A stretch of DNA of 40,876 nucleotides, taken from NCBI GenBank assembly GCA_003170875.1, contig PMYJ01000035.1, positions 1 through 40,876 of the forward strand, read 5' to 3'. Within the stretch, counting starts at the first letter, position 1; each line of letters starts with the position of its first letter. Positions 1-40,876 of this stretch are shown piece by piece. The notes beneath the pieces are model-generated. The model saw only the letters and a program-made list of their open reading frames with translations, was not told where the DNA came from and made no database searches. The position numbers were made by a program, and so were the translations under genes. This stretch comes from Candidatus Dormiibacterota bacterium. GTDB taxonomy: Bacteria > Chloroflexota > Dormibacteria > Aeolococcales > Aeolococcaceae.

Positions 1-17
1 ACTTCGTGACCGGAAGG

Positions 18-542
18 CTAGACGCTCACGCCTGGCTGCACCTCGGCAAGCAGCAGGGCAACCGCGTCGTCCACATGCTGTTCCACGGTGGGCGAGAGGC
101 CCTCGCCGTGACCCTCCTCGGCAAGGGCGATCAGCAGCAGGATGAGACGCGGCGGCAGCCGTTCGAGAGCGCGCCCCAGGGCCAGTGCTGCGGCCACCCC
201 GAGGCCGTGGCTGCTGGTGCCGGCCTCAAAGCCCGAGACCGCATCCGGCGCGCTGGTCACGTCGATCCGGGTGACCCCGGTCGCCGGGGAATGTGCCCAC
301 CGGACGGCGTCCACCACCACCGCGAGATCGGCCCCCGCCCAGGCGTCGAGCAGCGCGGTCGCCTCTCCGCCCAGGGTGCGCACCTCCACGTCGGGGGGCA
401 GCAGCGGCCGTGCGCGCTCGACCACCGCGATGCCGGCGCCGTCGTCACGGCGCATCTCGTTGCCGACGCCGATGACCACGACGCGTCGCCGCGCCGAGGG
501 CGCCACCGTCTGGACCGCCACCACCGTCGCCGCTGCGCTCAC
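18..542 (-). CDS. Hydrogenase maturation protease (peptidase M52 family)
   Basis: This endopeptidase would remove the C-terminal peptide of the [NiFe]-hydrogenase large subunit after nickel insertion. The family's N-terminal motif GVGNEMRRDDGAG is clear, followed by VVVDAVR and SSHGLGV; by comparison with HycI/HybD, the second acidic residue of DDG, the Asp of VVVDA and the His of SSHG are the expected nickel ligands. The first of these is Asp where HybD has Glu. It is the last gene of the hydrogenase operon, lying 46 bases after the large-subunit stop, which is its natural place. The start is uncertain: I used GTG at 542 (174 residues). GTG codons at 587 and 524 are alternatives, and about 20 residues precede the conserved core, more than usual. 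Family assignment is secure. Confidence 0.9.
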   Translation of the reverse strand: MSAAATVVAVQTVAPSARRRVVVIGVGNEMRRDDGAGIAVVERARPLLPPDVEVRTLGGEATALLDAWAGADLAVVVDAVRWAHSPATGVTRIDVTSAPDAVSGFEAGTSSHGLGVAAALALGRALERLPPRLILLLIALAEEGHGEGLSPTVEQHVDDAVALLLAEVQPGVSV

Positions 543-588
543 GCCCGGTCGCCCCGCTACGGGCGCGGCACCCGCCGGCCCGTCCACC

Positions 589-1884
589 TCATCGCCGCTC
601 GACGGTGAAGTCGAGGAAGTGGGTGGAGCAGGAGATGCAGGGGTCGTAGTTGCGGATCGACTGCTCGCAGAGGTGCTGCAGGTCATGGTCGTCCAGCTCC
701 AGGTTGGCGGTCACCAGCTTGCGCAGGTCGGCCTCGATCGCGTCCTGGTTCTGGGCGGTGGGGGGGACGATGTCGGCCTCCAGGATGGTCCCCTCGTCGT
801 CGATGCTGTAGCGGTGGTAGAGGATGCCGCGGGGCGCCTCGGTGGCGCCGTGGCCGACACCCGCTCGCGGCTCGACCGGGACCGCCGGCCGGTCGGGCTC
901 GGAGTACTCCTCGATGATCCTCACCGCCTCGTCGCAGGCGGCGACGGTTTCGACGGCCCGGACCACGATGCTGCGGAAGGGGTTGCGGCACTCCTTCCCG
1001 AGTCCCGCCTCCGTGGCCGCTTCACGTGCCACCGCGGGCAGCTGGTCGTAGTTGAGGGTGTAGCGCGCCAGCGGGCCCACCAGGTAGCGGCCGCGCTCGA
1101 TGATGTGGCCGTGGAGCGAGGTCGAATGGGGGACGTGCTCCTCGACGATGTGCTCCAGGAACTCAGCCACCTCGATGTCGAGACCGCGGTCGGAGACCAC
1201 CCGCCCCTGCGTGATCGCGTACTCGTCGGGATGGTGGAGCGCCACCAGCTCGTGGTCGACCTCGAGGTCGGGGAAGTCGAAGCCGGAGACCCAGCGCACC
1301 GTATCCAGGGCGGCGTCGCGCGCCCAGCGCAGCCTCTCTGCGAGCGGGCGCAGCTCCCGCTTGGTGGGCGCGCGGTAGAAGCCGCCGAGCCGGACGTTGA
1401 TGGGGTGGATCGCGCGGCCGCCGACGATCTCCATGATGTCGTTGCCGACCTTCTTGAGCTGGAGGGCCTTCTCGACGACGTCGCGATGGTCCTTGGCCAG
1501 CTCCAGGGCGCTGCCGGCGCCGAGGAAATCGGGAGCGTGCAGGAAGTAGATGTGGAGCACGTGGCTCTCGATCCACTCCCCGCAGTAGAGGAGGCGGCGC
1601 AGGGCGCGGAGCGGCTCGTCGAGGACGGCGCCGCACGCCTGCTCGATCGCCTGGCAGGAGCTCATCTGGTAGGCGACCGGGCAGATCCCGCAGATGCGAG
1701 CGGTGATGTCGGGGGGCTCAGTGTAGGCGCGGCCGCGCAGGAACGCCTCGAAGAAGCGGGGCGGCTCGTAGATGCGCAGGCGAACGTCGGTGACCTCGCC
1801 GTCGGTGACGACCACGTGCATGGCACCCTCGCCCTCGACCCGGGCGAGCCCCTCGACGGTGAGATCGCGAATCTTGTGAGTCAC
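589..1884 (-). CDS. hydA: Group 3b [NiFe]-hydrogenase large (alpha) subunit
   Basis: Catalytic subunit carrying the Ni-Fe(CN)2CO site of a cytoplasmic, bidirectional NADP-linked hydrogenase (sulfhydrogenase type). The two metal-binding motifs are intact: RICGIC near residue 63 (Cys65, Cys68) and DPCISCSTH near residue 414 (Cys416, Cys419, His422). Nine residues, FLDFTVERR, follow the final His and should be the peptide removed by the protease encoded downstream. The length of 431 residues fits group 3b. The start is GTG at 1884, which overlaps the small-subunit stop as GTGA, so the two are translationally coupled; a purine-rich GGGGGCAGG lies just upstream. Gene order hydB-G-D-A matches the Pyrococcus-type operon. 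No key residue is missing. Confidence 0.96.
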
Positions 1885-2675
1885 AGGCGTCCTGCCCCCT
1901 TCTCCTCGGCCCGGCTCGCCGCCTCGAAGGCGGGGGCGGTGGCGTTGAAGGTGCGGAAGAGCCGCATCACGGTGCCATCGTCCATTCCCCCGGAATGGAG
2001 GGCGGCGGAGAGCGAGGCCGCGTTGGGTGTCTCCATCGGCCCGAAGCAGCCGTAGCAGCCGCGCTCGAAGCTGGGGCAGATGGCGCCGCAGCCCGCCTGG
2101 GTGACCGGGCCGAGGCAGCCCGTGCCATGGGCGACCATCACGCAGACGTTGCCCCGGCGCTTGCACTCGAGGCAGACGCTGTGGGTGCGGATGTCGGGCT
2201 TGCGCTTGCGCAGGAATGCGCTGAGGACCTCCAGAAGCTGTCCCCGGTCCACTGGGCACCCGCGCAGCTCAAAGTCCACCGGAACGTGGGCGGAGATGGG
2301 GGTCGAGCTCTCGAGCGTCGAGAGGTACTCGGGGTGGGCGTAGACCACGGAGGCGAACTCATCCACCGCCGTGAAATTGCGCAGCGCCTGGATGCCGCCG
2401 GCGGTGGCGCAGGCGCCGATCGCGACCAGGTGTCGGGAGACCCGCCGGACCTCCTGGATCCGCTCCGCATCCTGGGGGGTCGTCACCGAGCCCTCCACCA
2501 GGGACACATCGTAGGGGCCCTCGACGACCGCCGACGATGCCTCCAGGAAGTGGGCGATCTCGACGGCGCCCGCGACGGCGAGCAGCTCGTCCTCGCAATC
2601 GAGCAGGGAGAGCTGGCAGCCGTCGCAGGAGGCGAACTTCCAGACCGCGAGCTTCGGGGTCGAGTGCACTGCCAC
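1881..2675 (-). CDS. hydD: Group 3b [NiFe]-hydrogenase small (delta) subunit
   Basis: Electron-transfer subunit that carries the iron-sulfur relay between the NiFe site and the diaphorase subunit. It is 264 residues from GTG at 2675. Visible ligands are CDGC (Cys17, Cys20) and GACATAGG for the proximal cluster, ELRGCPVD, and a Cys-rich C-terminal part ([35 protein letters not shown]) for the medial and distal clusters. There is no Tat signal, as expected for a cytoplasmic enzyme. The start GTG overlaps the hydG stop by one base (TAGTG) with a GGAGGGA ribosome-binding site about 7 bases upstream, which decides it over longer reading-frame extensions. The stop overlaps hydA. Confidence 0.95.
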
Positions 2676-3526
2676 TAGAGCTCCCTCCGGGCAACCAGCG
2701 GGCCGACCCGCGACCAGGGGAAGACGGGTCCGTTGAGGCAGATCAGCACCGGCCCGAGCTGGCAGTGGCCGCAGCGGCCGACTCCGCACTGCACGTTCCG
2801 CTCCATCGAGACCCGCACCCGCTCGGCGGCGACGCCACGCCCGAGCACCTCGGCGGCGGTGAACCGCAGCATCACCTCGGGGCCGCAGATCATGACCGTG
2901 GTGACCTCGGGATCGATGGTGACGCGCTCGATGAGTGTGGGCACCACTCCCACCTCGCCCTTCCAGGCGGCGGTCGCGTAGTCGACCGTGGTGCGGACGG
3001 TGATCCGAGCGCTCGCCTGCCAGCTCGCCACCTCGCCGCGGAACACGATCTCCTCCGGAGAACGCGCCCCCACCAGGACGGTGACGCGTCGAAACCGGCG
3101 CCGGTTGTGGAGCAGCTCATGGACGACCGGCCGCAGCGGGGCCAGGCCGATGCCGCCGGCGATCACGATGACATCGCCCCCTGCGGCCGAGTCGACTCCC
3201 CAGTCCGTCCCGAAGGGGCCGCGGACCCCCACCATGGCACCGGCCTCAGCGGCGCAGAGCGCCTGACTCACCGCTCCCACCGCGCGCACGGTGTGCCGCA
3301 CCCGATGCCCCGCGTCGATGCCGCTGATCGAGATCGGCACCTCGCCCACACCGAACGCGTAGAGCATGTTGAACTGGCCCGGGGCCGGGGTGGCGATCGG
3401 CTGCTCCACCGGTTCGAGGCTGAGGGTGACGGTGTCCCCCGTCTCCTGGGCGCGTCCGACCACCCGGTAGGGAACCGGCACCATGGCGTCGGCGGCGCGA
3501 ACGTCAGCTGGGAGAGCCAGGACCAT
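2675..3526 (-). CDS. hydG: Group 3b hydrogenase gamma subunit, FAD/NAD(P)-binding diaphorase
   Basis: Ferredoxin-NADP reductase-fold subunit that exchanges electrons between the hydrogenase relay and NAD(P)H. Visible are the FAD-domain segment GEVPISIS, the dinucleotide-binding loop [11 protein letters not shown], a CGP motif ([11 protein letters not shown]), and a C-terminal [2Fe-2S] motif CGVGRCGHC with one more Cys further on (LICLNG). This is the HydG of sulfhydrogenases, unrelated to the radical-SAM HydG of [FeFe] enzymes. The start is unsure: ATG at 3526 overlaps the upstream gene by 23 bases, while ATG at 3484 would remove the overlap and give 269 residues; neither has a strong ribosome-binding site. 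It lies between the CNB-domain gene and hydD in one operon. Confidence 0.93.
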
Positions 3527-3971
3527 AGATGTCGAGCATCCGCATGCGGACGGACTGGAGCCGGGCCAGCATGACCTTGGCAAAGCGCTGCACCAGCAGG
3601 TATCCGAGGTGCGCATCCGCGTCGCACTTGGTGCGCAGGCAGATACCGTCGAATGCCACGGCCGCCACGTCCTCGCGTGCTTCGGCGTCGAACTGCCATC
3701 GATAGGGCTCGAAGAGCCACGACCAGCCCAGCACGTCGCTGCCGTTGAGGGTGTCGATGATGACCCCGCCCCGGCCCGGCACATAGAAGCTCAGGGCGAC
3801 GCTGCCGCTGCGCAGGAGATAGAAGGTGTGCGCCGACTCACCCTGGGTGAGGATCCGGTCCCCGGCCGCGTAGTGGACGTTGCGGCCGCAGCCCGCGACG
3901 AAATCGAGGCTGGCCTGGTCCAGCCCCTGGAAGAAGGTCTGCTCGGCGATGAGATCGGCGATCGTCTTCAT
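3504..3971 (-). CDS. Cyclic-nucleotide-binding-domain protein without DNA-binding domain
   Basis: A 155-residue protein that is almost wholly a CRP-type cNMP-binding beta-roll (about residues 20-130: AAGDRILTQGESAHTFYLL, then GSDVLGWSWLFEPYRW). There is no helix-turn-helix, so it is not a CRP/FNR transcription factor. The phosphate-binding cassette is atypical: the usual R-(S/T)-A is not seen, so nucleotide binding is doubtful. It starts at ATG 3971 inside the hydB stop (ATGA overlap) and its end lies beside the hydG start, so it is co-translated with the hydrogenase subunits. Comparable small CNB proteins accompany other group 3b operons. A role in sensing a nucleotide or in tuning or assembling the hydrogenase is inference. 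Confidence 0.9.
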   Translation of the reverse strand: MKTIADLIAEQTFFQGLDQASLDFVAGCGRNVHYAAGDRILTQGESAHTFYLLRSGSVALSFYVPGRGGVIIDTLNGSDVLGWSWLFEPYRWQFDAEAREDVAAVAFDGICLRTKCDADAHLGYLLVQRFAKVMLARLQSVRMRMLDIYGPGSPS

Positions 3972-5128
3972 GGCGTTGCTCCGGCTGGGAGGCGGGTGAG
4001 CCCATCGGTGGCGCGGATTGCAGACACCTCTTCGGTGATGTCGATGCCCACGGGGCACCAGGCGATGCACCGCCCGCACCCGACGCATCCCGAGGTGCCG
4101 AACTGGTCGAACCAGGTCGCGAGCTTGTGGGTCATCCACTGCCGGTACCGCGACCGCGTGGTCCACCGCATCGAGCCGCCGTGGAGCTGGGAGTGGTCGA
4201 CGGCGAAGCAGGACGCCCAGGTCCGGTGCTGCTCGGCGTGGTCGGGGGAGAGACTCCCGGCTTCCCGGAAGTCGGCACAGAAGCAGGTTGGGCAGACCAT
4301 CGTACAGTTGGCGCAGGCGAGGCACCGGGCGGCGACGGTATCCCACCGGGGATGCTCGAGGTTGTGGAGCAGCACATCCTTGAGGCCGTCCGCCGGGAGC
4401 GCCCGGCCGATCGCCGCCGCCGCTCCCGACCACACCGCCGCCGCGGCCTCCCGGTCGGCGGGGGCCGCGTCGCGGGTGGCGAGCCGCGCGGCGACGGCGG
4501 CTCCTCTCTCGGAGCCGATCTCGACGAGGAAACGGCTGCCGGCGGCGTCCGGTATCTCGGTGAGCGCGAGGTCGTGGCCCGAGCCGACCCGGGGACCGCT
4601 CCCCATCGAGGGGCAGAAGCAGGTCGTTGCCGGGCTGGAGCAGTTGACCGCGATGAAGAGCGCCTCCCCCCGCCGGGCCGCATAGTCCCGATCGGGGTAG
4701 TTGGTCTGGACGAGCACACGGTCCTGGACGGCGATCGCGGCAAGCTCGCACGCGCGCACCCCGAGGAAGGCGTAGCGGGGCACCTCGGCCGGAGGAGCGA
4801 CCTCGACGCCGTCCCGGCTCACCTCCGCCTGCCAGGTGGTCGAGACGGGCGGGAAGAGGAACCGCTTCCAGGAGTCAGGGCCGACCGCGTAGCCGAAGAG
4901 CAGATCGTCGTCCCGCCGCCGCAGCCGGTAGCGGCCCGGCCCCTGGTCGTCCGCCCACCCGGCCGGCAGCTCTCCGATCTGGGTGATCTCGTCGTAGACG
5001 ACGGCCCCGTCCCGGACCGTGGGACCGATCACGCGGCGGCCGTCGGTGACCAGCACGTCGATCAGGGCCTGAAGTCCCGGGCGGTCCAGGACGACGGGAT
5101 GGTAGTCGGTGGGGGCCGCAGGCACCAT
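3968..5128 (-). CDS. hydB: Group 3b hydrogenase beta subunit, 4Fe-4S dicluster protein
   Basis: Iron-sulfur subunit of the sulfhydrogenase heterotetramer, 386 residues. Two C-terminal [4Fe-4S] motifs are plain: CLACANCTMVC (Cys269, 272, 275, 279, with further Cys at 282 and 284) and CVGCGRCIAWC (Cys348, 351, 354, 358). Further Cys lie at SCFAVDHSQLHGG and at the CSSPATTCFC segment. It is the first gene of the operon; 204 bases separate it from the divergent GH5 gene. The ATG at 5128 has only a weak GGAAG about 14 bases upstream. The family fit is strong over the whole length and there are no breaks. Confidence 0.94.
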   Translation of the reverse strand: MVPAAPTDYHPVVLDRPGLQALIDVLVTDGRRVIGPTVRDGAVVYDEITQIGELPAGWADDQGPGRYRLRRRDDDLLFGYAVGPDSWKRFLFPPVSTTWQAEVSRDGVEVAPPAEVPRYAFLGVRACELAAIAVQDRVLVQTNYPDRDYAARRGEALFIAVNCSSPATTCFCPSMGSGPRVGSGHDLALTEIPDAAGSRFLVEIGSERGAAVAARLATRDAAPADREAAAAVWSGAAAAIGRALPADGLKDVLLHNLEHPRWDTVAARCLACANCTMVCPTCFCADFREAGSLSPDHAEQHRTWASCFAVDHSQLHGGSMRWTTRSRYRQWMTHKLATWFDQFGTSGCVGCGRCIAWCPVGIDITEEVSAIRATDGLTRLPAGATP

Positions 5129-5187
5129 CGCCGTCAGTCAACGCTTCCGGCCGTGGATCGCCAGAGCCGTTGGACAGTAGATGGGAC

Positions 5188-5201
5188 GGGACGCACGTCC
5201 C
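5188..5201. promoter_or_regulatory. Inverted repeat upstream of the hydrogenase operon
   Basis: GGGACG-CA-CGTCCC, perfect 6-base arms, sits about 60 bases upstream of hydB in the divergent intergenic region shared with the GH5 gene. It could be an operator. No convincing -35/-10 pair is seen beside it, and short perfect repeats occur by chance in DNA this rich in G+C. Confidence 0.3.
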
Positions 5202-5332
5202 GGAATGGGCCGGGGCACACGGTCGGTTGGGACGGATGGTCCCCGTCAGGCGGGGAGGCGCGACTCGCCGCGGTCCGGTGACGTTTCGGTTGTGTCCGTT
5301 TCCGGGCCGTTCGCGCGGGGCAGACTGGCCGC

Positions 5333-6778
5333 ATGTGGAACCAGGCTCGTCGGGGGGCGGCGATCGCGGGGGGGACAGCCATCGTCGCCCTGTTTCTCCT
5401 CACGGTCGGGGGCGGAGGCTACGTGGCGCCCAGCACTGGCGGGCCTACGGCAAGGGTATCGGACAGCCCGCGCGTCCCGGCGGCGGGCGCGGGCGCGGCA
5501 ACCGGCGGAACGGTGTCCGCGACGCCCGGGTCGACGCTGCCGGCGTCTCCCGGCGCCACCTCGACCGCGGCGGCATCGGCGTCCGCGACCCCCACGCCGG
5601 GCAGCTCACGGCCCTCTGCGTCCGCGAGCTCCACGCCGAGCACCTCACGGCCCTCGACGTCCACGCCATCGCCCTCTGCCGCGCCGGCGCCGGCCACGCC
5701 AGCGCCGCGGAGCACCCTTCCGCCAACCCCATCAGCCGGTGCCCCCAGCGCCATCCACGTCTCCGGCAACCGTCTCGTCAACGCCGCCGGCCAGACCGTG
5801 ACCCTGCACGGTGTGGACATGAGTGGGACGGAGTCCGTCTGCGCCCAGAACTGGAGCACGGATCCGTTCGGGGGTCAGCCCGAGGACAGCGCAGCGACCT
5901 TCGCTGCGATGCGCTCCTGGAACATCAACGCGGTGCGCGTTCCCCTCAACGAGGATTGCTGGCTCGGGATCAATGGGGTCGAGATCGGCGGATCCGCCTA
6001 TCAGAGCGCGATCGTGCAACTGGTCAACGATCTCCAGGCCGCGGGCTTCTACGTGATCCTCGACCTCCACTGGAACGCTCCGGGGACTCAGATCGCGCTC
6101 TCCCAGAACCCCGCCCCGGACGAGGACCATTCGCCCGCCTTCTGGTCGGGCGTGGCGAGCACGTTTGGCGGCTACGGGAGCGTCCTTCTTGACCTCTACA
6201 ACGAGCCCTACTTCTACTGGACGACCTCGGGGGAGAACGAGTGGCAGTGCCTCTGGCAGGGCTGCACCCTCACCCAGTACGTCACCGGAGGATCCCCCTA
6301 CACGGTCACCACCAACTGGACGACCGCGGGGTTTGACCAGCTCACCACCGACATCCGGAATGCCGGCGCGTCCAACGTGATCATGGCCGGCTGCGTGGAC
6401 TGGGCCAATGACTGCTCCGACTGGGCCTCGTCCTTCGCACAGTGGGGCTCGGGCGATGCCAACACGGTGGTCTCGTGGCACAGCTACCCGGGGGAGAGCT
6501 GCGATACCCAGTCGTGCTGGAATTCGGTGATCGCCCCATTGGCGACGGAGCGGCCGGTGGTCATCGGTGAGACCGGGGACTCGTCAGCCGGTCCCGAGAC
6601 CTACCTGCCGACCTTCCTGCCCTGGGCGAGCGCGCACGGGCTGAGCTTCCTGGCCTGGACCTGGAATGCGTGGCAAGACTCCGACGACGTCCTGGTCAGC
6701 TCCATGACCGCGGGCACGCCGACCGCGGGCGAGGGCGTCTACTACCAGCAGTATCTCCTCGACCTCAGCCTCGGCTGA
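5333..6778 (+). CDS. Secreted or anchored GH5-family glycoside hydrolase (cellulase-like)
   Basis: A 481-residue extracellular glycosidase. Residues about 8-27 form a hydrophobic signal or anchor segment after a short basic N-terminus. Residues about 40-140 are a low-complexity Ser/Thr/Pro/Ala linker. The rest is a GH5-type TIM barrel: HGVDMSG and VRVPLNEDCWL early, the acid/base in LYNEP (Glu291), and the nucleophile in VIGETGD (Glu413). Closest in style to actinobacterial cellulase/endoglucanase A. No carbohydrate-binding module is visible, so the linker probably spaces the catalytic domain from membrane or wall. It is a single gene, divergent from the hydrogenase operon. Exact substrate (beta-1,4-glucan, mannan or other) cannot be told. 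Confidence 0.88.
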   Translation: MWNQARRGAAIAGGTAIVALFLLTVGGGGYVAPSTGGPTARVSDSPRVPAAGAGAATGGTVSATPGSTLPASPGATSTAAASASATPTPGSSRPSASASSTPSTSRPSTSTPSPSAAPAPATPAPRSTLPPTPSAGAPSAIHVSGNRLVNAAGQTVTLHGVDMSGTESVCAQNWSTDPFGGQPEDSAATFAAMRSWNINAVRVPLNEDCWLGINGVEIGGSAYQSAIVQLVNDLQAAGFYVILDLHWNAPGTQIALSQNPAPDEDHSPAFWSGVASTFGGYGSVLLDLYNEPYFYWTTSGENEWQCLWQGCTLTQYVTGGSPYTVTTNWTTAGFDQLTTDIRNAGASNVIMAGCVDWANDCSDWASSFAQWGSGDANTVVSWHSYPGESCDTQSCWNSVIAPLATERPVVIGETGDSSAGPETYLPTFLPWASAHGLSFLAWTWNAWQDSDDVLVSSMTAGTPTAGEGVYYQQYLLDLSLG

Positions 6779-6798
6779 GCTGCCTCGAGGCCGCCGCC

Positions 6799-7605
6799 TC
6801 AGGCGGTGAGGTCGCGACGCTCGTACAGGACCACTGACGCTCCGAGCAGGACGATCGGGCAGACGATCAGGAGCAGCATCCCGGACCAGGACACGCCGGT
6901 GGTGAGCGCCGCCGAGCCGGCGGTCCAGTGGAAGGGCGACACCGCGTTGGCGAAACCGGTCAGCCACGGCACCAGCGAGCCGACGATGCTGAGCGCGTAC
7001 ATCGCCACCGCCAGGGCGGCAGCACTGCCACCGCCGATCCCGACCGAGCCGGTCGCGGAGGCGACCAGGAACGCGAGCATCCCGAAGCCGACCCCCATCA
7101 GTGCCACCGCCAGCACGGTCAGGGTGAGGTTGCCCAGGCTGAGGGTGATGCCCTGCGAGGGGCCGACGACCACGATCGCCAGCCAGATGGCCGCGGCGAC
7201 GACCAAGAGGGGGGCTAGAGCGCCGCAGGCCTTCTCGACGGCCAGCCGAGTGCGCCGGACGGGGGTCGAGAGCAGGAGGTCGATGGTGCCGTTCTGCTCC
7301 TCTCCCGCCAGCGCGCGGCTTCCTGCGAGCACGCCCATGACCAGCAGCAGCACGGGCACGATGGCGCTGAAGAGCTCGGTGCCGAGGTAGCCGGGCGGTG
7401 AGAGGTAGCTGACGCCCGCCGGGATGAATGCAGTCCGGAATCCCTTCGGCAGGGTGTTGAGGAGCTGCTGCACGCCGGCGCCGCTGCTCTTGATGGAGGG
7501 GTAGAGGAAGACGTAGAGCGCCACCAGCAGCAGGGCCCCGACGCCACACCCGATCAGCGAGCGACGGTGATCGGCCAGCTCCCGGCGGAAGACGTCAAGA
7601 CGCAT
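6799..7605 (-). CDS. ABC-2 type transporter permease
   Basis: Integral membrane subunit of an exporter, 268 residues from ATG 7605 with about six hydrophobic segments (for example GCGVGALLLVALYVFLY, VPVLLLVMGVLAGS, VVVAAAIWLAIVVV in order). The stretch LAGEEQNGTIDLLLSTPVRR is the conserved cytoplasmic EExxGTxxxLLxxPxxR loop typical of this permease family. The start overlaps the end of the ATPase gene by 11 bases, so the two are translationally coupled. The exported substrate is unknown; relatives move drugs, lipids or antimicrobial compounds. Confidence 0.88.
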   Translation of the reverse strand: MRLDVFRRELADHRRSLIGCGVGALLLVALYVFLYPSIKSSGAGVQQLLNTLPKGFRTAFIPAGVSYLSPPGYLGTELFSAIVPVLLLVMGVLAGSRALAGEEQNGTIDLLLSTPVRRTRLAVEKACGALAPLLVVAAAIWLAIVVVGPSQGITLSLGNLTLTVLAVALMGVGFGMLAFLVASATGSVGIGGGSAAALAVAMYALSIVGSLVPWLTGFANAVSPFHWTAGSAALTTGVSWSGMLLLIVCPIVLLGASVVLYERRDLTA

Positions 7606-8605
7606 CGGCGACCTCCGCATCGTCGGCCTTGGCGGGGACGTTCTTCGCACCGGTGTTCACGGCAACGACGCTCCCCGCGTCGCCTGCCTGCGCGCCGCTC
7701 GCCGCGTCGGCACCCTCGGTCCGGTAGTAGTCGTGGAACACCTCGTCGAGGTCGACCTCGGCGCTGCGCAGGGCGTGCACCCGGTAGCGCGCTGCGGTCT
7801 TGACCACGGCGTCGAGGTCCCCGCCGGCCGTGATTGTCAGCGTCCGGTCACTCGCCGACACCTGCGAGACCCCGGGGATGGCCCGGAAGACGGCGGGATC
7901 GACCTGCTCGGAGAACTCGATGGAGAGCACGTGCCCACCCTGCTCGGAGAGCTCGTTGACATCCTGCACGGCGACCAGCCGGCCGCGGCGCAGGATGCCG
8001 GCGCGGTCGCAGAGGCGGGCCACCTCCGGGAGGTCGTGCGAGGAGACGAAGATGGTCGCCCCGCGGTCCCGCGCCTCACGGATCAGGTCGTGGACGTTCC
8101 GCTGCATCAGCGGATCGAGGGTCGCGGTCGGCTCGTCCAGGATGAGGATGGCAGGGTCGTGCATCAGCGCCTGGATGACGCCCACCTTCTGCTTCTGGCC
8201 GTGGGACATCGCCCCGCACCGCTGGCCGAGATCGCATTCCATCCGCCGGGCTAGCTCGTCAATCCGCTCGGCGGACACGCCGCCTCGCAAATGGCCAAGG
8301 TAGGTGAGGAGCTGGCGGGCGGTCAGGCGCGGGTAGAGGCGGAGGTCGCCGGGCAGGTAGCCGGTCCGCCGGCGCACCTCCACGCTGTCCGTGCCGCAGT
8401 CGAGGCCGAGAAGGGTGGCGCGGCCGCCGGTCGGCCGGATCAGGCCCAGCAGGCAGCGGATGGTCGTCGTCTTGCCGGCGCCGTTGCTCCCCAGGTAGCC
8501 GAAGATCTCCCCGGAGCGGATCTCGAGATCGACGCCGTCGAGGGCCCGCTTGGCGCCGTAGTCCTTGGTCAGCCCCTCAAAGACGATCGCGGGAGAGCTG
8601 ACCAT
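7595..8605 (-). CDS. ABC transporter ATP-binding protein
   Basis: Motor subunit of the exporter encoded with the permease, 336 residues. Walker A GSNGAGKTTT, Walker B AILILDEPT and switch SSHDL are intact. The signature motif is degenerate, MSHGQ where LSGGQ is usual, a variant known in this DrrA/CcmA-like subfamily. After the nucleotide-binding domain (about residues 1-220) comes an accessory C-terminal domain ending in an Ala/Asp-rich tail. Start ATG 8605; a long upstream extension of the same frame is not credible because it runs antiparallel to the iron-sulfur protein gene in a different frame. Substrate unknown. Confidence 0.9.
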   Translation of the reverse strand: MVSSPAIVFEGLTKDYGAKRALDGVDLEIRSGEIFGYLGSNGAGKTTTIRCLLGLIRPTGGRATLLGLDCGTDSVEVRRRTGYLPGDLRLYPRLTARQLLTYLGHLRGGVSAERIDELARRMECDLGQRCGAMSHGQKQKVGVIQALMHDPAILILDEPTATLDPLMQRNVHDLIREARDRGATIFVSSHDLPEVARLCDRAGILRRGRLVAVQDVNELSEQGGHVLSIEFSEQVDPAVFRAIPGVSQVSASDRTLTITAGGDLDAVVKTAARYRVHALRSAEVDLDEVFHDYYRTEGADAASGAQAGDAGSVVAVNTGAKNVPAKADDAEVADAS

Positions 8606-8655
8606 CGCCGGCAATCCTAGTGCCCCGGACCCCGGCCCGGCCGAGGAATAGGCCC

Positions 8656-9999
8656 TCAGCTTGTCGAGGCGGCTGCACCGATGGCGGCGTCCAGCACCTC
8701 CATCAGGTGCATGACCCGCACATGCGGGGCGTGGCGCCGGGCTCCCACGCGCAGCTGCACCAGGCAGGAGACGTTCTCGGTCACGAGCACGTCGGCCCCC
8801 GTCGCCACCACGTTCTCGAACTTGCGGGCGAGGATGGCGTTGCTGTGCTCGGGCTGGCCGGTGGCGTAGCTGCCGGGGCCGCCGCAGCACATCGCCGCCT
8901 CCTGGAGCGGGGTGATCCGCAGCTCGGGGATGCGCCCGAGCAGCGCACGCGCCACTCCGCGCTCCGGACCGTCGATGGGCAGCGAGCAGGGCTCGTCGAT
9001 GGTGACGTGCCAGGGCAGCGGGCCCAGCGGTGCGCGCCACCCCGCCCGCTCCAGGTGGACGCTGGCGAGGTCGGTGGCGTCCGCCACCCGCCCCGCGTCC
9101 TCAGCGAGCGCCGGGTCATCTCTGAGGATGCGGCCGTAGCGGCGGACGTGACCCACGCAGCTCGCGACGTCCCCGACCAGCCCGTCCACCGCGAGCCCCG
9201 CCAGCCCTGTGACCGTCCGCTTCGCCATCTCGCGCACCGCGGGCCCGTCGCCGAGGCTCTGCGCCGGGAGCCCGAAGCAGCCCAGCTCGGGCGCCTCCAG
9301 CTCGAATCCATTGGCGAGGAGCACCCGCATCGCCGCCTCGGTGGCCTCGGGAGCGACCAGGTTCTGGTAGCAGCAGATCAGGAAGCCGAGCCGGCCGCGG
9401 ATCGGCGGGGTCACTGCGGGGAGGCCGGCCACTCGCTGGTCAGCCCGGCGTCGGGGCAGCGGACCTATCCTCTCCGCCATCCCGCCCACGGTCCCCATCC
9501 AACGGGTGATGCGCAGCCCGCGGGCGGCGGCGTGGAGCCCGGTCAGCTGGGCTGCTCGCGAGAGGCGGTGCAGGGTGCGGGTGCCCCCCGGTCGAGGGAG
9601 GACGCGGCGCAGCAGCCAGCGCTGCCCACGCGGGTAGCCCTCCTGCTCGTGCAGCTCCTGGCGGGCGCGGGCGACGATCGCCGCGGTCGGCACCCGGGGC
9701 GGGCAGGCGGCCATGCAGTTGTCGCAGCCCAGACAGGTCGAGAGCGGGCCGTCGGCGATCTCCCGCAACTCGAGGCGCCCCTCCATGGCGTCCCGGATCA
9801 GCGCGACCCGTCCCCGCGCCGTCTCCCACTCCACCGGGTTGACCTGGTAGGTGGGGCAGACCGCCTGGCAGAGCGAGCACTTGTTGCACCGGCTCACGTC
9901 CTCGTAGATGTCGGCGAGGAAGCGGGGCGGGGGCACGGCTGTCGACTCCCCCGGGGGCTCGACGAGTGCGTCCAGGGGAGCGGCACGGGGGAGGCTCAT
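8656..9999 (-). CDS. GlcF-like (Fe-S)-binding protein of the glycolate/lactate oxidase type
   Basis: A 447-residue two-part protein: an N-terminal pair of [4Fe-4S] motifs, CNKCSLCQAVC (Cys38, 41, 44, 48) and CLGCDNCMAAC (Cys89, 92, 95, 99), followed by two CCG-type domains of the GlcF/HdrD/LutA class. The second CCG domain is nearly normal (DEPCSLP, then MCCGGPG). The first is altered: ICCYQN, then CFG where CCG is expected. Family members take electrons from a FAD-linked 2-hydroxyacid oxidase; no GlcD or LldD partner lies nearby, so it is an orphan here. The gene is monocistronic and divergent from the small membrane protein gene. Confidence 0.85.
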   Translation of the reverse strand: MSLPRAAPLDALVEPPGESTAVPPPRFLADIYEDVSRCNKCSLCQAVCPTYQVNPVEWETARGRVALIRDAMEGRLELREIADGPLSTCLGCDNCMAACPPRVPTAAIVARARQELHEQEGYPRGQRWLLRRVLPRPGGTRTLHRLSRAAQLTGLHAAARGLRITRWMGTVGGMAERIGPLPRRRADQRVAGLPAVTPPIRGRLGFLICCYQNLVAPEATEAAMRVLLANGFELEAPELGCFGLPAQSLGDGPAVREMAKRTVTGLAGLAVDGLVGDVASCVGHVRRYGRILRDDPALAEDAGRVADATDLASVHLERAGWRAPLGPLPWHVTIDEPCSLPIDGPERGVARALLGRIPELRITPLQEAAMCCGGPGSYATGQPEHSNAILARKFENVVATGADVLVTENVSCLVQLRVGARRHAPHVRVMHLMEVLDAAIGAAASTS

Positions 10000-10073
10000 G
10001 GCCCGCCCGATTGTAGGGGGCGGGCGGAGCGGAGTCTCGGCAACGCCGGCGGCCAGCCGGTGACCGCCGTAAA

Positions 10074-10304
10074 ATGGTGGCCGTGTTCTCCCGTCATCAG
10101 CGCCTGTGGCTGTGGCTGCTGTTCCTCTTGCTGTGCTTCCTGGGGTGGGGGATTCATCGCTTGGTGCCGCCTGTCTGGGTCGTGATCGAGGGCGTGGGCA
10201 TCTACGCGCTCGTGCTGTGCGTCATCTACTGCATCTTCAAGGCGGTGAGGATGCAGGTGCGCTTCATGCGCAACCGCCGCCGTCGCGGGGTGCCAGCGCG
10301 CTGA
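10074..10304 (+). CDS. Small two-helix membrane protein, unknown function
   Basis: A 76-residue hypothetical protein. It has two hydrophobic segments (about residues 11-25 and 34-56), separated by a short polar turn, and a strongly basic C-terminal tail (FMRNRRRRG), predicting both ends in the cytoplasm. I do not recognise the family. Start ATG 10074 has no clear ribosome-binding site; an in-frame GTG at 10083 is possible. It stands alone between a divergent Fe-S gene and the CBS protein gene. The skewed, hydrophobic composition supports a real membrane protein. Confidence 0.6.
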   Translation: MVAVFSRHQRLWLWLLFLLLCFLGWGIHRLVPPVWVVIEGVGIYALVLCVIYCIFKAVRMQVRFMRNRRRRGVPAR

Positions 10305-10474
10305 ACTGGCGGCTCGGGCGCCTCCGGACATACCCTCGGCCGGATGGTAGGCGCGGGCAGGGGCCACTCGGCCCTCTCCCTCCGCGGACCGATGCCCCTG
10401 GCATCCCCAGGCCAGGGGTCCAACGTAGAGGTCGACGGCTGGAGTGAAGCTCTGCACCGCCAGGAGGTGTGGAC

Positions 10475-11263
10475 ATGAGCGGAAACAGCGTGGGAATGGT
10501 GGTCACCGCCTTCGTGGCGGGATCGACACCTCGGGGTGAGGAGGCACCGGGCTCGTATGGGCACGGGAGCAGAGAGGCGAAGGAGTGGACGGTCCGCGAC
10601 GTGATGTCGTCGCCGGTCGTGCACATCCCTCCGAACGCACCGGTCAAGGCGGTCGCCGAGCTGCTGCTGTCGGAGCGGGTCAGCGGCGTCCCGGTCGTCG
10701 ACGCCCATGGGCACCTGCTGGGGGTCGTCTCCGAGGAGGACCTACTCGCCAAGCAGATCGACCTGCCCGCCAGCGCGCACGTGCCCTGGCTCAGTGGTGG
10801 CCACTTGTCGCACGAGTTCCGCCGCCGCCGTGAGGCGCTGACGGCGGAGGGGCTGATGAGCACCCCGGTGACCTGCGTGCACCCGGACACCACCCTGCGG
10901 CAGGCCGCCAAGACCATGTACCTGCGCCACCTCAAGCGCCTTCCGGTCGTGGACGGCGGCTCGCTGGTCGGGATGGTCAGCCGCGCCGACCTGCTCCGCG
11001 TCTACCTCCTGCCCGACGAGCACCTGCGGCGAGACGCGGAGCACATGCTCCACGGGACCCTGGCCATGGGCGCCGCAGCGGTGTCCGTCACCGTGCACGA
11101 GGGCGTGGTCACGCTGGAGGGCGAGGTGGCCACCCACAGCGAGGCCGACGTGCTCGTGCGCCTCCTGGGCCGGCTCGACGGTGTGGTGGCGGTCGAGGCG
11201 CGGCTCACGTGGCGCATCGACGACCACGCCGCTCCCCAGGGGAAGCACGCGGCTCACACCTGA
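10475..11263 (+). CDS. CBS-CBS-BON domain protein
   Basis: A 262-residue protein with two CBS domains (about residues 38-95, beginning VRDVMSSPVV, and about 125-185, beginning EGLMSTPVTCV) followed by a BON domain (about 190-250). CBS pairs bind adenosyl nucleotides and BON domains bind membranes or hydrophobic ligands. The combination is common in high-G+C soil bacteria as a free-standing stress or energy sensor. The start is fixed by AGGAGGT at 10462-10468, six bases before ATG 10475; the GTG at 10469 is too close to it. No operon partner is seen. Confidence 0.9.
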   Translation: MSGNSVGMVVTAFVAGSTPRGEEAPGSYGHGSREAKEWTVRDVMSSPVVHIPPNAPVKAVAELLLSERVSGVPVVDAHGHLLGVVSEEDLLAKQIDLPASAHVPWLSGGHLSHEFRRRREALTAEGLMSTPVTCVHPDTTLRQAAKTMYLRHLKRLPVVDGGSLVGMVSRADLLRVYLLPDEHLRRDAEHMLHGTLAMGAAAVSVTVHEGVVTLEGEVATHSEADVLVRLLGRLDGVVAVEARLTWRIDDHAAPQGKHAAHT

Positions 11264-11358
11264 CTCGGTCGCCGCCCAGGGCAGGAGCGCGGCTCGCACC
11301 TGACCCCTCCGGTGCCCCCGCACCGCGGGCCCCGGCCGGACCGTACACTTGTGCGTCG

Positions 11359-13053
11359 ATGATCGGCCCCTACCAGACGCGACGGAGTGAGGTGCAGAAG
11401 CCGCAGGCTTCGGCGCCGAGCGTAGGACCGTCTGGTATGCCGAGCGCATACCACCTCGAGACCCTCGACGACGGCGATCGGGCTCAGCTCGAGCCGTGGG
11501 TGAGCAACCTGGACTCCCCCGTATTCGCCCTGAATGGTCTCTCCCAGGTGACCGCGGCGGCGCTCTTCGCGCGCTACAGCCGGAGCCCCAAGAGCCTGCG
11601 CCGGCTCCTCCTCGACGAGTTCCTGAAGGGGGATGCGGTCGTCCCGGAGCTGGCGGCCCCGGCTCGGGACGATGCGGGCAGGGCGCGGGCGGGGCGCCTC
11701 TTCGGGCGCGTCATCGCCGAGTACGGGGACGATTCGGTCGCCCAGCTAGGTGGCATCCACCTGGCCTGCGAACAGGTCAGCCAGCCCCTGGCCAAGGCGA
11801 TCGAATGGGGCCGCCTCGCCGCCTACCTCGAGCAGTCGACCCGCTACATCCCCTACACCGACCTCCGCGATGGGCATTACCGCTACCACCGTGACCCGGA
11901 GCTGATGGGGTCGGCTCACGCCGCCACGTACCTTGCAGCCATGGACGGGCTCTTCGACGCCTATGTGGAGATGCTCCCCCTGCTGCGCGCGCATCTCGCT
12001 CAGACCCTGCCCGAGGAGGCCGACGCCAAGGCGCGCGATCGGGCGATCCGGGCGCTGTCCCTCGACCTCCTCCGCGGCCTGCTGCCCGCGGGCACGGTGA
12101 GCAACCTCGGGGTGTACGCCTCGCCCCAGGCGCTGGAGCAGCTGGTGATGCGGCTGCGAGCCCACCCTCTCCCCGAGGCGCGCGCCTACGCCGAGCTGAT
12201 CGACCGCGAGCTGCAGGCGACCATCCCCGAGATGGTCACCCGGCTCGATCGCCCGGACCGGGGTGGGGTCTGGGTGGAGTACCTGCGCGAGACCGCATTG
12301 GCCCTGGAGGCGGAGGGGGAGAGGCTGACCGGTGCCGGCGGGCTCCAGAAGGACCTTCCCGACGTCGAGATCCCATCCGCGGGCTCGGTCGCCCTGCTGC
12401 GCTGGGACCCGGACGGCGAGGAGCGGATCATGGCCGCGGCCCTGCTGCCGCACACCTCGGCCGGGCTCGAGGAGGTGGTGGCCGCGGTGCACGCGCTCCC
12501 CGAGGCAGAGCGGGACCGCCTCTTCGCCGCCGCGCTCGGGGTTCGGGGCAATCGGCGGCACCGGCCCGGCAGGGGCTTCGAGCACACCGATTACACATTC
12601 GAGCTGGTGTCGGACTTCGGGGCGTTCCGCGATCTCCAGCGCCATCGGATGCTGACCATCCAGTGGCAGGAGCTGACCCCCGCGCTGGGCTATGCCATCC
12701 CGCCCGAGGTGGTCGCCGCCGGGCTGGAGGGGCGGTGGCGAGAGGCGGTGGAGCGGGCCGAGGCGGCCTGGGTGGAGATCCGCCCCGAGCTGCCCGAGCA
12801 GGCCCAGTACCTGGTCACCCTGGCCCACCGGGTCCGCTACGTGATCAAGCTCAACGCCCGCGAGGCGCTCCACCTGATCGAGTTGCGCACCTCGCCCCAG
12901 GGGCATCCCAGCTACCGCCGGATCTGCCAGGAGATGCTCCAGCAGATCGACGCCGTGGCCGGCCACCACCGGGTGGTCCGGGCGATGAGCTTCGCCGGGC
13001 GCGAGGACGTCCACCTGCCCCGCTACGCGGCCGAGGTGGGCCGGGGCGACTGA
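11359..13053 (+). CDS. Duplicated ThyX-like (FAD-dependent thymidylate synthase superfamily) protein
   Basis: A 564-residue protein with two ThyX-like halves. In the first, EYGDDSVAQLGG and AYLEQSTRYIPY match the region around the ThyX motif, keeping S-x-R-Y (Ser160, Arg162, Tyr163) but not the preceding RHR. In the second, LQRHRMLTIQWQELTP keeps RHR (428-430) but loses most of the remaining RHRxxSxNExSxRY residues. Normal ThyX is about 220-250 residues with one copy per chain. Whether this makes dTMP is uncertain; such long forms are often labelled FAD-dependent thymidylate synthase in databases. The start is unsure: ATG 11359, GTG 11392 or ATG 11437 (538 residues) are all possible and none has a strong ribosome-binding site. 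Confidence 0.82.
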   Translation: MIGPYQTRRSEVQKPQASAPSVGPSGMPSAYHLETLDDGDRAQLEPWVSNLDSPVFALNGLSQVTAAALFARYSRSPKSLRRLLLDEFLKGDAVVPELAAPARDDAGRARAGRLFGRVIAEYGDDSVAQLGGIHLACEQVSQPLAKAIEWGRLAAYLEQSTRYIPYTDLRDGHYRYHRDPELMGSAHAATYLAAMDGLFDAYVEMLPLLRAHLAQTLPEEADAKARDRAIRALSLDLLRGLLPAGTVSNLGVYASPQALEQLVMRLRAHPLPEARAYAELIDRELQATIPEMVTRLDRPDRGGVWVEYLRETALALEAEGERLTGAGGLQKDLPDVEIPSAGSVALLRWDPDGEERIMAAALLPHTSAGLEEVVAAVHALPEAERDRLFAAALGVRGNRRHRPGRGFEHTDYTFELVSDFGAFRDLQRHRMLTIQWQELTPALGYAIPPEVVAAGLEGRWREAVERAEAAWVEIRPELPEQAQYLVTLAHRVRYVIKLNAREALHLIELRTSPQGHPSYRRICQEMLQQIDAVAGHHRVVRAMSFAGREDVHLPRYAAEVGRGD

Positions 13054-13082
13054 GCCGATTGGACCTGTCTGGGGCTACGTCA

Positions 13083-13096
13083 GGGTCCAAGGACCC
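13083..13096 (+). terminator. Short hairpin after the ThyX-like gene
   Basis: GGGTCC-AA-GGACCC, perfect 6-base arms, 30 bases after the ThyX-like stop. There is no T-run, so it is at best a weak or factor-assisted terminator. Confidence 0.3.
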
Positions 13097-13200
13097 ATAC
13101 GATCCGGGAACTCAAGCCCATCTCCGGGCGGGCAGTGTCGTATGATTCCTATCGAACCACCGCCGGAGGGCGGGGCAGCCGACGTCAGAGGGACCCAGCA

Positions 13201-13563
13201 ATGATCAGCGTCTCTGAAGCAGCCGTCGGGCAGCTCAAGGAGCTCATCCCCCAGGAGCCGAAGGCAAAGGTCGGCCTGCGCGTATTCATCCAGTCGGGCG
13301 GCTGCAGTGGTTTCTCGTACGGGATGGGCCTGGACGACAACCCGCCCCGCGAGGACGACCAGGTGGTCACTGTCAGCGGGCTCAACGTCTACATCGACGA
13401 GTACTCCGCCCAGTACCTGGAGGGGGCCGAGATCGACTACGCCGACGCCCTCATGGGTGGCGGCTTCACGATCCACAACCCCAACGCGGTTCGGACCTGC
13501 GGCTGCGGCCACAGCTTCCAGACCGCCGACGGAGCCGGCGAGGCCCGCGCCTGCGGGCACTGA
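13201..13563 (+). CDS. erpA: A-type iron-sulfur cluster carrier (ErpA/IscA family)
   Basis: A 120-residue A-type carrier that receives and delivers Fe-S clusters to apo-enzymes; the Fe-S hydrogenase in the same window is a plausible client, by inference. The three conserved cysteines are present: GGCSGFSY (Cys35) and CGCGHSF (Cys100, Cys102). Start ATG 13201 follows the ribosome-binding site AGAGGGA. A TATGAT hexamer at 13141-13146 could be a -10 box, but no good -35 is seen 17 bases upstream. Complete and unremarkable. Confidence 0.93.
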   Translation: MISVSEAAVGQLKELIPQEPKAKVGLRVFIQSGGCSGFSYGMGLDDNPPREDDQVVTVSGLNVYIDEYSAQYLEGAEIDYADALMGGGFTIHNPNAVRTCGCGHSFQTADGAGEARACGH

Positions 13564-13633
13564 GCCCAACTCGCCGGCTCCGCCCGGCCGCCGCGGGGGG
13601 CGGTGGCTGGGCGCGGTATCCTGTGCCCGCGAC

Positions 13634-13709
13634 GCGGGAGTAGCTCAGTTGGTAGAGCGCTAGCCTTCCAAGCTGGATGTCGCGAGTTCGAGTCTCGTCT
13701 CCCGCTCCA
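13634..13709 (+). tRNA. tRNA-Gly, anticodon TCC
   Basis: A full cloverleaf can be drawn: acceptor GCGGGAG/CTCCCGC, D-stem GCTC/GAGC, anticodon stem CTAGC/GCTGG with loop CTTCCAA (anticodon TCC), variable ATGTC, T-stem GCGAG/CTCGT with loop TTCGAGT, discriminator T and an encoded CCA. It reads GGA (and GGG by wobble) glycine codons. It marks the left border of the lower-G+C region that follows. Confidence 0.97.
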
Positions 13710-13712
13710 CGA

Positions 13713-13749
13713 CCTCTGGTGGTGACCACGGGTCAGCGGACACCAGAGG
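13713..13749 (+). terminator. Hairpin directly after tRNA-Gly
   Basis: Outer perfect arms CCTCTGGTG (13713-13721) and CACCAGAGG (13741-13749) enclose a second perfect pair TGACC/GGTCA (13723-13727, 13731-13735). Its place, four bases after the tRNA CCA, suggests a transcript 3' structure. A T-tract is lacking. Confidence 0.5.
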
Positions 13750-13882
13750 ATTGCGGTCGGCGGCCCGCGGAACTGGCTCTCGTCACTTCTCGCGATGAGG
13801 TGACTCTGCGCGTACTCCTCAGCCTCGAGGCCGTCTAACTCTGTGAGCACGTCGCACTGACACGCCACGGTCACGGGTAATC

Positions 13883-13912
13883 AGACGCCCACTTCCCGTC
13901 GGGTAGGCGTCT
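13883..13912 (-). terminator. Hairpin after the CopG antitoxin gene
   Basis: AGACGCC (13883-13889) pairs with GGCGTCT (13906-13912), and an inner CCCG/CGGG can extend the stem. It begins two bases beyond the TAA of the antitoxin gene on the minus strand. No T-run follows on that strand. Confidence 0.45.
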
Positions 13913-13914
13913 TG

Positions 13915-14253
13915 TTAGGGGTCGTGCGCCGGTGCCCGGAGGGCGTGTTGGCGTGTCGATAGAATGCGGCGCGGCACCACGCGACGTGGCGTGCGCCGAG
14001 CCGGCTTCCTTGGGCGGAGAGGCCGGGCCCGAAGGCGCTCGACATCCTTCTCGAGTAGGCTCTTGATGAGGGTCTGGTAGCCGATGCCGACCTCATCAGC
14101 CACTTGTCTCAAGGTGGTCAGCAGCTCTTCTGGGAACCGAATCGAGATCGCTTGCTGGCGTTCCCGATGGGTCGCCAGGAGTCCTGAGGAGCGACGATCG
14201 AGCTCGTCGTCGGACGTGCCTTCGTAGGGGTCGGGGAATCGCCTTGTGGTCAT
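13915..14253 (-). CDS. CopG/BrnA-type antitoxin-like protein, apparently without a toxin
   Basis: A 112-residue protein with a central ribbon-helix-helix region (about residues 35-70: AISIRFPEELLTTLRQVADE, then GIGYQTLIKSLLEKDVERL) typical of CopG-family antitoxins that pair with BrnT or HicA-like toxins. The last 40 residues are Arg/Pro rich, unlike the usual short C-terminus, and may be a drifted tail. ATG 14253 follows GGAGG at a spacing of nine bases. A BrnT-like toxin would normally lie just upstream on the same strand, but only 86 bases separate this gene from the SDR gene. It is therefore either an orphan regulator or the remains of a toxin-antitoxin pair. Confidence 0.7.
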   Translation of the reverse strand: MTTRRFPDPYEGTSDDELDRRSSGLLATHRERQQAISIRFPEELLTTLRQVADEVGIGYQTLIKSLLEKDVERLRARPLRPRKPARRTPRRVVPRRILSTRQHALRAPAHDP

Positions 14254-14339
14254 CGCAGAAGCCTCCGCTCACGTCTGCCCGCCCAGTGAGCACGACTGTA
14301 CGGGGACCAGGCGAGTGCAGCACGATCTTGTGCTATCGG

Positions 14340-15101
14340 TCACTTCGCTGTGAACCCGCCGTCCAGCACCAGACAGCTACCGACGGCGAAGCTGCTCTCG
14401 TCGGACGCCAGGAACAACGCGCCGAAGGCGATCTCCCGGGCGTCAGCGATGCGCGCGATCGGTGCCCAGCTCGCCTGTTCCTGCGCGGTCTTGGCGGGAT
14501 CCAGGCTGTTGTCAACCTCCGCCTGTAGGAGTGGCGTCCTGGTGATACCCGGGCACAGGGCATTGACACGGATCCCATAACGAATGAGGTCCAGCGCAAT
14601 TGCCTTCGTGAACATGATCACCGCCCCTTTGCTCGCGTTGTAGGCAGGGGACTCTGGAACGGCGACAATGCCCATCTCGGAACCCAGCGTGATGATCGAG
14701 CCACCGCGATCCTTCATGAGCGGGACCGCAGCCTTGACCATCATGTACATGCCCTTGACGTTGGTCCCAAGCACGCGATCCCACTCATCCTCGTTCAGGC
14801 CCTCAATGGGCATGACGCTGGTGATTCCGGCGTTGCAGACCAGCACATCGAGCCCGCCAAAGCGCTCAATCGCCGTGTTGACCAGCAACTGCGCGCCGTC
14901 GACGAGCCTGACATCGGCGTGAACGAAGGCCACGCCGGCCCCGCCCAGGGTGGGGTCTGCGGCGGCCGTTGAGAGCGCTCGGTCATCGATGTCTCCGACG
15001 ACGACGCGGGCTCCCTCCTCCGCGAACAGGGCGGCGATCGCCCGCCCGATGCCGGACGCACCTCCGGTGACGATCGCGGATTTGCCCTCTAACCTCTTCA
15101 C
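14340..15101 (-). CDS. Short-chain dehydrogenase/reductase (SDR)
   Basis: A classical SDR of 253 residues that oxidises or reduces a sugar, polyol or hydroxyacid with NAD(P). Visible are the Rossmann motif TGGASGIG (12-19), an acidic residue after beta-2 (GDID, favouring NAD), NAG in VCNAG, and the catalytic Ser141, Tyr154 and Lys158 (YNASK). GTG 15101 is chosen because GGAGA lies six bases upstream; the reading frame extends 22 codons further without a better start. It is the last intact gene downstream of the 2-oxoacid dehydrogenase genes on this strand but is separated from them by about 500 bases of debris. Substrate unknown. Confidence 0.9.
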   Translation of the reverse strand: MKRLEGKSAIVTGGASGIGRAIAALFAEEGARVVVGDIDDRALSTAAADPTLGGAGVAFVHADVRLVDGAQLLVNTAIERFGGLDVLVCNAGITSVMPIEGLNEDEWDRVLGTNVKGMYMMVKAAVPLMKDRGGSIITLGSEMGIVAVPESPAYNASKGAVIMFTKAIALDLIRYGIRVNALCPGITRTPLLQAEVDNSLDPAKTAQEQASWAPIARIADAREIAFGALFLASDESSFAVGSCLVLDGGFTAK

Positions 15102-15158
15102 GTACGCTCTCCAACTTCCAGCGCCTGGTTCAGCTCGGAGTCTGGCATGCTCAGTCCG

Positions 15159-15327
15159 CCGCCCCAAGGGCGGTGCCTGCGGCGAAGGGCGGCTCCTCGA
15201 GCCGCCCGCCCGGGGACCGAGGTGGTCTTCGACGACATGGCGGGGTGAGCCACCCGAGGCCTCGGCGCTGGCCCTGCCATGCCAGACCGAGGTTGGGGGT
15301 GCCCCCCGATCCCGGGCGGCTCACCCC
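15159..15327. repeat. Cluster of perfect inverted repeats in noncoding DNA
   Basis: The stretch 15102-15405 holds no gene I can support, but it does hold four perfect palindromic elements: CCGCCC-CAA-GGGCGG (15159-15173), GGGCGGCTC-CTC-GAGCCGCCC (15186-15206), the 12-base palindrome CCGAGGCCTCGG (15254-15265), and the 10-base pair GGGGTGAGCC (15242-15251) with GGCTCACCCC (15318-15327). The second is a stable hairpin. They may be terminators of the SDR region or remains of a mobile element; no transposase is seen. Confidence 0.55.
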
Positions 15328-15405
15328 GGTGCAGGCCATGCTCCGGCGGGGGCAATCAGCGGGTCGTATAGGCCGTTTGGCACACAATTACTCGGGACTT
15401 AAGGG

Positions 15406-15549
15406 CTGCTGATCGGGGTGGGCATCCTGGTGGTGCTCAAGCTGCGCGGCAGGGAGGACTGGCTGCAACGAGCCGGTGACGTGATCGAGGAGCGTATCGA
15501 CCCGGCGGTGGAGGTGGGGCCAGCCGCGGGCTCACCGGCTGCGAGCTGA
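15406..15549 (+). pseudogene. C-terminal remnant of an APC-family amino-acid permease
   Basis: In frame from CTG 15406 to TGA 15549 the DNA reads a short hydrophobic stretch, then KLRGREDWLQRA and a charged tail of the style EERIDPAVEVGP. This matches the way APC permeases end; the intact permease at 28101-29558 ends with a hydrophobic helix, then TGRGDWMRKAE and an acidic tail. Only about 47 codons survive, a TAA lies two codons before the fragment in the same frame, and there is no usable start. It is therefore debris of a second permease gene. It points the opposite way to the genes on either side. Confidence 0.6.
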
Positions 15550-15615
15550 CTGGAGGAGAGACAAGGAGGCAGCTGGAGAGGGTTCCCGATCGTTCCCTAC
15601 ATGCGCGACCCCGAG

Positions 15616-16362
15616 TCAGGGCTGGCGACCGTCGAAACCATCCTCAATCCTGTCGACAACATCGCCGAGAAACCTGGCGGCGTACGCGCCGTCGACGACG
15701 CGGTGGTCGAAGCTGAGTGATAGGGTCGCCGGCCGGCCGAGCGCCGGCAGCGCCCGGAAGGCACCGATCCCCAGTACCCCCGTTTGCGGCGGCGTGATGA
15801 TCGGCGTGAACCCATCGATTCCGAGGGCGCCGAGATTGGTGATCGTGAAGGTCGCGCCTTCCACATCCGCAGCTTCGGATCGACCGGCCCGGGCACGCTC
15901 CACCATCGCCTGGAAGACGTCAGCGAGCTCCACCTCCGATCGTCTATCGGCTTCGCGGAGGACCACGATCGTCAACCCCTGAGTGGTCTCGACCGCCACT
16001 GCCACGTTGCGTTCTGGATGAACCAGGACGGCGGGGGGGTTCTCCATCCAGGATCCGTTCAAGAGCTCGTACGTGACGAGGCTACGCGCCACGGCGCCCG
16101 CGACGAGTGCATCGACGCTCGGTAGGGGATCCATGGCCCGGCGGCGCTCCAGCAACCTTGCGAACCGCACCTCACGATGAAGGGTGACAGCCGGAATCGT
16201 CAATGCCGCCTGGGTCATTCGCCGAGCGACGACTCGTCGGATGAGCGTGAGCGGTCGCACGTCCTGTGAGCCAGGGATGCCTGCCGGATACCGGGTGGCG
16301 GGATCGCCTTCGGTGTCCGTGACCCCTGAATCTCCGCCCGCGCCGTCCGAGCCAGAACCCAT
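15616..16362 (-). CDS. 2-oxoacid dehydrogenase E2 acyltransferase, catalytic domain only
   Basis: A 248-residue dihydrolipoamide acyltransferase core that would transfer the acyl group to CoA. The catalytic HRVVDG (His220, Asp224) is intact, and the core begins near residue 36 (RPLTLIRRVVARRM). There is no lipoyl domain in this chain, and the peripheral-subunit-binding domain that usually lies between is not visible; the short N-terminus is Gly/Ser/Asp rich. The ATG 16362 follows the TGA of the lipoyl-domain gene with no base between, in the same reading frame, so the two would form a single E2 if the TGA were absent or read through. GAGGAGA about nine bases upstream can serve as a ribosome-binding site. 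Confidence 0.9.
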   Translation of the reverse strand: MGSGSDGAGGDSGVTDTEGDPATRYPAGIPGSQDVRPLTLIRRVVARRMTQAALTIPAVTLHREVRFARLLERRRAMDPLPSVDALVAGAVARSLVTYELLNGSWMENPPAVLVHPERNVAVAVETTQGLTIVVLREADRRSEVELADVFQAMVERARAGRSEAADVEGATFTITNLGALGIDGFTPIITPPQTGVLGIGAFRALPALGRPATLSLSFDHRVVDGAYAARFLGDVVDRIEDGFDGRQP

Positions 16363-16617
16363 TCAGTCGATCTCCTCGCCTGCTGTGGCGATGGTCCCGA
16401 TGACCGACAAGATTGCCGTCTCGGTGCCACCCGGCACGACAATCTTTCGAAGAATACCGTCCGCCGGCGATTCGACATCGAGCGAGATCTTCTCGGTCTC
16501 GACATGGACGAGCGGCTCCCCCTTGTGCACAGGGTCTCCCTCCTTCTTGAGCCACTCCACCACCAGGCCGACCTCCAGGTCCTGGCCTCCCTGCGGCATC
16601 ACGACGTTAACCAGCAT
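16363..16617 (-). CDS. Free-standing lipoyl (biotinyl/lipoyl attachment) domain protein
   Basis: An 84-residue lipoyl domain. The lipoylated lysine is Lys43 in HVETEKISLDV, and the fold's start (MPQGGQDLEVGLVVEWL) and end are complete. It would act as the swinging arm between E1 and E2. It stops at TGA 16363-16365, directly against the ATG of the catalytic-domain gene and in frame with it. Either it works as a separate small carrier protein, or a fused E2 has been split by an in-frame stop. Start ATG 16617, with AGGGG upstream; 56 bases follow the E1-beta stop. Confidence 0.88.
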   Translation of the reverse strand: MLVNVVMPQGGQDLEVGLVVEWLKKEGDPVHKGEPLVHVETEKISLDVESPADGILRKIVVPGGTETAILSVIGTIATAGEEID

Positions 16618-16673
16618 TTCGGAACCCCTAGCTCACATCAGCAGACGACGTCGACGGGTCGCGATCGAGGCAC

Positions 16674-17666
16674 TCATCTCACCGGGATTGACGCGCCCAT
16701 CGAAGCCTCGATCCCAGCGACGATTTCGTCCACGGACGGAACGGCGGCACGCTGCAGCGACGTGTTGTACGGGATCGGGGTGTTCTTGCCGCAGACGCGG
16801 ATGATGGGGCCGGCGAGACTGTCGAACGCCTGCTCGACCACCGTCGCTGCGATATCACCCCCAATCCCACCCCGCTTGACCGCTTCGTGGACCACCACCA
16901 AACGGTGCGTGCGGCGAACCGACTCGATGATGGTGTCGGTGTCCATTGGCACCAAGCTGCGAAGGTCGATGATCTCGGCACTGATCCCGCGCTCGGCCAG
17001 GCGATCGGCTGCCTCCAGGCAACGGAGGGTCATCAACGAATAGGTGACGACGGTCACGTCGGTGCCGGCACGCTTCACGTCGGCGTGGCCCAGCGGGATC
17101 ACATAGTCCTCGTCAGGAACCTCGCCTTCGGTCATGTAGAGCAGCTTGTGTTCGATGAACATGACCGGATCGTCGTCGCGGATCGAAGCCTTGAGCAGAC
17201 CCTTGGCGTCGTACGGGGTGGACGGCATCACGACCTTCAACCCCGGCACGTGGTAGAAGAGCCCCTCGAGGCTCTGCGAGTGCTGCGCGGCGAGTGCCTC
17301 GCCCGCACCGCCCTGGGTTCTGATCACGAGCGGAACCCGACCCTGGCCGCCCGACATGAACCGGTACTTCGCCGCCTGGTTCACGATCTGGTCCATGGCC
17401 AGCATGACGAAGTCGACAAAGAGGATCTCCACCACCGGTCGAGCACCTGCGATGGCTGCCCCCGCCCCGAGACCGGTGAAGCCGGCTTCGGCGAGCGGTG
17501 TGTCAATCACTCGAGTCGGCCCGAACCGCTTCAGAAGGCCTTCCGTTACCCGAAAGGAGCCCCCCCGCTCGGCGATCCCTTCGCCAATGCAGAAGACAAG
17601 GGGGTCGCGTTCCATCTCTTCGGTGAGCGCAATCCGCAGGGCGTCCCGATATTTGATCTTCGCCAC
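16674..17666 (-). CDS. 2-oxoacid (acetoin/pyruvate-type) dehydrogenase E1 beta subunit
   Basis: A 330-residue beta subunit of a heterotetrameric TPP-dependent dehydrogenase. It has the transketolase pyrimidine-binding domain with GEGIAERGGSF, DTPLAEAGFTGLGAGAA (the catalytic Glu region), and QGGAGEALAAQHSQSLEG. The C-terminal domain carries IIDLRSLVPMDTDTI. The start is GTG 17666 with GAGG nine bases upstream. It follows the E1-alpha gene by 57 bases. Similarity is to the AcoB/PdhB class; the acyl substrate cannot be told. No E3 gene lies in this window, so the complex would borrow lipoamide dehydrogenase from elsewhere. Confidence 0.93.
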   Translation of the reverse strand: MAKIKYRDALRIALTEEMERDPLVFCIGEGIAERGGSFRVTEGLLKRFGPTRVIDTPLAEAGFTGLGAGAAIAGARPVVEILFVDFVMLAMDQIVNQAAKYRFMSGGQGRVPLVIRTQGGAGEALAAQHSQSLEGLFYHVPGLKVVMPSTPYDAKGLLKASIRDDDPVMFIEHKLLYMTEGEVPDEDYVIPLGHADVKRAGTDVTVVTYSLMTLRCLEAADRLAERGISAEIIDLRSLVPMDTDTIIESVRRTHRLVVVHEAVKRGGIGGDIAATVVEQAFDSLAGPIIRVCGKNTPIPYNTSLQRAAVPSVDEIVAGIEASMGASIPVR

Positions 17667-17723
17667 TCGCTTTTCCTCAGTTCCTCGTCAGCGTCCAGTT
17701 TGGAAGGGGTCGATCCAGACCGG

Positions 17724-18683
17724 TCATGCGGCCGAGATCTCTGCCAGGAAGTCGGCCACGGCTGGCTCCGGGCTGTCGATCGCGAACTGGACGGCCTCGT
17801 CCATCAGCACCTCGATTCGCTGATCGATCTGCGCGATCTCGGCTTCAGCCACGCCAGCGTCGACCAGGTGCTGCCGCAATATGCCCACCGGGTCTCGGGC
17901 GCGCCACCGCTCCAGCTCGTCCTTTGGCATGTAGAGACCGGGGTCATTGACGTGATGGCCGCCCTGCCGGTAGGTCTTGCATTCGATGAGGGTCGGACCC
18001 TCTCCCGCCCGTGCTCGCTGGAGCGGCTTCTCCATCGCCGCACGCACAACGAGGGCATCGTTGCCGTCAACGGTCACACCAGGCATGCCGTATCCGGCCG
18101 CGCGCTCGGAGAGGTTCTCGACCAGGGCGGTATCACGGATAGGCGTCGATACGGCGTAGTTGTTGTTCTCCAGGACGAAGATCACCGGCAGGTGGTAGAT
18201 CGCCGCAAGGTTGAAGGATTCGTGGAGGGCCCCATTGGCTGCGGCACCATCGCTGCAGAACGACACGACCACATCCGAATCACCGCGCAGGTGAATGGCA
18301 AAAGCGGCACCGACCGCGAGCGGCATCCCGCCCGCCACGACACCGTTGGCTCCGAGATTGCGCAAGGCCAGGCTCGAGACATGCATGGACCCGCCCCGGC
18401 CCCGGCAGTATCCGGTGGCCTTTCCGAGAAGCTCCGCCATCATCAGGCGTGGCTCGTGGCCCTTGGCGATGGCATGACCGTGCCCGCGATGGGTGCTGAC
18501 GATGTAGTCCGATGGCCGCAGCGCAGCCACGGCGCCGACCGCGACGGCTTCCTCACCGAGGTAGGGGTGGAGGTAGCCGCGGATATTGCCGAGGCGATAC
18601 TGCTCGATGGCGCGCTGCTCGAACCGCCTGATCGTGAGCGCGGTTTCATACATTGCTGCGATCGACGCGGTTTCGACCGGCAT
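17724..18683 (-). CDS. 2-oxoacid (acetoin/pyruvate-type) dehydrogenase E1 alpha subunit
   Basis: A 319-residue alpha subunit that binds TPP and Mg. The TPP motif runs from SFCSDGAAANG (Asp145) to LENNNYAVSTP (Asn173-175); the first Gly of the usual GDG is Ser144. STHRGHGHAIAKG and GRGGSMH are the conserved active-site loops. ATG 18683 is chosen over the TTG at 18689 because AGGGGAG lies six bases upstream. It is the first gene of a four-gene operon (E1-alpha, E1-beta, lipoyl, E2) and is divergent from a DeoR-type regulator gene, with a good promoter and operator-like repeats in between. Confidence 0.94.
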   Translation of the reverse strand: MPVETASIAAMYETALTIRRFEQRAIEQYRLGNIRGYLHPYLGEEAVAVGAVAALRPSDYIVSTHRGHGHAIAKGHEPRLMMAELLGKATGYCRGRGGSMHVSSLALRNLGANGVVAGGMPLAVGAAFAIHLRGDSDVVVSFCSDGAAANGALHESFNLAAIYHLPVIFVLENNNYAVSTPIRDTALVENLSERAAGYGMPGVTVDGNDALVVRAAMEKPLQRARAGEGPTLIECKTYRQGGHHVNDPGLYMPKDELERWRARDPVGILRQHLVDAGVAEAEIAQIDQRIEVLMDEAVQFAIDSPEPAVADFLAEISAA

Positions 18684-18737
18684 CTGCAACTCCCCTTCGG
18701 CGTCCAGGCTTGCGGATTCGATTGTGGCAACCTTCAG

Positions 18738-18766
18738 GCTGTTTTAGCGAATTATGCCGAAACAGC
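18738..18766. promoter_or_regulatory. Operator-like inverted repeat over the E1-alpha promoter
   Basis: GCTGTTT (18738-18744) and AAACAGC (18760-18766) are perfect 7-base arms 15 bases apart. The repeat spans the -10 box and reaches into the spacer of the promoter at 18751-18779, as expected of a repressor site. The divergent DeoR gene product is the obvious candidate, by inference. Confidence 0.55.
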
Positions 18767-18779
18767 TCGCCGAGGTCAA
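18751..18779 (-). promoter_or_regulatory. Sigma-70-type promoter of the 2-oxoacid dehydrogenase operon
   Basis: On the minus strand TTGACC (18779-18774), a 17-base spacer and CATAAT (18756-18751) match the consensus at five of six positions each. Transcription would begin about 60 bases upstream of the E1-alpha ATG. Confidence 0.65.
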
Positions 18780-18861
18780 GCTTCCCGATGGCATGGCCCG
18801 CCGCGACAGGCTATAGGAGGGGGCAGGTGAGGAGCTCCCTCCAAACGCCCTCAACCCATCG

Positions 18862-18915
18862 AACCGACCATCGGTTGGACGGAGCGGATCCGGTTGGATG
18901 GAGCACCCCAACCGG
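18862..18915. promoter_or_regulatory. Array of GGTT-type half-sites upstream of the DeoR gene
   Basis: The near-identical direct repeats CGGTTGGACGGAGC (18872-18885) and CGGTTGGATGGAGC (18891-18904) lie 19 bases apart, start to start. They combine with inverted pairs AACCGA-CCA-TCGGTT (18862-18876) and CCGGTTGG (18890-18897) with CCAACCGG (18908-18915). The array ends just before the -35 box at 18917. It looks like a multi-site operator for self-regulation of the DeoR gene. Confidence 0.5.
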
Positions 18916-18916
18916 C

Positions 18917-18945
18917 TTGTCAGGTGCCACCGATGTTGGTATTCT
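18917..18945 (+). promoter_or_regulatory. Promoter of the DeoR-type regulator gene
   Basis: TTGTCA (18917-18922), a 17-base spacer and TATTCT (18940-18945) form a plausible sigma-70 promoter 41 bases upstream of ATG 18986. The -10 region also holds the small inverted repeat TATTC-TGTG-GAATA. Confidence 0.5.
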
Positions 18946-18985
18946 GTGGAATAATCCGCGTTTGTTCCTCTATCAGGAGGCGAGT

Positions 18986-19804
18986 ATGGAGCCACTCCGC
19001 CGACGCATCCCCGCGGATCGCCAGCGAGTTATCGCGTCAATCGTTCGGCAGAGCGGCAGCGTACGGGGCAGTGAGCTGGTCGACATCCTTGGCGTCACGG
19101 ACGAGACGATCAGGCGAGATCTGCTCCAGCTCGCCCTGAGCGGCGCGGTGCGACGGTCTCGAGGCGGAGCGGTCGCCATCAGCCCACTGGATGAGTCGAA
19201 CACGGATCTCCGCCTCCGTGAGCACGCCGCCGAGAAGATCGCAATCGGAACTCGGGCGGCTGACCTCGTCGAGGATGGCAGCCGGATCATCCTGGATTCG
19301 GGGACCACCACCCTTTGCCTCGCGCGAGCTCTGCGCCAGAAGCGGAACCTGACCGTGGTCACCACCGCGGTTACGCACGCCGTCGAGTTGATGGGGATCG
19401 CTGGAGCCACGGTTGTCATGACCGGCGGAGTGATCCGGCCCGCAACGTACGGGGCGAGCGGGCAGCTCGCTGTTGCAACGATTCGCGAAGTGCACGTCGA
19501 GCAGGTGTTTCTTGCGATTCACAGCGTTTCGGTCAAGGGCGGGCTCACCTACCCGAGCTTCGAGGAGGTCGAGGTGAAGCGCGCCATGATCGGTGCCGCC
19601 AGACGAGTGATCCTCCTGGCCGACCATTCGAAATTCGGCCGCGAGGCCTTCGTCAAGGTCGCGCCGATGCTTGCCGTCCATACCATCGTCACCACCCCTG
19701 GAATCGATCCCGCCGAGGCAGACGCGATACGCGAGCTCGGCATCGAGCTGATCGTGGCGCCCCTAGCAATCGAGTCGACCGATGCATCGTCGGTGACAAC
19801 CTGA
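18986..19804 (+). CDS. DeoR/GlpR-family transcriptional regulator
   Basis: A 272-residue sugar-phosphate-responsive repressor. Residues about 8-60 form the DeoR winged helix (RQRVIASIVRQSG, then GVTDETIRRDLLQL). The C-terminal sensor domain has the phosphosugar-binding signature DSGTTTLCLA and LADHSKFGR, which ends the family core. ATG 18986 is fixed by AGGAGG five bases upstream; the frame is open further 5' but has no other signal. It is divergent from the dehydrogenase operon and leads a plus-strand series of TIM-like, aldolase and CbbY-like genes, so it probably controls both directions. The effector is probably a phosphorylated intermediate of the pathway (inference). Confidence 0.93.
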   Translation: MEPLRRRIPADRQRVIASIVRQSGSVRGSELVDILGVTDETIRRDLLQLALSGAVRRSRGGAVAISPLDESNTDLRLREHAAEKIAIGTRAADLVEDGSRIILDSGTTTLCLARALRQKRNLTVVTTAVTHAVELMGIAGATVVMTGGVIRPATYGASGQLAVATIREVHVEQVFLAIHSVSVKGGLTYPSFEEVEVKRAMIGAARRVILLADHSKFGREAFVKVAPMLAVHTIVTTPGIDPAEADAIRELGIELIVAPLAIESTDASSVTT

Positions 19805-19921
19805 CTGAATCTCATGGAAGACCTTGGTGCCAACCATGTCAACGACGGTCGTAATCCGGAAGTTCGAAGCGTGCCGACGTTCGTGACAGATCCCCCAGAC
19901 CAGCGCGCCGTCCGGCGACCC

Positions 19922-20689
19922 ATGCGTCCTCTCATCGGCACCAGTTGGAAGATGCATCTGACCGCGAGCCAGGCGGTCCAATACTTGCAAACACTGCGAC
20001 CACTCGTTGCGGATCTCACAGATCGAGACCTCTTCGTTCTGCCGGCATATCCCGCGATCCCGGTCGCTCGAGAGCAACTGGATGGGAGCAACATCGCCTG
20101 GGGCGCTCAGGACGTCCACCCGGAAGACTGGGGTGCGCACACCGGTGATGTGTCCGCGCCGATGCTAGCGGACTTGGGCTGTCGCTACGTCGAGGTCGGG
20201 CACTCTGAGCGTCGGCGCGAACACGGCGAGACGACGGACGTGGTCGCACGAAAGATCGCCGCCGTCGCCCGCTGGGGTATGACGCCGATCCTCAGCATCG
20301 GCGATCAGCATCGTCACGGTCCCCAGGCTGCTCTAGCGGAGTTGATGCCGAGCCTCGAGCGCTTGCTGGCCGGCCTCCCGCGAGAATCTCTGGGCGATCT
20401 GGTCATCGCGTACGAGCCAGCTTGGGCGATCGGCGAAGGCGCCGCACCAGCCTCACCGGAGGAAGTCGGGGCCGTGCTTCGCGAGCTCCGCGCTTCGCCG
20501 CTCTTGAAAGGGGTCGAAGCATCTGGCGTTCGCCTGATCTACGGCGGCAGTGTCGACCAATCGATAGCCGAGGAGATGCTCAGCCAGCCGTGCGTCGACG
20601 GCCTGTTCATCGGACGGCAGGGACTTGATCCTTACACCTTCGCTGCACTGGCACGTACCCCCTGTTGTATGTCACACAGTGAGCCCTGA
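19922..20689 (+). CDS. Triosephosphate-isomerase-fold protein, candidate tetrulose-phosphate isomerase (EryH/LerI type)
   Basis: A 255-residue TIM homologue with a complete catalytic set: Lys10 in GTSWKMH, His94 in VGHSERR, Glu165 in AYEPAWAIGEG and the phosphate loop IYGGSVD. Housekeeping TIMs have GNWKMN at the first motif; GTSWKM, as I recall, is typical of the EryH/LerI paralogues that isomerise L-erythrulose-1-phosphate. Its setting among sugar-catabolic genes also argues against a housekeeping role. Start ATG 19922 gives the family length but has no ribosome-binding site; GTG 19871 with GGAAG eight bases upstream would add 17 residues. The C-terminal tail CCMSHSEP is unusual. Triose isomerase activity cannot be excluded. 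Confidence 0.85.
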   Translation: MRPLIGTSWKMHLTASQAVQYLQTLRPLVADLTDRDLFVLPAYPAIPVAREQLDGSNIAWGAQDVHPEDWGAHTGDVSAPMLADLGCRYVEVGHSERRREHGETTDVVARKIAAVARWGMTPILSIGDQHRHGPQAALAELMPSLERLLAGLPRESLGDLVIAYEPAWAIGEGAAPASPEEVGAVLRELRASPLLKGVEASGVRLIYGGSVDQSIAEEMLSQPCVDGLFIGRQGLDPYTFAALARTPCCMSHSEP

Positions 20690-20743
20690 CCGGTGGACAG
20701 ATGCCAGGAGCAGCCACCAATCATCTGAAGGGAAGGTGCAGCC

Positions 20744-21598
20744 ATGCCTGTCGTACGGACCAAAGCCATCCTCGAGCGCGCTTTCGAGGAGCGCTACGGA
20801 GTTGCCGCGATCAACGTGGTGGACGAACTGACCATGGAGGCGGTCCTGGCGGCCGCTGAAGAGCTGCGCGCGCCAGTCATCGTCCAGACCTCAGTCAAGC
20901 ACGTTGTGATGACCGGGGTTGGGGTCATGTACGCGATGTGGCGTGAGTTGACCAAGACGATCACCGTCCCGGTTGCGCTCCACCTCGACCACTGCCCCGA
21001 CCGTACCTTGATCAGCGAGTGTCTGGCCGCCGGCTGGAGCTCGGTGCTCTTCGACGCCAGCAAGCTGACGGTGGAGGAGAACATGCGCCAGTGCATCGAG
21101 GTGGTCGCCGAGGCGCGCCGCCACGGGGCTGACGTGGAGGGCGAGATCGAGGGCTTCAAGCGGACCGAGGAGATGACCGGCGACGAGGCGGAGCACGTCC
21201 AGTCGCTGAAGACGGTGGTCGAGTTCGTCCAGGCCACCGGGGTCGACGTCTTCGCCCCCGCGATCGGCAACGCCCACGGGGTGTACGCGACCACCCCCCA
21301 CCTGGACAGCCAGCGGGTCACCGACATCGTCGAGGCCACCGGCATCCCGGTCGCCCTCCACGGCGGGACGGGGATGACCCCCGAGCAGTTCAGCGATCTG
21401 ATCAGCCGAGGCTGCGCCAAGGTCAACATCTCGACCGCGCTGAAGATCGCCTTCATGAAATCCGGGTACGAGTACATGAGCGCGCATCCCGGGGAGTACG
21501 ATCCGCCGGCGATCTTCAAGGCCCAGCGGGGCGCGGTTATGGACATGGCCCGGCACCACATCCGCCTCTTCGGGAGCGAAGGGAAGGCGTGGGCGTGA
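20744..21598 (+). CDS. Class II fructose-bisphosphate aldolase family (ketose-bisphosphate aldolase)
   Basis: A 284-residue zinc aldolase that would cleave a ketose mono- or bisphosphate to dihydroxyacetone phosphate and an aldehyde. Zinc ligands are visible as His83 in HLDHCPD (with Asp82), His178 in GNAHGVY and His206 in ALHGGTG, followed by KVNIST, the phosphate-binding strand. Length is that of the GatY/KbaY/FbaA group. GGAAGGTG sits upstream of ATG 20744. The stop overlaps the next gene as GTGA, so it is coupled to the CbbY-like phosphatase gene. Substrate may be tagatose-, fructose- or another ketose phosphate. Confidence 0.92.
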   Translation: MPVVRTKAILERAFEERYGVAAINVVDELTMEAVLAAAEELRAPVIVQTSVKHVVMTGVGVMYAMWRELTKTITVPVALHLDHCPDRTLISECLAAGWSSVLFDASKLTVEENMRQCIEVVAEARRHGADVEGEIEGFKRTEEMTGDEAEHVQSLKTVVEFVQATGVDVFAPAIGNAHGVYATTPHLDSQRVTDIVEATGIPVALHGGTGMTPEQFSDLISRGCAKVNISTALKIAFMKSGYEYMSAHPGEYDPPAIFKAQRGAVMDMARHHIRLFGSEGKAWA

Positions 21599-22392
21599 GC
21601 GCCATCATCTTCGACTGCGACGGCGTGCTTGCGGACACCGAGCGGTACGGCCATCTGCCCGCTTTCAACCAGACCTTCCGGGAGGTGGGGGTGCCCCTGG
21701 AGTGGTCGGAGGAGGAGTACGGCCGCAAGCTCCAGATCGCGGGTGGCAAGGAGCGGATGGCCAGCGAGCTCACCCCCGAATTCAGCCGCGCCCACGGCCT
21801 GCCGGAGGATCCCGACGGCAGGGCTGCGCTGCTCGCCTCCTGGCACCGGCGCAAGACCCAGATCTACACCGAGATGGTGACCGCTGGGAAGCTGCCCCCG
21901 CGGCCCGGGATCCGGCGGATCATCGCCGCGGCGCAGGACGCGGGGTGGAAGCTGGCGGTGGCCTCGACCTCGGCGGAGCCTTCGGTGCGGGCGATCCTGG
22001 AGCGCGCCGCCGGCCCGGCGCGCGCGGCACGCTTCGACGTGGTTCTGGCCGGGGACTGCGTGCCGCACAAGAAGCCGGCACCCGACATCTACCTGCTCGC
22101 CCTGGAGAGGCTCGAGGCTGACCCCACCGACGTGCTCGTCATCGAGGACTCACGCAACGGCCTCGAGGCGGCCCACGCTGCGGGTCTACGCTCTCTCATC
22201 ACGGTGAACGGCTACACCGAGCACGAGGACTTCTCTGCGGCCGACCTGGTCGTCTCGTCGCTGGGTGACCCCGGTGGCGAGGAGACAGTGGTCATCGCCA
22301 ATCGGAGCCCGGCGAGGCCGCGAGCGTTCATCACACTCGCCGACCTGAAGAATCTCGTCAAGCCGGGTGAAGTTCAGGGTCAAGCCGGATAG
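21595..22392 (+). CDS. cbbY: CbbY-like HAD-superfamily sugar-bisphosphate phosphatase
   Basis: A 265-residue HAD hydrolase with the nucleophile motif FDCDGVLADTE, a helical cap and motif IV VLVIEDSRNG. The cap segment pairs FNQTF with YGRKLQIAGGKERM, the style of CbbY, the RuBisCO-associated phosphatase that removes the inhibitory misfire product xylulose-1,5-bisphosphate. Beta-phosphoglucomutase-like relatives are the alternative. GTG 21595 is used because it overlaps the aldolase stop (GTGA) and has GGAAGG about seven bases upstream; the GTG at 21589 is less likely. It converges on the RuBisCO-like gene, which makes a CbbY-type job attractive. Confidence 0.85.
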   Translation: MSAIIFDCDGVLADTERYGHLPAFNQTFREVGVPLEWSEEEYGRKLQIAGGKERMASELTPEFSRAHGLPEDPDGRAALLASWHRRKTQIYTEMVTAGKLPPRPGIRRIIAAAQDAGWKLAVASTSAEPSVRAILERAAGPARAARFDVVLAGDCVPHKKPAPDIYLLALERLEADPTDVLVIEDSRNGLEAAHAAGLRSLITVNGYTEHEDFSAADLVVSSLGDPGGEETVVIANRSPARPRAFITLADLKNLVKPGEVQGQAG

Positions 22393-22421
22393 CGGGAAGC
22401 CCAACGGTCGAGCCGACGCCA

Positions 22422-22463
22422 GACACCTGCGGAAGGTGTCAGCCAGGCGGCGGCCCCGCCGCC
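22422..22463. terminator. Two hairpins between convergent genes
   Basis: GACACCT-GCGGA-AGGTGTC (22422-22440) and GGCGGCG-GCCC-CGCCGCC (22446-22463) are perfect stems lying between the CbbY-like gene (+) and the RuBisCO-like gene (-). They probably terminate transcription from both sides. No T-tract, as is usual in very G+C-rich genomes. Confidence 0.6.
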
Positions 22464-22510
22464 AGGCGGGGCGAGGGGCGCTGATACGGCGGAGTCAGGC
22501 CGCCGAGAGG

Positions 22511-23830
22511 TCAGGCCGTCATCAGGTCGTAATTGCCCTTGACCCCGGTTTCGGAGATGCCCCAGGTGGCGAGCGCCGCCGCCAGCTCGGGCTCCTGGAC
22601 CCGGTCGCTGCGGATGAAGCCGTCGTCGGCCATCACCGCGTCGATTGCCTGGCGCAGGGCGCGTGTGCCCGCCGTCGGCCCGAGCGGGTGGCCATGGACG
22701 GCGCCGCCGGCGCCGACGATGAAGTCACGCCCCATGTCGTTGAAGAGCAGGGGCAGCATGCCCGGGTGGACGCCGCCGCCCGGCATCGGCCAGGAGCGCT
22801 TGATGTCGTGGAAGCGCCCGGTGAGGGCCTGGGCGATGCGCAGGTGCTTGGCGGGCAGCAAGGACAACTTGCCGTACGGGCTGGGATAGACCACCAGGTC
22901 GGCTCCGGCCAGGCGGGGCAGCTTGCCGAGGATGAGGTGAGAGCTCACCCCCGACCAGGGATCGCCGTATATGGCCCCGGAGAAGTTGAGGTGGGCCAGC
23001 AGCGGGACGTTGATGGCGGGATCGTCGGCCAGCATCGAGAGGGCTGAGATGCCAACCACGAGGTAGCTGACCATCAGCGCCGAGGCGCCGGCCTCCACGG
23101 CGCGGTGGGCATTCTCCACCAGCCGGTCGGGCCGGTCGGTGATGTTGACGAAGTAGAGGGTGCGGTGGCCGGTCTGCTCGAAGGCCGCCTTGGCCGCCGC
23201 CTCGTGCTCGCGGACCCGATCCAGGAAGTGGCTCCAGGGATGGGAGACCACAATCTCGTCGTCCTTGACCCCGTCCGCGCCGCCCAGGGCGGCCTGGTAG
23301 AAGGCTTCGGCACTCTGCTTGGGGGTGAGACCGATCGAGGGCTTGACCATGACCACCAGCAGCGGACGGTCGGGCACGCCGAGCAGCTCGCGCATTCCCG
23401 CAATGCCGAATTTGGGCCCCGCGAAATCGTTGGTGTAGGCCCGCGGGAAGGCGAGGTCGAGCAGCTTGAGCCGGCCCGCCGAGGCGATTTCACCGTAGAC
23501 CATGGTCAGCATCAGCGGGATCTGCGGTCCCACGTTGTGGACCGGGTAGGCGATCTGCAGGACCCAATCCCGGGTGCGCAGGTCGTGGGGGAGGCTGAAC
23601 TCGTGGTCCGGTACCTCCCAGATGGAGATGATCTTGCCCACGTGGCGCTCGCGCACCTCGGAGGTCTCGCCTTCCAGGCTGACCCAGGTCCCACCCGACT
23701 GTTGCTCGGAGATTGCCGCAGCCAGCTTGTGGATGTTGGCGGTGGCGCTCGTCTGGTAGAGGTAGGTGGCCAGGATGTGGGTGTCGAGGTCGACCCCCTC
23801 CGGAATCGGAAACGCGATCGGGTCGTACAT
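22511..23830 (-). CDS. RuBisCO-like protein (form IV / large-subunit family)
   Basis: A 439-residue RuBisCO large-chain homologue. It keeps the first active-site lysine (VKPSIGL, Lys163) and the carbamate/metal motif KDDE (Lys189, Asp190, Asp191, Glu192), so it should be a carbamylated, Mg-dependent enolising enzyme. GGGVHPG (351-357) and GAGGAVHG (373-380) are phosphate-binding loops. The loop-6 lysine context of true carboxylases (GKLEG) is not seen; YPSPYGKLSLLP stands in that region, so CO2 fixation is unlikely. Known RLP reactions include the 3-oxo-isoapionate-4-phosphate transcarboxylase/hydrolase OiaX and enolase/isomerase reactions of methionine salvage; which applies is open. It lies 72 bases downstream of a SorC regulator gene. 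GGAAGTGAG precedes ATG 23830. Confidence 0.92.
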   Translation of the reverse strand: MYDPIAFPIPEGVDLDTHILATYLYQTSATANIHKLAAAISEQQSGGTWVSLEGETSEVRERHVGKIISIWEVPDHEFSLPHDLRTRDWVLQIAYPVHNVGPQIPLMLTMVYGEIASAGRLKLLDLAFPRAYTNDFAGPKFGIAGMRELLGVPDRPLLVVMVKPSIGLTPKQSAEAFYQAALGGADGVKDDEIVVSHPWSHFLDRVREHEAAAKAAFEQTGHRTLYFVNITDRPDRLVENAHRAVEAGASALMVSYLVVGISALSMLADDPAINVPLLAHLNFSGAIYGDPWSGVSSHLILGKLPRLAGADLVVYPSPYGKLSLLPAKHLRIAQALTGRFHDIKRSWPMPGGGVHPGMLPLLFNDMGRDFIVGAGGAVHGHPLGPTAGTRALRQAIDAVMADDGFIRSDRVQEPELAAALATWGISETGVKGNYDLMTA

Positions 23831-23902
23831 CGTTAACTCACTTCCAATAGGGTTGGTCGTTCTCGTGCCGGAACTCCCTCGGTTGCTGGGCTGCGCCCCG
23901 GC

Positions 23903-24910
23903 TCAGGCACTCCTCGCCTCCGCCTGCAGGGATGGCGGTTCGGCCACGGCGACGTCGAGGATGCGGCGGGCCGTGGTCTCGTCGACGATCAGCACCCCGA
24001 CGACGCCGGTGCGCAGCGCGCCGAGCAGGGTCGGCGCCTTATCGGCACTCTCGCTGGCGGTCACGATCACCATGCCTACGTTGTGCAGCTGGTCCAGGGT
24101 GAGGCCGACGATGCGATCGCTGAACGGGGAGCTGATCACCCGCCCGTCGGCGTCGAAGTAATTGCCCAGGATGTCGCCAACCGCGCCGGCGGAACGCAGC
24201 CGCTGCATCTCGGCCAGCGAGCAGCAGCCGCTCCGCACCATGGTGCAGCCGTCGTCGGTGCCGCCCGCGCCGACCACCGCGATCCGCGCCTCGGCGGCGA
24301 TGCGCAGGGTGTGGGCGACCGCCTCTTGGCGAAGCAGCCGGTCGCGCATCGCCCGGCTCTCCACGAAGGCCGGGGCAAACAGGCTCTCCCAGCGGCCACC
24401 GGCGCGCTCGGCAAGGGCGCGGCAGATGTCGTTGGGGTTGGTCGGTGCGTCCATCCTCGGGGAGCCGCCCATGGCGCTGACGAAGGTGCAGTCGAGCGGG
24501 CGCGCCGTCCGGAAGGCGGCGGCCAGCTCGCCAGTGTTGCGGCCCATGCCCACAGCGATCACCCCGCCCCGGCGGATGTGCCGCTCCAGGTAGCCGGCGG
24601 CGGACCTGGCGACGGCGCGCCGCTGGGCCTGGGGATCGGGATCACTGGGGGTCACGATGGCGTCCGCGAGCTGGAAGGTGGTGCGCAGCCGTGGCTCCAG
24701 GGCTGCCGCCGCGGCGGACGGCCCGATGATCCGGATGTCGACCACCCCGTTCTCCCGGGCGCGTCCGAGCAGGCGCTGCACCTTGGGCCGCGAGAAGCCC
24801 AGCTCGCGCCCGATCTCGACCTGGGACTTGCCCTCGATGAAATAGCGGTAGGCGATGCGCACCAGGAGCTGCTGGTCGGTGCGGGAACGCGGGGTCGGCA
24901 GTATCGTCAC
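23903..24910 (-). CDS. SorC/DeoR-family (sugar-binding) transcriptional regulator
   Basis: A 335-residue SorC-type regulator. The N-terminal HTH (about residues 18-58) includes YFIEGKSQVEIGRELGFSR and PKVQRLLGRARENGVV. The remainder is the sugar-binding domain with AVGMGRNTGELA, VSAMGG, and a late VGVLIVDE. The start is GTG 24910. Its gene is directly upstream of, and co-oriented with, the RuBisCO-like gene, so it is probably co-transcribed and controls it in response to a sugar phosphate. An operator-like repeat lies 12 bases upstream of the start. EryD of erythritol clusters belongs to the same family. Confidence 0.92.
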   Translation of the reverse strand: MTILPTPRSRTDQQLLVRIAYRYFIEGKSQVEIGRELGFSRPKVQRLLGRARENGVVDIRIIGPSAAAAALEPRLRTTFQLADAIVTPSDPDPQAQRRAVARSAAGYLERHIRRGGVIAVGMGRNTGELAAAFRTARPLDCTFVSAMGGSPRMDAPTNPNDICRALAERAGGRWESLFAPAFVESRAMRDRLLRQEAVAHTLRIAAEARIAVVGAGGTDDGCTMVRSGCCSLAEMQRLRSAGAVGDILGNYFDADGRVISSPFSDRIVGLTLDQLHNVGMVIVTASESADKAPTLLGALRTGVVGVLIVDETTARRILDVAVAEPPSLQAEARSA

Positions 24911-24921
24911 GATGAATCGAT

Positions 24922-24942
24922 CATTTGCTCACTAAATGAGCA
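24922..24942. promoter_or_regulatory. Operator-like palindrome upstream of the SorC gene
   Basis: TGCTCA (24926-24931) and TGAGCA (24937-24942) are perfect arms, nested with CATTT (24922-24926) and AAATG (24934-24938). The A+T content is much higher than the surroundings. Probably the self-regulatory site of the SorC-type protein. Confidence 0.5.
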
Positions 24943-25039
24943 GAAGCCATAGCCGCACGCTAGCACAGCCCTCGCTGACTGGCAAGCGTCCTTCGGCCCG
25001 GGTCCTCACAGAAGCGTCAAGACACCGGATTCGGCCCCC

Positions 25040-26158
25040 TCAGCCGGCGCTGGCGGGCCCTGCTGGGAGGGCGGCCACCCGGGCCGCGAAGGCGGAGATC
25101 TCCGCCTCCCCCTGCAGCGCCCCCACCTCCAGCCGGTAGGCGCGCTCCTCACCCGGCGCCAGCCACTGCAGCTCCTTCCTGGCCTGGGCGTCGAAGCGCC
25201 CCGCGTCACGGTTGGTGGTGGGCTCGAGGGCGACCCCATAGGTGCCCTCACCGAGCATCCGCCAGAGCGTGTGGAAGGGCATCGCCCGATGGTCGAAGAG
25301 CTCGTACACGCCCAGGCCGAGGGCATCGTTGACCAGCGCCACCGGAGCGGTGCCATCGGGCTCCGCGTGCACCACGTGCTCGAAGCATTGCTCGGGCCAG
25401 TGCGGTATCGGTGCGCTCATTACCCGGTAGCCGGGGACCAGCCCCGCCGCGTCCACGGGCGGCACCTCCGCAGCAGGGATCAGCAGCCGGGCACCCTCGT
25501 CGAGCACCGGGTATCCGACGTTGACGTGGTACAGCATCATGTGGCTGGTGCTCTCGAAGCCCACGTTGACCACCCGGTCGCTGATGCGCAGCGCCGAGGT
25601 GCCCACGGTGACCTCGATCCGCCGTCGCAGTTCGAGTGCCTCAGCGTAAACCGCCGCCTGGCGGACCACGCCCTCCGCCCAGAGGATGCAGTCATCGCCC
25701 TCCCAGGTCTCGCCGTAACCGAGCAGGCGGGCTGGCAGCATGCCGATGCGGCCGTGCAGCCCGTACTCGACCGCCGGCTGGATGGCCTGGTGGAAATGCT
25801 CCGCGGAGTCCCGGCCCCCGATCAGGGTGTGATCGAGACCGCAGGTGACCACCATGCCGCCGCCCCAGCTGCGCAGCCAGCCCAGGCCCATCGGATCCGA
25901 ATACCACGGAGCCACAACGTCCGCGCTGGAAAGCCAGGTCAGGGATCGCCCACTCAGGGCGCAGCGGCCGATGTCGAACGCACGGTCCACAAGCACGTCG
26001 AACTCGAAACCGCTGCCGCTGCGAAACTCCAGAACCCGCACGCCTCGGGAGATGCCGTCGCCGAGAGTCACGAGGCGCACCCCGGCCACCTGCTCCAGTC
26101 TCCCGACCCGCTTCATCAACGCAGCCCTCGCCAGATCGGACCCGAAAAGCCTGGTCAT
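25040..26158 (-). CDS. DUF4432 / aldose 1-epimerase-like protein
   Basis: A 372-residue protein of the galactose-mutarotase fold, DUF4432 branch. Characteristic segments include LVDRAFDIG, CGLDHTLIGG, HGRIGMLPA, YHVNVGYPVLDEG and ALEPTTN; the His residues in the second, third and fourth of these are the likely catalytic or binding ones. It would interconvert anomers or epimers of a sugar feeding the pathway. GGAGGTG four to five bases upstream supports ATG 26158. It lies between the AKR and SorC genes on the same strand, with gaps of about 130 bases each, so it may share a transcript. Substrate unknown. Confidence 0.85.
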   Translation of the reverse strand: MTRLFGSDLARAALMKRVGRLEQVAGVRLVTLGDGISRGVRVLEFRSGSGFEFDVLVDRAFDIGRCALSGRSLTWLSSADVVAPWYSDPMGLGWLRSWGGGMVVTCGLDHTLIGGRDSAEHFHQAIQPAVEYGLHGRIGMLPARLLGYGETWEGDDCILWAEGVVRQAAVYAEALELRRRIEVTVGTSALRISDRVVNVGFESTSHMMLYHVNVGYPVLDEGARLLIPAAEVPPVDAAGLVPGYRVMSAPIPHWPEQCFEHVVHAEPDGTAPVALVNDALGLGVYELFDHRAMPFHTLWRMLGEGTYGVALEPTTNRDAGRFDAQARKELQWLAPGEERAYRLEVGALQGEAEISAFAARVAALPAGPASAG

Positions 26159-26291
26159 CCGACACCTCCGCGCCGCTCCAATGGAGCCAACCCGTGATTG
26201 CCGCTGCTTCCCCTCCCCCGGTCGATCGGCTCGACCCGCAGGGGCTTCCGCTCCGAGGTCCTGAACGGCGTCAAGGCGCGCCGTCCCGGGC

Positions 26292-27341
26292 TCAGCGGGA
26301 CTGGCGGAGCAGGGATTCGTCCGCAGGGCTCAGCCGCTTCGTCACGTTGGCCGCCTGGTGCCAGTATGGATAGAGCAACGTGGGTTGTGAGACCCGGTCG
26401 AGCTCGGCTTGGTCCGCAGGGTCCAGGGCCAGCTCAGCCGCACCCAGGTTGATCTCCAGCTGCGCCAGGTCACGCGCGCCGACCACCACAGAGGTTACCG
26501 CCGGCTTGCCGATGAGATAGGCGAGGGCGACGGCGGCCGGGGACGCGCCGTGGCGCTCGGCAACGTTCACCAGCACCTCGATCACGTCATACACCGGATC
26601 CCAGTCACTGACCGGCGGCTCACCCCAGTCGGTGGTGTGACGGGCGCCCTCCGGCCAGGCTTGACCGCGGCGGTACTTGCCGGACATCAACCCACCCGCC
26701 AGGGGACTCCAGATCAGCAGGCCAAGTCCTTGGTCGATCGCCGCCGGGACCAGCTCGTACTCGGCCTCGCGGCCAATCATCGAGTAGTAGATCTGATGGC
26801 TGACGAACCGCTGGAGCCCCAACCGGTCCGAGATCCCGAGCGCCTTCATCAGGTGCCAGGCCGAGTAGTTGGAGCAGCCAATGTAGCGAACCTTGCCTTG
26901 GTGCACCAGGGTGTCCAGGGCATCCATGGTTTCCTCGGGCGGCGTCTTTCCGTCCCACTGGTGCGCCTGGTAGAGGTCGATGTGGTCGGTCTGGAGCCGC
27001 CGGAGGCTGCGCTCGCAGGCGGCAATGATGTGGTCTCGGGAGAGCCCCTCATCGTTGGGGCCATGCCCGGTCGGAACGCCCACCTTGGTGGCGATCAGGA
27101 TGTCGTCACGTCGTCCCTTCAGCACCTCGCCGACGATCTCCTCGGACCTGCCGTAGGAGTAACAGTCCGCGGTGTCGATCAAGTTCACCCCTGCCGACAG
27201 TGCACGGTCGACGAGCTGTCGAGCCTGATCGACCTCGAGCTCACCCACGCGGCGGTAGCCGCCCTTCCCCCCGAATGTCATGGTTCCAAGCGTCACCGTC
27301 GAAACCAGGATTCCGGAACGCCCGAGTTGGCGGTATTCCAT
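26292..27341 (-). CDS. Aldo/keto reductase
   Basis: A 349-residue NAD(P)H-dependent aldo/keto reductase of the AKR11/YajO-like group. The catalytic tetrad is complete: Asp56 and Tyr61 (DTADCY), Lys86 (IATKV) and His127 (YQAHQWD). The C-terminal cofactor loop VTSVVVGARDLAQLEINL is present. ATG 27341 has GGAGG nine bases upstream. It is the first gene of the minus-strand series AKR, DUF4432, SorC, RuBisCO-like. It would oxidise or reduce a sugar or small aldehyde at the start of the pathway (inference). Confidence 0.92.
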   Translation of the reverse strand: MEYRQLGRSGILVSTVTLGTMTFGGKGGYRRVGELEVDQARQLVDRALSAGVNLIDTADCYSYGRSEEIVGEVLKGRRDDILIATKVGVPTGHGPNDEGLSRDHIIAACERSLRRLQTDHIDLYQAHQWDGKTPPEETMDALDTLVHQGKVRYIGCSNYSAWHLMKALGISDRLGLQRFVSHQIYYSMIGREAEYELVPAAIDQGLGLLIWSPLAGGLMSGKYRRGQAWPEGARHTTDWGEPPVSDWDPVYDVIEVLVNVAERHGASPAAVALAYLIGKPAVTSVVVGARDLAQLEINLGAAELALDPADQAELDRVSQPTLLYPYWHQAANVTKRLSPADESLLRQSR

Positions 27342-27647
27342 AGGATCGCAACCTCCGTCTGATCATTCCGCGCGGCTCGATGCCACGGTTGGTGCCAGCG
27401 GCACCCGCAAGCTGGGCTTGGCGATCGGTGACGATGAGGAGGGGCTCGATAACGGCCACAGTGCCCATTTCCGCGGAACTCGTTCAACCGCCATTCCGTT
27501 CGTCTCGAACCGTTGCCGCGCTGATCCCACCAGGGGCGCGGAGATTATCGCACGCGGCACACCCCTAGTTTCGCGGTCGATCGTTGCCGTACTCCTCATC
27601 GAAACGGAGCGGCTCCAGGTCGGTCCCGGCCAGAGTCGGGCCGCCCA
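27342..27647. other. Noncoding stretch upstream of the aldo/keto reductase
   Basis: I see no supportable gene in these 306 bases. The short frames that cross it match no family I know. One perfect inverted repeat, GGTGCC-AGC-GGCACC (27391-27405), lies 50 bases upstream of the reductase start and may be a regulatory site. Confidence 0.4.
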
Positions 27648-27848
27648 TCACTCCCACAGACTTGTTCCCGCATCCACGATAACCCGCCCGGGTTGACGGC
27701 TTATCACGGTGGTGGCCTCGCTCAGGGCCGTCTCGAAGTCGCCGAGTCGCTGGGCATGGAAGTTGTCCATTGGCAGGTAAGTTCCTGCCTGGACCTCGGT
27801 GACGTCGGGACGCTCAGCGGTCAGTCTCCACGTCACCGTGCCGCCCGG
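27648..27848 (-). pseudogene. Fragment of a D-threonine-aldolase-like (DSD1 fold) gene
   Basis: On the minus strand this reads GGTVTW, then DVTEVQAGTYLPMDNF and TVISRQPGRVIVDAGTSL before a TGA. These are the conserved middle segments of D-threonine aldolase / D-serine dehydratase-like PLP enzymes (GGTxTW, TExQAGxYxxMD, VISRxxxRxVxDAG). About 65 codons remain of some 370; both the PLP-lysine N-terminal part and the C-terminal metal domain are missing. It is not a copy of the intact gene at 31957-33054, whose matching segment reads SAAGTSTLLEA and TEIQAGVYALME. It is debris of a second, more typical paralogue. Confidence 0.7.
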
Positions 27849-27947
27849 ACATTGCGGCGAACAAGCTAAACCTACTACACGGCGCAATGCGGGCAGAGCT
27901 GGCGAAAGCCCCCCTTGCGTTCCGCCGCTGTCCACGTGACCTACATT

Positions 27948-27957
27948 GTTCGCGAAC
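27948..27957. promoter_or_regulatory. Palindrome beside the permease promoter
   Basis: GTTCGCGAAC, a perfect 10-base palindrome ending two bases before the -35 box at 27960. A candidate regulator site for the whole downstream operon. Confidence 0.45.
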
Positions 27958-27959
27958 GC

Positions 27960-27988
27960 TTGACAAAGCTCCAGGGGCGGTGAAGAAT
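27960..27988 (+). promoter_or_regulatory. Sigma-70-type promoter of module 2
   Basis: A perfect -35 TTGACA (27960-27965), a 17-base spacer and AAGAAT (27983-27988, four of six). It lies about 110 bases upstream of the permease ATG and is the best promoter in front of the plus-strand series from 28101 to 39894. Confidence 0.6.
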
Positions 27989-28100
27989 TTCCGAAATCTA
28001 GGTGATGACCCAGCGTTGAGGGAGCCAGGGCGGCGGGGGGTCGACCCCCAGCCGAGGAGGGCGCTGCGGTCCAGCAGCCGGGTTGTAGAAGGGTGAGGCG

Positions 28101-29558
28101 ATGAGCGAAAAGTTGGCGGAGCGCGGCGGCACGATCCGGTCCGAGCTGGAGCCCAACGTCATGAGCCTGCCGGGCGTCTTCATGCAGGGCATCGCGAATA
28201 TCTCGCCGGCCTTCTCCCAGCTGGCGACGTTCACCTCCATCATCGCCCTGGCGGCGATCGTGGCCCCGGTGGCCTTCCTGCTCGCTGGAGTTGCCCTTGT
28301 TGTGCAGGCCTACGTCACCGGACAGATCGCCCGCGAGTTCCCCTCGGCCGGAGGCTGGTACACGTGGGTCGCCCGCACCCTGCACCCCGGCGCCGGCTTC
28401 TTCGCCGGCTGGGTGCTGCTGCTCTGGTGGCCCGCCTGCGGGACGATGGTTCTCGGCTACCTGGGCGCTGTCGTGCTGCAACCGGGCATCCAGGCCTACT
28501 ACGGCGTCGACATCCCCTGGTGGATCTACCCCGTTGCCGGCGTCGCCCTGTCGGCCTTCCTCTCCTATCGCGGCATGCGGATCTCGCAGAGCGTGCTGCT
28601 GATCACCGGGGGCATCGAGGTCGTGATCATGGTGGCGCTGGCAGCCTCGGGGATCGTCAGCCCGGGCAAGGGAGGCTTCACGCTCGCACCTCTGAATGTG
28701 GCGAACTTCGGCAAGGCACCCGATGTGTTCCTGGCCATCACCTTCGCCGTCTTCGCCTTCAGCGGCTGGGAGACGATCGGCCCGGTGGCCGAGGAGACCA
28801 AGCATCCCCGCCGCTACATACCGCTCGCCCTGGTCGGCTCCATCCTCTTCATGATGGTCTTCGAGCTTTTCGTGACCTACGGCAACGTGCTCGGCGTCGG
28901 GGTGTCCAACCTCAACAGCGCCGCGACCGCGGTGACGTGGCCGATCGCCACCATGGCCCAGCGGCTCTGGGGTGAGGGCTGGCTGTTGCTGCTCTTCGCC
29001 CTGATGAACTCCGGGATTGCCAACAGCCTCAGCGCCTTCAACGCCGGTACTCGCCTCTTCTTCAGCATGGGCCGCTCCGGTGTGTTCCCCGCGGCGCTGG
29101 GCGTGGTGTCCCCACGGCGGCGCACGCCAAACAACGCCATCCACACCCAGGTCGCGGTCTCGATCTTGGCACTCGTGCTGATGGCGATCTTCGGGGCCGT
29201 CAACGTCTTCCTCACCTGGGCGATCACCTTCACGTTTGGCCTGATCATCATGTACATCCTCGCCGACCTCGGGGCGATGCGCTACTACCTCGGCGAGGCG
29301 CGTGACCGGTTCAACGTCCTGAAGCACGTGGTGGCCCCGATCGCCGCCATCGTCGCGGTCGGCTACGTGTTCTACAAGTCGGCGGTCCCGCTCCCTGCTC
29401 CGCCCGAGCAGTGGTCCCCGGTCGTCCTGATCGTCTACTTCGTTGTCGGCGGCTGCCTCATGGTCGGCCTGCACTTCACCGGTCGCGGCGACTGGATGAG
29501 GAAGGCGGAGCTGGCGATGGAGGAGGAGCCGGAGAAGGTGGCCGCATCAGGTGCCTGA
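28101..29558 (+). CDS. APC-family amino-acid/polyamine permease
   Basis: A 485-residue inner-membrane transporter with about twelve hydrophobic helices. The N-terminal region has the APC pattern (NISPAFSQLATFTSII, then AREFPSAGGWYTWVA). FAVFAFSGWETIGPVAEETK in the middle is the conserved helix 6 segment with the E-E-T-K loop. The C-terminal tail (GRGDWMRKAE and an acidic end) is cytoplasmic. It would import an amino acid or amine that feeds the PLP enzymes of the downstream operon, or at least a nitrogenous substrate (inference). ATG 28101 follows AAGGGTGAGG. Preceded by a good promoter and palindrome. Confidence 0.93.
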   Translation: MSEKLAERGGTIRSELEPNVMSLPGVFMQGIANISPAFSQLATFTSIIALAAIVAPVAFLLAGVALVVQAYVTGQIAREFPSAGGWYTWVARTLHPGAGFFAGWVLLLWWPACGTMVLGYLGAVVLQPGIQAYYGVDIPWWIYPVAGVALSAFLSYRGMRISQSVLLITGGIEVVIMVALAASGIVSPGKGGFTLAPLNVANFGKAPDVFLAITFAVFAFSGWETIGPVAEETKHPRRYIPLALVGSILFMMVFELFVTYGNVLGVGVSNLNSAATAVTWPIATMAQRLWGEGWLLLLFALMNSGIANSLSAFNAGTRLFFSMGRSGVFPAALGVVSPRRRTPNNAIHTQVAVSILALVLMAIFGAVNVFLTWAITFTFGLIIMYILADLGAMRYYLGEARDRFNVLKHVVAPIAAIVAVGYVFYKSAVPLPAPPEQWSPVVLIVYFVVGGCLMVGLHFTGRGDWMRKAELAMEEEPEKVAASGA

Positions 29559-29641
29559 GGGCCTGGCGCCGAACAAGAACAGCTGACGGTGGCAAATCCT
29601 CCCCTCGAGCCGCACCGGAGACCCCCGAGGAGGTCGAGCAA

Positions 29642-29662
29642 CTCAGACCCAACGGGTCTGAG
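29642..29662 (+). terminator. Strong hairpin between permease and SDR genes
   Basis: CTCAGACCC-AAC-GGGTCTGAG, perfect 9-base stem with a 3-base loop, in the 139-base gap after the permease gene. With no T-run it may be an attenuator or an mRNA-stabilising structure that sets a different level for the permease and the enzymes after it. Confidence 0.5.
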
Positions 29663-29697
29663 CCGGGATTCCACATACCGATCGGAGGTCTAAGGAG

Positions 29698-30465
29698 ATG
29701 GAACGTCGTTTCGTCGGCAAGGTGGCCCTAGTGACCGGGGCCACCAACGGCATCGGTCAGGCCGCAGCGGTCCGACTGGCCGCCGAGGGAGCCATCGTCG
29801 GTGTCAACCAGCGCCCCACCGGGGATCCCACCGAAACCCTCAGACGGATCAAGGAGGCTGGGGGTGAGGGCTTCCCTGTGGTCGCCGACATGCGAGACCC
29901 CGCTCAGATCATCACAATGGTCGCCGAGGTGGCCCATCGGGGCGGCAGGCTCGACTACCTCGTCTCCAACGCGGCCATCAACCCCTTCATGAAATGGGAC
30001 GAGACCACACTCGAGGATTTCAACGCGCTTTCCGAGACCAACTTCCGGGGCACCTGGGTGGTCTGCACTGAGGCGGCCAAGGAGATGGTCCGAGAGGGTC
30101 ATGGCGGGGCGATCTGCTGCGTCAGCTCGATCTCGGCGCATGTGGGCGCACCTGGCCAGACCGCCTACTGCGGCACCAAGGGAGCGATCAGCATGCTCGC
30201 AAAGGCCCTCGGTGCGGACCTGGGCCAGCATGACATCCGGGTCAACGTGGTGGAGCCCGGCTGCATCGACACCAAGATGGCGGCACCACTGGTCAACGAC
30301 CCGGTCGCCCTCAAGTATTACAACGAGCGAATCGCCCTGCACCGGGTGGGCCGACCCGAGGAGATCGCCAGCGTGATCGCTTTCATGCTCACCGAAGATG
30401 CCAGCTACGTCACCTCCGCCGCGCTGCTGGTGGATGCCGGCTTCATAGTCAACGCGGAGTTGTGA
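29698..30465 (+). CDS. Short-chain dehydrogenase/reductase (SDR), module 2
   Basis: A 255-residue classical SDR with TGATNGIG (13-20), SNAA (variant of NAG), catalytic Ser144, Tyr157 and Lys161 (YCGTK), and a C-terminal VDAGF end typical of glucose 1-dehydrogenase-like members. The residue set after beta-2 (NQRP) lacks the acidic residue that selects NAD, so NADP is possible. ATG 29698 has GGAGG nine bases upstream plus a second AGGAG touching the start. The kinase gene follows 37 bases later. It is only a distant relative of the module 1 SDR. Substrate unknown. Confidence 0.92.
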   Translation: MERRFVGKVALVTGATNGIGQAAAVRLAAEGAIVGVNQRPTGDPTETLRRIKEAGGEGFPVVADMRDPAQIITMVAEVAHRGGRLDYLVSNAAINPFMKWDETTLEDFNALSETNFRGTWVVCTEAAKEMVREGHGGAICCVSSISAHVGAPGQTAYCGTKGAISMLAKALGADLGQHDIRVNVVEPGCIDTKMAAPLVNDPVALKYYNERIALHRVGRPEEIASVIAFMLTEDASYVTSAALLVDAGFIVNAEL

Positions 30466-30502
30466 GCCGCATGGCGCGACCCCGTAGCGCCAGGGGGTGT
30501 CG

Positions 30503-31960
30503 GTGAGCCTCATCGGGATCGACCTCGGCACCAGCGCGATCAAGGTCGCCGCCTACGCGGTGGACGGTACCCTCTTGGCCGAGGCTCGCCAGGCCGTCCC
30601 CGCCCACCGGCCCCAGCCCGGTTACTGGGAGGTCGACGTCGGCGAATCGCTGACCGCCTTCCGCGAGGCGTTGACCACCGTCGCCAACCACCCGAGAGTG
30701 CGCGCCGACCCACCGCGAGCGATCTCCTTCAGCTCGTCTGGAAGGGAGATCTTCCCCACCGCGAGTGACGGCGCACCTCTCGGGCCCTGCCTGATGACGG
30801 CTGACGTCCGCGGCGATGACGTGGCGGCGAGGACGGCTGCCCGGCGCAGCACCGAAGAGTGGTTTCGTCTCGCCGGACACGTGCCCGGGCGGATGGATCC
30901 CGTGAATCGCATTCTCTGGTGGCAGGAGACCAATCGTGAGGCTGTGGCGTCAGCCCGGTGGTTCATGAATTGGCACGACTTCTACGCGCTGCTCCTGAGT
31001 GGCGTTCCCGTCGCCGACGCCAGCGGCGCCGGGGCATGGGCCGTCTACGATCTCAGCTCGAAGACATGGTCGGCAGACCTGGTTGCCGAGGTCGGCCTGG
31101 ATCCGCAGTGGCTCCCGCTCATCCAACCCAGTGCCAGTCCGATTGCACCGGTAACCCCCGCGGCCGCACGGGAATTTGGCCTTCCTGAGGACACTCTGAT
31201 CGTGACCGGGGCCTGGGACTTCTGCGCCGCCGCCCTGGGGACCGGGGCCGTCGACGCCCGCACCGTGGCCCTTGCCTCCGGTTCGTGGCATTCCTTCCTC
31301 CTCCCCGTCCCGTCAGGTTGGAAGGAGGATCTGGTCGACGAGGGGATCGCCGCGATCCCTCACCCCGGTCCCCTCGGCTTTGCACTCGCCAGTTTCGATC
31401 CCAATGGCATGAGCGTCATCGACTGGGCTCGTGACTTGCTCGGGCTCAGCCATCGCGAGCTCGAAGAAGGGCTTAAGGGCTGCGGCCCCGGTCCCGGCCC
31501 GATCTTCGCCGAGCCCACCTTCACCCCACTCCCTCACGTCCCCGCCACGGGCCGTGGCGGGTTGCTCTCGGGTCTGTGTCTGTCCAGCAGCAAGGTGGAC
31601 GTGGTGAGGGCTCTCCTGGAGGGAATCGCCTGCGACTTCTCGCTGGCGCTGGACAGGCTTCACCGTCATGGCTGCTCTCCTCAGGTCATCCGAGCCTCGG
31701 GGGGTGGCGCCGGCTCGGCGTGGTTCATGCAGCTGCACGCCGACCTCACCGGCCTCCCCGTCGAGGTCGTGAGCCAGGGCGAGCCGGGGGCCTTTGGCGC
31801 CGCTCTGATGGCTGGCGTGGGATGCGGCGCGTACTCCGATCTGACGACGGCCATCGACCGCCTGGTGGTCGTGTCCCGCCGCTTCGAGCCGGACCCGGAG
31901 CGCGGCCGGCGCTTCGATCCGATCCGCACCAGGCTGGCCACGGCCGGCATGGGAAGATGA
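30503..31960 (+). CDS. FGGY-family carbohydrate kinase
   Basis: A 485-residue sugar kinase. Its actin-like fold starts with GIDLGTSAIKVAAY (ATP phosphate loop 1). The catalytic base is Asp239 in TGAWDFC, and ASGGGAGSAWFMQLHADLTG is the C-terminal FGGY signature with the adenosine loop. Members phosphorylate xylulose, erythritol, erythrulose, ribulose, apulose and similar sugars. GTG 30503 is preferred over GTG 30497 because AGGGGGT overlaps the latter. Its TGA overlaps the ATG of the next gene (ATGA), so the two are coupled. The chain with W-H-D-F at 157-160 may line the sugar site. Substrate cannot be named. Confidence 0.92.
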   Translation: MSLIGIDLGTSAIKVAAYAVDGTLLAEARQAVPAHRPQPGYWEVDVGESLTAFREALTTVANHPRVRADPPRAISFSSSGREIFPTASDGAPLGPCLMTADVRGDDVAARTAARRSTEEWFRLAGHVPGRMDPVNRILWWQETNREAVASARWFMNWHDFYALLLSGVPVADASGAGAWAVYDLSSKTWSADLVAEVGLDPQWLPLIQPSASPIAPVTPAAAREFGLPEDTLIVTGAWDFCAAALGTGAVDARTVALASGSWHSFLLPVPSGWKEDLVDEGIAAIPHPGPLGFALASFDPNGMSVIDWARDLLGLSHRELEEGLKGCGPGPGPIFAEPTFTPLPHVPATGRGGLLSGLCLSSSKVDVVRALLEGIACDFSLALDRLHRHGCSPQVIRASGGGAGSAWFMQLHADLTGLPVEVVSQGEPGAFGAALMAGVGCGAYSDLTTAIDRLVVVSRRFEPDPERGRRFDPIRTRLATAGMGR

Positions 31961-33054
31961 GAAGAGTGATCCACGCACCCTCGCCGACCGTCGAGATCGA
32001 GACCCAGCGGACCTTCTCAACTCCCGCTCTGGTGGTCGACCTCGACACCTTCGAGCGAAACGTGAGGGCGATGTCCGAGCTGCTCGAGGGCACGGGCAAG
32101 AGCGTCCGCCCCCACGTCAAGACCCATCGCACTCCGGAGCTCGCCAGGCGTCAGCTGGGTGGTTCGGCTCGAGGGGTCACCTGCGCGACCGTCGGCGAGG
32201 CCGAGGTCATGGTCGCGGCGGGGATCACCGACGTGCTGCTGGCCAACGAGCTGGTCGACCCCCTCAAGATGGACCGGCTGGTCGGGCTGGCTCATGAGGC
32301 CGCCGTGACCGTTGCGGCCGATGATCCCGAGCCGGTCACGTCGCTCTCCACTCGAGCGGCGCGGGCCGGAGTGACCGTCGGGGTGCTCATCGACGTGGAC
32401 GTCCTCCTTCATCGCTGCGGCGTCGCCTCGGCGGCGGAGGTGCTGCAGATGGCAGCGGTCATCGACCGATCGCCGGGCCTCCGGCTGGATGGGCTGATGG
32501 GCTATGAAGGCCGTCTGCGCCCTGGCGTCCAGGACCGCCAGGCCAAGATTGGCCGCGCCTACGCCCTGCTGGCGGAAACCCGCGACGCGCTCCTCCGTGC
32601 CGGTTTCGCGGTTGAGAGAGTCTCGGCTGCGGGAACGTCGACGTTGTTGGAGGCCCTGACCGATCCCACCATCACAGAGATCCAAGCCGGTGTCTACGCC
32701 CTGATGGAGCCGGAGTTGCTCGGCATGGGCCTCCCCTTCAGCTGCGCCGCGGCGATCCGCGGCACGGTGATCAGCCGGCACGATGATCGCTTCGTCCTGG
32801 ACATTGGTCGCCGGGTGGTGGGGGTGGAGTATGGCCCGCCGCTCAGCGCCGGCTTCGAGGTGACCAGCATCACCTTGGGGGACGAGCACACCATCGTCAC
32901 CGCCGAGGGGCCGCCACCGGCGCTCGGCGCCGAGCTGGACTTCATTCCCGGCCAGATCCGGACCACCTTCAACCTCCACGATCACGTGTGGGTGAGCCGT
33001 GGCGGCGAGCTGATCGACTGCTGGCCGATCTCGGCGCGGGGCAGCTCACAGTGA
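31957..33054 (+). CDS. D-threonine aldolase / alanine racemase-fold PLP enzyme lacking the metal ligands
   Basis: A 365-residue fold-type III PLP protein. The PLP lysine is Lys55 in RPHVKTHRTPELA. The beta-barrel segments continue through LIDVDVLLHRCGV and TEIQAGVYALME, and the C-terminal domain ends CWPISARG. Functional D-threonine aldolases and D-serine dehydratases bind a divalent metal through a C-terminal H-x-C or H-x-D; here the matching place reads PGQIRTTFNLHDH, so both ligands (Gln333, Arg335) are replaced. A metal-free racemase, epimerase or other lyase role is therefore more likely. YhfX of the E. coli yhf cluster has a similar fold. ATG 31957 overlaps the kinase stop. Confidence 0.88.
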   Translation: MRRVIHAPSPTVEIETQRTFSTPALVVDLDTFERNVRAMSELLEGTGKSVRPHVKTHRTPELARRQLGGSARGVTCATVGEAEVMVAAGITDVLLANELVDPLKMDRLVGLAHEAAVTVAADDPEPVTSLSTRAARAGVTVGVLIDVDVLLHRCGVASAAEVLQMAAVIDRSPGLRLDGLMGYEGRLRPGVQDRQAKIGRAYALLAETRDALLRAGFAVERVSAAGTSTLLEALTDPTITEIQAGVYALMEPELLGMGLPFSCAAAIRGTVISRHDDRFVLDIGRRVVGVEYGPPLSAGFEVTSITLGDEHTIVTAEGPPPALGAELDFIPGQIRTTFNLHDHVWVSRGGELIDCWPISARGSSQ

Positions 33055-33178
33055 CGGCGGGTGGCGTGGACGCTGTGCTCGTCCGCTCCGCTGGTATGGC
33101 GGGTGGGAGGCTCCCTTTCCGGCCCTACATTGGGTGCCACCCGGATTGCCGCCGCTCGGGAATTCATGGGAGGTCCAG

Positions 33179-34147
33179 ATGAGTGAGCCACAGAGCCCGA
33201 CACCGGGCAGCCTCGTCTCCCACGAGGAGTTCGACCAGATCTTCGAGGCGGTCAAGAACTGGGGCAGGTGGGGGCCCGACGACCAGCTGGGCACCCTGAA
33301 CTACATCACCCCGGAGAGGATCAGCACTGCCGCCGGCCTGGTGAAGTCTGGCCGCCGGGTGTCCATGGCCCTGCCGGTCAACAAGGTGGCCGGCCCCGAC
33401 AACCCCAACCCGGCGGTCCACTTCGTGAGCCAGGGGCATGACGTCGACATCAAGTCGGGCGGGGTGCGCTTCGGCATGGACTACCTGGGCATGGCCTGCC
33501 ATGGCGACTCGCACACTCACGTCGATGCGCTCTGCCACATCTCCTACCGGGGTCTGGTCTACAACGGCCAGCCGGCAGGTGCGGTCCTCACGTCGCAGGG
33601 GGCCACCTCGCTGGACGTGGCCGCCTATTGCCGCGGCGTGGTCGGGCGTGGGGTGCTCCTGGACGTCCCCCGCCATCGCGGAGTCAAGTGGCTGGAGCCG
33701 GGGGAGGCGGTCACCCGGGGGGAGCTCGAGGAGATCGAGCAGGCCGAAGGGGTGCGACTCGGCGAGGGTGACATCCTGGTGTTCCGGACCGGGCACAACC
33801 GGCGCCGCCTGGAGCTCGGTCCCTGGAGCAACGACGCGCCCCCGCGCGGCGAGGGCAAGGCCGGTCTCCATGTCAACACCATCCCCTGGATGCACGAGCG
33901 CCGGATCGCCGCCTTCCTGCCCGACGGCGACGGTGAGGCCATCCCCAGCTCGGTGGAGGGCATCGTCTACCCGATCCATCCACTCCAGATCGTGGCCATG
34001 GGCATGCTGGCCTCCGATAGCCTGGACCTGGAGGAGGTCGCCGCCGCCTGCGCGGAGGAAGGGCGCTTCGAGTTCATGGTGGTCGGCCTTCCCCTGCGTC
34101 TGGGGGGCGGCACCGGCTCGCCTTGGAACCCCATCGCCCTCTTCTAG
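33179..34147 (+). CDS. Cyclase-family metal-dependent hydrolase (kynurenine formamidase-like)
   Basis: A 322-residue member of the cyclase family (PF04199). The metal-binding signature is HGDSHTHVDALCH (His108, His112, His114, Asp116, His120). Family members hydrolyse amides and lactones: N-formylkynurenine, isatin, or cyclic esters. Here it could open a lactone or deformylate an intermediate (inference). GGGAGG six bases upstream fixes ATG 33179; the longer frame has no signal. It sits between the PLP enzyme and YhfZ-type regulator genes. Complete. Confidence 0.92.
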   Translation: MSEPQSPTPGSLVSHEEFDQIFEAVKNWGRWGPDDQLGTLNYITPERISTAAGLVKSGRRVSMALPVNKVAGPDNPNPAVHFVSQGHDVDIKSGGVRFGMDYLGMACHGDSHTHVDALCHISYRGLVYNGQPAGAVLTSQGATSLDVAAYCRGVVGRGVLLDVPRHRGVKWLEPGEAVTRGELEEIEQAEGVRLGEGDILVFRTGHNRRRLELGPWSNDAPPRGEGKAGLHVNTIPWMHERRIAAFLPDGDGEAIPSSVEGIVYPIHPLQIVAMGMLASDSLDLEEVAAACAEEGRFEFMVVGLPLRLGGGTGSPWNPIALF

Positions 34148-34153
34148 AGCGAC

Positions 34154-35200
34154 ATGGCCGCTGACGAGAACATGACCAACCGGCCCCGGCCGGCGGACGC
34201 AGCCGGCCAGGAGGCGGACGGGGTCGACCGGGGCGCGGTTCGCCGAGCTCGAGACAGGCGGGCAGCTCCTCCGGCTCACGTCCACCTCCGTCCCCGAGCC
34301 GTGGCCGATCTCGTCCCCATCCTGGCCCGACGCTTCCTCGGCGAGCTGGAGCCGGGCTCCCCCATGCCGACGGTGCGGAGCCTGGCGGTCCAGCTCCACT
34401 CCAGCCTGGCCTCGATCCACGTGGCCATCACCCGGCTGGAGGAGGCGGGGGCCATCGAGTTCGAGACCCGCGGTCGGGCCGGCGCCCTCCTGGTGGACCG
34501 CTCGCTGGGCTCGCTGTGGTCGATCGCCGAGGGCGGGCCGCTGGTCGTTGCCATGCCGCTGGCCTCGTCGGAGCGCTACGAGGCGCTCGCCACCGCGCTC
34601 AAGCAGGTGATGACGGAAGCCGGGCTCGACGTCTTCTTCATCTTCGTGCGCGGCTCGCGGCAGCGGCTGCAGGCGATGCACGACGGTCGCTGCCACCTGG
34701 CGGTGATGTCGAGCTTCGCCGCCGGCGAGGTGTGCGGCCCGGATGAGGCGGTGGTGGCCGAGCTTCTGCCTCTCTCCTACAACACCGGGCACCGGGTCTT
34801 CTTCGTGGCCGGCCGGGAACCGGCGGTGCCGCTCCGGGTAATCATCGACCGCTCCTCGGCCGACCAGCAGCTGCTCACTCGCATCGAGTTCGCCGATCCG
34901 CAGGTGCGCCTCGTCCCGGCCATGTACTCTCAGATCGTCCGGCTGCTGGAGACCGGGGCGGCGGACGCGGCGGTGTGGACCGTCGACGAGATGGATGCTC
35001 GGCGCTCGCCGGCGCTCACGGGCCGGCCCATGTCGGAGATGGCGCAGCGGCGGGTCGGCGACCGCGACACCCGGGCCACCCTGGTCGGTGCCGCCGTCGA
35101 CGCCGCGGCGCTCCGCGCCCTGGCCTCGGTGCTCATCCCGGAGCGCGTCGAGGCCATCCAGCACGACGTCATGTCGGGCAGGCTGGTGGCGGAATACTAG
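34154..35200 (+). CDS. yhfZ: YhfZ-family GntR-type transcriptional regulator
   Basis: A 348-residue regulator with an N-terminal winged helix (about residues 50-110: MPTVRSLAVQLHSSLASIH, then ITRLEEAGAIEFETRGR) and a C-terminal periplasmic-binding-like sensor domain. The sensor matches what I recall of E. coli YhfZ: AMPLASSERYEALATAL, RSSADQQLLT, DAAVWTVDE and a C-terminus near SGRLVAEY. The first 45 residues are polar and probably disordered; ATG 34172 would shorten them. It follows the cyclase gene by six bases, so it is inside the operon it presumably controls. In E. coli yhfZ ends a cluster with a racemase-fold PLP enzyme, phosphatase-type enzymes and an aminotransferase-like gene. Confidence 0.88.
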   Translation: MAADENMTNRPRPADAAGQEADGVDRGAVRRARDRRAAPPAHVHLRPRAVADLVPILARRFLGELEPGSPMPTVRSLAVQLHSSLASIHVAITRLEEAGAIEFETRGRAGALLVDRSLGSLWSIAEGGPLVVAMPLASSERYEALATALKQVMTEAGLDVFFIFVRGSRQRLQAMHDGRCHLAVMSSFAAGEVCGPDEAVVAELLPLSYNTGHRVFFVAGREPAVPLRVIIDRSSADQQLLTRIEFADPQVRLVPAMYSQIVRLLETGAADAAVWTVDEMDARRSPALTGRPMSEMAQRRVGDRDTRATLVGAAVDAAALRALASVLIPERVEAIQHDVMSGRLVAEY

Positions 35201-35265
35201 CCGTGCCCACGCGGCATCGCCCTGCCCCTGGCCTCCTCCCAGCGCCACGAGGCTCTCGCGTCGTG

Positions 35266-36201
35266 ATGGACGTTGACGTGGCGCTCGTTCCCGCTCAGGC
35301 GGACTCGTGGGGGCCGAGAGTGTGTGTGATGGTCGACGAGCTTCGCGCCAGTTCGACGCTCACCACGCTGCTCGATCTCGGCTGCCCGGGCGTCCTGGTC
35401 ACCGCCAGTCTCAGCGAAGGACGCCGCCTCGCCAGGGAACGCGGCAGCCTGCTCGCCGGAGAGCGCAAGGGCCAAACCCCGCGCGGGTTCGACGCGAACA
35501 ACTCACCGACCCAGCTCCGGGGGATGGGCGTGGGGGGTCGTGAGGTGATCCTCTGCACCACCAATGGAACCGCGGTGCTGAGCCGGTTGCGCCGCATGCC
35601 CTCGGTGCTCGTCGGGTGCCTGCTCAATGCCCGTGCCACCGCGGAGGTGGCCCTCCGCCTGGCCGATCGTCGCCACACAGGGATCGGGATCGTCTGCGCC
35701 GGCCAGCGTGGCCGCTTCGCGCTCGATGACACGGTCGCCTCGGGCCTGATCGTGGAGCACCTGCTCGCCGCCGCCAGCAGGCAGGGTCGGGAGTGCCGCT
35801 TGACCGACGCCGCCCACGCCGCCGTGCGCCTCCGGGCAGCACAGCCGGATGACCTCACGGCACTTCGCGAGTCGGGCAGCGGGCGTCAGCTGGCCGCCCT
35901 GGGGGCTGGTGCCGACATCGAGTTCTGCAGCCGGGCCGACAGCACCGCGACAGTCCCGTTTCTACGGCCCGGGGATGTTCTCACCATCGCTGTCTTCGAG
36001 GATGGCGGTGACGGCGATGGCCCGGCCGGGCGCCTCGCTGGTCGAGGCGCGCCCGGACCGCCGTCGACGGAGGTCCCGCCGGGAGCCGCGGACCGCCGCA
36101 GGCCCGATCCATCTGGGGCGGAGGCCCACTCAGACTCGTCTCAGCCGGGCTCGCGCGGGCCCGTGAGCCCCGGGAGAGCCCGTTACCGGAGGTCCCCATG
36201 A
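35266..36201 (+). CDS. comB: ComB-like 2-phosphosulfolactate phosphatase family protein
   Basis: A 311-residue protein whose first 245 residues match ComB (PF04029): VMVDELRASSTL, GERKGQTPRGFDANNSP, CTTNGTAVL and the later DDTVASGLIVEHLL. ComB hydrolyses (2R)-phospho-3-sulfolactate using Mg in coenzyme M biosynthesis; bacterial homologues outside that pathway are mostly uncharacterised, and no ComA is present here. The last 65 residues are Gly/Pro/Arg/Ser rich and look disordered; they could be a tail or the result of a past frameshift. ATG 35266 is used; GTG 35203, three bases after the YhfZ stop, would add 21 residues. The stop overlaps the transketolase-like ATG (ATGA). Confidence 0.83.
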   Translation: MDVDVALVPAQADSWGPRVCVMVDELRASSTLTTLLDLGCPGVLVTASLSEGRRLARERGSLLAGERKGQTPRGFDANNSPTQLRGMGVGGREVILCTTNGTAVLSRLRRMPSVLVGCLLNARATAEVALRLADRRHTGIGIVCAGQRGRFALDDTVASGLIVEHLLAAASRQGRECRLTDAAHAAVRLRAAQPDDLTALRESGSGRQLAALGAGADIEFCSRADSTATVPFLRPGDVLTIAVFEDGGDGDGPAGRLAGRGAPGPPSTEVPPGAADRRRPDPSGAEAHSDSSQPGSRGPVSPGRARYRRSP

Positions 36202-38600
36202 CCACTCCACCAGACCTGGCGACAGCCGCCCGCAGCGCAGCGGGATCGGCTGCCGACGTGGCTCGGCTGCATGCCGCGGCAGAGCCGGACTTCGCTCGCT
36301 ACGAGGTCCTCAAGGACATTGTCGACGAATGCATCGACCTCTCCCTCAACTATCGGCAAAGCGGTCACCCGGGCGGCTCGCGCTCGAAGGTCCACCTGCT
36401 GCTCGCCCTGCTGCTCTCCGGAGCGATGCGCTGGGACATCAGACGGCCGTGGCTTCGGTTCGCAGATCGCTTCGTGCTCTCCGCCGGACACACGGTGCCC
36501 GTGGTCTACTCCACCCTTGCCGTGCTGAACGAGAGCCTCCGGGCGCGGCACGAGCGGAGCGGCGACCCCCGGTTCGCCTTTCCCGCCGGCGGGCGCCACG
36601 CCCTGACCTGGGAGTGGCTCCTCGAGCTGCGGCGCCGGGGCGGCCTACCCGGCCACCCGGAGATGGCAGGGCGCACCCTTTTCCTCAAGTTCAATACCGG
36701 GCCGTCGGGGCATGGCATGCCACCGGCCGCCGGTGAGGCCCTCGCCCTCAAGCTGGCCGGCGCCGGGGAGGTGAAGGTCTTCGTCGTCGAGGGGGAGGGT
36801 GGGCTGACCGCCGGCGCTGCTCATGAGACCCGGACCTTGGCCTGGGGACTTGGCCTCGGCAACCTCGTCTTCCTGGTCGACTGGAACGACTTCGGCATCG
36901 ATCCCCGCCCGGCCTCGAGCGTGGTGGCGGGTACCCCGGTCGACTGGTTCGCTCCCTACGGCTGGAGGGTCAACGGGACCGAACAAGGCTCGGATTGGGA
37001 GCCGGTGACGCGCGCCGTCCTTGAGGCCGCCTGCGGTGACAACCCGGAGGGGGTGCCCAGCATGGCCTGGTTCCGGACCCGCAAAGGTCGTGGCTATGGC
37101 AAGCAGGACGCCGCCAGCCATGGCAGCCCATGGCCGATGAACTCCGCGGAGTTCTGGGCGACCCGTCACCAGTTCATGGCGCGGTATGGGGTGGAGTACA
37201 AGGGCGTCGATGCCCCGGCGCCCGCGGCTGCGGCGGAGCTGCGCGGGCAGGCTGAAGCCAACCTGCGCGTGGCCATGGATGTCCTCCGCCGGGACGACGC
37301 CCTGGTGGGGTGGCTCTCCGACCGTCTCCTGGCTCTCGCGGACAGCGTGCCGGAACAGATCGACGGCTTTCGCCTGGACGGCACGACCGCTAGGGTCTTC
37401 ACCGACCGGAGGCTCTTTGACGTGCAGAGCTACCCGGCGGGGATGTGGAAGCAGCCGGGGGAGAGGGCACCCAACCGCGCTGCGCTGGGAGCCTGGGGCG
37501 CGTACGTCAACGCGGTCGCCAGGCGGGACTACGGGCGTCCCCTCTTCATCGCCGCCTCGGCCGACCTCGCCGAGTCCACCAACATCGCAGGCTTCGCCCA
37601 CGACTCCGGTGATCTGCCGGGTTCCGGCTGGTACGAGCGGAGTTCCAACCCGCACGGAGCGCTGCTGCCCACCGAGATCACCGAGTTCACCAATGCCGGT
37701 TTGCTGGCCGGCATGGCATCCGTGAATCTGGCGGCGGACCCGTTCACCGGCTACGACGGCTTCTGGGGGGCGTGCTCGACCTACGGGTCGTTCTCGTACC
37801 TCAAGTACGGCCCCATGCGTCTCTTCAGCCAGCTCGCCCAGGACTGCGACCTGCGAGTGGGGAGGCTGCTCTGGATCGCCGGGCATTCGGGCCCCGAGAC
37901 CGCGGAGGACTCGCGGACCCATTTCGGCATCTTCGAGACCGGCGTCACCCAGCTCTTCCCCGAGGGGCAGGTCATCGACCTCCATCCGTGGGAGTACAAC
38001 GAGGTGCCGGTCGTCCTCGCTGCGGCCTTCTCGTCCCAGGTTCCGATCGTCGTCCTGCATCTGACGCGGCCGGCCATCCAGATCCCGGACCGGGTCGCTC
38101 TGGGCATGCCCTCTCACCTGGAGGCGGCGCGGGGGGCATATGTCCTCCGTCCCTTCCGAGACGGCCCGGCGAAGGCGGGCACGGTCTATGTCCGGGGCAC
38201 GATGGCGACCCACAACGTTCTCCAGGTGCTGCCCGAGCTGGACCGGCTGGAGCTCAACGTCAAGGTCGTGGCGGCGATCAGCCCCCAGCTGTTCGCGATC
38301 CAGGACCGGGCTTACCGAGAGAGCGTGGTCGGCCCCGCCGACCGTGTGGACGCCATGGTGGTCACCAACGGCGCGTTCTCCCTCATGCACCACTGGGCCG
38401 GAGGCCCTCTGGTGCGGGAGTACTCGCTGTCCGCCGACTGGGATGACCGCTGGCGGACCGGGGGGACACTCGAGGAGGTCATCGAGGAAGCCCATCTCGA
38501 CCCCGGGCACATCCTCGAGGCGATCGAGCGGTTCGCCGTTGAGCGCTCGAGGCGGCTGGGTGCGCTCCGGGATGACCTCGAGTCCGCGCTTGGTCGCTGA
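36198..38600 (+). CDS. Long transketolase-like TPP-dependent enzyme
   Basis: An 800-residue protein with the transketolase layout: GHPGGSRSK (56-64), FNTGPSGHGMPPAAGEALALK, the TPP/Mg motif GEGGLTAGAAHE (199 onward) ending in VDWNDFGID (Asn230), then the pyrimidine domain (TEITEFTNAGLLAGMASV) and a C-terminal domain. The usual GDG is GEG, with Glu200 for the Mg-binding Asp, and the chain is over 100 residues longer than TktA. It may be a transketolase for an unusual donor, a dihydroxyacetone-synthase-like enzyme, or another ketol-transfer enzyme. It overlaps the ComB-like gene by four bases. The fold is sure, the reaction is not. Confidence 0.87.
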   Translation: MTTPPDLATAARSAAGSAADVARLHAAAEPDFARYEVLKDIVDECIDLSLNYRQSGHPGGSRSKVHLLLALLLSGAMRWDIRRPWLRFADRFVLSAGHTVPVVYSTLAVLNESLRARHERSGDPRFAFPAGGRHALTWEWLLELRRRGGLPGHPEMAGRTLFLKFNTGPSGHGMPPAAGEALALKLAGAGEVKVFVVEGEGGLTAGAAHETRTLAWGLGLGNLVFLVDWNDFGIDPRPASSVVAGTPVDWFAPYGWRVNGTEQGSDWEPVTRAVLEAACGDNPEGVPSMAWFRTRKGRGYGKQDAASHGSPWPMNSAEFWATRHQFMARYGVEYKGVDAPAPAAAAELRGQAEANLRVAMDVLRRDDALVGWLSDRLLALADSVPEQIDGFRLDGTTARVFTDRRLFDVQSYPAGMWKQPGERAPNRAALGAWGAYVNAVARRDYGRPLFIAASADLAESTNIAGFAHDSGDLPGSGWYERSSNPHGALLPTEITEFTNAGLLAGMASVNLAADPFTGYDGFWGACSTYGSFSYLKYGPMRLFSQLAQDCDLRVGRLLWIAGHSGPETAEDSRTHFGIFETGVTQLFPEGQVIDLHPWEYNEVPVVLAAAFSSQVPIVVLHLTRPAIQIPDRVALGMPSHLEAARGAYVLRPFRDGPAKAGTVYVRGTMATHNVLQVLPELDRLELNVKVVAAISPQLFAIQDRAYRESVVGPADRVDAMVVTNGAFSLMHHWAGGPLVREYSLSADWDDRWRTGGTLEEVIEEAHLDPGHILEAIERFAVERSRRLGALRDDLESALGR

Positions 38601-38688
38601 TCCATGTCAACGCCGAAAGATGAGCCGTGCGTGCTGACCGCGCCGGCCCAGCACGTCCCGATGGATCCGTTCAACTGGAGATGATGAG

Positions 38689-39894
38689 ATGTCGGAGATG
38701 AGATTCGCGGAGCGGATGTCGCGGCTGGGGACCGAGTCGGCGTTCGTGGTGCTGGCCCGCGCCCGCCAGCTCGAGGCCGAAGGACGGGAGATGATCCACC
38801 TGGAGATTGGCGAGCCCGACTTCTCCACCCCGGACAACATCATCGAGGCCGCGGTCCAGGCCCTGCATGCCGGTGCGACGCACTACACGCCGGCGAGCGG
38901 GATCCGGGAGGTGCGCGAAGCGACCGCGCGCCACGTCACCCGTCAGACCGGGAGTCCGACCAGCCCGGAGCAGATCGTGCTCGTCCCGGGGAGCAAGAAC
39001 ATCCTCCATTTCCTCCTCCTCGCCCTGGTAGAACCGGGGGACGAGGTGCTGGTCCCCGACCCCGGCTATCCCATCTACAGCTCCCTGGTCAGCTTCGTCG
39101 GTGCCAAACCGGTTTCGGTGCCCATCCGCGAGGCCAACCAGTTCCGCCTGGACGTCGAGGAGCTGCGCTCCCTGGTGACCGAGCGGACCCGGGTCCTGGT
39201 GGTGAACAGCCCGGCCAACCCGACCGGTGGGGTGCTCACCCGCGAGGACTGCGAGGCGATCGCGACGCTGGCCCAGGAACGCGACCTCTTCGTGCTGAGC
39301 GACGAGATCTACTCGCGGATCGTCTATGACGGCGCCCACGTCTCCCTCTACGGCATCGACGGGATGGCGGAGAGGTGCGTCCTCATGGACGGGCTCTCCA
39401 AGACCTGGGCGATGTGCGGCTGGCGCCTCGGCTTCGGCGCGATGCCGGTGGAGCTCGCCCAGCGGATGGACACGCTGATGATCAACACCTCCTCGTGCGC
39501 GGCCGCCTTCACCCAGCTGGCGGCGATCGAGGCCTTCGAATCGCCGGAGTCGGATGCCGCCGTCGCGGCGATGGTGGCCGAGTTCTCCGCTCGGCGTGAT
39601 CTGATCGTGGACGGCCTCAACGGCATCCCCGGGATCCGCTGCCACAAGCCGTCGGCCACCTTCTACGTCTTCCCCAACGTGGAGGGGACCGGCTGGGACG
39701 AGCGCGACCTCCAGCGAGGGCTCATCGAGGAGGCGGGCGTCGCGGCCCTCTCGGGGACCGCCTTCGGCAGCTGGGGCAGGGGGTACTTGCGCTTCAGCTA
39801 TGCCAACAGCCAGGCCAACCTGCGCAAGGCCGTCGATCGCGTGGCCGCCTTCCTGGCCACGGCGCACGCCCAAGCCGTGAAGCCGAGCAGGTGA
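38689..39894 (+). CDS. Class I/II (AspC-fold) pyridoxal-phosphate aminotransferase
   Basis: A 401-residue aminotransferase. PLP lysine is Lys238 in DGLSKTWAMCGWRLGF. NSPANPTGG (Asn177), SDEIYSRIVYDG (Asp205, Tyr208) and the carboxylate-binding Arg in YLRFSYA are present, so all catalytic elements are there. It resembles the aspartate/aromatic aminotransferase I-gamma group. ATG 38689 has GGAG about nine bases upstream, and 88 bases separate it from the transketolase-like gene. Together with the PLP racemase-fold enzyme and the amino-acid-type permease it suggests that the module 2 substrate contains nitrogen (inference). Confidence 0.93.
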   Translation: MSEMRFAERMSRLGTESAFVVLARARQLEAEGREMIHLEIGEPDFSTPDNIIEAAVQALHAGATHYTPASGIREVREATARHVTRQTGSPTSPEQIVLVPGSKNILHFLLLALVEPGDEVLVPDPGYPIYSSLVSFVGAKPVSVPIREANQFRLDVEELRSLVTERTRVLVVNSPANPTGGVLTREDCEAIATLAQERDLFVLSDEIYSRIVYDGAHVSLYGIDGMAERCVLMDGLSKTWAMCGWRLGFGAMPVELAQRMDTLMINTSSCAAAFTQLAAIEAFESPESDAAVAAMVAEFSARRDLIVDGLNGIPGIRCHKPSATFYVFPNVEGTGWDERDLQRGLIEEAGVAALSGTAFGSWGRGYLRFSYANSQANLRKAVDRVAAFLATAHAQAVKPSR

Positions 39895-40046
39895 CGGCTC
39901 ACGAGCGTGCCAACTGAGGTAAGCGTGGAGGCACTCCTCAATCAGCTTCTTCTGTCTCGCCGACGGACGGCAAACGGCGTTACGCGGCCTCGTGGTGGGA
40001 CCGGTCACCAAGCCCAACTGCGGTTGTCTAGACGGAGGTGCACATC

Positions 40047-40250
40047 ATGGCGGTAGAAGCGGTTATCCCGGCAGAGGCGGTCGAGGATCCCTGGCTCAAT
40101 GCGCAGCGGCAGTTCGACGCCGCAGCCGACGTCCTCCATCTCGATCAGGGTGTACGGGCAATCCTTCGCGAGCCCCAACGCCAGCTGATCGTCAGCTTCC
40201 CGGTCAAGATGGACGACGGGTCGGTCCGGGTGTTCGAGGGCCCATCTGCG
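40047..40250 (+). pseudogene. 5' fragment of a Glu/Leu/Phe/Val dehydrogenase gene
   Basis: The ATG at 40047 follows GGAGG and opens a normal glutamate-dehydrogenase N-terminus: DPWLNAQRQFDAAADVL, then REPQRQLIVSFPVKMDDGS and VRVFEG. In the family this is followed by (F/Y)RVQHN and some 350 more residues. Here the match stops dead after residue 66, and the frame runs on as Arg/Pro/Gly-rich noise to a stop at 40325. The sequence from about 40251 belongs to another gene on the minus strand. The true gene is cut by rearrangement or by a misjoined sequence. Confidence 0.8.
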
Positions 40251-40876
40251 AGGCCTCCTCGTCCTCCGCGGTCCATGCGGGGTCCGGGGCGAGGAAGCGG
40301 TCCCGGAGAGCGAGGGCCCAGCTGACGTGCGCCACCCAGGTCGGCTCCTCCGGGGGTGGCCAGATCCATGGCGACTACCTGCTCGGCGATGGCGCGGGCG
40401 TCGTCGATGTCGCGCCGGATGGCCGCGCGGCGGGCGTCGGTGAGGTCGCCTGCTTCCTCCAGGTGGGCGAGCTGCCGGGCCCGTGAGCCCGCGAGCTGGG
40501 TGAGACGGGAGCGCCATTGGTCCGCGCCGCGGACGGCGCCGGCGTCGCGGGAGAGCTGGTCCCAGCGCGCCTGGCTGCGCAACACGCCTCGGCGGTGAGG
40601 GAGACCGGACAGCCAGGCGAGAACCGCCGGGCGGGCGAAGTCCTGCTCCCGCAGCCGGATCAGGCCGAGCAGCCCGCGGGCCGCCACGGAGTCAGCGAGC
40701 GGGCGACCGCCGAGCGCCACCGGGGTGATCCCGGCCGCTCGTAGGGTGTCGCGCAGGGCGCTCCCGTACGTCTCGTCATCGGCGTGGACGATGGCGGCGC
40801 GGTGAAGTGGGACCGCGTGGTCGCCCTCCATGGCGGCGAGGACATCGCGAACGGCGGCGCGCACCTCCTCGATGGG
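40251..40876 (-). pseudogene. Fragment of an AddB/UvrD-like exonuclease-helicase gene, frameshifted and truncated
   Basis: Entering from beyond the right edge on the minus strand, the frame reads EEVRAAVRDVLAAME, PLHRAAIVHADDETYGSAL, ALGGRPLADSVAARGLLGL and DFARPAVLAWLSGLPHR, the pattern of the helicase C-terminal part of AddB/RecB-type PD-(D/E)XK nucleases. At the G-run 40352-40356 the frame must shift by one base: removing a G continues the protein as TPEEPTWVAHVSWALALRD and FLAPDPAWTAEDEEA. The match then ends at about 40251, where the dehydrogenase fragment begins. Identification rests on pattern only and the family call is moderate. Confidence 0.6.

Follow-up and report, generated by a model that had tools for sequence, protein, structure and literature searches.

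An in-frame TGA between a lipoyl-domain gene and a catalytic-only E2 gene in a Dormibacteria contig is very probably an ordinary gene end

Textbook 2-oxoacid dehydrogenase complexes carry the lipoyl group on a tethered arm and anchor E1 and E3 to the E2 core through a peripheral-subunit-binding domain (PSBD). A 40,876-nucleotide stretch of contig PMYJ01000035.1 from a Candidatus Dormiibacterota bacterium, the whole of which is referred to here as the window, encodes a lipoyl domain and an E2 catalytic domain in two reading frames parted by a TGA codon. This raises the question of whether the TGA is the end of one gene, a codon that is read through, or damage to an E2 gene that was once in one piece. 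Our analysis indicates that it is very probably an ordinary gene end and not part of a broken or read-through E2, the same split arrangement being seen in several other bacteria.

The lipoyl and E2 genes and their junction

On the minus strand of the window the genes run in the order E1-alpha, E1-beta, lipoyl carrier, catalytic E2, and then an SDR oxidoreductase (Table 1). The operon holds 2-oxoacid dehydrogenase-type parts: the thiamine-diphosphate subunits E1-alpha and E1-beta, a lipoyl domain, and an E2 catalytic motif. Biotin_lipoyl (PF00364) is the sole Pfam family recognized in the lipoyl ORF, in which the predicted lipoylation lysine K43 (codon 16491-16489) is intact within the motif ETEKIS. 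The sole family in the E2 ORF is 2-oxoacid_dh (PF00198), with no lipoyl domain; the frame is intact over this entire domain, keeps a DHRxxDG-type catalytic motif, and matches solved E2 cores. GC content at the second codon position is 0.66 in the first 35 codons of the E2 gene versus 0.49 in the remainder. A scan of genome contigs for this E2 turned up distant relatives only, mostly 33-48% identical, and nothing close to a copy.

The original prediction remarked that the usual PSBD was not visible at this locus, and this observation is borne out. A scan for PF02817 (E3_binding) across the junction, with the TGA read as Trp, gave nothing at a threshold as loose as E<1, whereas a different E2 from this genome (L001), included as a positive control, matched clearly; the absence can thus be taken as real. 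Like the E2 of canonical pyruvate and branched-chain dehydrogenases, the window system uses the same lipoyl and catalytic domain families, but it departs from the canonical lipoyl-PSBD-catalytic architecture in placing them on two polypeptides with no PSBD, and therefore has no known tether for E1 and E3.

The TGA at 16365-16363 closes the 84-residue lipoyl ORF and the ATG at 16362-16360 opens the 248-residue E2 ORF, in the same phase and with no base between them, and in this respect the original description was exact. TGA is directly followed by ATG in five of its 975 occurrences as a trinucleotide in the window (0.5%), and 6% of the window's ATGs have a Shine-Dalgarno-like match 5 nt or longer before them; the E2 ATG has AGGAG. 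Because these chance counts are low, the juxtaposition is unlikely to have arisen as random sequence, and a translation start kept by selection accounts for the junction better than a chance codon behind a stray stop does. The layout fits that of coupled neighbouring genes: in two other split pairs (L130 and L144) stop and start overlap as ATGA.

Table 1. Features of the window at and around the junction (positions counted from the first letter of the window).
Feature	Position	Strand	Evidence
SDR oxidoreductase gene 3' of the E2 gene, start approximate	14340..15122	-	adh_short_C2 E 2.2e-60
Catalytic-only E2 acyltransferase gene, 248 aa, start ATG 16362	15616..16362	-	Pfam 2-oxoacid_dh E 1.4e-51; PDB 4ofs E 1.7e-30
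E2 catalytic domain	15640..16266	-	DHRVVDG (residue 219 on), His220 codon 15705-15703
Gly/Ser/Asp-rich N-terminal E2 tail, residues 1-32, without recognised domain	16267..16362	-	Translation and codon GC
Stand-alone lipoyl carrier protein gene, 84 aa	16363..16617	-	Pfam Biotin_lipoyl E 1.5e-15
TGA stop codon of the lipoyl gene	16363..16365	-	Three orthologs end <=4 residues away with TGA, TAG, TGA
Shine-Dalgarno-like GAGGAG in the 3' end of the lipoyl gene	16372..16377	-	9 nt upstream of the E2 ATG
E1-beta subunit gene, 330 aa	16674..17666	-	Transket_pyr and Transketolase_C; NCBIfam PRK09212 subfamily above cut-off
E1-alpha subunit gene, 321 aa, putative TTG start	17724..18689	-	E1_dh E 3.9e-79
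Divergent sugar-type cluster: DeoR regulator, triose-phosphate isomerase, class II aldolase, HAD phosphatase, SorC-type sugar-binding regulator	18953..24910	.	Counterparts near E1 in orthologous clusters

Stand-alone lipoyl genes in other genomes

A search of 109 further genomes of the same class detected no E1-alpha ortholog at E<=1e-105, and orthologs 69-72% identical were found in four genomes of another class of the same phylum (G408, G510, G511, and G466). The surroundings of these orthologs hold a varying share of the window genes, including E1-beta, the aldolase, the HAD phosphatase, the SDR, a YhfZ-type regulator, and others; an SDR gene comes after E1-beta in G408 and G510 as well. 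The lipoyl gene is visible in three of the four (G408, G510, and G466) and is stand-alone in all three. The protein from G408 is 62% identical to that of the window, while the next matches listed are below 50% identical and nearly all are lipoyl domains of fused E2s. Conservation of the stop in homologous clusters had been proposed as a check: the three orthologous genes stop no more than four residues from the end of the window gene (TGA in G408, TAG in G510, TGA in G466), their proteins running 3-4 residues beyond it. A sense codon at the stop position, named at the same time as the evidence that would tell against the pattern, did not turn up in the relatives available. Unlike the window, these clusters show no E2 gene adjoining the lipoyl gene or elsewhere in the stretches read (L127, L208, and L209 for G408, G510, and G466, respectively), of which the G466 contig has only about 150 bases remaining after the lipoyl gene. 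The lineage of the window lipoyl protein is thus a stand-alone one, in which the TGA is an ordinary end, and the original wording of an E2 "split", implying one gene cut in two, is not backed by the relatives. Because no E2 appears in the orthologous clusters as far as they were read, the pairing of the window E2 with the window carrier rests on their adjacency in one genome.

An E2 C-terminal fragment, a 54-codon open frame that is apparently a gene relic, lies in G510 (L208:7298-7393) just behind the triose-phosphate isomerase gene and about 2 kb from the SDR gene. It was considered as proof of an ancestral copy of the window E2 and set aside, as it resembles ordinary E2s at least equally.

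Separate lipoyl and catalytic-only E2 genes are found in Gemmobacter fulvus plasmid p2 (WP_215505678 and WP_215505679, with an ATGA overlap), Azospirillum sp. B510, Shinella sp. WSC3-e (with about 2.7 kb between the two genes), and two genomes of the same phylum as the window, G346 (ATGA overlap) and G120 (ATG ten codons past the stop, same phase). The Gemmobacter locus shares with the window the order E1-alpha, E1-beta, lipoyl protein of about 80 residues, and PSBD-less catalytic-only E2, as well as coupled genes; it differs in having the ATGA overlap where the window has TGA then ATG, in its other neighbours, and in its E2, which is about 33% identical. The Shinella genes belong to a plasmid sugar cluster encoding E1-alpha, E1-beta, the lipoyl protein, a GlpD-like protein, a class II aldolase, and the E2, with FGGY kinases, a sugar-binding regulator, and a private lipA as neighbours. 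The kinase, aldolase, and regulator recall the window, but the Shinella lipoyl and E2 genes are non-adjacent, the cluster has its own lipA, and the proteins are distant. PSBD is absent from all six catalytic-only E2s scanned (that of the window and five elsewhere) and present in all nine fused E2s scanned, the shortest of which has 347 residues; a 292-residue Phaeobacter E2 without a lipoyl domain represents an intermediate case, with a weak PSBD match below the cut-off. Two further loci were rejected as split cases on the reading of their frames: L136 has an in-frame stop within a PSBD-like stretch and L139 breaks at masked bases, and both look like interrupted fused E2s.

A tree of the catalytic domains requires about four changes between split and fused states, at least three of them forced by starred branches. 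Splitting of E2 therefore probably occurred more than once. The window E2 lies on a long branch, unsafe in its exact placement, that joins fused E2s and not the other split E2s. A single origin of all split E2s was rejected, given this grouping and the several changes needed.

Stand-alone lipoyl genes beside E1 with no E2 nearby also occur in Arthrobacter FW306-07-I, G404, and G197. In G404 (L129), E1-alpha, E1-beta, and the stand-alone lipoyl gene are followed by an aldehyde-dehydrogenase-like frame and an SDR, and in G197 (L132) by an SDR, these flanking genes being named from their reading frames; neither locus has an E2, and together they form a second E1-lipoyl module without one. A sugar cluster on a Rhizobium indicum plasmid (L188:6506-10028) has a fused E1-alpha/beta, a stand-alone lipoyl gene, and, in the place of E2, an alpha/beta hydrolase that may be related, in split form, to AcoC, the E2 of acetoin dehydrogenase. 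No paper describing split or free-lipoyl E2 complexes was found in a literature search with subscription journals largely outside its coverage. The split arrangement is present in automatic RefSeq annotation, and the window pair is therefore a new case of an annotated architecture.

Competing readings of the TGA

Taken together, the comparisons of sequence argue strongly that the TGA genuinely terminates a stand-alone lipoyl carrier gene and that the abutting ATG starts a translationally coupled, catalytic-only E2 gene without lipoyl domain or PSBD, a reading we hold to be highly probable. Points that count against it are the incomplete draft with its possible consensus errors, the long branch of the window E2 apart from other split E2s, its pairing with the carrier by adjacency in one genome, and the end of the window carrier 3-4 residues short of that of its orthologs. 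Among the possibilities raised originally, that of a free lipoyl carrier is accordingly well supported by the stand-alone orthologs, by the ribosome-binding-like site before the E2 ATG, and by the co-occurrence of splitting and PSBD loss elsewhere.

Alternatively, the gene boundary may be genuine while the E2 itself drifts out of use, the carrier and E1 working with another E2 or with none. This concerns the function of the E2 rather than the stop codon, and overlaps with the reading preferred here. The lack of an E2 beside E1 and carrier in the stretches read from G408, G510, and G466, the survival of only the 54-codon fragment in G510, and the long branch of the window E2 are all consistent with such drift. 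Against this, the window E2 is uninterrupted across its domain with its catalytic motif kept, and the G510 fragment, being equally like ordinary E2s, is no proof that an ortholog was lost. We consider drift of the E2 unlikely.

A point mutation or consensus error may instead have introduced the TGA into an E2 gene that was once fused and had no PSBD, since a change of one codon would fuse the abutting frames. The draft genome is incomplete (81% complete, 258 contigs) and at least two of its E3 homologues look frame-broken, so that consensus errors may exist in it, and the data do include fused E2s with interruptions, as at L136 and L139. However, in the orthologs the lipoyl protein stands alone and stops at a nearly identical place, a ribosome-binding-like site and an ATG stand at exactly the right position, and, as every fused E2 scanned has a PSBD, down to 347 residues, the PSBD-less fused ancestor would itself be unusual. 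A mutation or sequencing error, one of the possibilities raised originally, is thus made quite improbable, chiefly by the stand-alone orthologs.

The remaining original possibility, programmed read-through or recoding of the TGA into a fused protein, alone or alongside the separate one, is consistent with the open frame across the junction but most improbable, as selenocysteine or other read-through is opposed by ortholog stop codons that differ and have no E2 after them, by the lack of any fused ortholog, by the use of TGA as the stop of 18 of the 21 genes listed in the window, by the start signals of the E2 itself, and by a search for SelB that gave no match above the cut-off in the 81% complete genome.

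As for E3 itself, a genome search with TIGR01350 recovered pieces only, none above the cut-off; the best covers positions 2-338 of the model (C152), and a piece covering 337-461 sits at the end of contig C54. Lipoamide-dehydrogenase homologues in two pieces, in different frames, lie at G000:C87:12810-13974 and G000:C84:3289-4117, and apparently point to frameshifts or consensus errors in the draft.

A possible diffusible-carrier system and its genomic setting

With the TGA read as the end of a carrier gene, E1 would decarboxylate or cleave its substrate and acylate a diffusible lipoyl protein, the catalytic-only E2 would pass the acyl group from this carrier to CoA, and an E3 common to the other complexes of the cell would reoxidise the carrier. 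The carrier would then act like the glycine-cleavage H protein and not as a tethered swinging arm. LipA is present in the genome. E1 accepts a lipoyl domain in isolation as its substrate (PMC6270654), and LbpA is a stand-alone lipoyl protein with its own function (PMC6067878). The window carrier resembles GcvH and LbpA in being a separate small protein, but it matches PF00364 and not GCV_H, and is tied to E1 and E2 instead of glycine cleavage or sHdr. The substrate may come from a sugar or polyol pathway, as suggested by the neighbouring class II aldolase, triose-phosphate isomerase, HAD phosphatase, SorC and DeoR regulators, FGGY kinase, and SDRs.

More tentatively, the E1-alpha/beta and free lipoyl module, conserved in sugar or polyol clusters with or without an E2 gene, might constitute a diffusible-carrier system, in which an E1 that cleaves a ketose or a 2-oxoacid charges a soluble lipoyl protein, whose acyl group then passes to CoA or another acceptor without an E2-built, PSBD-tethered complex; we regard this as possible but doubtful. 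If true, the module would stand beside the dehydrogenase complexes as their untethered counterpart. The conserved occurrence of E1 with a free lipoyl protein in sugar clusters, sometimes with no E2 nearby, is the more interesting lead from this locus. Should split, PSBD-less systems prove active, at least some substrates can be handled without tethering, and such systems offer small, separable parts with which to test it. For annotation, the case shows that lipoyl and catalytic domains parted by a stop codon do not always denote a pseudogene.

The E1, lipoyl, and E2 genes are probably part of an acquired sugar or polyol cluster beside a tRNA-Gly gene (13634-13709), which a CopG-type antitoxin adjoins, and the window from there on (13634-40876) looks like an acquired catabolic island. 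This view follows from a drop in GC content from about 0.71 to 0.63-0.69 across about 12.5-22.5 kb, the antitoxin by the tRNA, and the detection of E1-alpha orthologs in another class and in none of the 109 other genomes searched of its own; a second copy of the tRNA-Gly 3' end was not found in the window. A second gene run at 28101-39891, partly common to G408, includes an amino-acid permease, an SDR, an FGGY kinase, a D-threonine-aldolase-like PLP enzyme, a cyclase, a YhfZ-type regulator, a 2-phosphosulfolactate-phosphatase-like protein, a large transketolase-N protein, and an aminotransferase, a set that recalls the E. coli yhf genes.
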